A stretch of DNA of 64,000 bases from assembly GCA_023078555.1 (NCBI GenBank), contig CM041197.1, positions 10,875,757-10,939,756 of the forward strand. Reading direction: 5' to 3'. Below are positions 1 through 64,000 of this stretch, one piece after another. Made by a program: the position numbers and the translations under genes. Under the pieces are notes generated by a model. It did not search any database. It worked only from the letters and a program-made list of their open reading frames with translations, and was not told the DNA's origin. Within the stretch, counting starts at the first letter, position 1. Each line of letters opens with the position of its first letter. This DNA comes from Ulva prolifera. Taxonomy: Eukaryota; Chlorophyta; Ulvophyceae; Ulvales; Ulvaceae.

Positions 1-2
1 AG

Positions 3-3000
3 CCCGACTGCGTCCTCCTGGACCCCGCGGAGTGGCGCCTCCTGCTGTCGCGGTTCCACCGCACGCTGCCCGGCCTCGAGGACGGCGAGCGCGGCGCGCT
101 GCGTTTCACCCGCGCCCACTACGCAGTCATGTCCCTCCGCGGCGAGGACACCGACGCCTTGCTGCGGGAGGAGACGTCCGACGACGGGCAGAAGAGCCTC
201 GTCGTCGACATGTTCGAGGCCGTCAAGTCGTGGAGGACCATGACGAAGGACCGGTTCGTCGAGGTCCTCCACGTGCTGCTGTACAGCAAGGTCATCGGCA
301 GCAAGGGCTCGCTGGACGGCATCAAGTACGCGGTGGGGAACCTCATGGGCGAGTACTATGCAGCGACGAACGAGGTGCGTGCCCCGTCCGGCGTCGCCGC
401 GCCGCTCACGGGCGGCCGCGTTGCTGCGGGCCTGCGCCTGTGGGCGACGGGGGTGCGGCCTGTCGTCCGCGGCGTCGCGGAGGGGCCCGCAGTTGTGCTC
501 AGAGGGGCTGCCCTGCCGCGCCGCTGGCCTGTCAGCCGCCGTGGGCGGGGGCCTGCAGTCTCACGGCGCATGCGACCGCCCTCACCCCGCTGCCTGTCCA
601 GGTGGTGGAGGCTGCGAGCCCCTTCCAGCGCTACAAGAGCGTCGTGAAGGGCGTCGCGATGTACATCAAGTCGTCGGGGCTCGGCGGGACGCGCAAGATC
701 ACGCCCCTGACGGAGGGCCAGATCCGGCGGACGGTGGAGGGCATGTACGTCGGCGGGTTCGGGATGCTCCAGGCGCGCGCCGTGTTCGCGCTGACCGCCA
801 TCGTGGGCGTCCGCAGCACGTTCTTCCAGTTCTGGCGCTGGCAGGACGTGTTCCTGCAGAAGGTCCTGCTGCTGGACGGCGAGGCGGTGCAGGCCTCTGA
901 GGAGAACATGGCCCGGAAGGACACGACGGTGCACAGCTGCTGCTCCAGACCCGCCTGTAACCCGCCGTCCGGGCCGCCTGCGCCGGATCCGCCCGCTGTG
1001 CCTCCGCCCGCCGTGCCTGCGTCCCCTGCGCTCACCCGCGCCGTTGCCTCCGCAGATCGGCTTCGCTCTCGTCACGCGCCACGTGGTCACCAAGGCGCCG
1101 AACGCGTACGGCGTCAACGTCCTCGCGCTCGACCCCACGGGCCTGCCGGCGAGGCGGGGCCTGCCGCTCGTCGGAAATGCCGTGGTCGAGCTTGGCCTGG
1201 CGATGGGCGTCTTCGACTGGGCGTCCCTCGACGCCCTCGCCTTCGGGGAGATGCTGCCGTGCAAGCCCGGGACGGAGGAGTGGTGCGCCGCAGCTCCTGT
1301 CAACTGCCAGTCAAACATCCTGCAGCATGACTATGCCGTGTGTCCCACCTGTGGCAGTCTGAGCTTTGTTAGCTGCTAGGATCACTAATCATACAGTACA
1401 GACTCCTGCTCCACGTAGCACGCTCAGCACTCTGATCTCTGCTGTAGTCGGTAGACAAACACACAGAAACAGCAGAGCTTTCTCACCTGCCAATTGCCAG
1501 TCAAAGATGACCTGGAATCGACAGCTACGGCCTGCATTCTGTGCTCTGGGCAGCTGACCTACGGGCTGCCCGGATGTGATCTGCTGCACTCGTGCATCAC
1601 AGCTAAGACACGCTTGCACCAGGGGAGCTCTGCTCCCCACACACCCCCTCGTGCGCTGTCGCTCGGAGATTCAACCAGGAATCCATCCACTGCCTTTCCC
1701 AGCGCTGGACCAGCAAAAACCTCGGCCAGCATATCAGCCTCCGGCTCAGTTGTCGGCACAAACTGGACATCAATCTCCTGTCGCGCACATCTGTTCCTAA
1801 TGAAGTGATACTGCATGTCGATGTTCTTGCTCCTTCCTGGGGCGCAAGCAGTCCTCCGCTTCAGCAGATGCAAAGCACTCTGATTGTCACAATATACAGT
1901 CATCTGCTCAAAACGACCATAGGTATCACCCAGCAACTTCCTCAGCCACAGTGCTTCTTTCACTGCCATGGCAGCCGACATATACTCAGCCTCTGCGGTG
2001 GACGTGCAATCCCACATGTTGGCCCTCTGTAGCGCATTCTTGGCATACTGAGGCTGCTTCAATAGCAGGCCTTCTCCAGCCAGTTGTTCAACTTCCTGCC
2101 TCAGAAAGAAATGCAGCGGTCCCGGATCCTTCACCTCAAAATGCTTGCCCAGCATCTCCAGATTCTTCATCACTCCACCTTCTCCTGCCAGGATCGCAGA
2201 ATCATCCACATGCACCAGCACATCTGATTTGTTCTTGCCTTCACCTCTGATGAACAGACATGGGTCATTCTCTGACACCATGAATCCTTCTGATAGCATG
2301 TCCACATGCTGCAAACATGCAGTTCAGAGCGCACGGGATGCCGAACGCTGTTTTGTGCATGATGTCGATCTGGAAGACTTTAAAAGTTGACTCCATGTAA
2401 CTGACAGAGCAATCACAATCTGAACGAACTCAAGCTGTGGAGCAGAGGAGTGGGCTCAGCCGAGCTGCCGTGTCCACTCGCAGCTCAGCTATGCCATGTT
2501 GCAGGTACGTCATCTGTGCCCAGGACGACCTGCTGATGCTGCCCTACATCAACGTGCCGGGGACGCGGATCTCGTGGCTGGTCGCGATGGCGGGCGTTCT
2601 CGCGGACGTCGGTCCGCCTGGCCGCGGCGTCAAGGTCGGCATCCGGGCGCTGCGTTCCTCGATGGTCTTGCGGCAGGTGCTGATGCAGATCACCTCGGAT
2701 CGCGCCCCGGACGAGACCGTCATGCGGCACGCGGGCGCCTGGGTGCAGAACAGCAACTCTGCCGCGATGGTGCACTACTTCTCCAACCGGGCGGCCGCGA
2801 CCACGCTCGGAGGCATGGTACGTCGCCAGCCCATCTATGCTCCGGTTCCACTGCCTGCCCGCGTATGGCGTCTGATTGTGTGCGTTTGCCTCTGCAGCAG
2901 CACGCCGGCGTGACGGGTAACCTGCAAGACATGGAGACGGCTCGCATGATCCAGCGAGTCGCCGCCGGCGCGGTCAACTCCGGCCCGGCGCCGGTCGCTG

Positions 3001-4220
3001 GCAACGAGGCAGAGCGAGAGCTCGCATGCTTCCTGGAGTTCCAGGCCAGCCAGCAGGGGCAGGTGCACCAGGCGCGAGTGACCGCGGCCAGCAAGCGCCT
3101 TGCGGACCACGTCGGCGGCCATGACGACGGCTCCGGCACGCAGATCGCGACGGTGTTCCTGCGGCTCTCCAGGCGAGTGGCCCGTGCCCCGGGCAGATGG
3201 CTCCAGAAGAAGCCGCTGTCCGAGGAGCGACTGGCTGCCCTCCCGGAAGGTGTGTCCTCCGCTCCTCACGCACACTCACACTGGTGCCCGGCGAGCATGC
3301 CCGCTTGTGTCTGCTTGGCGGTCTATGCGTGTGTCGCTGGGGCACTGTATGCGGTCGGCATGTACATGTGGGTGTCGACGGCGGATTGGGTTTCAGGGGC
3401 GAAGCGATGTCACTGGGAAGTCCACTGTGGGTGGGCAGGTGAGTGACGATGGCGTGCGCGGCTGCAGTGGCATCAGCATCACTGCTGCGTCGGCGCTGTT
3501 GGTGGGTGTGTGAGTGCCGACGACGGGCAGGACTGAGATGGCCCTGTTGCCCGAACTGCAGCGTTGCTGTAAGGGGGCATGCGATGCCACGGTTTGGCTG
3601 CGGCTGCAGCCGACGCACCGCCCGAACACCAGCATGGTGTTTGATGGGCACGTTCTCTGCCGATTCGGCTTGCACTGTGCGATGTTGTGAGTCGACACTG
3701 TGTGCAGAGCACCGCGCTGTGATGACTGACTTCACCGGTGTCGTGGTGGAGGCGGTCGTCGCCAAGGACGCCTGGCTTGAGGGCGCCGAGAAGGTCATGT
3801 TCATCGACAGGCGGCGCCTGAGGGCGCTGCAGGAGAAGGCTGCGCCACAACGCGCAACGCTGGACGACATCGTGGAGGACTACCCACGCGGCCCGTTCGA
3901 CGCCGACGAGGTTGACGATGAGGACGACGAGGAGGAGGCACCTGAGGATGTCATCGACATGGACGGCAGCGCGGCCGAGGAGGAAGCCGAGGCAGTCGCG
4001 CATGCAGACAGAGAGCTCCGCGATGTCGTCGAGGCCGCCGCCGAGATCGCGGCTGTTCCTGCTGACGCCATGGAGCTCGAATTGGCGATGGAGCTGGCGG
4101 AGGCAGGCCCGGAAGGCGCTCCGGCAGATGCCCTCGGACGCGACGCGGCACGTGACGACGGTCCGCCAGCTTTGGCGGACTCGGCTCCGGAGGTCCCGGT
4201 GGACCCGGACGAGCCGATGG
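3..4220 (+). CDS. YR element copy 1: tyrosine recombinase gene (5' end outside window)
   Basis: Multi-exon gene of a mobile element. Exons I can phase are 3-374, 602-928, 1056-1282, 2505-2817, 2898-3249 and 3708 to about 4220. The product looks like a tyrosine recombinase, which cuts and joins DNA through a tyrosine. The first catalytic Arg would lie in GVRSTFFQFWRWQDV (exon 2), box II in IRALRSSMVLRQVL and the tail in HAGAWVQNSNSAAMVHYFS with the nucleophile Tyr (exon 4). The usual box II His is not obvious. Exon 5 (VTGNLQDMETARMIQ) and an Asp/Glu-rich exon 6 follow. All exon boundaries and phases match copy 2 at 17124-20264, which supports the model. The intron 1283-2504 is enlarged by a Copia-type insertion. 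The subfamily (Crypton-like or other) cannot be assigned by eye. Confidence 0.6.
1297..2479 (-). mobile_element. Ty1/Copia-type LTR retrotransposon fragment (fossil)
   Basis: Reverse-strand remnant with the end of a Copia reverse transcriptase (VLVHVDDSAILAGEGG, LHFFLRQEVEQL) and its RNase H region (AEAEYMSAAMAVKEALWLRKLL, YCDNQSALHLLKR, KNIDMQYHFIRN). It lies inside an intron of the YR gene. The 7-mer GCAGCTC occurs at 1290-1296 and 2480-2486 and is a candidate target duplication, but I cannot delimit LTRs. The fragment is heavily reduced and broken, and is younger than its host element. Confidence 0.7.
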
Positions 4221-4265
4221 GGGGGTGTCGGCCGCACCGTGTCCGCCGGAGGCAAGGTGGTCAAG

Positions 4266-7200
4266 ATGAACGTCAGCCACCAAGCCGCCCTGGCCGTGAT
4301 ACAGTCGCGCACATTCCATCAGCACAGCCTCACAATACACCCCGAGACCGGCAAGTCCGCGGTGCCGTATCCGAGCTACAGCCGGGTGCCCAAGGCGCAT
4401 GCCGAGTTCGAGCTGGACCTTCTGCACCTTGCGCACGACAGCGGGGACACCCTCCTTGAGGACCTTGAAAAGGTACTGCATGGCACGCTGCCCATCATTC
4501 CTGCGCGAGCCTGCAATCTCGAGCCCTCCGTGCGGGAAGAGCTGAACCAGTCGCACATATGCCTCGTGATCGGCTGTCCCGACCGGGTGAAGCTGGGCAC
4601 GGACCATGCGCTCCGGCTGTGCCCTTGGCACATCAGGGGCGACGTTCGCATTCGGGGTACAGAGGAGGACGTGCGCCGCTGCACCAAGTGTCACGCGCTC
4701 CGCGACGTGCGGGAGTTCCGGCACGGCGCGGGAGTCGACGGTGACGGAGGGGTGTGCAAGAGGTGTTCTGTGGTGGACCACAACCGGAAGAACCCTGGCC
4801 GAGCGCAGCCGGTCCCCGTCCACCTGCCCGTCTCTCCACGGGAGGTGGAGTCTGGAAAGGATGCCGACCAGTCGTTCATTCTCGACCGGCGCGCGGCCAA
4901 GCAGCGCTCCGATGCCATCCTCCAGGTCCGGCCCGGCGAGTCCCTGAACTCTCCGTACGTCGCCTATGCGTTCTACGACAAGGATCGGGAGGGACATCTC
5001 CATCGCTGCGTGCGCATCGGCTGCCAGGGGGACGGCAAGCTCAAGGACCGCGCCGGGGCCATGCTGTGCAAGAAGTACTTTGATGTGCGTGTCCAGCCTG
5101 TCTGCCGCGCGCCGCTGCTGCCTTGTGACTTGTGTGTGATTGGTGTGGACCTCATGTTGATCCCGCGGGTTGGAGTTTGGCATTCCAGAGCTGGAGCCGG
5201 CGTGAGCGCCGTCGCTGGCCTGCAGGATGTGCGGGGGCTGCAGTTTGTACTCGTGGCCGTCGTGGACAACACGGGCAAGCACACCGGCAGGCTCATGTAC
5301 ATCCGACCGTGCAGCTCGTGCGGGCTGGGCTTGCCGCTGCAATTGTTCCGGCCCGGGCGCGTGTCATGCAGTCGCTGCATCGACAGGAACGCGGCATATC
5401 GGCGCCAGCGGGCGCCGCGCACAGAGCGTCCTGATGCCCCCGCAGGCGCACAGTGGGCGACGCCCGAGAACGCGCTGAGGCTGGTCATGGACCGGGAGGC
5501 TGGCGTCTGCAAGGCCGAGACCTGCACGGCAGAGGCTGCACGGAAGGGCGCAGGTCCCGAGGCTGCGCGGCGAGTGCTTCCATTGTGTCTGACGCACATG
5601 CCGGTGTGCCCCCCTGGCCACATGGATGCCAGCGACCTCTCCATGGTGCTCATTGCTATGTGTGCTGTCGAGTCCGGGAACATCTGCGTCGACACCGGGC
5701 CCCCCGTCAGTGTGCCATCTGAGACCCCAACCCGTGTGGCGATTCACCACGGCGACAGGTGGCGTTGCGAATGCAGGCATATTGTTGCATCAACCTCAAG
5801 ACGGGGCGCAAGATTCGCTGGTGCTCCACCCACGGTCAGTGGGAGCCACTCGCCTGTTTCAGCGGGTTTTTCCGGACGTGCCAAGGCCGCCGCCTGCCGG
5901 CGACGAGCGACGAGGCGGTGGAAGCGGCGCGCGTGGCTGCAGCCGTCGATGCCGCTGATGCAGGTCCCGATGACGCGGGCGAGGAGGATGCCTGGAACCC
6001 CGAATGGGGGCGGCAGTCGATGCTCGTGCACGGCCAGGACGCGTGTGCGCAACTGAAGGGCCACCTTGGAGATGGGGTCACCAAATGGGCCGCGCGCGTG
6101 CTCGGTCGCGACCTGTCCGCGATCGACGAGGAGGACAACTTCGTCGAGGAGGCGGTCAGAAAGCTGTACGATGACGGGCAGGCACCTCGCGAGATCACGG
6201 CGACCGGCACGCCGCTGCCGCCTGCTCCGGCTTCCAGGACGTGTGCCATTTGCGATCAGTACACGTGCCCGGCGGGCTTCGTCGGTCAGTCAGTGTGCCT
6301 CACATGCGCGGCGCGCGGCGAGGGCGCCGGGGGCCTCTCGATGATTGATGTGAACCACGCGCTCGTGACCGGGCTGCTGTATGGGAAAGGTGTGTGGCCG
6401 CAGCCGTGCCGGTGCATGTGTTTCGGTGCATGTGCCTGTGCATGTGTGTCCGTTGGTGCTGCTCCCATACCTGCTTGCCTGAGACTGCGCGAGGGATCCA
6501 CGTGCAATTGCAAGCTTGCTGATCAGCGTGCTTGTGGCCACCTCGCGGACCCTGTGCGCCGTATGAGCGATGCTTGGGAGGGCAGCTGGCGTATCCGAAG
6601 CTGCAATGCTCTGCGGCACTCAGATGTCACAGCACGTGCAGGCCGCATGATGACAAAGCCGGCGCGCGCCGTCCTTCCGCGGCTGTCGCTCATGCACGGA
6701 GTGCCGGCCGAGCATGCGGAAGCGTATGCCGAGCTGCGCAGCCGCAGGCACGTCACCGTGATCGGCACCGGTACAGGCACGGACGTGGAGCGGCGCTTCC
6801 GGCAGCTCAACAGTCAGAACAGCAAGCGGAAGGCACGGGCTGTGGCCGGGAAGCGCAAGGGCAAGGCACAGCGTGTGCTTCAAGATGACGATGGCGCTGC
6901 TCCGATGGACGGTGCGCCCGCTGACCAGCCGTCCGACAGCACTGCACTGTACATGTCTGGCGGGTGGCGCCGTGTCTGTGTCACTCCATGCGTCGTCTTT
7001 GCGCAAAGACTACATGCGGTGCCGGAAAAGGTAATGGGGCCTTTCAGGAAGGTGAATCGAGTGGCCTACCCCCCAGACCAACAGCCAGAATGCATGGCAA
7101 ACAAGCCCCACAAACACACACGTACACTGTGCTACTCTCATCGAAAATTCAGAAAAGCTGCGGGGTGGAGGGCCCACCTGCCAGATGCGTTTGTCCTGCC

Positions 7201-8969
7201 CTAGAGCAGAATCGAAGGCACCTTGTGGTGGGCAGGCCTACTGAGACCGCAACCAGCAAAGATCACACAGATCGGCTGGTATCCCGCTGAAATTCTCCTA
7301 GTGTAAAGATAGCCCACTGGCCTGTGAATCCACAAACTCCCGCCGGTACCGGAGTCTGTACCAGCCTAGTGGCGTTGCAGACTTCCAGACCTCGCGGCCA
7401 CCACGACAGCGTTCAGAAATTACAGCAGCACCACTCGGATGTGTTGGAATCTAATTCTGGCAAGCGCACCAACCATGAGTAGCTCGAGAACCTGTGTTGC
7501 TACGGCAGTCAACATGCCATGCCGGCCCACTCACTGCACCATATGCCCTGTGCGAGCATCATGAGACTCACAAAAACGCCCTCTATTCAACCAGGCCAAC
7601 CACGCCTGCTCTCGTGCACTGTAAATGCCCGTGCTTCTGGTCGTCGCACTTCCATGCATACATGCACATACATAGAGTGCGTGCTGGTGCGCTGCTTGTG
7701 CAGCCTCTGCCCACCTCTGATACTGCTTACGGTGATGTTTATGTTGAAAGGCCCCATTAGCGTTTCGGGCACCGCATGCACCCCTGCGATATATCACACC
7801 AATCCCGAGCGTGCACGAACCATCTGCATGCAGAGGGCGGGCAGCAGCCCGACGTGGTCCCAATCGCGGATGGAGTGCTGTTGGCGGTCGCCTGTGCACT
7901 CCAAGCACACGGGCGGGAGTGGCTCCAGGATGAGAATCAGACGCGCAACGCCATGGTCGACGCGGCTGCAGAGTTGCAGCCGTTCAGGCGGGGTCGTGGG
8001 CGCTGCAACTTTGCATCCCCAGACTCGATCCAGGCCCTGGCCAGGACGGGTGCCATCGCGTTGAGGGTCCTCGAGTGGCCCTCGAGGAAATTCCAACAGG
8101 CACGCCCCAAAGCTCAGCGCGTCCGCCCTTGACCCGGCTAAAGTTGTGTGGACGATCGCGCAGAAAAGTTGACCAGGCCTGGCGCCTTACCTGGGCACCC
8201 AGTTGTGTCGATCAGTGTTACCGCAGCGGGCTGTGAGTGCGACCTGGTGCAGGTTGTGTGTGCACGCATGCACGGCATGCGTGCCAGCAAGAAGGGGGGC
8301 TCTGAAGACCTCGCGGACTGGGCCTGGTTCGGTGGCGTCCGCATCGGAACAGATCGTGACACGGTCTTCGGCACCGTGGTCATGAAGAGCGGAAACACGA
8401 GTCGCAGGCTGGCCAGCGGCAGTGACACTCCAATGCACGCAGCCGCCGTGCAAGTGGCACGGGACTCCATCGCGCTGCTTCTCGCTCGGCTGCCGGCGTT
8501 GTTCACCTCCTCCCCAATGGGCCCCGTGCATGTGCTGACACTCGCACTCCTCCGGCAGTGCGGCGACAGCCTGGCGCCGGGGCTGGTGCAAGAACACACG
8601 CAGCCGACGCTGCTGATCCCGACACACCTGTTCGCTGCAAGCATCGCCCATCAAGAGCATGCTGGTTTTCATCTGTCAGAAGCAGTCGGCTACTGCACTG
8701 CACGCATGACGTGTGCCCTGATGGCAGCGACCTTCAGCGGAGATCTGCCCAAACCCCTGTGGACATGTATTCGCGGCACTGCCATCGCGATCATGACAGC
8801 GTGTGGCGCCGGCTTGCCAGATCACGCCCTCTACGTCGCCGGCGCAAAGGAGGCTTGCAAGAAGATCAAACGGAAGCTGCGTGACGCTGTTCTCCTGAAC
8901 CACGCCGGCGACCGCGGCGCCGGCTTTCTCATGGTTGCTGTCACAGACTCCGACGTGACGATGTCATAA
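4266..8969 (+). CDS. YR element copy 1: large Cys-rich zinc-cluster protein gene
   Basis: Long coding stretch downstream of the YR gene. A start at 4266 is possible, but it may be spliced to the acidic exon upstream. Introns supported by phase are 5085-5225, 5706-5776, 6390-6641 and about 6972-7833; the last holds a solo 758 bp element. The 5' half has repeated Cys/His clusters, such as RRCTKCHALRDVREFR with CKRC, RPCSSCG with CSRCIDR, RTCAICDQYTC with CLTC, and WCSTHGQWEPLACF. These suggest zinc binding, perhaps DNA-contacting. A basic segment follows (SKRKARAVAGKRKGKAQ). The last exon (from about 8148, stop at 8969) has no motif I recognise. Linking of the last two exons is uncertain. I recognise no family and assign no function. 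Confidence 0.5.
7017..7774. mobile_element. Solo copy A of the 760 bp TIR repeat
   Basis: 758 bp, diverged from the two copies at 9253 and 13114 but collinear along its length. It starts CGGTGCCGG and ends GGGCACCG. Its subterminal blocks GGTAATGGGGCC and GGCCCCATTAGC are inverted relative to each other. It is flanked by the 4 bp target duplication CATG (7013-7016 and 7775-7778). It sits in an intron of the YR element's Cys-rich gene. No protein is encoded. Its divergence suggests it is older than copies B and C. Confidence 0.75.
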
Positions 8970-9248
8970 ATGAGGTCCATCCTGGGACACAATGCATGAC
9001 GTGCAAGTACGCACATGAGTGTGGTGGCCACGGGCCCAACTCCTGTTATGTTAGGACATATGCATGATCATATGCATGAGCATAATCCAGCACAATCCAT
9101 GTGAGGATTGTGTGCGGTCACTGTGATTATGACCGCTGTAGACTTGACTGATCGGTGGCATATAGTCATGTGCCTCCAAGTCTTCTGTAACCATTCTCTT
9201 ACAGTCTTACGTGGTTCCTGTATGGCCTCACTGCATTACAGTACATTC
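8970..9248. other. Spacer with possible 3' UTR
   Basis: No gene seen. A TGTAA motif at 9186-9190 could be the poly(A) signal for the gene ending at 8969, although it is rather far. The rest is unremarkable, lower-GC sequence with short ATGCAT and CATATG palindromes. Confidence 0.3.
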
Positions 9249-9252
9249 CTTG

Positions 9253-10012
9253 CGGTGCCATGAAAAATAATGGGGCCTTTGCATAACCTGAATCCAGCAG
9301 GCCAGCCCACACCACACCAGCCCAAACGCACAGCAAACAAGCCCGAACCAAACACAGCCGGAATGTGTTGCATCCACAAAAAAATCACAATTTTTCGGCA
9401 AGCGTGAGCACACCTGGCTAGTGTCTGAGTCCCTGCCTTAGTGCAGCGCTGAGGGCCCCTCGTGCTGGCCAGCCCTACTGAGACCACAATCAACCCCCAC
9501 CACTCAAATCAGCTGGTCTGACGCTGCAACTTCTACAGACCACAGGCCACCCACAGGCCTGTGTCTCCACAAACTCCCGCCGGTACGGGACTCTGTACCT
9601 GTCAGGTAGTGGTGCGGACGCCGGCCCCTCGCTGCCACCGCGACAGCGTTCAGAAATTACTGCAGCACCACTCGGATGTGTGGGAAGTAAACTCTGGCAA
9701 GCGCAGCAGCCACAGGCAGCTCGGATGTGAGTGTTACCAGCGCAGTAAACAGGCCATGCACTCCCTCTCACTGCATCATATGGACTCGTGCGAGTAACGT
9801 GAGACTCAGCAAAGCACGCTCTATTTCACCAGGCCATCCAGACCTGCCCTCGTGCATTGCACATGCTTGTCGTTCTGGGCGTCGCACTCGCATGCATACA
9901 TGCACATGCAGTCTGTGCTTGCTGGTGCGCAGCTTGTTTAGCGCCTGCCCACCTTTGATAGTACTTAGACTGATGTTTTTGTTGAATGGCCCCAATAGCA
10001 TTTTTCTGACCG
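9253..10012. repeat. Terminal direct repeat B of element 1
   Basis: 760 bp, same orientation as copy C at 13114-13873. I noticed one substitution between them. Its own ends are imperfect inverted repeats: it starts CGGTGCCATGAAAAATAATG and the complement of its end reads CGGTCAGAAAAATGCTATTG. No coding potential is evident. Confidence 0.9.
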
Positions 10013-10288
10013 TATTCATATTTCCAAAACACAAACGGATAGGCCGTTTCAGCCCTGTCTTTGTGGAGACATCGGGGATGCTGTGCATTGTAAGAGGCAA
10101 TGATCAGGCGCCGCCGCAACCGGCGCCAAGCCGGCCGGCCGGCCACCCTGCGGCCGCGCCTGTGCACAACCACTCATCACGTAACCCATTGAGCCTCGTA
10201 TATCAGGAGCATCGGGGTTCTATCCGACACTCGCGCATCGCACAACGACCTCAGGCCATACACATGATGCAATCACGGCATTCTTGAT

Positions 10289-12863
10289 TTGTGTGCGTGT
10301 AGAGTTTTTTTCGTGCCTGTTGTCGCCATGTCTATCCCGCCGGTACCACGAGATCATCGCGGATTGTGTCATTTTACACCGGAGACGTGCAAGCAAGCGT
10401 GTGCTTGTTTCTTCAATGCGTATCAGGAAGAAACTGGGGAAAATCCAGACAAGTGTGGCCTGCCGACGTTTGGCAGTGGTTGCAAAGGGGACCCGGTGGT
10501 CACCAAAGCATACCAGCGATTCATCGACCAACACTGTCGAGATGGCCGCTTGATCAGCCAAGATCGAGGCTGCACAAGGAAAGCGTATGTACACCTATTG
10601 CATGATCACTGGGATTCCTACTCCCGGACACGAACATGCCCAAGAAAGAGCAGGAAGAAGGGCATCAACCTCACTGAGGCTGAAGGCAGGCACTTGGCCA
10701 GATTGTTGGGCACTCCAGTCAACAACGGTGGCAGCTACGAGAGGTATGCCAGTATCGATGAAGCCATCACGAAGAATGCATCTATTCGGAAGTTGGCGGA
10801 GAAATCTAACGCCTCCTGCCCGGTGCTGCATGCATGGCTCTTGGAGCTGTGCCCTGACATTCTGAGGTACAGCCCGGATGACTGCATCGCCAGACACACC
10901 GAGAGTACACTCAAGAAGCGGCGCCAGTGCGCCGACGTGCTGCGAGGTGATGTCAAGTGGTTTCAGCGCAACCCAACATACCCGTCCCGCCGTGTCAGCA
11001 TGCCCAATGAGGCCAGCAACAAGAAGGATGTGTACTGGAAGCAGGAGTGGTTTGGAAATCACACGTTCATGCTAGATGCGACATCCTTTTGCAACAAACA
11101 GGGCGAGGCACATGAGGAGCATGGGTGTGTGTACAGCCTCACTGATGAGGTGTTCCCACCCAGGCTTGTGAGAGCAGACATGGCCATCACCCAATCGACA
11201 TCGATTATGGTATACTGCGTCATACACAAGCATCTTGGCCTCGTTGTTGGACCTGACATCATGTTCACTGGCACAAAGCTACCACAATCATCAATGGACA
11301 AGGAGCAGCAGTTTGCAGAGGCAGGGGTCAAGACATGGTAGGCATCTCAAATGGTTGCACTGTTCTTGTGCACTTGCAATTGCTCTTCATGCATTCGTGC
11401 TGAGTGTGCAGCACCTGAGTGTGCAGGTGGACCAAGATGAATGAGGCTGGTGCCTTTGATCAGCTAGATGCAGAGTACAAGTATATACACAGAGATCAGA
11501 GCACTTTCCACGTACGATCTCTCTCAGCTACTTCCCAATCCTGATCACAGTTGGCTCACCGTGCTCACCAGTCAAGTAGCTGGTGTATGATGCAGTGCAT
11601 ACCACCTTGCACACTGCACCTTGCATTTGATGCTTGATGTACACGTGCCAGTCATCTGTGTCTTTATGGTGCAATCTCATCAGGCCCCACCCACTTTTCA
11701 TCACCAGCTTGTCTTTCTCTGCATCTATGTCATTTCTCGTGCATCTTTTCTCATTGAAGTGTTGTGGGCCATCGATCTCGAAGCTGGTGCACCGGTCGCC
11801 ATGCACAACCGTTGCATCTATGCTCATGCGTTTGTTCCCCGCTACGCAGTTGCAATCCCACACGATCGCTGCGGCCCCGTCAATCTTGAGCACCTCTTCC
11901 GCAAATTGCTTGACATACTTGGAGTGCGTCGCACATTGGCTTTGGTGCGCGGGGCACATGAATCTTGATCGCCGTGCGGACTTTTGCACAGTCCGTACCT
12001 TCATGACTTTGTAGCAGCCGTGGTATCCACAGTCACAGCGGTAGCACATGCTAGGATTACGTGTTTGTCTCGGAAATCGCTCTGTACATCTTGCCTCGAG
12101 GAGTTCCGTCATGTGCTTGTCGGCCATGGCCAAGCCCTCAGTCCAGGTGCGTTCCTTTCTGACCCGCATGCCTGCGCAAAATGACCACATAGTGATGTTG
12201 CAGAAATGTACCGGCGAGCGCCCAGGTGGCTTCGTGGCCGTCGAGTACCAAGAGTGGTTTAGGCTGAGGGCTCTGCCAGCAATGAAGAGAATAGCACGGG
12301 AGAACTTTCTGGAGTACGGGGGCCCGGATTGGTTCAGCTACAGCACCTATTCCTCGCTGTGTGGGGCAGTTGGCCATGTACACAGTGGGATGAACCCATT
12401 TTTCATGGTGTCTCAAGACTGTGACCCGAGGCATAGCATGAAGCATTTCTGGAAGGCCATCGACGCAGGCAAGCGACTGACCGGCAACACCATTGACCGC
12501 AGAGACATTGCAGCAGGTCTGGAAGGACACATTCCCATTGATAAGGTAAGAAATTATGTGCCCACAGCTCCTAAGGTCCCAGATTCGCTGCAGTTTGCAA
12601 TCGAGAGCGTTTTTGCTCCAGTCAAGCGTAGATACCAGAGCTTGTTGCATGGAAGGGATCAAATCAGTCCAGGAGACATGGTTTGGGCCATTGATAGGGC
12701 GTTTGCAGAGGTGGCAACCCCTGCCACCATCAAGAATTGCTTTGATCATTGTGAAGGCAACGTGCGGATTTTTTGCGGCAAAGAGGATGAGTCTGTGATG
12801 CTGGGGGGGGTCAAGTATCATTGCACCCACGGCAACTGGCTCCCAAAGGATAGGAGGGGCTAA
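10289..12863 (+). CDS. Element 1 DDE-type transposase, split by a nuclease-bearing intron
   Basis: Exon 1 runs from 10289 (ATG, or the in-frame ATG at 10328) to about 11326. Exon 2 runs from about 12204 to the stop at 12861-12863. Exon 1 has a Cys-rich N-terminus, a possible helix-turn-helix region (EGRHLARLLGTP onwards) and the first putative catalytic Asp in HTFMLDATSF. Exon 2 has a second acidic block in FFMVSQDCDPRHSMKHFW and a Glu block in PDSLQFAIESVFAPVKRR. This order recalls the IS630/Tc1-like fold (D, DN..H, PD..E). Exon 2 aligns with exon 2 of the diverged transposase at 22850-23806 from its first residues, which supports the intron position. The donor (GTCAAG at 11327) is weak, so the exact splice is uncertain. 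Two separate genes are the alternative. Confidence 0.6.
11528..12190 (-). CDS. Antisense PD-(D/E)XK-type nuclease inside the transposase intron
   Basis: Intact 220-codon ORF on the opposite strand, filling most of the putative transposase intron. Its ATG lies 13 bases from transposase exon 2. The N-half has a Cys cluster (CYRCDCGYHGC, then MCPAHQSQC) suggesting a small zinc fold. The C-half has the order expected of Vsr/DUF559-like PD-(D/E)XK nucleases: Asp in MSIDATVV, then SFEIDGPQHF, then Lys in DAEKDKLVMKSGWGLMRLHH. Such folds cleave DNA, so a role in transposition, homing or double-strand-break stimulation is inference. A homolog lies in the same place in element 2 (21241-22920). No TGTAA signal is apparent on its strand just downstream. 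Confidence 0.65.
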   Translation of the reverse strand: MWSFCAGMRVRKERTWTEGLAMADKHMTELLEARCTERFPRQTRNPSMCYRCDCGYHGCYKVMKVRTVQKSARRSRFMCPAHQSQCATHSKYVKQFAEEVLKIDGAAAIVWDCNCVAGNKRMSIDATVVHGDRCTSFEIDGPQHFNEKRCTRNDIDAEKDKLVMKSGWGLMRLHHKDTDDWHVYIKHQMQGAVCKVVCTASYTSYLTGEHGEPTVIRIGK

Positions 12864-12966
12864 CTGTGACTGTTTTTTTTTGCATTTTTTCCCTGAATTG
12901 GATGCTGCTGTGTGGTGAGCGTGATTTCGTGGACTTGTGTTGGTGTAGCATGCAGTGATAGCTCCT

Positions 12967-12971
12967 TGTAA
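12967..12971 (+). terminator. Candidate poly(A) signal TGTAA for the element 1 transposase
   Basis: TGTAA, 104 bases after the transposase stop codon. TGTAA is the established green-algal polyadenylation signal. Position and strand fit, but a 5-mer is weak evidence alone. Confidence 0.4.
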
Positions 12972-13113
12972 ATCAGGAGCTGCCTCAATGTGTGCATGAT
13001 CTCCCGAGTCTCTGCTTTGCATACATGTTTGTGTTTTATGTTTGACTGAACGAATTCTCCACATTGACATCGACTGTAGTATGCACATGCACAAGCTTAG
13101 TCATGCGTGCACA

Positions 13114-13873
13114 CGGTGCCATGAAAAATAATGGGGCCTTTGCATAACCTGAATCCAGCAGGCCAGCCCACACCACACCAGCCCAAACGCACAGCAAACA
13201 AGCCCGAACCAAACACAGCCGGAATGTGTTGCATCCACAAAAAAATCACAATTTTTCGGCAAGCGTGAGCACACCTGGCTAGTGTCTGAGTCCCTGCCTT
13301 AGTGCAGCGCTGAGGGCCCCTCGTGCTGGCCAGCCCTACTGAGACCACAATCAACCCCCACCACTCAAATCAGCTGGTCTGACGCTGCAACTTCTACAGA
13401 CCACAGGCCACCCACAGGCCTGTGTCTCCACAAACTCCCGCCGGTACGGGACTCTGTACCTGTCAGGTAGTGGTGCGGACGCCGGCCCCTCGCTGCCACC
13501 GCGACAGCATTCAGAAATTACTGCAGCACCACTCGGATGTGTGGGAAGTAAACTCTGGCAAGCGCAGCAGCCACAGGCAGCTCGGATGTGAGTGTTACCA
13601 GCGCAGTAAACAGGCCATGCACTCCCTCTCACTGCATCATATGGACTCGTGCGAGTAACGTGAGACTCAGCAAAGCACGCTCTATTTCACCAGGCCATCC
13701 AGACCTGCCCTCGTGCATTGCACATGCTTGTCGTTCTGGGCGTCGCACTCGCATGCATACATGCACATGCAGTCTGTGCTTGCTGGTGCGCAGCTTGTTT
13801 AGCGCCTGCCCACCTTTGATAGTACTTAGACTGATGTTTTTGTTGAATGGCCCCAATAGCATTTTTCTGACCG
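13114..13873. repeat. Terminal direct repeat C of element 1
   Basis: 760 bp repeat nearly identical to B (9253-10012). It is followed by CTTG at 13874-13877, matching the CTTG before B. See B for its inverted termini. Confidence 0.9.
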
Positions 13874-13984
13874 CTTGATCTGTGCATTGCCGACGTACGA
13901 CCTGAGTGCTCCACAGATAACAGCTCTGCAGCCCACTAGCTAGCTTGATGAATGCTGCGCATAGGTCCTTGCTTATAACAGACG

Positions 13985-16958
13985 ACGGCCGAGCGTCTAC
14001 GGGCGCACGTCGCGGGCGGCATTGCCCCGGGCGTCGGCATCGCGCCTTCGCGCCTGTTCCCGGACGAGCGCGCCGTTGCCGCCGCCCAAGGCGAATGCTC
14101 CGTCGCTGGACCGAGCGGTGACGGCGCGGGATCGTCGACGCAGTTCGCACTCACGAGTTGGGACGGCGGGGCGGTCCCGGCCCCTCGGCCAGCATGCCCG
14201 GTTCCCCCAGCAGCGCGTCCACTCGACTTGGCCGTCCCCGCTGCGGCAGCGTGTCCCCTCGGCGCGACAGGCCACGCCTCCGCACCGGCAGTCGAGGCCC
14301 ATCCCAGAGCAGCGCGTCTTGGCGCAGGAGCGCAGGGCTCCCATGCGGCAGCCTCGGAGACGGCTTCCCAGGCTCCCCTTGCGGCTGGGTACCCCCTAGG
14401 CGCAGTGTTGCGGGCCTCCCCTCAGGCGGAACAGCCCCCCAGAGGCGCAGGCCAAGTGCCCCCTGAGGACGCGCAGCCCCCCGGCACTACACAGGCCCTG
14501 CCTGTGGTGGTGAAGCAGGAGGGGGCCGGGGCTGCAGTTCGCGGCGTGGCTGCACGCCGCTACGACGGGCCGCCGATCATCATATCGTCCAGTGATGATT
14601 CTGGCGATGATCCGGAAGTCGTTTTGGCCGCCCCTCCAGACGTGCCTCCTGCGTCCGGCATCGCGTCGGCGACCTCACCTGAGGCAAGTACCGCCTCCCG
14701 CTCTGCCGGACGCTGCTCGGCACCCCGTCGATGGGCAGCCTGTGGCCGCTGCAGCGCACGCCCCGCCTCTGCCGTTCATGGGTGTCCAGGAGCACGTCCC
14801 CGTCGTCGCAGAGCTCGCAGTGGGCGGCGCACCGGCGCACGGCGCTGCACCGGCCGCCCAAGTGGGGCAGCCCGCTGTCGTTCTCCCTAGCGCACAGCCC
14901 GCACCACCGCAGGGCAGGGGAGCGCTCCACCTGGCCGCCGCCGTCATGGGTGTCCAAGGGCCCGTCGACGCCGTTGTCCACCCGCCGGAAGCCGCGCCCG
15001 TCGAGCCTGCAGCGGCGGTGCAAACTGCTCCGCCTCCCGCCGGGGGCGGCAGCCGCACGCTACCGCGCCGGACGCCCAGCCCGCGCCACCGGCGGCCGGA
15101 CATCATGCCGGCGGGGGCGCCGTGAATCTCGCCGCCGGGGCCTTGCAGGGTGTTCGAATGCAAGCGCGAGTGGAAGCGTCATACCGTAAGTTTAGTTGGG
15201 CGAAATGTTAAGTATGTGTGCGGAGTACTTAGCACATGACGCCTGAGATCTGGGATCACACCTGCATGGACAGTATCTGAGTCAGATACTTGAGACATGA
15301 CCTTGTTCGACCTATACAGAGAGCTGGAATGTGTCTTCTCATTCGCGGGCTGGTTGCTGCCACGTGTCACCCCGTGCGTGCATCCGCATGTTCACATGCC
15401 TTGGACGCTACGAGGCACTTTCACAACACAGGGCGCCGTTGACGCCGCCGCCCACCCGCCACAAGCCGGGCCCGCCGAGCCCGACGTCCCGGGGCCGCCC
15501 CTCACCAGCCTGACGGCGTCTCAGCACGCCGTCAAAATCAACGAGTACGTGTACGACCGTTCCAGCCTACCACCGGACGTGTACGGTGAGATCATGACGA
15601 TCCGGCCGCCGGTGCGAAGCCCCCTCCACCCCGCCTGCTATTGTCCTGCTGTCACGTATGCCGTGCACGATGCGTGCGTGGCGGCGGTCCGCTGTGCCCT
15701 CGCCTGCCACCTCGCACCCCCTGCTCCGCGGTCCCACTGTCAAAGCGCGGGACGCCGTGCAGGACCTGCTCGAGGCCGTGACCGGCGGCCCGTTCCATGC
15801 GGTCCTACTCCTCGCCTCCGGCGGCAGGGGCAAGACGTGCACCTGCGAGGTGATGTACAACGGTGCCAAGCGCGACCTCGGACGGCGCGCGGTGGCACGC
15901 TGCACACACAGCGGCCAACTGGCCGCCACCATACGCTCCGAAACATTCCCGCGCCGCTTCAAGGTCGGCTCGCTCACGCTGCACATGACCCCGCCGTACA
16001 GCGACATCGCGGCGGCGCGGAGCGTCGCGAGCATCGACCTCCTGTTCGCGGAAGAGTTCACCGCCATGTCGAACCGCCTCGCCGAACACAACCTCAAGGC
16101 GTGCAGGGCTGCGAAGGAGTCGTTGAACCGGGCGGCGCGCCAGCTGCTGCAGCCCGAGCCATACGCCGACCTGCAGCAGCCGCTCGCTGGCCTCAAGCTC
16201 GTCGCCAGCGGAGACCACCTGCAGCAGATCGTCGCCCCGGGGGGCGTCGGCCGCGTCGTCGACGACCCCGCCAGCGCAGACCACGGCCTCGCTGTGCCGT
16301 ACAACCCCCCCGGCAACATCGGAGACAACGTCTGGGGTCTGCCGTCCCTGCAGAGCGCGGCGACCAACGTGCTCGTCGTCCTCGTGCACGGCAACCATCG
16401 CCTTGTCGGGCGGAAGCACGAGATGCACTGCACGGGGTGCGCTCCCCCCTGACCGCCGTGGCCTCCCCTCAGGCGCGGCCCTCATGTTTGCGTGATCTTC
16501 ATGCTTGCATGCATGATGTCGCCGTGCGCGGCTCTCACTGCGCGCCTTGTGGAATGAACGGCGTCCGCGGCGGGCGCCGCCGCCCTGCTGTGACCGACGG
16601 CCGCCTTGTCCCGTGTGTATCCTCCGATGCATGCTGCAGGCAGAGCGGCAAGATCTCGCACGAATGCATGCTGCTACTCCTCGGGCGGGTGGAGTGCATC
16701 GACAGGCCGGTGTGGTTCTACGAGGCGGCGTGCCTGCCCAACTACCCGCAGGTGGTGCCACCGGGCAAACCGTACCTGCCGTTCACCATCGTCGCCGTCG
16801 CGACCGCGGCCGAGATGGAGGAGGTGTACTACGACCGCCTGAGGCCACTGGCCAAGTACCGGGACGCGTATGACCTGGCGCCGGCGCCTCCGGCCGAAGC
16901 GGATGAGCCCGCGCCCAAGTCTGTGAACATTCCCTTGGTCTGCAGCTGGCACCAGTGA
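13985..16958 (+). CDS. YR element copy 2: Pif1-like helicase gene
   Basis: Multi-exon gene upstream of the YR gene, with approximate limits. The N-terminal exon (to about 14681, possibly ending at a GC donor GAGGCAAGT) is Ala/Pro-rich. It carries VVVKQEGAG and PPIIISSSDDSGDDPEVV, which resemble a SUMO acceptor site and a SUMO-interacting motif. Further Pro-rich exons lead to NEYVYDRSSLPPDVYG, ending at about 15585. The helicase exon (about 15700-16440) has a P-loop (LLASGGRGKT), a Walker B-like IDLLFAEEFTAMS and LKLVASGDHLQQI, which resembles motif III of Pif1 helicases. The last exon starts at about 16641 (SGKISHECMLLLLGRVECI) and ends at TGA 16956-16958. Such helicases unwind DNA during replication or rolling-circle transposition; a role here is inferred. 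Exon limits in 14680-15430 are unclear. Confidence 0.55.
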
Positions 16959-17123
16959 TCCTGCATGTCGCGCAGGCGCACATGCATGGTGCCTGGACGC
17001 CGCGCGGGTCTTGCGCCAGTCCCCGAGGAAACATGGGCATGCATACTGACCTGCAGGTGCGAGTGGCCTGAATGGGGGGGGGGGGGTGGTGTGTAGGTGG
17101 TGGATCAGCCGAGCCCATTTTAG

Positions 17124-20100
17124 CGCTTCCTGCCGATCGTGAAGAGCATTCGGATGTACATCAAGGCCTCGCCGCTCGGCGGCACTCGCAAGATTACCCC
17201 CCTCACCCAGGGCCAGATCATGCGCGCAGTGGAGTCGATGTATGTCGGGGGCTTCGGCATGATGCAAGTGCGCCACCATGCCCTCTACCGAAGCTGCTTC
17301 GCGGTCATTGTGGCTGCGGCGCAATGCTAAATCGTATCGGCAGCCTTGGCCTGTCAGTCAGCATGTCCAAGGGCTGCACTGTGATGTCGGGCACGGTGCC
17401 CGAGTGTGTGCGCTCTACAGTAGTGTGCCAGCCGTTCTGGAAGACATCCTTGTGCTTTGCTTCTGTCCTTGGCTAGCCGTTTCAAAAGAGGCCACGTATC
17501 ACCCTGTGTTGATGTTTCGAGGCGCGCGTGGTCTTTGCCTTGACTGCGATCGCTGGCCTGCGCACCACATTCTTCCAGTACTGGCGCTGGGAAGACATGG
17601 AGCTGATCAAGGTCCCCATGCTGCAAGGCGAGGTCAAGGATGCGACGGAGGAGGTGCTCCACAACAGTGACACGCAGATGTGGCGCCTGCCAGTGTGGGT
17701 ATCCGCAGTGACTGCCGCTTCCGCCGCGGCTGTCGGGGCTGCAGCACGTTTGCTCTCCAGCCTGCTGCCTTGCTGGATATTGCTGATGTGTTTTACTGCT
17801 ACGCACCCCGGCCTTTGGCGGTGCTGCGGTGGCGTTGCTGTGGTTCGGCTGCGTGTCACGTCGTCGCTGGCGGGCACCCTGTGTGCGTGATGCCGCTACC
17901 AGTGTTGTGGTGCCGCTATCAGTGTCGTGGATGTTTGTGATCTTCCCTATGCATGCTGCCGCTGGCAGCCTGCGCTGCTGCGGCAACTGCTGTGACGGAA
18001 GGCTAACCGGAGTGACACTGTGCAGATGGGCTTTGCCTTTGTTAGCCACCACGCTGTCAACAAGTGCCCCAATCACTGCGGGACACCGGTGCTGGCGCTC
18101 GACCCGACGGGGCAGCGCATGTCGCCCTTGATGCCGGTTGTCGGCAGCCTCCTCGTTCAGCTAGGGCTGGTGATGGGCGTGTATGATGCGGAACAGATCA
18201 CGCGCCTGCCGTACAACGCGGCCCTCCGCCCGAAGCCGCATGCACAACATTGGTGTGCATCGATCTCTCCTTCGTTGTATGGCTCTGCGTGTGACGTAGT
18301 GTCCGCATGTGGTTGCGCTGGCATCATGCATGATGCAGCGCTGCTTCCCTCGCTGTGGCGTGCTAGCGCTGAGCCCATAGAAGTTCACATGTGTGACCCG
18401 CTGTAGGTATGTGATATGCACACAGCATGACCTGATGTTCATGCCATTCATCAACGTGCCTGGCGTCCGCATTTCCTGGCTGGTCGCGATGTGCGGCCTA
18501 CTGTCCGAACCTGAGGACGGGGCGGAGCCGCACGGCCGGGGCGTGCGAATGGGACCTCGCTCACTGCGGTTGTCCATGGTGCTGCGCATGGTCCTCTGGC
18601 GCATCACGTCGGACCGCGCGCCTGACGAGGTCCTCATACGCCACCTCGGCACGTGGGTCCAGAATGCAACGGTTGCAGCCATGGTGCATTACTTATCTAC
18701 CCGCGGCGCGGCAGCAACTCGGGCTGGCATGGTGCGCACTCCAGGATTTGATCGAGGGTTGTAGGCTGCTGTGCAAATGAGCTCAACACTGGCTGTGGAT
18801 GGTGTGGTAGACTGCTTGCGCTCTATGCAGTGGGGATGCACCACTGTGCCACTGTGGGCACCTATCGCTGGCCGCTGCAATGGGTGCATGTGCTTGTGTG
18901 CCGCAGACAACGATTGCCGTGCTTGTTGCTAGACAGGCGCCCGCGGTGGTGACAGCAGCTCGCCGTGCAGGCACAGGCCAACATCACGGGCAACGCTCAG
19001 GGAATGGAGCATGCACGCACGATTGCGCGCATCGGCGGGGATGCCGTTGGGCCCAGCCTACTGGCCACCCTGCAGGAACAGCCCGAGCGCGAGCTCTTTC
19101 TTTTCATCGCGTTCCAGAAGTCCAAGGACGGCGCCGTGCAGCAGGCTGTCCTCACAAAGATGTCCAAGCTCCTTGCGGACCACGTTGGGGGCCACCTGGC
19201 CGGCAACGGCGGGGCGGTCGCGTCGGTGTACCATCGCATCATGCGGAAGGTGGCACCGTATCCGGGGAGGTGGCTCCTCCAGAGCGCGATGCCAGCCCAC
19301 CGCCTCGCCCAGCTCCCAGGTGCAGCACTACATCTCTGTGCGCGTGTGTTGCCATCCCGTGTTTCTGTGAGTCCACCTGCTCTGCTGCATCTCTGCATGC
19401 GTGTGTGTTTTTGTGATGTGTTCGGCCCGTCCGCCTGCTCTGCTGCAACTCTGCATGCGTGTGTCGCCATCCCGTGTTTCTGTGAGTCCACCTGCTCTGC
19501 TGCATCTCTGCGTGCGTGTGTGTTTTTGTGCTGTGTTCGGCCCGTCCGCCTGCTCTGCTGCAACTCTGCATGCGTGTGTCGCCATCCCGTGTTTCTATGA
19601 GTCCACCTGCTCTGTTGCATCTCTGCATGCGTGTGCGTTTCTGTGCTGTGTTTCGGCCGGTCCCCCTGCTGTGCCGCACGTTTGCATGTGCGTGGTGTTG
19701 TGTTGATTGTTTGTGCGCGCGTAAGGTTTGGGGTCACGGTGCTGACAGTGGCACCGTGATGCAGAGCGCGACGCCGAGGTGGTCGGCAAGCTCACGCGTG
19801 CGGTGGACGCGGCGCGCAGCGTCAAGGACAAGTGGCTGAAGGGCGCCTTGGCTGTCACCGGCGTGGACAAGGCGGGGCTCACTGTCGAAAAGCGAAGGAC
19901 GGAGCTCGCACCTCCGCGCACGACTGTCGACGACGTCGAAATCGACCAACCGCACGGACCGTTTGGCGAAGACAGGGATGGCACCACCTCAGACAGCGCC
20001 TCAGACAGCGCAGACGTTGAGATGCTGGACTCCGACGGTGAAGATGCGGGGCCGATGGATGACACGGAGCAGGACCGCGACGGTGAGCTCGCAGAGCTCG

Positions 20101-20264
20101 TGCAGAGCACCATGCAGCTCGGCGATCTTGGGACCGCCGACGAGGAGATGGTTCACGACGCGCTGGAGGAGGAGCTCAGGAGCGTTGAGGAGCAGCCAGC
20201 GCCTGTCGCCGAGGGCGGCGCAGACGGGGCCACGGACGCTGGCATGTCGTCGCTCGAGCCCTAG
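17124..20264 (+). CDS. YR element copy 2: tyrosine recombinase gene
   Basis: Exons are 17124-17267, 17522-17692, 18026-18252, 18407-18731, 18971-19319 and 19765-20264 (stop). All junction phases agree with copy 1. Recombinase landmarks are ALTAIAGLRTTFFQYWRW (first Arg), GPRSLRLSMVLRMVLWR (box II) and HLGTWVQNATVAAMVHYLS (tail with Tyr). The last exon is acidic (VEIDQPHGPFGEDRD onwards) and stops after MSSLEP. The exon corresponding to 3-374 of copy 1 is not found between the helicase stop and 17124, where a run of twelve G's lies, so copy 2 is probably deleted at its 5' end. The intron 17268-17521 is absent from copy 1. Confidence 0.6.
19336..19680. repeat. Tandem repeat, about 115 bp x 3, in a YR intron
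   Basis: The block GCCATCCCGTGTTTCT recurs at 19351, 19466 and 19581 (period 115), with alternating CTGCATCTCTGC and CTGCAACTCTGC sub-blocks. It lies wholly within the intron 19320-19764. Confidence 0.85.
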
Positions 20265-20843
20265 ACGGCGAGGCCGTGCAGGCCTCTGAGGAGAACATGG
20301 CCCGGAAGGACACAACGGTGCGCAGCTGCTGCTTCAGACCCGCCTGCAACCCGCCGTCCATGCCGCCTGTGCCGGACCCACTGTATGCGGTGGGCATGTG
20401 GGTGTCGACGGCGGATTGGATTTCAAGGGCGAAGCGATGTCGCTGGGACACCGCTGTGGGTGGACAGGTATGTGACGATGGCGTGTGGGGCTGCAGTGGC
20501 GTCAGCATCATTGCTGCGTCGGCGCTGTTGGTGGGTGTGCGAGTGCCGACGACGGGCAGGACTGAGATGGCCCGATTGCCCGAACTGCGGCGTTTCTGTA
20601 CGGGGGCATGCGATGTCACGGTTTGGCTGGGGCTGCAGCTGACGCACCGCTAGAACATCAGCATGGTGTTTGATGGGCACGTTCTGTGCCGATTCGGCTT
20701 GCACTGTGCGATGTTGTGAGTCGACACTGTGTGCAGAGCACCGCGCTGTGATGACCGACTTCACCGGTGTCGTGGTGGAGGCGGTCGCCGCCAAGGACGC
20801 CTGGCTTGAGGGCGCTGATAAGGTCATGTTCATCAACAGGCGG
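20265..20843 (+). pseudogene. YR element copy 3: deletion derivative
   Basis: 20265 to about 20370 matches 880-985 of copy 1. About 20370 to 20843 matches about 3335 to 3820 of copy 1. Everything between is missing, and both break points fall in introns of copy 1. The copy retains part of a recombinase exon end and the start of the acidic exon (MTDFTGVVVEAV, DAWLEGA). It abuts the stop codon of copy 2 and is cut off by element 2. Confidence 0.7.
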
Positions 20844-23806
20844 CGGACAAAGGCATCGGCAACGTTGTATTTGTCAGGCGGGGGGAATGCCTGCCTGTGT
20901 ATCTTCACAAGGACTGTGGCCTGTGCCCATCCTCAAAAGAGGTATCCAAACAGCACTACCTCCTCCTCGTGTGTGCTGCCATGAACAGTGCCACCAAGCT
21001 GTGGAACAAGCAGAACGAGACACCTGAGAAGCGTAAAGCGGACAGCCAATTTGAGTTCTGGTATGATCTGATTCCCAAGATGCTGACCCAGGGGGACTTG
21101 GGAGATGAAGATCTGGAGGAGGTTCGCGCAAAGATGGCGACCCGCAGATGGGTGGTGTGTCACCCATCTACACATGCTAGGACTTGACAGCGCGCGTGTT
21201 GATCATGTTGATTTAGTCACAAGGGTGAGCTCGTTACATGCTACACCATCATCACATGCCTGTCGAGCAGAGCATTGAGGTGTGTCACCCATACAGGGCG
21301 CTCTACATTCATGTCAGACCAACCTATGCGGGCAAACTGCATTCCTGTATCTCTCACCAGTCTGGCCTTCATGTTGTCCCTGTCCACAGACGCATTGAGG
21401 CTCTCATCGAGGCTCATACCATACTGTCTAGGTTTATGCTCATCATCTACGTGTTGTGAGATACATCTCACTAGGCGCATGCTGGCGCGGCACACCTGTA
21501 GACACCTAAGGCTGCAGCGCAGACCACAACATGTGGCCTCGTAACTTGTACTGGCGTCTGTACAACGCCACTTATACATTATATACCACGTTAATTATTA
21601 TTATGCACATATGTGCACGCAAAATCTGTACAGCGTCCTGTACACTCGAATCACAATGATACGTGTATGCCAGACACCTTACTGGACGTGGCTACGAGTG
21701 CACCAACTCGGCCAGCTTACGCAGCTATGCTTAGTTGGCACTGTATTATATCGGATTACCTGGACCAGCGCATTAGCGGTCATGTCCTACCCAAGTTGTC
21801 ATGTCCTACCCAAGACTGGTATCTTACAGACCGGGTCGCATGCAGACCTCCCATGTGTATTTGTGAACTCACGCATGTTAGGCGGTCATGTCCTACCCAT
21901 GTCCTACCCAAGCGGTCATGTCCTACCCAAGACTGGTATCTTACAGACCGGGTCGCATGCAGACCTCCCATGTGTATTTGTGAACTCACGCATGTTAGGC
22001 GGCAGCCTTGGGGCTTCGCATGCATGCCCGCTGTTAGCAGGCACGGCTCCCACATCGAACACGAAATCAGTGTGCGATCAGCCTTCAGGCTCCGAAGGCC
22101 ACATGCTTACTTTCTCCCGCAGTTACTCGGGATCTGGGGTCTGCGCTCTGCGCGATCCGGCGAGGCCAGCTCTGACAGGGGGATCGACCTGGGCGCACAC
22201 ACCATCGGTATTTATACCGAGCGCTTGCTGGGACCAGGCACGTTTTTACAGTGATCTGGTTGGGGCGCCACCCATTCGTGCATCACATTGTATTGAATTC
22301 TTGCCTCTTTTCGCATCTGTCTGTTCTATTTCTGTCTGCCTGTACAGCCTTTGTGCTGCGGCGTTTAGCCCATCTTATTCAGCTGTCCTCGCGCAGCACC
22401 GTAGGTCCGTTCCGCCCCGGCGACTCAGAGACCTCTACACTACGCCATCTAATCCTAGCACAAGCAATTGCGAGACGGATGTGGCATGCAACGGTAGCAT
22501 AACAACATCACATCGAGTGCCTGCGAGAGGAACTTGCACACAATTTACATACCCTGCATCTATGCTCTGCACAATCTTCTTCGCCTCGTCTAGCATATGG
22601 CACTCTTGCACATTCCTACCGTTCTTCTGCTCACATACACTACATTTGTACACACCATCCGCCAGTAGTCGACGCCGTGTGTATTTCTTAGATCTGACCA
22701 GCAAGCAACCACAGCCATATGCTGCAACCACTACAAGCTGTGATGGCTCAGGGAAATCCCAGTATGCCCTGGGTGGCTGCTCTCTACCTAGTATGTGCGA
22801 GAATGGCTTGGGCAAGTCCACTATGATGTCTCCCTCATTTGCAGGCAAATGATCCTGCACAGCAACATGCTGACTCAAGATGGCAGAGATGCAGATGGCC
22901 TGGTGAAAGAAGAATTTCAAGCTGTGCTGCAGTATTTAATCGTGCCGCTGATGCAGAAGGAGGTGCAGAGGTTGGTGGCCATCAATGCCCCAACTTTCTC
23001 TGGCAAATCCATGCAAGCAATTGTGGACGAGTGGAAGCAGAAATTGCAAGGGGCCTATGCATGCTTGAAGCAGCAATTGTGGCATTGTAAGTGCCCAAGC
23101 CCCAAACAGGTCAAGCGTGTGACAGAATATGCACAGAAGACAGCAAGGATTGCTGAGGAGAAGCAGAGGAGGGCAGAGGCTGCAGGAAGAGCAGCAGCTG
23201 CTACAAGAGAAGCAAAGATGCAAGGAACAACATATGCACTGGAACTACAACAGAGCTCACCTATGTATGCAGCATATGCAAGCCAAATCATGAGTGATGC
23301 AGAAAGAGTTGTGATGGTGGCAGAAGCAGATGAGAGGCATGCTAAGGCAGAGGCAGAGGAAGCCAAAGGAGCTGCAGCTGCAGCTGAGGCAGTGGTACAG
23401 AAACTCTGGCTTGCTTGGGAGCCTTCAGCTATACCTTATTTTCTGTCTATGGACAATTGCAAAGCATATAGCTTCTACATAGGGCTAAGCAAGGACTGGT
23501 TAGTGCCAGACATCCACATGCTCCAGGCGCGCATCACTCCCCCAACAACACCGGTCTCATACTGTATGCCGTGATCATGTGGCAGCTCGATTGATGGTGG
23601 TGCTTGCTCTGCAGATGATTGCAATCCCACCACATGCACCTGATATCCACCAGATACCAGAGCATGCTATTGGGGCTACAAAGACACATGAGACACGGGT
23701 ACTCAACGGACTGAGACGATCAGTCAAGAATCCCAGCCATTATGTATACGAGACGGATCGCGGCCTGGCTCGGCCTGTTCCTGTTGAGGTGTGCAAGCCT
23801 TTCTGA
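20844..23806 (+). CDS. Element 2 DDE-type transposase (partial)
   Basis: The first exon is open to about 21150 and includes CLPVYLHKDCGLCPSSKEVS and QFEFWYDLIPKMLTQG. The main exon runs from about 22880 to 23553. A 61 bp intron follows (23554-23614) and the last exon is 23615-23806. The second catalytic block is AIPYFLSMDNCKAYSF, with the DN typical of IS630/Tc1-like enzymes. The third is PPHAPDIHQIPEHA, matching PP.SPD.NPIE. Before them is an Ala/Glu/Lys-rich predicted coiled coil of about 100 residues (IAEEKQRRAEAAGRAAAATR onwards) that element 1 lacks. The N-terminal part is shorter than in element 1 and the first catalytic Asp is not evident, so the 5' part is probably lost. A TGTAA lies 38 bases after the stop. 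Confidence 0.5.
21241..22920 (-). pseudogene. Element 2 antisense nuclease, interrupted by a solo LTR
   Basis: Reverse-strand relative of the nuclease at 11528-12190. The N-half (22920 down to 22440) keeps the Cys pairs (YGCGCLL, KCSVCEQ) and EAKKIV. The C-half (21446 down to 21241) keeps VDRDNMKARLVRDTGMQFAR, which corresponds to DAEKDKLVMKSGW in element 1. The expected FEIDG block reads LGLDG, so the presumed catalytic Glu is Gly. A solo LTR with a 5 bp duplication splits the gene just after LGLDG. The gene is therefore doubly inactive by appearance. Confidence 0.6.
21452..22439. mobile_element. Solo LTR (fossil of an LTR retrotransposon)
   Basis: 988 bp, starting TGTTGTGAG and ending CCTCTACA (TG...CA). 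It is flanked by the 5 bp target duplication CTACG (21447-21451 and 22440-22444). It contains a TATTTATA box near 22211 and an internal tandem duplication of about 105 bp (about 21778-22003, block CATGTCCTACCCAAG). The orientation and family (Copia or Gypsy) cannot be told. It is a single LTR, as left by LTR-LTR recombination, and is younger than the nuclease it interrupts. Confidence 0.8.
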
Positions 23807-23844
23807 AGTTGCAGCGTATTCTACAGTATCACGTTTAAAAGATT

Positions 23845-23849
23845 TGTAA
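23845..23849 (+). terminator. Candidate poly(A) signal TGTAA for the element 2 transposase
   Basis: TGTAA 38 bases after the transposase stop. Same signal and strand logic as in element 1. Confidence 0.35.
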
Positions 23850-23896
23850 GCAAACGGCTGCGTTCGTGAACTGTTTTCCTCCTCGCACGGATCATC

Positions 23897-24210
23897 ATGG
23901 CGACATCCTCAGCATCGAGCAAGGCAGCGCTTTCGAGTATCCCAGATAAACACATCGATCACAACACACCAGCCACATGTATTCTTTCTTGCAATGTGCT
24001 GGGGTCATGGTTTTCTATGAATTTCAAACACCCTGCTGACTTTGGTATGCGTAGTGTTAGCCTGTGACCGCAGTAGTTCCACTGACATGTTGAGCATTGC
24101 AGAATTCACGACCTGATCAGACGGATGGAGTGATCAAGATGGGAACACAGATTCTCAGAGACTCCTTATTGCGGGGTGAACACGTGGAAATTCTCATGTG
24201 CGTCGATGTG
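23897..24210 (+). other. Possible small exon pair, unrecognised
   Basis: An ATG ORF (23897-24044, MATSSASSKAALSS start) ends at a GTATGC donor. A second open stretch (24103-24210) follows a GCAG acceptor and ends at a perfect GTAAGT donor. The two do not share phase, so they are not one simple gene. No homology recognised. Confidence 0.2.
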
Positions 24211-24604
24211 GTAAGTAACACCTACGCCTGGAGGACACGACTTCCTGATCGCAATCTTGGGCATAAGGTGTTCATAGTGTACATGCGGATGCACTTATTC
24301 AAGCATGTGTTGTAACAGATGACGGCGGCTAGGTGTGTGGCACCGCAAGGGTGGCACAACTAACTAACCCATGAGTCCCTAGTGCAATTAAAGCCACCAT
24401 GCCCCAGCTCTACAACGAAACCCCCACATCTGATGTTGCCGGCCCAAGGCACCCAAGTACATGCAGCCAAGCATCATCCTCGCCCAAGACCCCGTCTTGC
24501 CTACACCGAACACCACCGCCGCCGCCGTTGCCGAACATGGCTGCTCTACGCGAGCACCCATCGGTCGCCTGAGGCAGCCTAGAACACCCGCATATTCTTC
24601 GCTG

Positions 24605-24700
24605 CAGCGGGAGGATGCCAACGTCCTCGTTCTGTTCGTCCACGACAACCACCGGCTTTTCGGGAGGATGCACGAGACGCACCGCACGGGGTGCGCCGGA
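24605..24700 (+). pseudogene. Fragment of the YR element helicase
   Basis: The translation ANVLVLFVHDNHRLFGRMHE matches TNVLVVLVHGNHRLVGRKHE in the helicase exon at about 16366-16440. Only this short block is conserved. The surroundings (24250-25260) show no other gene. Confidence 0.6.
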
Positions 24701-25269
24701 ACCTGCCAGCTGATGATGCCCTTATGATCATGACATGGCGTTGTCACGGCGACAGCGCTGCGTGGTATTTGCATTCTGCAGTAGGTTGTGGCGAAGGTTG
24801 CAGCGGTGGCAAGGTGGCCGCAGGTATGCATGTAATGCGTCCAGGTCCGGTTGCGGCGAGCGTCCCTCAGTCGTGGGCAGCATTGCTGCATGCCAGCGCT
24901 GTTACTGCGCCACAGACGTGAAGTCAGCCGAGTGACGGGGAAAAATGGCCGCTGCACCCTGCCTTTTCCATGCCGGTACTCTGGCTATGTAGAAGCAGGA
25001 ATATGGTTTTGGCGGATGCGCATGACGGTGCAATGAACGCCCTCTCGACATCGCGTGCGTGCGTGCAGGCAACCGGCGAAACGTCTACCGAATGCTCCCC
25101 GCAGGCACTCAGATTTCGTTACCAAGTGAGACACCAGCGAATGAAAAGGAGTTGTGGATTCAGGCAAAGCCCGAGACAACAAGCTCCACACAGCTCCCGC
25201 AGCGCGAGTCAAGGTACACCTTCGAATGACCAACATTCTCAGACTGAGACCATTTCACATTAGCAGGCA

Positions 25270-25640
25270 GACACCCACACAACGCGCTGAACGCAATGCT
25301 AGGACTTGCTACCCCCTACAGGTAGCGAGGGGCGGCCAGGGACGCCCACACGAAGTGCACAACGCAGCGCGCTCAGCACGCCATGAAGACTTGCTACCCC
25401 CCACAACTCGTGGGGGGCATCCGGAGACGCCCACACAGCGTGCTCAGCACGCCATGACAACTTGCTATCCCCCACAGCTCGTGGAGGGTAACCGTAGATG
25501 CCCAAACAACGCACTTAGCACGCCATAAGGACTTGCCACCCCCAACAACTCGTGGGGGGTAACCTTAGACGCCCACACAACGCGCTCAGCAGGCCATGAG
25601 GACTTGCTACCCCCCACAACTCATGGGAGGTAACCACAAG
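25270..25640. repeat. Minisatellite with hairpin core, about 70 bp x 5
   Basis: Five degenerate units begin ACGCCCACACAACGCGCTCA and contain CCATGAGGACTTGCTACC. Each carries a short inverted repeat, CCCCCCACAACTCGTGGGGGG, in which CCCCCC pairs with GGGGGG. Spacing is about 65-80 bases. Some units keep compensating changes around the stem. It is not CRISPR: there are no unique spacers. Confidence 0.8.
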
Positions 25641-28600
25641 AACAATTGGCTATTGTTATAACAACCTCGAACAGGTGCATGCAAATAACTTACGCTCCCT
25701 ATACAATAAACTGCAAAGCTCGGCCAATTCTCCATTCGCAATGAGCAATGCGTGATTCACCGTAACGAAATGCGATTTGGCAATCACATGTCTTCACTTA
25801 AATAAATGGATTAAGGATTCTTTATGTAGGTGTTTGTTGTATGGACAAAAAAGGTGTGCATTCCTCATACACCTTCATGTGAACCCGTGCTCTTTATGGT
25901 ACAGCATATTAAGCTTAGCGGATTCTCCATTCACGTGTGTCGAACGAAGATTGATCATTAATGTCAGGCAGCATTGATAGCATTGATCATTGTCCTTTTG
26001 ATCACACATTCTGTATATTGGATCTATATGATACTCAAAGTAATGCCACATACCTTGCATACGATCAAAAATAGCCTTGCATGTTCTCCCATGACAATGA
26101 CGGTTTCAGTCAGCACGATTTAGAAAGCATACAGTGACGTGTCATGCTCCTCTGGGTCATTGTGTCATGGTTCTGTTGTTGCAATGTAGCCGTTTGTCTC
26201 GCAAGCTTCAGGTATGTAGCCGTGAAGAGTCGCATCCTCAATGCCATACCAATTGCATGCAGTGGAAGTTGCGGCTAAAAAAATGTCTTCGAAGCCTGAA
26301 TATCGCCGCGCTTAAGACCGGATACTTCTAACAGACTCCTGAAGTTGTTCCCGAGCCCAGTATCGTACGCGTGCTGTGAAGGTTTTGGCATCTTGCTGAT
26401 GACACCACAAGCCTGTGCTGTTCACGCCTGTCAGACAGGTCAACAGTAAGATGAAGGAGTCGTATCACAAGCACAGCTGCATGGGTCAGCGGTAAGACCG
26501 CTGACGTCTTGCCGCACATGATGTACACGCTCACGCGTGGTGATCTTGTTTAAGCAGGCCACGAGAACACACAGAGTGATATTGCAGAGTGCATTGGTCT
26601 ACACTTTACTAGAATTCTCATGTGCGTGATGGCGTAGCGCAGCCAAACAGCAGGATGAGCTCGAGGAGTACATCACGAGTACACTGCAGTGGACTGTGTT
26701 CCCGGCGTGGTTGTAATGTGGCCGTGTGTAGGTGGCTGTTGATTCAGATGCGATTCTTTTGTTGTAATTGTTTTCTCTCGTTCACTCTTTTGTACGCACT
26801 GCATTCCGGCACGTATCGATCGCCCTCTGCGCGCAGCTGCGCCACACGCATATTCAAGCACCAGACAGGATGCAGACCGCCTTCGGACCCCCGATACGCA
26901 AATCATGGTGGTGTCCATAAGATACTGTTATTGCATTTAGTCAACGCGTCTCGTGATGTAGTTTACTCGTTGAAATGCAGCCTGTAACAAGCAGACCCGG
27001 CTGCGTCAACAGCCTGCGGTCTACACGCGAGGCTGTCTCAAACTGCAATTCAAGCAAACTGCTAACGCTGCTATGGAGATCAGGCTCGTCGTGACGTCCT
27101 CTACAGGAAGCTCAAGCTTTGACCACTGGTCGGCGCTACCGGATGTGCGCGAAGCTGTTCAGCAGCCCGCGACGCCCAGAGATTACATGCCAAGCCACAT
27201 GCTGGCAAGCACTACAAGAACGACTTGACCAGGGACAGGCACCCGGAGGGCTGTTTGGTGAGCTCTCCCGGGTGATCGAGCGCGACTTCAGCGCCACTCG
27301 AATAGCTATATTGAGAGTACCGTAGTAGCCGATCGTGAGATATGTTGTTCCTATGTGTATCTGCGGGTGTCCGGTACGGGCCTGCGCGTTCTTGGAGATG
27401 CATGTGGATCGTCAGGAGCGTGTGTTTGTGTGTGCATGCCACCTGCTTCGGTCTCCGATGTTCGTGATTAGCATGCGCCGGCGTTGTCCGTCGACGTAGA
27501 GACAATTTACGTACCCATGTGCGTTCTGTATGCCTGGCACGAGTGCGTTGGCGGCATCGTGAGACTCTGCTTAGCATGAGGACACGCAGGTGAGCTGGTT
27601 CCCAGATCCGTCACCGCCTACGAATCACCAGATTCTTCGTACCCAATGACAGTCAAGTCTATCCTGCTGTTGGTGTCTGTCAATTTCGCGTGATCAGACG
27701 TGGAAGTCGCTGTCTTCACCGGTTGTAAGTATCGTTCAATCCATCTCGTGGCTGGTAGGATGATAAACCTGGGCGTCAATAACGCTCGTACAGACTGCAC
27801 ATAGTCAAATATCTGCATATTAGTGGCTTCGGAGGAGCCACTGGTGTATCACATGGCGCTTGGCCCCTTATGCGACGCGCGATTCCAGGCTGAGGTGCTT
27901 ACTGCCTTCCTTTCGTCACCTTTGATAACGCGTATATCGGTCTACACTGCGCCTATGGACACACGACAGATCGTTGTTGTTCACATGTGTGTCGTCTCGC
28001 CGTCGTTGAATGTCGAGTCGGGCGCGTTCTGGCGAGGCCGACTTGGCTCGAGCTTTCCCATGACGCACATCAGGCATGTCCCTCGCTCGCCGAGTCTCCG
28101 CTCGCGCCAGAAACGGCGTACATCTTAATAATGTAACTAAAGTGTGATGTTTGTGCTCTTCTGCGTCTCTTTACCGTCTTCTGTTGACGGATCGCGTTGC
28201 CCGGAAGTCGTTGTCGCGGGTGGGTTTTTACTCTGTCCGTGGTAATTCGGCTTCCGGGTAATGCCGACGGGGAGCGTAAATCATACAGGATGCACCATTT
28301 CATCGTTGAGCGTCGCATACATGCATCATTAAGTATTGGTATGATCACAGACAAATTACAGCTCGTGTCGCGCCGATCACCCATCGCCGCTGCGCCGTGG
28401 CAGTATGCCACCAATCGCCTACCGGGAATCCCCATCAGCTCTAAAACTTTGTCACATCACATATCACCGCCCTGGCGCAATGGTTGCCGCTCTGCACAAG
28501 CTCTGGTATACGAGGGCCGGCATCCGGCAACCAGGCCTGCGCTTTGCAGGCGGATCAGCATGAAACGTAAATCAGGCAGAGACAAATATGGGCGAAATTC

Positions 28601-31600
28601 TCTCTTCTTCTGCTTGACTCCTATTACGACCAGCAGACGGTTGCTTGTGTTCAAAGCCGTTGTTGTCGTGCCGTATCCAGCTGTTGCCTGCAAATGGGAT
28701 GCTTTCAGAGGCATAGCAGTCACCACGACGTGCCATCGTGCTCATCATAGTGCACAACTGCTGAAAATTGCATCACAGGCGGGAGCAATCCTCACCTTCA
28801 GCTTGTGGTGGCAGGCCAATGGTGGCTGCATCTGCTACCTCACAGGCTTCTCATTTGCCAGACTGCTCATGCAGCCGTTGCCCTGCACCAATCATCATGT
28901 CTTGAAGCAGCCGTACACTGTCAGCCTCATGTCAGCGCCAGTGTTGACTGCGTGCAACACATCTTTTGCAGAAGCATACCTAGTATGGCGGGCCAGCTTC
29001 AGGTTGTCAGCCAGGCTGTGTACTGAAGCAGAAGCTAATCATTCGTGAAGGCACCTGTACCCATCAGCACGTGTCCATGCAAGAGCTAAACATGGCTTCT
29101 GCTTGGTGCTCCTGTCTCGAGGAGACACCTGTCGAAGTTCGGGACATTGCTGAGGCGTTTGTGACACCTGATGCTGAGTAAGGCATACCTGCGGTGAAGT
29201 GTCAACTTCGTCATGTTGCATTAAGAAGGCAGTACATCTGCATGCTTGACTCCCCTGCACACTCAAACTCGCTGTCATATGTTTTCTGGTCCATCCGCTA
29301 GATTGCACAGGAGCGGTCTCCGCTCCGACATGCAATTTAACATGACCAGACAAATGGGCAACTTCGTACCCCCCAAATAGACATCTCCTGAAGATAAGGT
29401 TATGCGACTCGATGTTGAATAGAGGCGTCCCATCGATTGGCATATTTCCTGTCGAGCTTAGGCGTACTCGTCTTGACCAATGATCGCTGCGGCACTGGGG
29501 TACGACGACAACGCTCTTGAGTTTACGTCTACAGAGACAAAGAGACAGGAAGAAAGCAGCTTTCACTGGTATCAATGGGCATGGTGGTGGCCACACTCTT
29601 CGCGGGGCTCGAATATCCGAAGTTGCAGCGTGGAAAACATGTATGTACACGAATTCGATACAATTTGCCTGGCCGAGACATGAGACAACTCTCCGTGTGT
29701 CGAGATAGCTTCAATGCTCCACGTGTGCGGCATCTAATCGTAGTGTCAATGGCGTGCGTAAATGGCGTGCACCACCACGGCCCCGCGAGGTGGCATGTTA
29801 TGTGAACTTGAACTTATTCCGGCGTTCGGATGCTCGCCGTCGCAAATTGAAAGACCCGGAGCAGGAAAGCATGCTGTTCCGGGCGATGGCACCCGACCAA
29901 ACCACGCGCGACTGCCCGGAAGATGAGAAATTCCGACTCCCGGGCACGCAGACGCGAGCTGCGTGACGCTCAACCCGGAACTCTCAACCAGGAGACCGTA
30001 GCCACCAGTGTCCCTGGTCAGCCCGCTCGCCCGGGAGCCTGTCCCTGGTCAAGTCATTCTTGTAGTGAAGGGCCACGTCGTGGCCACGACGACGTGCGGC
30101 AAACCATCCGCACAAGCCAGATTCCGTCGTGCTTCCACTGATGTCACATTCTCCAAGTCAGCTATTCGACCCAAACATGGTAAACTTACCGCTCATATGG
30201 CCGCTCATACGGAGGCGCGCATACACATGAGCGACGACCTGTGCACAGCTGTGTAGTCGGACCAGCAACCACAGCGTTGCTTTTCACTGGAATCGGCTAC
30301 CCTTGCTGGACTGTTGACAAAAGATTGCAAAATATTAAAGAAAAGGATGTCGCGCGTCAGAATCAGACGTCTACCGGTGATGTGGTGTGTTTAGCGTGTG
30401 CAGTCGCGCAGCACCGTCGAACACCTGTCCTAGACGCCTGTGCACTGCAATCACAAAGAAAAATGCGATCAGTCATCAAACATTTCGTACCTCAGGTATA
30501 CACAGGGCAGCGGATCGTTGCGGCCTGGGCATCGGGGTTGAGTCCCTTCGCCTGCTGCTAACAAGAGCACTGCGAACTGAAAGCAACACAGCACTCGCGA
30601 TCGTGCCCCTCACTGGATCAAGACAAGACAGAACATCAACTCTGTGATGATTACGGAATCACAATCGATCCGGTTCAAGAAATACGCTGGTTCGATCGCT
30701 ACCAACTGTGCCACCCGCGCGGCTATTCCACAGCATTACACGTGCCTACCTACACCTTGCTGAATGTAGGCACGTGTAGAATATGCCCTACACGATTCAT
30801 CAGATCTGCATGCGTTCGCTGCTTCATGTGGTTATTCGCGCTGTATCACCTCATTGTTCATGCGCCACTCCCGCGAAGCTCGGTGGCCACGGGCTTCCAT
30901 CATGTCTGGCGCAGGCACGTCTGCCGCCCACCAAAGGGCACATGAAACCCATTGCGAGCATACTTCGCCTCATGAAAAAGTCTAGACAGCGAAGCGCAAG
31001 CTTCAGGCCTCGCATTCAGGCGCCTCGCACTGCGCAGCGTTCGGACAGCATCAACATGCTGGGCGCAGAAATCGTCCGACCACATTTCATGGCATGCTTT
31101 GCACGTTAGTGTTAATAATGAAGCATTCTGCAGATGCTTCTTGGACGATGCTGCGAGTGTCTTGACGTGCACGATAATGCAGCGCTGTACAACACGCCGT
31201 AGGTATGGGCTGCAAATCACCGAGCCAGGAGCGCGGACTCGTTCGTGAGAAGTGACCAGTCAGAACAAGAACGTCAGGCCGGACAAGCAGATGTTTAACG
31301 TGCTTCCCATGCTGTCCTGCTGATGCTAGCACTTGAGTGCTTGCTGTGCATCAGTGGAGTCCTGCAGACATCACTGCTTTCTGACACGAGGCTCCACGAT
31401 ACATCCTTGTATGATTTCAGGTGGCATTTACAATACCGTTGGGGCTGTGACCAGTTGTGAAACTTCAGACTCACCTCGCCTGTCCCCATCGCTCGAGTAG
31501 GTGAGCACTTTATGACAGATTGCATTGCCACCACGGTATACCGTAACTATAGTATGACATGTATATACTCCGTGATCACAATTACGGCGTATATGACTGT

Positions 31601-31910
31601 CGCCACGTGAGCCTGACCAGCTCCTCAGTATGTCCTCACATAACAGTGCACAGCTTTCCAATGTTCCTGCCACAAGCTGGGCACTTTTGGGTCCTTACAA
31701 AGCAGCAACATGTGTCCCAATTCCGGCCCAGCCTAGTCCTACACTTAATGACCACAAAGTGTGTCCTTGCGGATGTTAAGCTTCAGCCCTGTCGCCCATA
31801 AGGCTCATGTAAGCCGCATGGACGTCATAAGGATGATATTTAGCCGTCCATACATGAGGAAGGCGTGGTGCTGCTGTAAGGACAACTCAGTGCTACTAGT
31901 AGAGGCCTCC
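25641..31910. other. Long stretch without a recognisable gene
   Basis: Base composition drops towards AT at 25640-26100, then is mixed. No ORF shows a domain I know. Two longer open frames (28197-29048 on + and 29039-29650 on -) are listed or discussed separately. No tRNA, TIR element or clear tandem array was found. Short palindromes and TGTAA words occur without context. Confidence 0.4.
28197..29048 (+). other. Open frame of 283 codons, unrecognised
   Basis: Longest open frame of the anonymous region. The composition is Ser/Arg/Leu-rich without motifs, and the presumed start has no context. The opposite strand over 28860-29000 also reads plausibly (LADNLKLARHTRYASAKD). It could be a decayed mobile-element gene on either strand or a chance ORF. 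Confidence 0.15.
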
Positions 31911-31926
31911 TCCGCAACACGAGCAG

Positions 31927-32117
31927 GTGTGCGCTCCGGGACTATCTGTCGGCCGTCGAGGACGCCACGCTGCGCGCCCTGTGCAACATCATGGATGTGG
32001 CTGACCTGACCAGGGCTCAGGCCGAGCAGGCCCTTCTGCCTCACTGCCACGGCGGCATGGGGCTCCGGCACGACACCGCGGATGTGGCGGATGTGGCACG
32101 CCTTTCATCAGCTGCGC
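31927..32117 (+). pseudogene. LINE-type ORF2 C-terminal scrap
   Basis: RAQAEQALLPHCHGGMGL with preceding LRDYLSAVEDATLRAL resembles the block after the reverse transcriptase domain of non-LTR elements (R.QA.LP...GG.GL...A). Only about 60 codons remain, and no poly-A or 3' end is seen. Confidence 0.4.
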
Positions 32118-32146
32118 TGGCGCAGTGTGCTCAGTCGAAAAACACT

Positions 32147-32256
32147 ATATCGGCAGGGACGGAAATCACATTCTGGAAGGCGCCGTCCTTGAAGCCCAGC
32201 TGCCGGCACACAACTGCCGGAGTGCTCTGCAGCCATCAGGAATGTTCAGACTTCAG
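32147..32256 (-). repeat. 110 bp inverted copy of an SRCR intron/exon junction
   Basis: The reverse complement matches 45087-45196 (end of an intron and start of exon 11 of the SRCR gene) with one mismatch that I see. It is flanked on both sides by the direct repeat CAGTCGAAAAACACT (32132-32146 and 32261-32275). Confidence 0.85.
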
Positions 32257-32324
32257 CCATCAGTCGAAAAACACTGTAATATGTGTCACTGATGTGTAAT
32301 GATTGGTCATCTTATAATTAAAAG

Positions 32325-32759
32325 GCCTCTCTGGCATCACCGCTCAGACCGCTCCCTGCGACCCGGTGCACTTTGGCGGCATCGAACTATTCAACAGTGG
32401 CCCCTGAGGCCGCATCGGCCTCAGCAGCTTCAGCGAAGAGCACCCGGAAGTTGTCATCGCCGCCACGGTCGTCTGCCGGGAGCTCGGCTTCCACTACGGC
32501 GGCCTTATGGATGTTAACGAAGTGTTAGGTGATGATGGACTCATTGGCGTAGACTATGCGGACTACGGTGATACCGGGGAGGTAGTGTGGGCGACGAGTG
32601 TTGTGTGTACCGGCACGGAGGAGCGCCTTGTTGAATGCCTCCTGCCGGAAGACTTTGGAGCTGGCCCCACAATGGCAGCGGCCGACCTGCAGGGAGCGTC
32701 ATGCCGGTACAGGGACGAAGCAGAGTTTTCTGTGGTTTTTTGCGAGTTTGAGATAGAAG
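32325..32759 (+). pseudogene. Decayed SRCR module (relic of a third SRCR gene)
   Basis: Matches domain 8 of the intact gene (46446-46955): TAPCDPVHFGGIELFNSG, VVCRELGFHYGG, VGVDYADYGDTGEVVWATSV, CTGTEERLVECLLPEDFGA. It ends at the same phase 1 donor (GAAG|GTGTGT). The Trp codon of NDGRWGRVC is a stop (TGA at about 32407) and the following Cys is Gly, so it cannot form a normal domain. No other modules of this copy are in frame nearby apart from the inverted fragment. Confidence 0.75.
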
Positions 32760-35700
32760 GTGTGTCCCACATTGTGCAAGAGCCTCCTTTTCCGTGCATG
32801 CTGGTAGGTTTTAGATTAGGACTGGGCTGTGCTGTGATCGGAATGAGTAGACTGACTGGAAGTCTGACACCTTTGGTGGTGAAACAGCTGCACTCATTGT
32901 GCTTTGAGCCACGTTGGCATTGCCCATATGCGAGTATTTATGTTCTCAGCGTAGGACTCCTGGGCCAGTACTATACACGTGTAGCACCACACACTAGCTA
33001 CAAGTTATCATCGGCAGTTGGCCCGTGCAAACCTCTGTGACTCGTTCATACAGGCTGTACGATGCTGCCAGTGCAACATGTGTACACTGCAACACACGGG
33101 TTATGATCATACACATGGGTGGTATGCAGACTCTTCGGAATCCATGGTCATTCGACGGCTTCTACATCAGTGACCATAAGCGGCTTAGTCATGATGAGCA
33201 CACCACTCTGCCTTCCTCTATGCGGGCGTCCGCCTGTGCAGCGTGCATGGACAATATGCATGTGCCGCCAGGGGTGAATTGGCTGACTATCATTCATCGA
33301 GGGCGGACTCCAGTTTCAGGCCATAGGCTGGTGGTGTATAGGAGGAAGGCTGGCAAATTTACAAGTGCTTGCCACAGGCTCCATGGCCAGCTCTGCAGGA
33401 TGGAAGCCAGACTTTTCCCCAGCTGGGGGGGGTGCCTTGCAATTGCCTGCAGGGGGGGTGCCTTGCAATTGACTCAGAAGTGGTGAAACGCAGCTTATCT
33501 GTACGCCCCTTCTGCATCACCATTAGAGCGTAGCTTCCACAGCTCCTCAACTGCAACCTCCTGTTGCTGTTGATTACGCGTTTCAGGCTGTTCAACAGCA
33601 GTAACAAGCTTTGAACCGCCGCCATTGGAGCAATCCCGAGCAGCAGTCTGCGACTTGGCGACCTCCCGCTGCCTGTCCGGAGAATCTGTGGGCGCAGCAG
33701 CGCGTTCTAAGCATAGCGCCGCAACATCATTGCCAGGTGGTGCAATGGCAGACGATGCTGCAGCAATGGCGGCACGCTATGCGGCCGGGTTCAAGTTCAG
33801 GCCGTGCATGCAGTAATTGCTGTCCAATACATGCAGCAATGAGCGCCGTAGCAGCGCGATTCTTAAACTAAAGTTGACACCACGCCCTACGCATGCCATG
33901 CTGCATCTGATGAATGTGGGTTATCAGTCTGCGTCAGATGCCTGCAAACAATTACGCAGCTTCCCTGAAATTCCGGCAGCGAAGGCGTCCCCGTTGAGGT
34001 GCACCCTGCCTAGCATATGCACCGCATTGACACCAGCCTGAGTGCCGTCACGGAATTTCATGCCGCAATTTCATGCCGCAATTTGGTACGGCGACACTAC
34101 GCCACACAGCTGCTGGTTGCATTTCTGTGCTTCAGTATCAGGGTCAAAGCCAGCGAGTGCATCCCCGAGCTCGGTGCAGTGCTTGAGGCCCATGCCTCCA
34201 GATGGCCAGATGGCCCCATGCCTGGGGGAAAGGGGGCGACCTCCACCCGAGCCGCGGTCGGGCATGACACATCATTGACTTTGGTCAGCATTGCAAGCAA
34301 GGCTCGCTGATGTGTGTTCCAAAAACAAAGGCGGCGTGGACGGTAGCACCACCAGTAGGTGGTGCTGCAACTGCAGGGCAACTACTCGGAGCAAGCATGC
34401 CAACGCCCCGATGCATGCCGGCAGGAGGTGACCACCCACATCGAGTCCGCCAGCACACAGAGAGCAGCAAAACACAACGCCCAACCACGTCTTGACAGAA
34501 ATGTTGACCGAAAAGCGCGGAGAAATTCACAGAACACGCACCCACACACCTACGCACCCGCCCCCGCTCCAGCCCCAAACACAAGCAGTCCGCGGCCGGC
34601 GCCCTCACGCAACATGATCCTGACCCCGCCCAAGAGTGCCTCAGTGTGTATGGATGTGCGACCGATGCGGGGTATGCCTTCGGGGCTGTGGGGCCGGGCT
34701 GTGGTGCATGGTGCATGCATGTGGGGTTGGGTGCATGGTGCATGCATGTGGGGTGCATGGTGCATGTGGGATTGGGAGGGGGAGGGTGATGTGGGTATAG
34801 GGGCCTGGAGGTGTCTGGCTGCAGCCGGAGCGGGTGTTGTCATGTGCGGCTGCATGCGTGTTATGGTCTACTTCGCGTGGCGATCGAACCTCGAGGGTTG
34901 CGTGGGTGCATGGTGCTGCTGTTTGTGGCCTACGGCGCAACCTGCCTCGCTGGCATTGTCCTGTGTAGCACATACCTCATCCCAAACTCGCAAACCCACA
35001 CGCACTACCGCAGAAAAGACTTTCACCAAAGGCGAGTGTGCGGCGGTACATCTAGTCACTTGTCCTGGGCGCTTTCACTCTAGCAGGCTGAACCCCGCCC
35101 CCCGCCCCCCCCGGCCTCCTGTCAGTGGAGCACCTGTGGCCATCCAGTGGTATAGCGGCCATACCACTGGATTGCCACAGCACCTCGTTACACATTATCG
35201 CGACTCTGTGAACCCATCACCAGCAACCCTGTCCACACAGTGCATGCACCCGGCCATGCCCGCGCTGTGCCGACTGTAGCAGTGAAACTACACCAATTGA
35301 TTTATACTGCTCACACCACATGCCCGACCAGCGGAGGCAAGCAAAATGATTGAACCCCAGCGGGTTGAGGTGTGAACGGGCAGCCGCTGCTCAGGCGAAC
35401 GGCTGGCGAGCACTATACGGGGCAGTGGCCGCGGGCCGAGCAATGGCCGTGCAGCGAGCACACAGCAGATTGAATTGACTCCAAGCCCTTCCGTGAGCTT
35501 GCACATAGCAATAGACACATACGTATGCATATGAATGCATTGCCTGGAACGTAGTACCATGCTGACATCATCTTCAAGATGTAAAGTTTCATTTCTACAT
35601 GGCTGGACATCCTGGTTGCATGGACACGCTGCTGGAAATGCTAGGCTGAATTTCATCAGCTGCACACTTGCAATTTGAGACGTGGCCGCAATTTTGCAGA

Positions 35701-38700
35701 CCATGAGTACTGCAGGGTTTGCCTGTGCACATAGCACTTGCGACTCATCTGGTGTACTAGTTATACGTATCACTGCTGCAGATGTGCCGCAACCCAAATC
35801 CACTCCTGAGTTTCGTATGTATACATCCATAACTGTAGCGCACTAGACAGTATTGGGCCACCTGCCTGATTTGTGGACCTGGTCAGGCTGTTCACGAGGC
35901 ACATCAGCAGGCACCCCAGGCCAGATCCATATCTATGCAACAAGTTTTCTGATTCATGCAGCTGAGGATGAATTATTAGAGAAGCAGTTAGCATGAGCGT
36001 CACAGAAGGGTGAAGGGCCATATCTCCAGAGATTTACTCAGCGTGCAGAGTATCTCACAGATACTGCACGAGTACTGGCCAGGTTGGGTCCATGGACACT
36101 GTGGCACAAGGGCAGTGTGCTGCTCGACGAGCAGCTGAGGCACCGCAATTGATGCCAAGGGGTTGTGCGATCTCGCCGGGTGGGATGTTTGTGTCATCGA
36201 ATCATCGGAACGTGCTGCGGTGGGTGGCTGCAGCTGAGTCATGGCTCGTGGCCCCTGAGTCCTGGGGCGTCTGCGGTTCGAGGGGAGCCCTCCGCTCGAT
36301 GACCGCCAGCCACTGGCTGAGCCCGTGCAGGTGCACAGATTCTTGACTCGCTCGTGCGTACAGATTCTGTCTTACGAATCTCCACCGGGATAGATTCATC
36401 ACGTCGCTCGGGCGCATGATCATCATCTGTTCGTTTCGGCTGCTGCCCACAGTCATAGCTACGTGCGACCGTCATACAAGGCTACGTGTGACCGTCATAC
36501 AAGCGACCGAATACCGGCAGACGCTGGCGATGTCTACATGACCTTCTGGCCACGCTGACCACGGCTGCAGCACTGCCGGCGCTCTGCACAGCTTGCACAC
36601 TTTGGTGCACCGCCATGCGACGGCGACCTGCTTCGCATCGGATACAGAAGATTAAACAGGTGCATACAAATCAGACAAGGCAATCCTGCCGAATCAACTG
36701 TGCGCAGAATTTTGCGGACCCAATTGTGCTGTTCACGCGCGTTCGGCATCAGCAGCAATTTGACAGCGCGCCGATCGCGTCCGCGCATGGAATGGTAATG
36801 CAGTCATCAAGTAGCAAGTTCGCCAAATACAATGCATATTAAATCCAACTCATGGCATGCAGGACTTGCATTGAACGCCAGGTTAGGGCAAGTAGATGCG
36901 CACGCAGCTGGGCATTGAACGCATCTGGCCGTCTTGTTCATAACCGTGTGCGACCAGACGTTGTCAATTCAAACATACGTTCAAATCTGTCCTTGCTGAG
37001 CCGGTCACCTGCATGCCTGTGGAGATTTGACGGAGGACTGGGCGAAGCACTCGATCGATGGGCATGGAGGTGCGATCCATGTGGCATCGGGACTTGCAAT
37101 TGCCCCCAGAGCAGCTGGATTTGAGCAGAACTGTGCCTCGTCGCGGCAAGAGAATGCTGTATGCAATGAAACGTACGGCCGTGAAGTGGACACTCTTGAC
37201 AGCCAGCATTTCCTGTTACGTGCCAGTGGTGTCAGCGCACTGTGTCTTCGACACGCTTCTTGATCATGGCTGTCTCTCCGCCACAACATCACACGGTCTG
37301 CACCGGCTTTACGCCAGGTGGTACACACCTTTCCGTATCGGCATCGATGCTGCTGCGCTGGTTTTGGCGGTTGACGCACTGGCCAGGTGTGTGTCCGGCT
37401 CGTTGCAATGCTGAAGTGCGACAGCTGTGTGCCGCTCGTACGATAGATTCTATACAAATATTTAGCGACAGCCTGTATTGTGAAAGTATCGAGCGAGTTG
37501 TTGACTCATCTGGGCGAGCATCTTGGGACGCCATTGTTGGCCAGGCTCGATCGAACGACAGCAGCTGAGCAATTTGAGACTACGCTTGAGAAAAACTGCA
37601 GCACGTGAGCCGCAGCAGTGTGAAGATCGTCAATGCCATGCGTCGACGCGAGGCATGCTGTTCTGAGCCCGCAATGCTGTTGGCTGCGCAGCCCATGCCT
37701 GAGATCCTCCCTTCAGATCCGGCTAGGAACAACCGCCAATGTCTAACTGCTCTTTCACAGGAGTTTTGAGCAGTAGTTTGGTTCCCTCTGCTTGGCAGCA
37801 TGGTCACACCATGAGCAGCTGCAATCGGGGGCATCTGGTCAATTGGTTTGCAGACTTTGGGACTGCCCTGGACAGCCAAGTAGCAGTGCTCTGTTGAAAT
37901 GATTCTGTAGCAATTGTGTTCTCCCGTTTACTCTTCTGTCATGTTGTTGAAACAGTGAGTGCACAGTCCCAGTACACCCACAAGCCGCAAGGTGTTTGTT
38001 TGCTTTCATATGCTGGCCATGCTGGATGCCAATCGGCTTGCAGCTGTCTTCAATCATACGAATATGTGTTAGAGAATATGTGTTTGCTCCTAGTCTGATG
38101 TGCCATTGTCTCCTGACCTACGATAGCATACTAGTAGAGGACTGCCAATCAACCACAAGTGACCAGGATCCTGCAGGATCTGACCATTGAATGCCGTGTG
38201 GCATCATTCCAGTGGGGCCACAGCGCCGCGTACAGTATGGAGCACTACTGCTCTATCCTTTGACATCATGTGACAGCCGGCACGACACAGGTTGTCAGTT
38301 TCCAAATGCGTTTGGCTGACAGAACCCATCACAAACATGCACGTACCAGTAGCTTCACCCAGAAGCTTCACCCAGAAACAACACCCTGCTTTTTTTGGCG
38401 TCCCATGATTTTATGGCGGCTTACGGATATGCACATGTACGGTCATGGACATGGTGAATGGGTCGTCCGCTTGCCGCCCGCAGTGTTACCTACGATCATG
38501 CCCGGCTCCTGTCCTTTGTCAGTTCATATGCATGCACACGCTCATCTGCCAATGCAGCTGCAGCCGAACCGAACCGCACATGGTCCTGGCTTCAAGGGCA
38601 CCGCTTACACATAACACGCATGTGGCGAACAGCAACAGCATCATCCCGGCGGCGCTGCCCGCCGCAGCACATGCACGGCCATTCGTGTGGATCAACTCTT

Positions 38701-38741
38701 GTCCACATCATAAGAATCTGCAGATTCACACGCACCTGCAG
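32760..38741. other. Intergenic stretch before the first complete SRCR gene
   Basis: No gene recognised. It contains a 20 bp direct duplication GGGGGGGTGCCTTGCAATTG (33426-33445, 33452-33471), GGTGCATGCATGTGGGGT-type tandem repeats (34702-34770), a CACACCCACAC-rich block (34530-35010), an 18 bp-stem hairpin at 35136-35178 and a 23 bp tandem at 36456-36502. The last few hundred bases should hold the promoter and first exon of the SRCR gene, but I cannot place a start codon. Confidence 0.4.
35136..35178. repeat. Hairpin, 18 bp stem, 7 nt loop
   Basis: GTGGCCATCCAGTGGTAT and ATACCACTGGATTGCCAC are complementary with one mismatch around the spacer AGCGGCC. No gene end is nearby, so the role is unknown. 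It could be a foldback element or a small RNA precursor. Confidence 0.8.
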
Positions 38742-39063
38742 ATAGCTGCAAGGCCACGGTGCACAGCCGCGCGTGCGGCGGCGGTGGCTATCGCCGTGCT
38801 CCTCACAGCCGCCCCGGCGTGCGCCGATGTGCCATCTATCAACTCCATCTCTGTCGGCGGCCGCGCGCCGGGACGGCCGGCACGGCCGGCACGGCCGGGC
38901 CGCGCCCCGCGCCCCCCGCGCCCTGGGCGTCCAGGGCGCCCCTCCCGCGCACCGCCGCCGGACGCCACTGACGCCGCCGCACCACAGCCCGCGCCCTCAG
39001 AGCCTGCAATTGAGCCCCCTCCAGGCGCAATTCCTCCACCACCCCCAACAGACGTCTCTGGCG
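38742..39063 (+). CDS. SRCR gene 1, exon with signal core and x-R-P stalk
   Basis: 322 nt, phase 0 to 1. Signal core followed by GRPARPARPGRAPRPPRPGR and an acidic/Pro linker ending PPPPPTDVSG. The donor at 39064 is GTGCGG. Directly comparable with 54993-55302 of the paralog. Confidence 0.75.
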
Positions 39064-42000
39064 GTGCGGGGCACCGAAATGTTCGGCTGCCGCGTCGTTG
39101 GCACATGCGTGTGTCGTGATTCCAGCGATTGCTATGTCAGCGTGTCCAAGTCAACTGCAAATGAGTCATGAGCTGTGGAATTCACAACACATGTTTGATG
39201 CGGCGCAAGGTTCCGCAGGGGGCAGTATCTGTCAAGGCGAAGAAAATCCACATGCCTAGGGGGCCAACCACAGTTGTGGATGTGTGGGATCCGGACAGAT
39301 GCTGCCTCCCAGGGTGGTCACCATCAACCCAACCGTAGACAACGCCGCTGTGACTTTGTCATCAGCTCTGAGTGGTGCTCTGCTACTGCAGAGGAGGGAA
39401 GTCTGAGGCTGGTGGGCAGGGTCGACATCAACGGCTTCGCAACGGGCGCAGTCCAGGTCTTCCACGACGGCGCCTTTGGCGCAGTTTGCATTGAAGGCTT
39501 TGATGCTGCGGCCGCAGATGTGGCGTGCCGCCAGATGGGCTTTGTTGGTGGCACTGACATCCCGCTGACACTGAGAGGCAGCCTGGCGCCACGGGAGCAG
39601 AGGGCACTCATAGATGTACGCCCTGAGTCACTGCAGTCTGCTGCACCTGTCTGCCCACATTTTCATAGAATAGTCTCATGCTGGACACCCTCCATGGGAT
39701 CCCCGTCCTTGGTCAAAAGAGTACGATCGTCTGGCCACAGGGGCCGATGGCAGTTGCAATTGCGCGATGGATGGCCATGTCTGCACTGCATGCATGATCA
39801 TGCATCATCACAATGAGCGGCGCAGCCCACAGTCCGCTGCTAAGAGGAGGTTGTGACACCTGTGGCATTCTGAATGGTGGTATATTGAAAGCTCTGCCAT
39901 GGCAGCCCCACTAGTGGCACAGCAGCACAGCATGTCTTCAATGGTGCTCAACAGCCTGCTCGAACCACGGATGCCGCTGCTTATACGCATACAATCAACA
40001 CTGCGGCAATAAAAGTGAAAGTCTGTTTTATACGTGATGTTATGAAGCCGTGCCTGCATCATGTATGTTCAGCATTGTGATGGCGCACGCGTACGGCAAA
40101 TGCAGATAGCACCGGTGTGGGTATGCTTGTCGTCGATACGGACACCGTAGCCACCCTGAAGCCTGTACGGGTGCAGCTACGTGCAGCTACGGAGCGTAAA
40201 TGCGGCAGTCGGCGGCGCTTCTGAGTTCCCCTGTTGAGTGCAGGGCATCCTGGCCCCCATGGTGCTGGAGAACCTGGCGTGCACGGGCACCGAGGAGCGC
40301 CTTGTAGACTGCCCCGGCTCTCAGGAAGCTCCGGATTACGGCTTCAGCACCGACTACACTTACAAGTATTACGCCCTGAGCACAGATGGCTGCGACCCCC
40401 TTGGACCATCTTACGCCTTTGTTGCCTGTGGCAACACCGCTGGCCCAGGTGCGGCGTCCACGGAGGAACCGACAATGTCATGTGCTCCCCGCCAGTCGTA
40501 AAATTAGGTTCATTGAAACGCGCATCATGCACTGGCACATCTCGATTGAATCCGTCTCTACCATGTTTTGGACGTTTGTGAAGAATTGTGGGTCCCACAT
40601 GCAAACAGGTGAGGCAGGCTGCGGACGCGATACGAGCATGGCTTGCTGCAACACCAGTTGTTTGCTGGTGTATGCTGGCACGCATGTGCACCTGAATTGC
40701 CTAGGTCCACTTGGCAGAGATCGTGGGTTCACCGATGTCACTGCTGTGAGTGGTGATGCAGTGGCGTAGCAGTCATACCACTGCACCGACAGCGACACCG
40801 CGCCATTGTCTACATTTGCGGCTGTACGCATGTGGCTGTATACATGTGGCTGTAACGACTGTTCATGTGCAGGCCAGGGAGACCTGAGGCTGGCGGGAGG
40901 CCAGACCTCTGAGGACGGCAATGCGCAGTTTGGGCGGCTCGAGGTGTTCAACGACGGCGGCTGGGGCACCATCTGCGACCGCACCGGCCGAGGGTTTGGC
41001 CGAAACAGGAATATTGGGGACTTCACAGATGAGTCGGTGAATGTCGCCTGCAAGCAGCTCGGCTTCTCAGAGGGAACCAAGACACAGCTGTCGGTCCGTC
41101 CTGCCTCTTGTCTGTGCCTGTTCCAATCAGTGTGTTGCTGTGAGGCTCTTTCTGTCGGCGTGTGCCATTCTATGTTCATTTGTGAAGCTCTTCTCATGGA
41201 GAGGGTGTCCCTCTAGGTGCCTTGGGGAGATCTGGCAGATGAATCCGGCTTGCATGAAAAGCTGTGCTCGATCGCGTCCATCCACAGGCGCAACCACTAT
41301 GAACGCGACATGCTGTACAAGCATTCATTCTGAAACATTCTAGATGCTAGCTACTGAATGGACTTTTGTCAGGCAGCGTTCCTTGTGCGCATCAGTGCCC
41401 GTAGGGAACACACTGCATCAGCACCGTGATGGGAGGTTAGTGTGTGCAGGCGGACGGGCGCGAGGCGTCGCTGGATGCGCGGCGTGTCCCGATCTGGCTT
41501 GCCGGCGCCACCTGCTCTGGTGGCGAGGCCGCCCTCACCGACTGCCCGGGCGTAGCTTTCGGCGCTGATATAGAGGCCTGTGGCCTGGACACTACTCTCG
41601 TGTTGTCGTGCTTCAGCGGCCCCGATGCACGTGCGCCTGCCATCATGATCATGCTGAATAGTTGTCTGATGTCATGCACTATATTTCGTATCGATTGAGC
41701 CGTACGGTGTGATTTGCTTGGAACAACAAACCAGTAGCACCGCAGCGTCCATGCGCGAATGTAGTAAATGATACCAGGGGACTGCCACTGATATGGAGGA
41801 TGCAAGCGCAGTGCCTCAGGTTGCAACAGTCACACGGGAAAGTGTGTGGGTTCTCGTGATCGCACTGACATTTCGTTCCGTCGGCGTTGTGGTGCTTCTG
41901 TACAATGCTAAGACGCCGAGCATTGGGCCTTGGTGTGCCGAATGTCTGAGCATCTGGAATGCTGTTTGTCAATGGCAGCTCCAACAGCAGCCCCCAGCAC

Positions 42001-45000
42001 CCCGGACAGCGCAGCATGAGCTTTGGTCATGGGGGCAGAAGCCGTACTACTACTAGACAGTGTCCAGTGGTGCAGGTGCTACGTCACTGCACGTCAACGT
42101 GTCTCATCAGGTGTGGCGGTTGCAGGCAGGGACGGCAACCTTCGGCTGGTGGGTGGCAGTTCGGGCCCGGAGTACGAGTACGGCCGCCTTGAGGTCTTCC
42201 TGCGGGGCTTCTGGAGCACCATCTGCGACATTGATGGCTTCACCCCGGACTCAGCACAAGTAGCCTGCAAGATCCTCGGCTATGACGGCGGCTCCTCCCT
42301 CGGGTTCAGGCAGGCATACGCTGCCACGTTCCAGGCGGAAAACCAGGTACATGTATACATGCACGAACCTCCAGCACGCTGCAGCATGTTGAGATTTCGC
42401 GACTTGTATGTCGTGAATACTGATCAGCATCACGCGGTCAAGGGCGTTATCATGTAGGTTATCGATTTCGTGTAGCCCTCAGATGCTCACTGGCATTGGT
42501 GGTGAGATGTCGCAGCGCAAGCGGCCCACAGACATTGCTGCACAAGCCATGACCTGATCACCTGCCATGGGTGTGCAGCAACAGTGATAAGCTGTTGCTG
42601 CAGAAGTGGACGGGAATTCATAGATACTCTGTTGACAGTACTGGCGGCACTGTTCTGCAGCGTATGCAGCACCAGTAGGCTTGGGGATTCGGACAAGCGC
42701 ACGCTCGTGCGTGCATATGTTTTGGCCATCCGCCCGCTGCATGCACCCGCACGCTCGTGTGAGTGCATATGTTTTGGTCATCTCGTCATGCTTAGGATGC
42801 TGTGACTCCACCATGCAGTAGATTGAACCACTCAGCAAGTACGCCTGTGATACCGCACTACTTTATGCACAACTACATTGCGTGTATACGAATACTACTG
42901 AATCTCCGGCCAATGGAAGTTGAATAATTCAACACCTGCTCTACATTTGACTGTGACATTGGGCTTGAGAGCAGCTGCTCTGCAGGTTCTTGTGGCGAGC
43001 CTGCCAGTCGGGCTGGCCTCGGTGGACTGCAATGGCACCGAGTCGTCCCTCCTGGATTGCACCTCCAGCCAGAACGACCGCCAGGCATGCGGCATTGAAG
43101 GCACCAATCTCACAGACGCCACAGTCCTCACCTGCGCCAACACCGCAGACAGTGCGTTCACCCTTGAGCTTGTTCTGGACTGATTCACTTGCACAGAGCT
43201 CGAGTCAAGCAATCACAAGTCCGTTGAGAGGGTCTTGTAACATTCTCTCTGCATCCGCATTCCAGTTCCTGTCTGCATCCGCCCTCCAGGCCCTGTAGCT
43301 TATGCCTTGGAGTCTACAAGCATCCTACTCGTGATCTGCATGCGCTTACCAGAAGCAACTTAGAGACGCGTCGAAGCAATTGCAGGCTGTAAGAAGACGT
43401 CGCCGGCGGTTGGCGGCTCGGTGCGCCTACGTGGCGGCTTTGGCACGCCCTGCGACCCCGTGCACACCGGCTTCGTCGAGATCTTTCACCAGCGCGAATG
43501 GGGTGCCATATGCAATGGCAACGACGGCATCAACACGCTCGCCGCCGATGTCATCTGCCGGCAGCTCGGCTTCCCATACGGCACCTATGTTGACCCGGTC
43601 GCTAACCCTCCCGATGTCGACGATTACAGCTACGTCCCAGACGATGAGGAGGCATCAGAGACGCAAGGGCGCTTCTGGCTGGACTCGGTGCAGTGCCGGG
43701 GGCCTGAGGAGAAGCTAACTGACTGCAACCTTGGACAGGGGTTCCGTGCGAACAATGCCGGTTGCACATTCAACCCCATCCGCCTGACGGTAGCCTGCCG
43801 CATGTTCCCTGTCGGCCCGGCCCTTGAGGACATCACCACCCCTGGAGCAGGCGCGCTCTGCTCAATTCATTTTGCATTGCTCTGGCGTGTGTGCGCTTCA
43901 GCAGTGTTGCTGCGCTGTGGCCTCAAATCAACATACACACTCGCCACTCTGCCGTTCAAACTGTTGCTCTTAATCTGTACCTGTGGTTGAGGTCCTGCGA
44001 ATCATGTGTCCAGCATTTGCGCACAAACATCACATCCGGCTGCTGAGCAGAGGAGGGAGACGTGCGGCTCATGGACAGCACCACAGTCTCGAACTGGGAG
44101 GTTGGCCGCCTTGAGATCTTCTTTGAGGGCTCCTGGAGCCAGGTCTGTGCTCGGGACTTCGATGGTGAAGATGCCGACGTCGCCTGCCGCCAGCTCGGCT
44201 TCGGCTCCGGCTCTGTCGGGCCAAACCGCGCTAACGGGGCCCCTCCTCTAGACGAGCGGCTGGTGTTCCCGGTGGTGGCGCTGACGACCCCCGGCTGCAC
44301 TGGCTCCGAGGAGACCCTGCTGGACTGTGGGGCCTCGCCTGGCGTCGTCCAAGCGTTTGAGTCCCGTGACTGTTTCGGAGTCGATGGGCCGGGGCTGACA
44401 CTCGCCTGCGTGTCTGAGCCTCAGGCTGGTGCGTGCACAACGCCTGCGGGCTTGATACATCATGCATGACCACCCAAGTCAAGTTTCTGCCAGTGGGGCT
44501 CTGCTGGTCTACCGGTAAGTGTCTACTGGTGTATCTTTCAGCTTTGCAGCCGGTAGCAACATCTCAGGGTAGCCTGTGTGCGCCGCGGCGCGCTGTGTGC
44601 AATGTGGCTCCGGCAAGTGATTGAGGATGCAGGGACGGAGGGTGCGCTGCGCCTAACCGAAGACGGCGCCGGCGGCGGCACTGACCCTGCCGTCGGTGTT
44701 CTTGAGGTCTTCCATGCTGGCGCATGGGGCACAGTCTGTGAGGGCGAGAGAGGATTGAACACGGATGACTACGCGCCCGCGTTCACAGATGTGAGTCTCC
44801 TCCATGTGACCCTGTCGACCTTGGGACACCTGTTTGGGTTTCGCCTTCTGATGCCTCCACCTGCTCTAGCTGTGCATGAATATACAGCATCATCACGTAT
44901 GCAAACATGCTGTAGCCGGTTTGTTTGACTTTCTTGTCAGGAAGCTACCTGCTGTTGCACATGTACGCATGCATGCTGTATCCGGCCAGTGTACTCTAGA

Positions 45001-46955
45001 GTGACATGTGTGCGCAGCATGCATGCCTCCACCTGGGAACTGGGAATCTAGCCTTCATTCGGTGCACTGACAAAACAAACACTGCCCTGAAGTCTGAACA
45101 TTCCTGATGGCTGCAGAGCACTCCGGCAGTTGTGTGCCGGCAGCTGGGCTTCAAGGACGGCGCCTTCCAGAATGTGATTTCCGTCCTTGCCGATATCACG
45201 CTGCTGCCAGCATGGCTCGGCAGCGTCCGCTGTGTCGGCAATGAAGCATCTCTTTCTGACTGCGATGACCTGGACTTTGGCAACACGGAAACATGTGGGT
45301 TCACACAGCGCCTTGTCTGTGTGTCGGAGAGCGGCGCTGGAACAGGTTTGCCCCCCCCCCCCCGTTCGTGAAGGAACGCCCCTTACTCGTTGCCGCAGCT
45401 GTTGTCTGCTGCTGCTGCTGGTGGAACTTTTGCCTACCACGCCGCTGGGATCTTACTTGGAAGCAAACCTGCACTGTGAATGTACCTTGCCAGCTGTTTT
45501 GCAAGTGTCAGCATGGGTGCAGATATCAACTGATTGCATGATTTCCACTGTCTGTGAAGCAACTAATGCCACGAAATCGTGGGCTGTCCAGTGTGCCGAC
45601 GAATGCGCAAGGATCTACCAATCATTGCATACATACCAGCCCCAACCGCGTGCAGGGCCCCCTCTCGGCAAGGCCCGGCTCACTGGCGGCAGCGCCGACC
45701 CCGGCGGCGCCTGGGCCTACGGCCGCCTCGAGGTCTCCGACGGGGAGTTCTTCAGCACAGTCCGCGACCGCCGCTTCGCGCAGACCCTCGGCCGCCGCGG
45801 CGCACAGGTGGCGTGCCGCTCCCTCGGCTTCACAGCCGGTGCGCAGATTCTCTCCGGGGACCAGTCGGCGCTGCCGGGGCCGTCCGGGGATGTCAACTCG
45901 CTTGGCCGCATCGCATGCCAGGGCGACGAGGCGACACTGGCGGACTGCGAGTTCCTTCCTGACGATGGCACGGACTATGGCGTGTTTGGGGACGACGGCA
46001 CCGTGGCGTTGGTATGTGGAAGCCCCACAGGTGCGTTCGGCCATTGTCGCTGACCTGAGCACTGGCCTGGTGGCCTAGATCTAGAGAAGACGGAAAGCAC
46101 GCAGGGACCCGTGCAAGATGATCAGCGATTGCATTCACCTGTTTTAAGCTCGGTCATCCGTCATGTGCGCAAAGGTGGTGTCTATGTATTACTGGCGGAT
46201 GTAGAGGGGGAAATCCCGTTTACCTGTGTCACTAAGTGCACGAGGTTTGCTCCCCGTGGCTCATTGTCTGCACACTGGCCGATGGAGTGCCGGTGTGCAC
46301 GTTCCGGTGGATATCGCATGCAACGCTGTGCTGTTCGCCAGTGGGCAGGTTCAAGTGAGTTCTGAATTCAGTCTGAGGGACGAAGAATCCTGGCTTCTGC
46401 GTATACACACCCCGTTCACCAATTCTATGGGATGTGGCCATGCAGGCTGCTCTGCAAACACAACTGCGCCGGCTCAGGGAAACGTCCGTCTGGTAGACAT
46501 TTCTGGCATCACCACCGGCACTGCCCCCTGCGACGCCGTCCACTTTGGCGGCGTCGAGGTCTTCAATGACGGCCGCTGGGGCCGCGTCTGCCTCGGCCGC
46601 TTCGGCAACAGGCCAGAGGACTTTGTCATCGACGCCACCGTCGTCTGCCGCCAGCTCGGCTTCCCGTTCGGGAGCCTCATCGATACTGAGGAGGTGTCCA
46701 CCGACGATGGATTTGTCGGCGCAGACTATGTGGACTACACTGATGCCGGGGAGGTGGTATGGGCGACAGACGTGCTGTGCACCGGCAAGGAGGAGCGCCT
46801 CGATGAGTGTTTCTTGCCGCAGGCGTTTGGAGCTGCCACCCCGACGGGCAGCGGAGACGGCCCTGCAGCGGCAGTGGCCGGGGTGCAGCAGTCGTCCTGC
46901 CGGCGCAGAGACACTCCGGTGTTTGCTGTAGCTTGCCGCAAGTTTGAGATCAATG
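38742..46955 (+). CDS. SRCR gene 1: secreted protein with x-R-P stalk and eight SRCR domains
   Basis: Thirteen exons, about 1,218 codons: 38742-39063, 39392-39615, 40244-40448, 40873-41093, 41450-41630, 42126-42346, 42986-43151, 43386-43850, 44051-44428, 44633-44790, 45117-45345, 45656-46030 and 46446-46955. Every junction keeps frame. Exon 1 has a hydrophobic signal-like core (AAAVAIAVLLTAAPACA) and GRPARPARPGR-type triplets, then a Pro-rich linker. Eight scavenger receptor Cys-rich domains follow. These bind proteins or glycans at the cell surface in animals; the function in algae is unknown. No transmembrane segment is seen. The start codon lies upstream, probably in another exon, because IAARP follows a CTGCAG acceptor conserved in the paralog. 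A short last exon may begin near 47035, and TGTAA words cluster at 47634-47660. The exon 8 donor is GC (43851). Confidence 0.8.
39392..40448 (+). CDS. SRCR gene 1, domain 1 (two exons)
   Basis: Exons 39392-39615 and 40244-40448 are separated by a phase 0 intron. Landmarks are EEGSLRLVGRVDINGF, FGAVCIEGF, VACRQMGFVGG, CTGTEERLVDCPGS and SYAFVACGNTAGP. Six Cys, group A-like. Confidence 0.85.
40873..41630 (+). CDS. SRCR gene 1, domain 2 (two exons)
   Basis: Exons 40873-41093 and 41450-41630, with a phase 0 internal intron. Landmarks are GDLRLAGG, GGWGTICDRTG, VACKQLGFSEG, CSGGEAALTDCPG and TTLVLSCFSG. Six Cys. Confidence 0.85.
42126..43151 (+). CDS. SRCR gene 1, domain 3 (two exons)
   Basis: Exons 42126-42346 and 42986-43151. 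Landmarks are GNLRLVGGSSGPEYEYGRLE, STICDIDGF, VACKILGYDGG, VDCNGTESSLLDC and ATVLTCAN. Six Cys. Confidence 0.85.
43386..43850 (+). CDS. SRCR gene 1, domain 4 (single exon)
   Basis: 465 nt, phase 1-1. Landmarks are SVRLRGGFGTPCDPVHTGFV, WGAICNGNDG, VICRQLGFPYG, CRGPEEKLTDCNLGQGF and LTVACRMFP. There is an extra Cys pair (the first residue of the exon and GTPC) beyond the usual six, and an acidic Asp/Tyr-rich loop. The donor is GC rather than GT. Confidence 0.85.
44051..44428 (+). CDS. SRCR gene 1, domain 5 (single exon)
   Basis: 378 nt, phase 1-1. Landmarks are GDVRLMDSTTVSNWEVGRLE, SWSQVCARDF, VACRQLGFGSG, CTGSEETLLDC and LTLACVSEPQ. Six Cys. The paralog exon at 61321-61698 has the same length. 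Confidence 0.9.
44633..45345 (+). CDS. SRCR gene 1, domain 6 (two exons)
   Basis: Exons 44633-44790 and 45117-45345. Landmarks are GALRLTEDGAGGG, AWGTVCEGERG, VVCRQLGFKDG, CVGNEASLSDC and RLVCVSES. Six Cys. The donor is followed by a run of 13 C's (45351-45363). Confidence 0.85.
45351..45363. repeat. Poly-C run just inside an SRCR intron
   Basis: Thirteen C's beginning six bases into the intron after exon 11. The paralog has 34 C's at the equivalent site (62779-62812). Confidence 0.9.
45656..46030 (+). CDS. SRCR gene 1, domain 7 (single exon), four Cys only
   Basis: 375 nt, phase 1-1. Landmarks are ARLTGGSADPGGAWAYGRLE, VACRSLGFTAG, IACQGDEATLADC and VALVC. The Cys after STV (now Arg) and the Cys expected in DDGTDYGV are both absent, which fits loss of one whole disulfide. 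Confidence 0.85.
46446..46955 (+). CDS. SRCR gene 1, domain 8 (single exon)
   Basis: 510 nt, phase 1-1. Landmarks are NVRLVDISGITTGTAPCDAV, DGRWGRVCLGRF, VVCRQLGFPFGS, CTGKEERLDECFLP and FAVACRKFEI. It has an extra Cys pair as in domain 4. Confidence 0.85.
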
Positions 46956-48599
46956 GTGCGCCCTGGGTTTTTTCCCTTATGGACTGTGTACCTGTGTGTG
47001 TTGATAATGCACCTGCTCGGGATAGAATTCTGCAGATGAGCGTGTTGCGTGGAAAAGCATGCTGCTGTCCCCAACCCTATGTACAAATACTTGAAATTGA
47101 ACGCTGTGTGCACGTGAACATGCATGAAGTCAGCGTCGTGGAGGTGGAGGACTGTTGCTGGTGTGTCAGCACAATTCACAGTTCTTAGTGGCAGACTTGT
47201 CTGTGCGTACTGCAGTGAACTGTCCCCACTAGCTTTCAACTTCGCATGCCATGGCGGGACCACATGCTGGTGCTGATCATTACAAGAAGATGCTGTGCAG
47301 AGTCCAACGTCATCCGGCGGCTGATGGGACAGTGAGACTGAACAGCAGATGCACGATGGTCATGCCACCCCAGCCATTTTCGCCGTGTTGCAACTAGTGC
47401 AGAAAAGTCTCCAGCAAGGTGCAGCCAGGAGAACACATGCTTAAATGTTGCTACGACTCGGAGTGCTCTGCATCTGCCTGAACCACTGCTAGCTTGATGA
47501 ATGTTTTAGGGCACCTCGGGTTTCCACATGTTGCATATGGAAAGCTCGGCCCGGGGTGCTAGCAGACCGTGCAATGATGCTACTTTCCGGGTTCAGGGCC
47601 TGGCTCACGTGAGCCGTGTGGAAAAAAACATTATTGTAATTGTAAACTAGTGTAACTGTGAGCCCTGCTACCAAGTGCCCGGCAAAGGATCGCCCCGCCA
47701 CAATTGAAAGCATGCACGCGATTGCAAGCCAATTGTAGACATACATGAGCAAATAGCAGTGCCAGCGCAGTGCTGATGTCACTTGCACTTGACACTTGCT
47801 GTATCGTGAGCGTGCCAAGACAGGAGAACATTGCACTGCTGTAATGTGCTGGCTTGGTATACAGAACTCAAGACCACATCAGCATAGATGCTACAAGCTA
47901 TCCGGCACTGTATCCGGCACTGTATCCAAGACTGCTGCTGTAGACAGCGTTGGCTGCCAGTGGGGCAGCATGATTGCTTGGATGGGACAAACCTGGAAGT
48001 GTGTTCAAGCTGATGATGGTGCAGTACTGCAGTACTAGTTTGCGTGTGGGAGCATCATGGCGTCGCTGGCTGTGGTCCAAATGTAATAATTTAAAGACAC
48101 CGGCGGCAGGGCAGGTCGCACCGCAAAGATGGTGCGTAATTGTGATAATATTTCAGGAACAAACGCGACCAGCACACCCACCCAGCTCAAGGGCGCGCAG
48201 CGCCGCCGCGGCCGGGGCGCCCACTCGGAAATGCTCTGAATGTTGCGATGGCCGCATTCACACATGCATCAGTGCTGCAGTGTGAGCACCTAGAGCGGCA
48301 ATAGCCAGCGCAGTGACCCGCCCAATGCTCCTCACAACTGCGCCACATGCTGGCCCGGCCGTGAAACCCACACCCCGCACACACGCTGCCCGGTCCCTTC
48401 AGCCACGCCAACACTCTAGCTTCAAACAGTTTGAGCAGTGTCTGTACATAAACAATTGTTTCCTAGATATCTAGGTATCGATACCTGTGGTTGAACCATT
48501 CCAGTCCAACCATACAGCTTATTGTTGTCAAACGCCACCACTCCGAGAGTCTTATCGAGAGTCTTATCGGTCATTAAGTAACCATGATGTTTTTGTCAA

Positions 48600-48629
48600 C
48601 ATCACGCAAGCAGAACAGCTTGCGTGATG
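48600..48629. repeat. Hairpin, perfect 12 bp stem, 6 nt loop
   Basis: CATCACGCAAGC and GCTTGCGTGATG around AGAACA. It resembles a stem-loop, with no poly-T tail and no gene directly upstream. Confidence 0.8.
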
Positions 48630-49136
48630 TCCGACGATCGACAGCGCAAGGCCTCAGCAGACCACGCTGGCACTGTGTGGGCCGATTTTCAGGCCGCGGA
48701 GCTAGCAATAGCTCCGCTGAAGATCACACAATCCAACAGCTACCCAAAACGCAGTGGACAGTTTCCAAGCAGATCGTCTGCCTTCCGGCCGCTGACGTAC
48801 AAGGTACTCGCGTCACATGGACACGGCAACTTGAATCTGTTGAACCTGATTGACTTGATGATGCTGCGGCATTGCTCTGGACCTCCAAACAGCACTGTGC
48901 CACCCAGCGCACTGAGCAGCTGCTCCCGGTACCTGGGCCGGTCGGCCTGGCGAACTTGGGAGTGCTCGCGCGCACCTGAAGCTTTGAAGCGCAATTGCAG
49001 CAAGTTGTTTGGTGTGGTTTGGGTTGGAAATCCCAACATGATGCTGACTGCCTACCATTGTGAAGCTGTGGGATCTGTGGCCACATGCAGACTGAGGCAG
49101 CGCTGTGCGCGAGGCAAGTAGCAATGTCACATTGCG

Positions 49137-49169
49137 AAGGCGGCACAGGGACGGTCCCTGTGCCGCCTT
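49137..49169. repeat. Palindrome, 16 bp arms, 1 nt centre
   Basis: AAGGCGGCACAGGGAC is followed by one G and its exact complement. It borders the C/A-rich block 49200-49800 and may be a foldback terminus. Confidence 0.8.
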
Positions 49170-51025
49170 GGCGAGGGGACGGGTTGGTGGTGTGTTACAA
49201 GGACAAAGGCAGCAAGGCGGGCAGCACCGCGAAAGAAGCAAACAAACGAAGCAAACACACAGACACCCACGCACGCGACACCCACCACGCCCCAAAAAAA
49301 AAAACCCAGCATGCGGTGCGCACCGGCGCAGCAAAAGACCCAGATCCTTAGACCGCCAAGCACACACCCACACACCCACAAACCCAAACCCACACACGCA
49401 CGCACAAACCCCGCCGACACACAACATCACAACCACCAGCACCACAACGCCCGCCGCCTTACGACAGGGCCAAACCCAACACACTGCTGCCTGAGGCCGC
49501 CCATCATGGCCGCCCGATTGCCGGGGGCCGCCCTGGCCCCAAGACCCACCCCCACCCAACCAAGCCACAGCATACCACGCCAGCCCGGCACACCGCCGCG
49601 CAGCCTCGCCGGCCCACGCCGCACCGCACCCAGGACAATGCATCGCCCAAGCCGTCTCCGCAGTCCCCGCACATGCCAACGAAGGCATCCCGCACACCCA
49701 TCGGACCCGGCCTAGCTGGAGGCAGAGGCCACAGGTCGGTGGCGTCAAGCGGACGGGGCGCCCAAGAAGCACCCCGCCGCTCAGGCCGGACGCCCAAAAA
49801 AAAAAACGAGACGGGTTGGTGGTGTGTGTTGACAGAAGAAGACCTGCCAGAAGAACAAGTGGGCAGGTATGTGTTCGCACTTCCAAGGCAAGGTGGCCGG
49901 CAGCACTAGAATACAGTCATATTGCAGGTACGTGTGTGTTGATCACCTGCAGCTGGTAGCAGTGAGCTTAGCAGTGCTGTTCCTGTTTGGAAGTGGTAGA
50001 TATGGATAGGCCTATCGCCGGCGGCCTACGTGTCCATGCGTCAGGATGACAGATCTAGAGTCAGATGACAGATCTAGAGCCACCTAAGTGGTACTGACAA
50101 ACTCGGTGTGCCGGCGGTGACGCGACCTGCAGATAGTCTACAGAACTAGTGTATAGAGTTAGAGCGCTGTTGGTCCCAGTGAGAGCATTGCCATGCGCGC
50201 CTTCATGTCAGAATAGAGGCCCGGCAGTGCTGCTAAATTGTTGCTAGTAGAATGGTAATTAGTTAACTACGGTATGACCAATACCAAACTGTATGATGCC
50301 TCAGCTGCGGAATTCCTGAAGAGGCAGTGTCATCATGCTTGAGGAGGGGGTCATGCACTCCCGCTACGAAGTGGTCCCAGTGTGGGCGCGCATCAAAACG
50401 ACCGAATTTTCGTAATTGGGGACAACTTCGAATATTGTGATCAATGTTTGGGGACTCTGCGTGAGCGATCTCGGCTGTGGGGACTCTCCCCACCCCAGGC
50501 CCCCCTTTTGGCGAATAATGGCGGTTCTCCCAAACGGTGGCATTCGCTGAGCTTTTCCCGCCCAAACGCACGCCAGTGATCACAGTGCAGTGACAACATA
50601 GAAAAGTCACTATGATAGTGTACATTCGCGATGTTTGCACTGTTGCGACTTCTGTGAGTGATGTGGTCGTCGTCACAGCTGAGCAGACCTCGACGCACTG
50701 CAATGACATGGCTTCGTGACCACGCAGTGGTCAACAGGTGTTATACGATGGTGTGCAAGACGTATCCGGTGCCTATATAGTAGGTGGAGCCTAGAGCTGT
50801 AAATTTAACTTTTGGAAGCACGATTTAACGTTAATTGACAAAGCTAAAGTAAAATTAAAGTAAAATACGGTCAAAAAGCTTTACTTTAAACGTGTTTTAA
50901 AATGGTGCTTTGCCACTTTACCATTAAAGTTGTTAAATACGTCGAAGAGGCATTTGCTGCCAATTGCACGGCATAAACACGGCACAGACATGTCCACAAC
51001 CACCTACATGCATCTATTGCACGAC

Positions 51026-51750
51026 CTACCAACTATCTGCATCGCCTGAACAACTTGACGACGATGGAGATGCTCCTAGGCTGTCAGAATCTTGGTCACA
51101 TGCAACGGAACCCATGTTCTGCATCACCAACTCCTCCTCATCCACTTCATCGACAAATTCGAGCAGACTGTCGAAGCGTGGAGCTTCAACAACAGCACCA
51201 TCATGTTCGTTCAGAAGTCCTCCTGAACGAACATGATGGTGCTGTTGTTGAAGCTCCACGCTTCGACAGTCTGCTCGAATTTGTCGATGGAGGTGCACGT
51301 TCATCTTGGCGTACACTATCATTGCAAGCGTCTTGTTCTTCATTGACCTTCGCTTGGCAGTCAAGTTGTCTCCAAATGAGTTCCACAGCCTCTCGACAGC
51401 TGTTGAGGAGGGCTTCGCAGACATCACTTTGATTGCAGCCTCTCTCAACACTTTTCTGGGACTTGATGCATCCAAAAGGCGACTGGCGGCTCACCATCTA
51501 CCCCAACTTGCTGCAATTTGCGGCTATCTATGTGCAAGTGCTTCAGAGCCTCAGTCTCATGCACACCAAGAAATGCTCTGAGAGCTCCCGACAGGAGAGT
51601 AGCCTTGATATCAGTGAGGGAAAGTGACATGTTGCTTTCACGGCGTTGTTGAACAACAGTGTGCTTGTCTTTTGTCATGTCTAGAACTTGCAGCTGCCAA
51701 TTCAAACTGAGGTCTAGAGTTCCTAGTTCTTCAAGCATGAGCAAGTGCAC
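51026..51750 (-). pseudogene. hAT transposase remnant
   Basis: The C-terminal dimerisation region is recognisable: MSAKPSSTAVERLWNSFGDN and RRSMKNKTLAMIVYAKMNV, followed by an acidic tail. An upstream piece (51750 down to 51445, SLTDIKATLLSGALRAFLGV) is in another frame. The catalytic N-terminal part and zinc finger are missing, so the gene is non-functional. Part of the tail is duplicated in inverted orientation by the palindrome. Confidence 0.7.
51150..51287. repeat. Perfect palindrome, 65 bp arms, 8 nt spacer
   Basis: The arms 51150-51214 and 51223-51287 are exact complements around AAGTCCTC. They lie in the hAT transposase tail, so the same peptide stretch (CRSVELQQQHHHV) reads on both strands. 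A transcript would fold into a long perfect hairpin. Confidence 0.95.
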
Positions 51751-53849
51751 AGCGGCACAGATAAGTACTAGGAGCCAACGGTAGGTGACTAGCTGTGACT
51801 GAGCTTTATATAACGTGCTTTGCTAGAGTTGTTTGTCCTATGAGGATGGTCAAAGTCATCTACATACAGCCCTTTTGGGTTGCCATTTTAGCTTTAAAGC
51901 CCGGTTAAAATTGAAAAAGTGTTAAAGTAAAATAAAAGTAAAAATACCCCCTTTAACGCCACTCACGCGTTTTAACGTTAATATAGTTAACTAAAATAGC
52001 TTGTTAAAATTGATTAAAATGGGATTAAAATTAAATTTACAGCTCTCCACTGGAGCCTGTGTCGGCCTTGGAATTGCAGGGAGTCGAGTCGTGGGAGTCG
52101 TCAATACAGTGGTGCCGCGACCAGTCGAGGAGCCAAACGAGGTGAATGACGTGGCTACACGCAACTGTGGTTTCGAGAATTCATCTATGAGGCCCGATGA
52201 GTTTCCGCGGGGGACGTCATACTGATTGAACAGCCGGCATCGCACAACACCACAACATACGATGGACAGCTCTGATCAAAACAAACTACAGAGGCATAGG
52301 ACGTGAACAGCAATGGCCGCGAATAACAAGCACGGTAGCTGCAAGAGCTATCTCAACCGATTGCAACACCCGGACTTGCATTGCACGTGAGTCCACAGAT
52401 TCAAGTTGGGTAGGCTACTGGTAAGCTGACCAGCTGCACCTCGCCATGGGGAAATCACATCCCGGAACTGTCAACACAAATATAATTCCGCACAAAATAT
52501 GATATATAGTTGTATTTGAGAGTCCCAGTGTCAACAGACATCACATGAAGGTATGCTGACCACGATTTGACACTGAGTTTGGAAAAGTGCACACAGAGAC
52601 GCAAAATAATACCAAGGAAGGCTATATGCCAGTAAAACATCAAAAGAAGCATCATAGAACGAGTTTGGGGACGGTTGGGGAAGAATGTCGATGTTTGGGG
52701 AACAAAACGCGGATTTGGGGGTACTCCCCACGGGAACAGCCCAAATCGGCGACTTCGGGCGATTCTCCCCAAACCTCCGAGATGAATCAGCCATTCTGTT
52801 CATTTGACCTAAATAATATTTAAAGTGTTCCCCAATCGATCAAAATCGTCGTCGATTTCGCGCGCCCTCACTGGGACCACTTCGTAGCGGGAGTGCATGA
52901 CCCCCTGCTTGAGGGATATTCAGCCCATGCACTGAAGCAATCGCCCACCTGACCACAAGGCTGTACGGAGTCATGTCAGATGACGCGCAGCTGACGTTTG
53001 AGAGAACGTGTGCACGGCAGGCACTGACCACGACCTCGTGCAGGTGTTTCCCTGGCATGCCTGCAAGATGCACCACCTGCAAACATACCAGCAAGAGATA
53101 GACTACAATGCTGGTGAAGTACCTGGCACAGCAATGTTGGCCTACGTTCGCTCATGCCGCGAGAGTTGTGGCTATGTGCGCGGCGTTGAGGACTGACTAG
53201 CGCTGTAGACACGCGTTGAAGCATCGAGCAACATGGCTCACACATGGCAAGAGAGGTGTAGCGATCTGAGCATATTCGGGCAAGCCTACGAGTACACGTG
53301 TGTATTCTACACAAGCTCGGGAATCATGCCGAGAGCTGATAGCGATTTGACTGATAGCTGTTTGCGCATGCTGAAGCTACGTGCCGCCCAGTGGTGGCCT
53401 CCACGCATACTCGGCTCGCAAGTTCTCCACAAGCAAAGATTTAATGTTTAGCAACACGCTTGTTGCAAGGAGCGTGGCCGCTGAGGCGCTGGTGAAGTGA
53501 TGTCCCCGTCGCTGAGGACTCTGTAAACCTTATATACAGCTGCAGGCAGATGTCGAACGTATACAGCTACCTCAGATTCCACCTGTGGGATTCCTCGTGG
53601 ATGCTGCTGGAAGACCCACTTCCTCTGTTGAGCCCTGGACATGGAGGTGTGCTGAATCGTGGCTGTGCCGAATCACTTCCGAGCGACCTCACGATGCACC
53701 AGTGCTGAACCACTGCCGTGTGCTGAAATTATTTGATGCTACTGTACATGTTGTTCTTGACTTCACAGCCCGTCGCACTATTCCGAAGGTTGGGCAGCGT
53801 TCCGCAGCGTGCCCAGTGCTGCTTTACATGTTGCGCCGCTAAAACAAAA

Positions 53850-54659
53850 TTATCGTTCTCTATTCCATTTCTGGTTGTTGTGGCGTCCCGCTGCCATTTG
53901 CTGCGCTAGCTGCCCTACCGAACTGTGGTTGATTGCGCGGAATCCGCGATTTGCACTGTCCGGCTGGCACTCCAGAGCGCCAGTCGGAAAAGAAAGAGCC
54001 AGATTTTTCAAGTCGAGTGCCGTGACGCTGTAGTGAAACAGGCCTACTGACAGATACAGCTGGTCCGCAACCAACGATCTCTGGATCAGCACATCGCACC
54101 TGCGTGCACACCAGGAAACCACGACCACAGTGTTGCCATGAAGCGCCCCGCCTGAGATGTGCGGTTGAACTTCGACGGAATTGCTTGTGAAATTTCCTTC
54201 ATGTTTTCTCAGAGATCTGATATCAGAGATCAACTGCACCTTGCATGTTCGCAGTAGCCAGATGTGCTTAGGCCTAGATCTCACCAGGCACCCACCTGCT
54301 TCGACGCACCCCCTCGATACTGTACACAAATCTGTGCCCAGTTGGATAACGTGCCAGGTGTAGATCTTGGTATGGTCGACCATGCCAAGATCTACACCTG
54401 GCACGTTTTCCAACTGGGCACAGTAATGTTTGAGCTCCCGGCAGAGCATCCCACAGCGTCTCGTGAATGACACATCATCTCCACTCAGATCTCCACTCGA
54501 AAGTTGTCCTGCGACACCATTTCTGGTCAACGCAGCACCATATATACATGTGGTCAACGCAGTACCATATGCGCTTCTCGCATGTGCAAGGCATGTACTG
54601 CTCTCATGTTTCGCCCACATATACACCGGACACCGCAGCATAGAGTCATCAGCTCGCAC
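53850..54659 (-). other. Open frame of 269 codons, unrecognised
   Basis: Longer than expected by chance at about 50% GC. It includes RRCGMLCRELKHYCAQL and VDLGMVDHTKIYTWHV, and no domain is recognised. The frame runs through the 90 bp palindrome, which argues that it is partly fortuitous or that a mobile-element gene has been rearranged. Confidence 0.2.
54333..54422. repeat. Palindrome, 45 bp arms, no spacer
   Basis: Starts TGTGCCCAGTTGG and ends CCAACTGGGCACA; the centre is GGTCGACC. I count two mismatches between the arms. No TIR element boundary is seen around it. Confidence 0.9.
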
Positions 54660-54944
54660 TCACGCCCAATGCAGCTGGAACACTAGCTGAAAAACTTCTT
54701 AGACCTTGAGATTCCATTTCCTGTGTCTCCGTCCTGCCCGAGACCTGCCACTACGCCTACTTCCTTGTCACACACTAAAGCGATCTAGTCAGCTGGCACT
54801 GACTGAGCGCCTCCAAGCAGTCCCGCCAGGGCAGATGCAGCGGTTTGACTGTACCCCACATACACACGCTGCTGAAACAGCTGCTGAAACAACTGCTCCG
54901 AGCCAAGCCACGCATTCGGCGTTGTCATTGGAATTGAGTTAAGT

Positions 54945-55302
54945 ATGCTACGGTGTCCAAACTGCACAGCTCAGCATGCATGCACCGCGCAGATCGCCTC
55001 GAAGCCGCGGTTGTCCACGGCCAGAGTGGCCGCGGCGGCGCTCGCGGCGCTCCTCACCGCCTCCCCCGCGCATGCCAATCTTCCATTCGCCACGGCCTTT
55101 GGGCGTCCGGCCCGACCCGAGCGGCCTGGGCGCCCAGCGAGGCCGGAGCGCCCGGCCCGGCCGGCGCGGCCGGGACGGCCCGGGCGCCTCACCAACGCTA
55201 CAGTACCTGACGAGGCCGCGCTGCCACCTGAGCCTGCGGAGCCTGTCATCGAGATTCCTGAGAGCGCCCTTCCTGTCGCACCGCCGACAGATGTTGCTGG
55301 TG
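54945..55302 (+). CDS. SRCR gene 2, exon with signal peptide and x-R-P stalk
   Basis: MLRCPNCTAQHACTAQ precedes IASKPRLSTARV. The join coincides with a CGCAG acceptor-like site also present in gene 1, so an intron could remove the first 16 codons. The triplets GRP, ARP and ERP alternate over ten units. Ends in phase 1. Confidence 0.75.
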
Positions 55303-58300
55303 GTGCGGTGGCTGTTTCTGTGCACATGCATGCATGCCTCTATCGTGTGTATGCATCATCCACCGCAAGCGTGCACGTATACATGTGTTGGGTACCAGGT
55401 TTTAATCTTCAGCGGGTAGCGATCCGGGTTGTGGTGGCGGGCACCCACATATCTGGACCATGGGCCGGGCCACCGTCCGACGTACATGAATGTGCGTCAT
55501 GCATGCATGAATTGGCTGGGCTAGCACCAGTCTGTGTTGTGCCTGACTGACCAGCACTGCAGGTAGCACTTTCATGGGAGTCTGTTTCTGGGGTAGCAAT
55601 AGCACGTGTCAGCGTATATGGTCCTGTTCATCCGAACACACCAGTTCCCGGTAACTCACATTTTATTTTCTTTGACATGGACATGGGTAAGACGACATCG
55701 CATTTACTTGAACTTCAGTGCTATCCAAACATGGAGTCACCGTTGAATCATGCCAATGCTAGTTAGACTCAGACGTGGTCAGTGGCTGAAGGTGTGTGCT
55801 GCAGAGGAGGGGGACTTGAGGCTGGTGGGCCAGGTCGACATCAACGGTTTCTCCACCGGAGCCCTCCAGGTCTTCCGCAATGGTGCCTACGGCGCGGTCT
55901 GTATCGAGGGCTTTGATGCGGTCGATGCGGGAGTGGCGTGCCGCCAGCTGGGCTTCGTCGGCGGCACGGCGATTCCGCTTGCGATCCGGCGCCGTTTTGG
56001 TCGACTGGAGCAGAGGCTGTTGATCGAGGTGTGGCCTGCCTGCTACCGTCTCCTGGGTGAAGAAAGTTTGGAACAGGCTGAACCACATAACAATTGTTGC
56101 AGCAAAGTAAGTACATCAGTCATCCACTCCACATACATACCTGGCATGGCTTCATCTGTACATGTTCGATGCAGCCTTGCATCGTTTTTTGGGAAGCTCC
56201 GCACTTGATGTGATTGGAGACATGTTTGGGACAGCGGAGCCGGTGTGCACATGCTCATTTCATGTGGTGAGTGATGTGTGGTGTGTTGTGCTGAGTCGGT
56301 GATCATCAAGCGATGCAATGTGCACGCGCAGCCCCCAGTTTCTGCAGTTCTGGCTGCAGACTCGTCTTTGTCCTTGCGTCACATGCTCATGTTGAACAAC
56401 ATTGATTAGTACACGTATCACAACTGTTTTGTTTAGTTCATGTTCAACGCGGCCTTGCTGCAATGGCTGAACACCCGGGGCACACAGTGGTTATCAGAAG
56501 CCGGAACTATTAACCCTGCTTCAGTACAAGTAGAGGCCATCGGGACGAAAGTCGACCATGGTGCCCATGCAGGACACAGGCAAAGACTGTGATGCGCATG
56601 GATGAAGCAGGAATGCGAACGTGAACATACATCATTCATGTATGCTTGATGTCGTGAGGTGAACCATGTGCTCGGTGGGTGTGCCAGGAATTCAGTTTGT
56701 ACTTGAGCCTGGCTATGAAACGGTGCTGTTCTGGCATGCCGGCTCGAGAATGAATGCGCAGAGCCTCGTTGCAGGGGATCCTGGCTCCCATGGTGCTGGA
56801 GAATCTGGGGTGCACAGGCGATGAGGCCCGCCTGGTGGACTGCCCGGGCTCACAGCAGAGCGACCTGAACGATTACGGGTACATCACAGACTACGGCTAC
56901 ACATACTATGGCTTCAGAACCGATGGCTGCGACCCCCTTGAACCTTCGTATGCCTTTGTCGCCTGTGGCAACACCACTGGCCCAGGTGCGAATCCGCATG
57001 CGCCCGTGTGGTTGCCGCGCGCATGGACGGCATGCAGGCCCGCTCGCGAAGGCCTTGAGCAGGTCATGCGAGCGTACGTGGCTCACCCCACCTAAGTACA
57101 CGTGTCCAACATGACAGTGCTGTTGCAATAGACGTGAGCAGTAGCTGGTTCGTTTGTTTTGTTTCATCCGGACGGAAACGATTGATGTCACGTTGGGCAA
57201 TACATCTCCTGTGTACCACATCAATAGGGCCGGGTCGACTTGCACCAATAGCAGACGTGCCACGTAGCAGTTGTGAAGATGCGCCTAGGCCGGTGCCATG
57301 TGCCTTGGGTAGGCATACGCTGACATGGCAAGCCAAACTCGTCCACATGCGACATTGACGTGTTGAACTTGATTCTAAAGTTGGGCTCAATGTGAACCAC
57401 GATACCAGCTGCACTGGAAATTTGCACAGCAACCACGTAGCGAACAAGGAATACCTACATCATGAGCTTGTCAATTTGAGTTCTGCACTGCAACGCTGGT
57501 GTGGTGGACCGTCGTTTGTGTGCGCACGTGCGCATCGCCCACCTGTGGCAGTCCTCGTTCTCTGCAGAGCCGGGCGACCTGAGGCTGACCGGAGGCGTGG
57601 CGTCCGAGGATGGAAACTCTGAGTTTGGGCGGCTGGAGGTGTTCAACGCTGGGGGCTGGGGCACCGTCTGCGACCGCACCGGCGTCAGCTTTGGCGGGAA
57701 CATCAACCTTGGCGTGGTCACGGACGAATCGGTGAACGTCGCCTGCAGGCAGCTCGGTTTTGCGAACGGCACAAAGTCTCAGATCTCAGAACGCCCTCTC
57801 TTCAAGCCTGCTTCCTTGCAAGATTTAAACATCTTTTCCAGCGGGAGCCTGTGAGCAGGTGGTGAATTGGCCGCAATGTCTGCAGCTCTGTACAGGTGCA
57901 TGTGCCGACGAAACAAAGCCAGAGAGGCAGGTAGCACCGCAGGTCACAGACATGGTCACGACACACCCACGCAACCACCAGCATGCAACACAGTCATGCG
58001 CACCCATGTGTGCATGTATGACCACCTCACATGAGACAAGTCTGATGCAGTGGGTGTCTGACTTGAAGTCAGGGCAACAGAGCACATGCATGCAGCTGCT
58101 GGCAGCGTTCCACCCTCACAGAAGCGAGTGTACGCTGACAATGCATGCTTGCAGAGGCGAAGCATTCGTGACGCGCGCACACTTGCGGACAGGCGCGTGC
58201 CGACGTGGCTTGCCGGCGCCAGATGCCTCGGCAGCGAGGCCTCCCTGACTGACTGCCCGGGTGTTGCGTTTGGCAACAACACGGACGCCTGCGGCTTCGA

Positions 58301-61300
58301 CACTACCCTCGTCGTATCATGCTTCATTGAGCCGGACCCAAGTGCGTTTGTTCCGATGCATGTGATGAGTCGGACGACATTCCCGTGATGTAGTTGAGTC
58401 ATCCATTGTCTGCGAGTCGCTGTGTAGGGTTGCGTGTGCGTCCAAGCCAATGTGCCTGCCAGCAGCAAGCCATGGGAATGCTCTGAGTCGCAAGGCTGCT
58501 GTAGATTTAAGCGATGTCGCTGTCCTAATGCTTTGCCAGGTTGGGAGCAATGTCCAACATCTTTATCCCCAAAGCCTCGTGGGAGTTCTGCATGATACTG
58601 TAACCGTAGCATGTTACCATAACAAAAAAAAACTTGGAAAGCATCTGACATCCATGTAGAGCTCATCGGTGTTGCCTGCCCTGCTAAGCATGTTTTGCTC
58701 AGATGAGTGTTCCAACGTTCAGGCAGGGACGGTGACCTGCGGCTGGTGGGTGGCAATTCGGGCCCGGGGTATGAGTACGGCCGCCTCGAGATCTTCTTGC
58801 GGGGGTTCTGGAGCACCATCTGCGACAACGGCGGCTTCACCCCGGACTCGGCGCAGGTGGCCTGCAGCATCCTCGGCTATGACGGCGGCTCCTCGCTTCA
58901 GTTCAGGCAGCCGTATGCGGGCTCTGGCGCTGAGAACCAGGTAGGCTCCCTCCACACACAAGCACCCATGTTTAGGGGGAACCTGCACGTCTCATGCCGC
59001 AAGACATTCCCAATGAAAGACATCGTCTCATCTGTGCTGACCTGATCACATGATTATTGATCTCGGCTCCGACATGCACCTGTAGACTCGTAGCGGAACG
59101 TGCCCGTGGCACTGCAAGTGAACCCTGATGTGATATCGACGCAGTTCAGCTGTTCTGTTCATCTGTACCAAAGACTGCATGGTGTGAGTGAAGGTGTTGA
59201 TCTCTGCAGTGCCACTATATGGTGGCATGTGAGCGTGACTGTCACATTTGATACTACGAGAGCCGGTGGACTCCCTGCACATGGCATCGTGGCGTATACG
59301 TGATGATACGGCAATTAGGAGATGCATGCACACGGGGCCCTGCGGTCCGCGGACTCACACTTTGGCCCCGACTTGAAGTCACATGCATGCTGGGCGATTG
59401 CAGTCGGTCATGCGGTCATGCTCGTAATTTGCACAGCATGCTACTTGGTGCCCACCTCGGCAGCGTACTTATTTTGTGCGTGCTCAAGTGTGTATTTAGT
59501 GTGTTGTTCTTGGTAGGTGGTCTTGCGTTTCGGCTGCTTGCTGCTTTCGCGTTGCCACTTTGTCGCCTTTGCCATTGGAAAACAACGTGCGAGCAGAGTG
59601 AAAGTCTACAAGAACTGCAATTGCAGGTGCTGGCAGCCATCTTGCCGGTGGCGCTGGCCACAGTCGACTGCAACGGAACCGAGACATCCCTCCTGGACTG
59701 CTCCTCGAGGCCGAATGATGTGGGGGGCTGCAATATCGCCGGAACCAACCTCACAGATGCGACGGTCCTCACCTGCAGCAACACCACAGCTGGTGTGCAC
59801 TTTCCCACAAACCTGCCTTGAGCTTCCCTGAGGAATCTACGTACTACTGCGACTGTATTTTCAATCTGTACAGCTATCGTAATCCACGGGCAGGCTTTCA
59901 ATGCGCCATTGAGCGCCGCGCCGTTGCACACTCAGCCGTGGAGCATCCCATGCAAGCCACGGCACTCAGAACTGGCTCTGCCTCCGCATCGTAAACGTCT
60001 CCGCATCGCACCCGTCTCCTCCGCGTCGTACCCATCTCGTCCGCATCGTACACGTCTCCTCCGCATCGTGCACGTCTCCTCCGGTCACGTACCAGGTCTT
60101 GTCGACGCAATGCACATGACATGCATGCGCAGCATTCCGCTCATTCATGCAGCCACCTCTTGACTGGGGTTTCGAACTGTCAACCATACGCAAATACTTC
60201 AAACATCACAGCTACCCCAGTTTTATTTGTTCTGTGTTCATGCGGAGCCCATGCCCATACAGACTGCCCTGACCCACCGCCACCAGAGGAGGGCTCCCTG
60301 CGCCTCCGCGGCGGCTTCGGCGGGCCCTGCGACCCCGTGCACACCGGCTTCGTTGAGGTCTTCCACTTTGGCGAGTGGGGTGCCATCTGCAACGGCCAGG
60401 ACCGCACGGACCGGCTCGCCGCGGATGTCATCTGCCGCCAGCTCGGCTTCCCCCACGGCACCCTCGTCGACCCGCTTGTCAACATTCCAGACTACATCGA
60501 TTACTTTTATTCTAATGACTACGACTACGGCCGGCGCTACAGCCCTCCGGAGGAAGAGGCCGAGGAGGAGCAGGAGCGGTTCTGGCTGAGTCGCGTGCAT
60601 TGCCGCGGGCCTGAGGAGAAGCTTGTCGACTGCGACCTCGGCCAGGGTTTCCGCACAAACAACGGCGGCTGCACTTCGAATCCGATCCGCCTGACGGTCG
60701 CCTGCCGGACGTTCCCGGTCACGGAAGCACTGGAGGACGTCACCACACCGGGAGCAGGTGCGTCCTCAACACAGAAAAGGAATAAAATGTCTATGCGCAG
60801 CGTGACCCGCGGGCCCCGCTGTCCATGAGGCGCGCCTCATGGACTTCTTCTGAAGTGTGGCGTTGCATGAATGTGAATATGTTCCCTTGAGCCTGTACTT
60901 GGGTCACCCCTTGTACGTTTATTGCTGTCAGCTGCTGTGTCATGCTTTCACGGACTTTTGAAAATTTGTGGGGTCGCCCAGCCAATAGGGAGTTCCACCT
61001 TTTCCACGGGCCGATCAGGCCTGATCCTGCAGGAGCTCTGACATTTGTTTTGCTGCCCGTGTTGAGGTCTGCCGGTTGTGTAACACGCCCTTGAAATGTA
61101 AAGGTGATGTGGATGTGCACGCGGATGTGCTGGAACTGAACTAGGTGATGGAGAGACAATTTACGTTGATGCCAGACGCTGTACTGGCGGTCCTCGCGCG
61201 CATGCAGACGCCTATAATGGGTGTTGCAGCTGACTTGCATCCGCTGCCGCCATCATGGCCGTCACGTACTGAACACCAATTTACGTGTTGTGTTCAACGA

Positions 61301-62776
61301 TATGTCAACATTCACTGCAGAGGAAGGAGACCTTCGGCTTGTGGACCAGGTCGCGGTCTCCAACTGGGAGCTTGGCCGCCTCGAGATCTTCTTCGAGGGC
61401 TCCTGGAGCCAGGTCTGTGCACGGGAGTTTGACGGAGCAGACGCGGACGTCGCCTGCCGCCAGCTCGGCTTCGGCGCCGGCTCCGTCGGACCGACCCGCG
61501 CCAACGGGCTCCCTGCGGCAGAGCAGCGACTGGTCTTCCCGGTGGTGGCGCTGACGACGCCCGGCTGTACCGGCTCCGAGGTGTCGCTGCTGGACTGCGC
61601 GCCGATGCCATCCTTCTTGCGGCGATCCGATTCCCGCGACTGCTTCGGTTCCACCAATCCGGGACTGACACTTGCCTGCGTCTCTGACCCAGAGGATGGT
61701 GAGCATCTCCTGGAAGTCATTCTAGGGAGCCTCTGTTTCAACTGTTAACACATGCATGTCAGAGTGTAGGCAGACCCGGCCACCCGCATATTTACTTCGG
61801 TGAGGACCCCACTAGTACATACAAAGCGCTCTGTTCGGGAATGCATGGGGCCAGTGGTCTTGGCCGGCCAGTGGTCTTGGCCCCTGTCTGCGTATGCTGT
61901 CTGTGTTTTCAAGGCAGACTCTGTGTTTTGCAGCAGACTGTGGTGACATTAGTCCGTACAGATGCGCATGTCGTCTGCTGGACCAAGCACATGCTGTCAG
62001 TGCAGCCTTGATACCTACATCAACTTGGGTATTCTTTCCGTATGTAGGAGAGGAGGGTGCGGTGCGCCTAACTGATGGTGGAGGCGGCCAGGAGGGCGAC
62101 CCGGCCTCTGGCCTTGGGATCTTGGAGATCTTCCATGCTGGCGCTTGGGGAACGGTGTGCGAAGGGCAGCGTGGCTCTCGCCCTGATGACTACGGGCCAC
62201 CCCTGACAGATGTACGCGCCACACTGGACTGCCACACTGGACTGCTGCACGGCACCTCTATGCATATGGCCAGTGCCTTGGAACGCATCCTTGTCTTCCC
62301 CATTGCTACCACAGACTCGCCTGCACATGGGTACACTTTACGGGCCGTGACTTGAGTAACTGTGATATGCCTCACACTCGAGTAATACTAGCGCTCTCTG
62401 AAGTATGTCATCATGCTCTGCTACACGCTTGCACACCCGAGTGTGTTCCAGAACCACATGTTGCTGTGTGCTGTTTAGCCACCTGCACGTGATGCTACAT
62501 CATTGTCCGAATGCCAATGCTGATGTGGTTTCGGTGGTGTGTGCAGAGCACCCCGGCCATCATCTGCCGGCAGATGGGCTTTGCGGACGGCACCTTCCAA
62601 GATGTGCGGTCGATCCCCGCCGATGTGACGCTGCTGCCTGCCTGGCTCGGCCGCATCTCCTGTGTGGGGAACGAGCCCACTCTTACTGAGTGTGATGACC
62701 TGGAGTTTGGCAACACGGAGACGTGCGGCCTCACGCAGCGCCTCATCTGCACTGGCAGAGACGGCTCTGGTCCAGG

Positions 62777-62812
<36 letters not shown>

Positions 62813-64000
62813 ATTTTCCCCCATTCCGGTGCCGTGGGTGCATACCATTCTTCAATTCACCTATTGAAAGTTGTCCTGTGTCTACTGATGGCCACAGTAG
62901 GCCGCCAGTAGTACGCAAGCCAAGGACAGTCAGAGCACATCTGCGTTCTGACCCCTTCGGCCGCCTCTAGCCACACTGCGTTCTCTCTTCGTCAGAGGCA
63001 TGCGTGTAGGTGTTGTAGCATGCGAGAACAACACCTTGATCTCAAACGTGGTGTGACTGTCAAGGACTTGCAGGGCCTGCACAGGGCGCCGCTCGGCTCA
63101 CCGGCGGCAGTGCCGACCCCGGCGGCACCTGGGCGTACGGCCGCCTCGAGGTCTCCGACGGGAACTTCTTCAGCATCGTCAAAGACCGCAATGGCGCCCA
63201 GTCCCTCGGGCGCCGCGGCGTGCAGGTCGCGTGCCGCACCCTCGGATTTGCCGACGGCGCTCAGGTTCTGTCGGGCGCCCTGTCGGGGCTTCCGGGGCCG
63301 GCCGGGGACGTCGACTCGCTTGGCCGCATCGCGTGCCAGGGTGACGAGGCGACGCTGGCAGACTGCGAGTTTGCATCGGATTACAGTTCGGATTACGGCC
63401 AGTTCGTTGGAGACAGCGCTGTCGCGTTGGTCTGCATCAACCCTTCAGGTGCTGCCTACTCTTTGACTCTTTCAAACCCGGAGGAAGTAGGCTCTGAGGC
63501 AGACAGAATATGCTGTATATGGATTGCGGTACACACTACAGTATGTGCCATGCATGCCTTGCTTGGCAAATTTCGGAACAGACACTGCAACAGCCTTGCA
63601 CAGGTATCTCACGCCATGGTGTGATGCTCCTCCATGCGCCACCAAGATGTGGCTCAGGATGTGTATCGACCTCATGACAGTTTTGGACGCGCGCATGCAT
63701 GCAACCATGCAGCCACCGCATCAGGCACGCTTCATCTAGGAGCGTGACAACGTGATGCATGCGCAACAGCTATTCAATCAAGACAGTCACAATTTCACCA
63801 CCGAGGACTGAAGGTATAGACATATGCTGATGCAGGCTGCTCCGTAGACCCCACCACCCCGGCGCAGGGCGACGTCCGCCTCGTCGACATCTCTGGCATC
63901 ACCTCCCAGGCCGAAGCCTGCGACGACGTCCACTTTGGGGCAGTCGAGTTCTTCAACGACGGCCGCTGGGGCCGCATCTGCAGCGGCCGCTTCGGGGGCC
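54945..64000 (+). CDS. SRCR gene 2: tandem paralog of SRCR gene 1, runs off the window
   Basis: Same 13-exon plan as gene 1: 54945-55302, 55805-56028, 56775-56985, 57568-57788, 58155-58341, 58723-58940, 59627-59792, 60263-60757, 61321-61698, 62048-62211, 62547-62769, 63074-63448 and 63836 onwards. The ATG at 54945 gives a signal peptide with core VAAAALAALLTASPAHA. An x-R-P stalk (GRPARPERPGRPARPERPAR) and a Pro/Glu linker follow. Eight SRCR domains come next, the last cut by the window end after about 55 codons. Exon lengths and phases match gene 1 closely, showing a recent-to-moderate tandem duplication. Exon 4 lacks a GT donor where gene 1 has one (GA at 57789). Exon 11 uses an earlier donor (62770). 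Secretion is likely; ligand unknown. Confidence 0.8.
55805..56985 (+). CDS. SRCR gene 2, domain 1 (two exons)
   Basis: Exons 55805-56028 and 56775-56985. Landmarks are GDLRLVGQVDINGFSTGALQ, YGAVCIEGF, VACRQLGFVGG, CTGDEARLVDCPGS and SYAFVACGNTTGP. Six Cys, and a Tyr-rich loop (DYGYTYYGF). Confidence 0.85.
57568..58341 (+). CDS. SRCR gene 2, domain 2 (two exons)
   Basis: Exons 57568-57788 and 58155-58341. Landmarks are GDLRLTGGVASEDGN, GGWGTVCDRTG, VACRQLGFANG, CLGSEASLTDCPG and TTLVVSCFIEP. The expected donor at 57789 reads GAACGC, where the paralog has GTCCGT. Reading on gives a stop at about 57852, so splicing here may be non-canonical or impaired. Confidence 0.75.
58723..59792 (+). CDS. 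SRCR gene 2, domain 3 (two exons)
   Basis: Exons 58723-58940 and 59627-59792. Landmarks are GDLRLVGGNSGPGYEYGRLE, STICDNGGF, VACSILGYDGG, VDCNGTETSLLDC and ATVLTCSN. Confidence 0.85.
59981..60078. repeat. Tandem repeat, about 20 bp x 5, in an SRCR intron
   Basis: Units resemble CCTCCGCATCGTACACGTCT, one shortened by three bases. Within the intron between domains 3 and 4. Confidence 0.85.
60263..60757 (+). CDS. SRCR gene 2, domain 4 (single exon)
   Basis: 495 nt, phase 1-1. Landmarks are GSLRLRGGFGGPCDPVHTGF, WGAICNGQDR, VICRQLGFPHG, CRGPEEKLVDCDLGQGF and LTVACRTFP. It has an extra Cys pair and an acidic Tyr/Glu insertion (DYDYGRRYSPPEEEAEEEQE). The donor is a normal GT, unlike gene 1. Confidence 0.85.
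61321..61698 (+). CDS. SRCR gene 2, domain 5 (single exon)
   Basis: 378 nt, phase 1-1. Landmarks are GDLRLVDQVAVSNWELGRLE, SWSQVCAREF, VACRQLGFGAG, CTGSEVSLLDC and LTLACVSDPED. Six Cys. Confidence 0.9.
62048..62769 (+). CDS. SRCR gene 2, domain 6 (two exons)
   Basis: Exons 62048-62211 and 62547-62769. Landmarks are GAVRLTDGGGGQEGD, AWGTVCEGQRG, IICRQMGFADG, CVGNEPTLTEC and RLICTGRDG. The donor TCTG|GTCCAG keeps phase; a 34 C run follows nine bases later. Confidence 0.8.
62779..62812. repeat. Poly-C run of 34
   Basis: Uninterrupted C tract just inside the intron after exon 11 of SRCR gene 2. Its length may be misread by sequencing. Confidence 0.9.
63074..63448 (+). CDS. SRCR gene 2, domain 7 (single exon), four Cys only
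   Basis: 375 nt, phase 1-1. Landmarks are ARLTGGSADPGGTWAYGRLE, VACRTLGFADG, IACQGDEATLADC and VALVC. It lacks the same two Cys as its paralog (FSIVKDR and YSSDYGQ regions). Confidence 0.85.
63836..64000 (+). CDS. SRCR gene 2, domain 8 (partial, cut by window end)
   Basis: Starts CSVDPTTPAQGDVRLVDISG and continues ACDDVHFGAVEFFNDGRWGR with IC and GRFGG. Matches domain 8 of gene 1 at 46446. Confidence 0.85.

Follow-up and report, generated by a model that had tools for sequence, protein, structure and literature searches.

ISL2EU is a eukaryotic DNA transposon that carries a nuclease of its own, a YqaJ enzyme of the PD-(D/E)XK type, which to our knowledge is not nested in an intron. The TnsA and TnsB genes of Tn7 are organised as a same-strand operon, and I-Bth0305I is a Vsr-like homing endonuclease of phage that is encoded within an intron. 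Endonucleases are also carried by the mariner elements of algal viruses, where one is of the EcoRII type (E 1.1), the nucleases are listed as 3′-portion proteins and the duplications are TA (Bao and Jurka 2013, PMC3627910). That paper also describes TnsA of Tn7 as a restriction-type endonuclease paired with TnsB (PMC3627910).

Here we describe a locus of the green alga Ulva prolifera at which a putative DUF559/Vsr-type nuclease gene likely lies antisense within an intron of a transposase-like gene. The analysis covered a stretch of 64,000 nucleotides (the window, 64 kb), and all coordinates are positions in it. The nuclease is of a different family from that of ISL2EU. The locus resembles the algal-virus mariner elements in that a eukaryote-linked DNA transposon would have an endonuclease beside its transposase, and weak scores occur there too (PMC3627910). 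It differs from them in the predicted antisense placement of the nuclease within an intron and in a putative duplication of 4 bp, and no methyltransferase turned up. As in Tn7, a restriction-type endonuclease and a transposase would share one element (PMC3627910). Unlike this locus, Tn7 is bacterial and has no intron. A nuclease beside a eukaryotic transposase is not new in general, given that mariner elements of algal viruses are already described as carrying endonucleases (PMC3627910). A transposon with a nuclease is thus of a known kind, and what is probably new is an antisense, intron-filling nuclease within a unit of direct repeats ending in terminal inverted repeats (TIRs). The literature searched (open-licence PubMed Central) showed no case of a nuclease gene that takes up, in antisense, a spliceosomal intron of such a transposase-like gene.

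Two plus-strand ORFs (10289-11341 and 12048-12863) had been read as the halves of a transposase gene, with a minus-strand ORF between them. A search of splice combinations, together with a reading of the gap between the plus ORFs, led to a three-exon model with compatible phases, the predicted spliced product of which is 584 aa long and free of stops. The features of this model are as follows.

10328-11337, plus strand: exon 1 of the transposase-like gene; ATG start, candidate first D at residue 250, no Pfam match
11338-11426, plus strand: intron 1, 89 nt, GTAGGC..GTGCAG, no CTNAY site found
11427-11511, plus strand: exon 2, 85 nt, in phase on both sides, codon score best in the predicted frame
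11512-12203, plus strand: intron 2, 692 nt, GTACGA..TTGCAG, one CTNAY site at 12159
11528-12190, minus strand: putative nuclease ORF, 220 aa, intact, with a Cys-rich N-terminal half (C52, C54, C59, C79)
12204-12863, plus strand: exon 3 of the transposase-like gene, bearing D437 (candidate second D) and E499 (candidate E)
12967-12971, plus strand: TGTAA 3′ of the stop codon, which we take to be a possible polyadenylation signal

A single intron had been proposed at 11327-12203. The nesting that it implied is kept in this model, and its boundaries, which used a GTCAAG donor, are replaced by two introns and the exon at 11427-11511. Joining GTAGGC (11338) directly to 12204 is ruled out, as the phase is broken. 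The minus ORF is likely nested in intron 2 of a multi-exon plus-strand gene. The presence of introns and of TGTAA past the stop codon is in keeping with a green algal host.

The intact 220-codon reverse ORF noticed between the transposase halves is indeed present on the minus strand, and it takes up 663 of the 692 nt of intron 2, with 16 nt remaining on the donor side and 13 nt on the acceptor side. When the 692-nt intron was dinucleotide-shuffled 1000 times, an ATG-initiated ORF of at least 215 codons arose only once (the longest being 218), and since such a length is rarely matched the ORF is more than a chance event. It shares the codon bias of the plus-strand gene: its GC content by codon position (0.50/0.445/0.632) agrees with that of the gene (0.529/0.447/0.615), and, under a codon model for which the gene served as training set, its frame beats 99.75% of 3624 background window-frames, with scores by thirds of 0.112, 0.095 and 0.162. 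Downstream of the nuclease gene there is no TGTAA nearer than 10374.

The minus ORF had been assigned to the Vsr/DUF559-type nucleases by the order of its motifs. In a Pfam scan its sole match was PF18741 (REase_MTES_1575) over residues 116-177, at E 0.11 and 13 bits versus a cut-off of 38.2, and there was no DUF559 match. A DUF559 profile was assembled from 74 sequences, namely ycjD and 73 of 80 loci (seven were left out because of stops in the trimmed range). Against this profile the minus ORF reached an hhalign score of 28.4 (probability 33%), which was matched by none of 300 shuffles and none of 96 window ORFs, the maxima being 25.98 in 200 shuffles, 19.78 in 100 further shuffles and 17.06 in the window ORFs. 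A profile of MTES_1575, from 23 of 38 loci, gave a probability of 1.3%, was equalled by 1 of 100 shuffles and yielded an alignment that passes through the expected motifs. The residues of the candidate catalytic motifs are D125, E138, D140, G141, Q143, H144, D156, K159 and R172. They are collinear with the pattern D ... E-x-D-G-x-Q-H ... D..K/R ... G ... R of DUF559, REase_MTES_1575 and Vsr nucleases, in which the position of K159 is R in most relatives (D..R), and MAFFT alignments did not put D125 on the family D. Unlike those nucleases, the Ulva protein has a sub-threshold Pfam score, a long Cys-rich N-terminal half and a eukaryotic transposon context. The family assignment is thus moderately supported by the DUF559 profile and the motifs, while the curated Pfam cut-off is not reached, and the minus ORF is likely a DUF559/Vsr-type PD-(D/E)XK nuclease.

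AlphaFold with the single nuclease sequence gave an unusable model (pLDDT 36.7), and with 25 DUF559 relatives it gave a weak, family-guided model of a 124-residue part (pLDDT 62.9), which adds little because it is guided by the family it should test. Of the 67 matches that Foldseek returned for that model at E 10 or below, none reached E 0.001, and among the 50 matches listed I-Bth0305I (rank 3) had the highest TM-scores, 0.41/0.49, at E 3.9 and from a model that is partly circular. In PHROGs the nuclease had two weak matches, to families whose function is unknown (E 0.13 and 0.17), and in a sequence search of the PDB it matched one ribosomal protein (E 1.1). NCBIfam gave no match.

Both genes lie between two long direct repeats, which had gone unreported earlier together with their flanking 4-bp duplications, and a diverged copy of the repeat stands alone upstream.

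7017-7774, plus strand: solo diverged repeat copy, flanked by CATG on both sides and with terminal inverted repeats of about 30 bp
9249-9252, no strand: putative target-site duplication CTTG, left copy, 4 bp
9253-10012, plus strand: direct repeat of 760 bp, left copy (CGGTGCC...CTGACCG), whose terminal inverted repeats are weak
13114-13873, plus strand: right 760-bp direct repeat, one mismatch versus the left copy
13874-13877, no strand: CTTG duplication, right copy, 4 bp

The interior between the repeats is 3.1 kb and the whole unit 4.6 kb. The solo copy is 73.6% identical to the repeat over 754 aligned bases, and its TIR score was matched by none of 5000 random pairs; the TIR score of the left and right repeats is weaker, being matched by 20 of 5000. 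At the inner edges of the 760-bp repeats the flanks do not match, unlike the outer CTTG copies. Given the outer match, the inner mismatch and a solo copy with TIRs, each 760-bp repeat seems to be a TIR unit, the pair and its interior having been inserted together, and 9253-13873 is probably one recently inserted mobile element. That the event was recent is suggested by the near identity of the repeats, which gene conversion could also keep alike. Direct TIR units that enclose genes may have arisen as a composite unit, or by a circle recombining into a solo copy.

The locus had also been described as a conserved two-gene transposon, with a diverged second element at 20844-23850. The mobile element is supported by the direct repeats and the 4-bp duplications, and the conserved pair is not, as the second element fails: its homology is unsupported, and with it falls the ground for calling the pair conserved. 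The homologous nuclease said to occupy the same place and strand there is at chance level in tblastn, phmmer, Smith-Waterman and hhalign comparisons, and the scores of the alleged alignment of transposase exon 2 are likewise those of chance. In detail, tblastn gave no convincing match to the locus at 20844-23850, and in a phmmer --max search of 1546 window ORFs no match in that region was better than E about 12. Of 500 shuffles, 85, 93, 351, 342 and 67 scored as high as the respective Smith-Waterman alignments, and with hhalign 13 to 45 of 60 shuffles did so. The hhalign comparison comprised seven rows, one of which (x1) was disregarded because it was in the wrong frame and contained stops, and the same piece in its proper frame is the one that gave 67 of 500 by Smith-Waterman. 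Hence 20844-23850 was rejected as a homologue of the element, having scored at chance level in each test.

The region may nevertheless hold genes, judging from its codon usage. Two of its plus ORFs look coding in their predicted frames (percentiles 0.989 and 0.993), and 21244-21579 on the minus strand has a codon-score percentile of 0.953, the other supposed nuclease piece one of 0.71 and the last exon piece one of 0.782; wrong frames with stops in the same region also score at percentiles of 0.97-0.997. The plus ORF at 22795-23574 (percentile 0.993) has a stretch that looks like a coiled coil by eye and no Pfam match above cut-off. A 105-bp direct repeat lies at 21781-22002 in two copies that are 98% alike, and it may mark a nested insert. 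Sequences at 3343-3816 and 20379-20845 are 92% identical, the match ending at 20845, where the claimed second element starts, which may reflect an insertion or a breakpoint.

Other repeats in the window include a tandem repeat of about 115 bp in three copies (19328-19688) and two collinear blocks (39386-46605 and 55799-63995) that are about 74-87% identical over several pieces and represent an SRCR gene cluster duplicated in tandem; SRCR domains were found in four of ten window ORFs scanned. Two ORFs that look helicase-like by eye share a short similar stretch (16364-16442 and 24618-24696), and the first of these ORFs has no Pfam match.

In the 64-kb window there is one copy only of the element with its nested ORF. 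Relatives elsewhere were sought by single-protein scans, which detect close relatives only. Viral contigs yielded no relatives with the nuclease, exon 3 or exon 1 as query, no match to the TIR pattern and no match with a DUF559 query. Bacterial and archaeal genome contigs, searched with the nuclease only, yielded no relatives, a phage collection gave one match (E 0.9) that was taken as chance, and plasmids searched with the nuclease and the spliced protein gave none at E 10.

Our preferred reading, which we hold tentatively and with somewhat less than even confidence, is that of one 4.6-kb element with direct, TIR-ended repeats, a three-exon transposase-like gene and an antisense nuclease gene in intron 2 that is accessory in role. 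The plus-strand protein would move the element by acting at its outer ends. The nuclease would most likely be an accessory enzyme that cuts sites free of the element or just vacated by it, and repair from an element-bearing copy would then keep or spread the element; this role is proposed by analogy with the endonucleases of algal-virus mariner elements and with TnsA beside TnsB in Tn7. Transposon-borne TnpB/Fanzor nucleases are thought to have a comparable retention effect. As the two genes overlap in antisense, strong transcription of one should lower the other. An unlikely alternative, though the one that fares best, is that the minus ORF is a passenger, that is, a nuclease gene that was inserted into the transposase-like gene, is spliced out and has no part in movement. 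The single copy, with no conserved second element, and the distance of the nuclease gene from any polyadenylation signal are in keeping with such a passenger, while its intact frame, the codon bias in all three of its thirds and the way it fills the intron all speak against it.

The preferred reading assigns movement to the plus-strand protein, which had been called a DDE transposase, a designation that found no Pfam, PDB or profile support, its D/D/E residues coming from reading by eye. The spliced protein has no Pfam match at E 10 and no PDB match by sequence, and neither part of it matched a transposase family; the exon-3 ORF has one sub-threshold Pfam match, to a KH domain (E 0.078), and one weak PHROGs family (E 0.045). 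Profiles of DDE_3, rve and DDE_Tnp_1 were built from 15, 17 and 11 of 30 loci each (the rest were duplicate, short or contained stops), and of 60 shuffles 23, 18 and 28, respectively, scored as high as the spliced protein, the DDE_3 profile, with its 15 bacterial sequences, being a weak test of this protein. The surroundings of the candidate residues D250, D437 and E499 recall Tc1-like enzymes. The catalytic residues of the IS630-Tc1-mariner group are spaced as DD(about 30-41)D/E. Membership of that group is not supported, as 61 residues separate the candidates D437 and E499, the flanks are CTTG/CTTG rather than TA and no profile of the family matches. With no family or PDB match, and with profiles that do no better than shuffles, we infer from the motifs and the mobile context only that the plus-strand protein is transposase-like.

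This bears on whether the nuclease could be a direct cutting partner in the manner of TnsA, with the cutting of the two strands at each end divided between the plus-strand protein and the PD-(D/E)XK enzyme. Tn7, whose DDE transposase has the restriction-type endonuclease TnsA as its partner (PMC3627910), provides the precedent, and both Ulva genes are inside one unit. Such a partnership is nonetheless improbable here, as the plus-strand protein lacks DDE profile support, the nuclease is DUF559/Vsr-like rather than TnsA-like (judged by the DUF559 and MTES_1575 profiles) and there is no second copy to show the pair kept together.

It is quite improbable that the locus is three separate genes with no large intron, the ORF at 12048-12863 using its own ATG. 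That ORF does have an in-frame ATG at 12048. The extension from there to 12203, however, scores as non-coding (-0.12), while the N-terminus of the antisense nuclease (0.103) and the start of exon 3 (0.258) score as coding, such that the coding signal switches strand at the predicted exon 3 boundary. In addition, exon 2 agrees in both phase and frame, with a codon score of 0.184 in the predicted frame versus 0.031 and -0.031 in the others.

It is very doubtful that intron 2 is itself mobile, a spliceosomal intron whose antisense homing-type PD-(D/E)XK gene cuts intronless copies of the transposase gene; equally doubtful is what would follow from it, a parasite within a parasite that splicing conceals from the host gene. 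The minus ORF lies inside the predicted intron, and the idea draws on the tight fit and on I-Bth0305I as the nearest, non-significant fold match. Unlike the intron of I-Bth0305I, the Ulva locus has no group I intron match (no group I/II ribozyme was matched in Rfam up to E 1 in 9000-14000) and its ORF is on the opposite strand. Just as doubtful is a non-autonomous LTR retrotransposon with captured foreign genes, for although the long direct repeats and the 4-bp duplication suit an LTR element (4-6 bp being expected), the repeats end in CGG..CCG with inverted repeats and not in TG..CA, TIRs of 30 bp are present in the solo copy, the interior ORFs scanned have no Pfam match to reverse transcriptase or gag, and no primer-binding or polypurine tract was seen by eye.

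The roles of accessory nucleases in eukaryotic transposons are mostly an open question. The nested antisense layout predicted for the Ulva element would couple two functions within a short stretch, in that splicing would drop the nuclease from one message and the opposite strand would make it, and the paired genes could regulate each other. If intron 2 were to move alone, it would be a spliceosomal intron behaving like a homing intron. If the nuclease is active, the element would provide a compact case in which retention, target choice and strand cutting can be set against one another as roles of such an enzyme.
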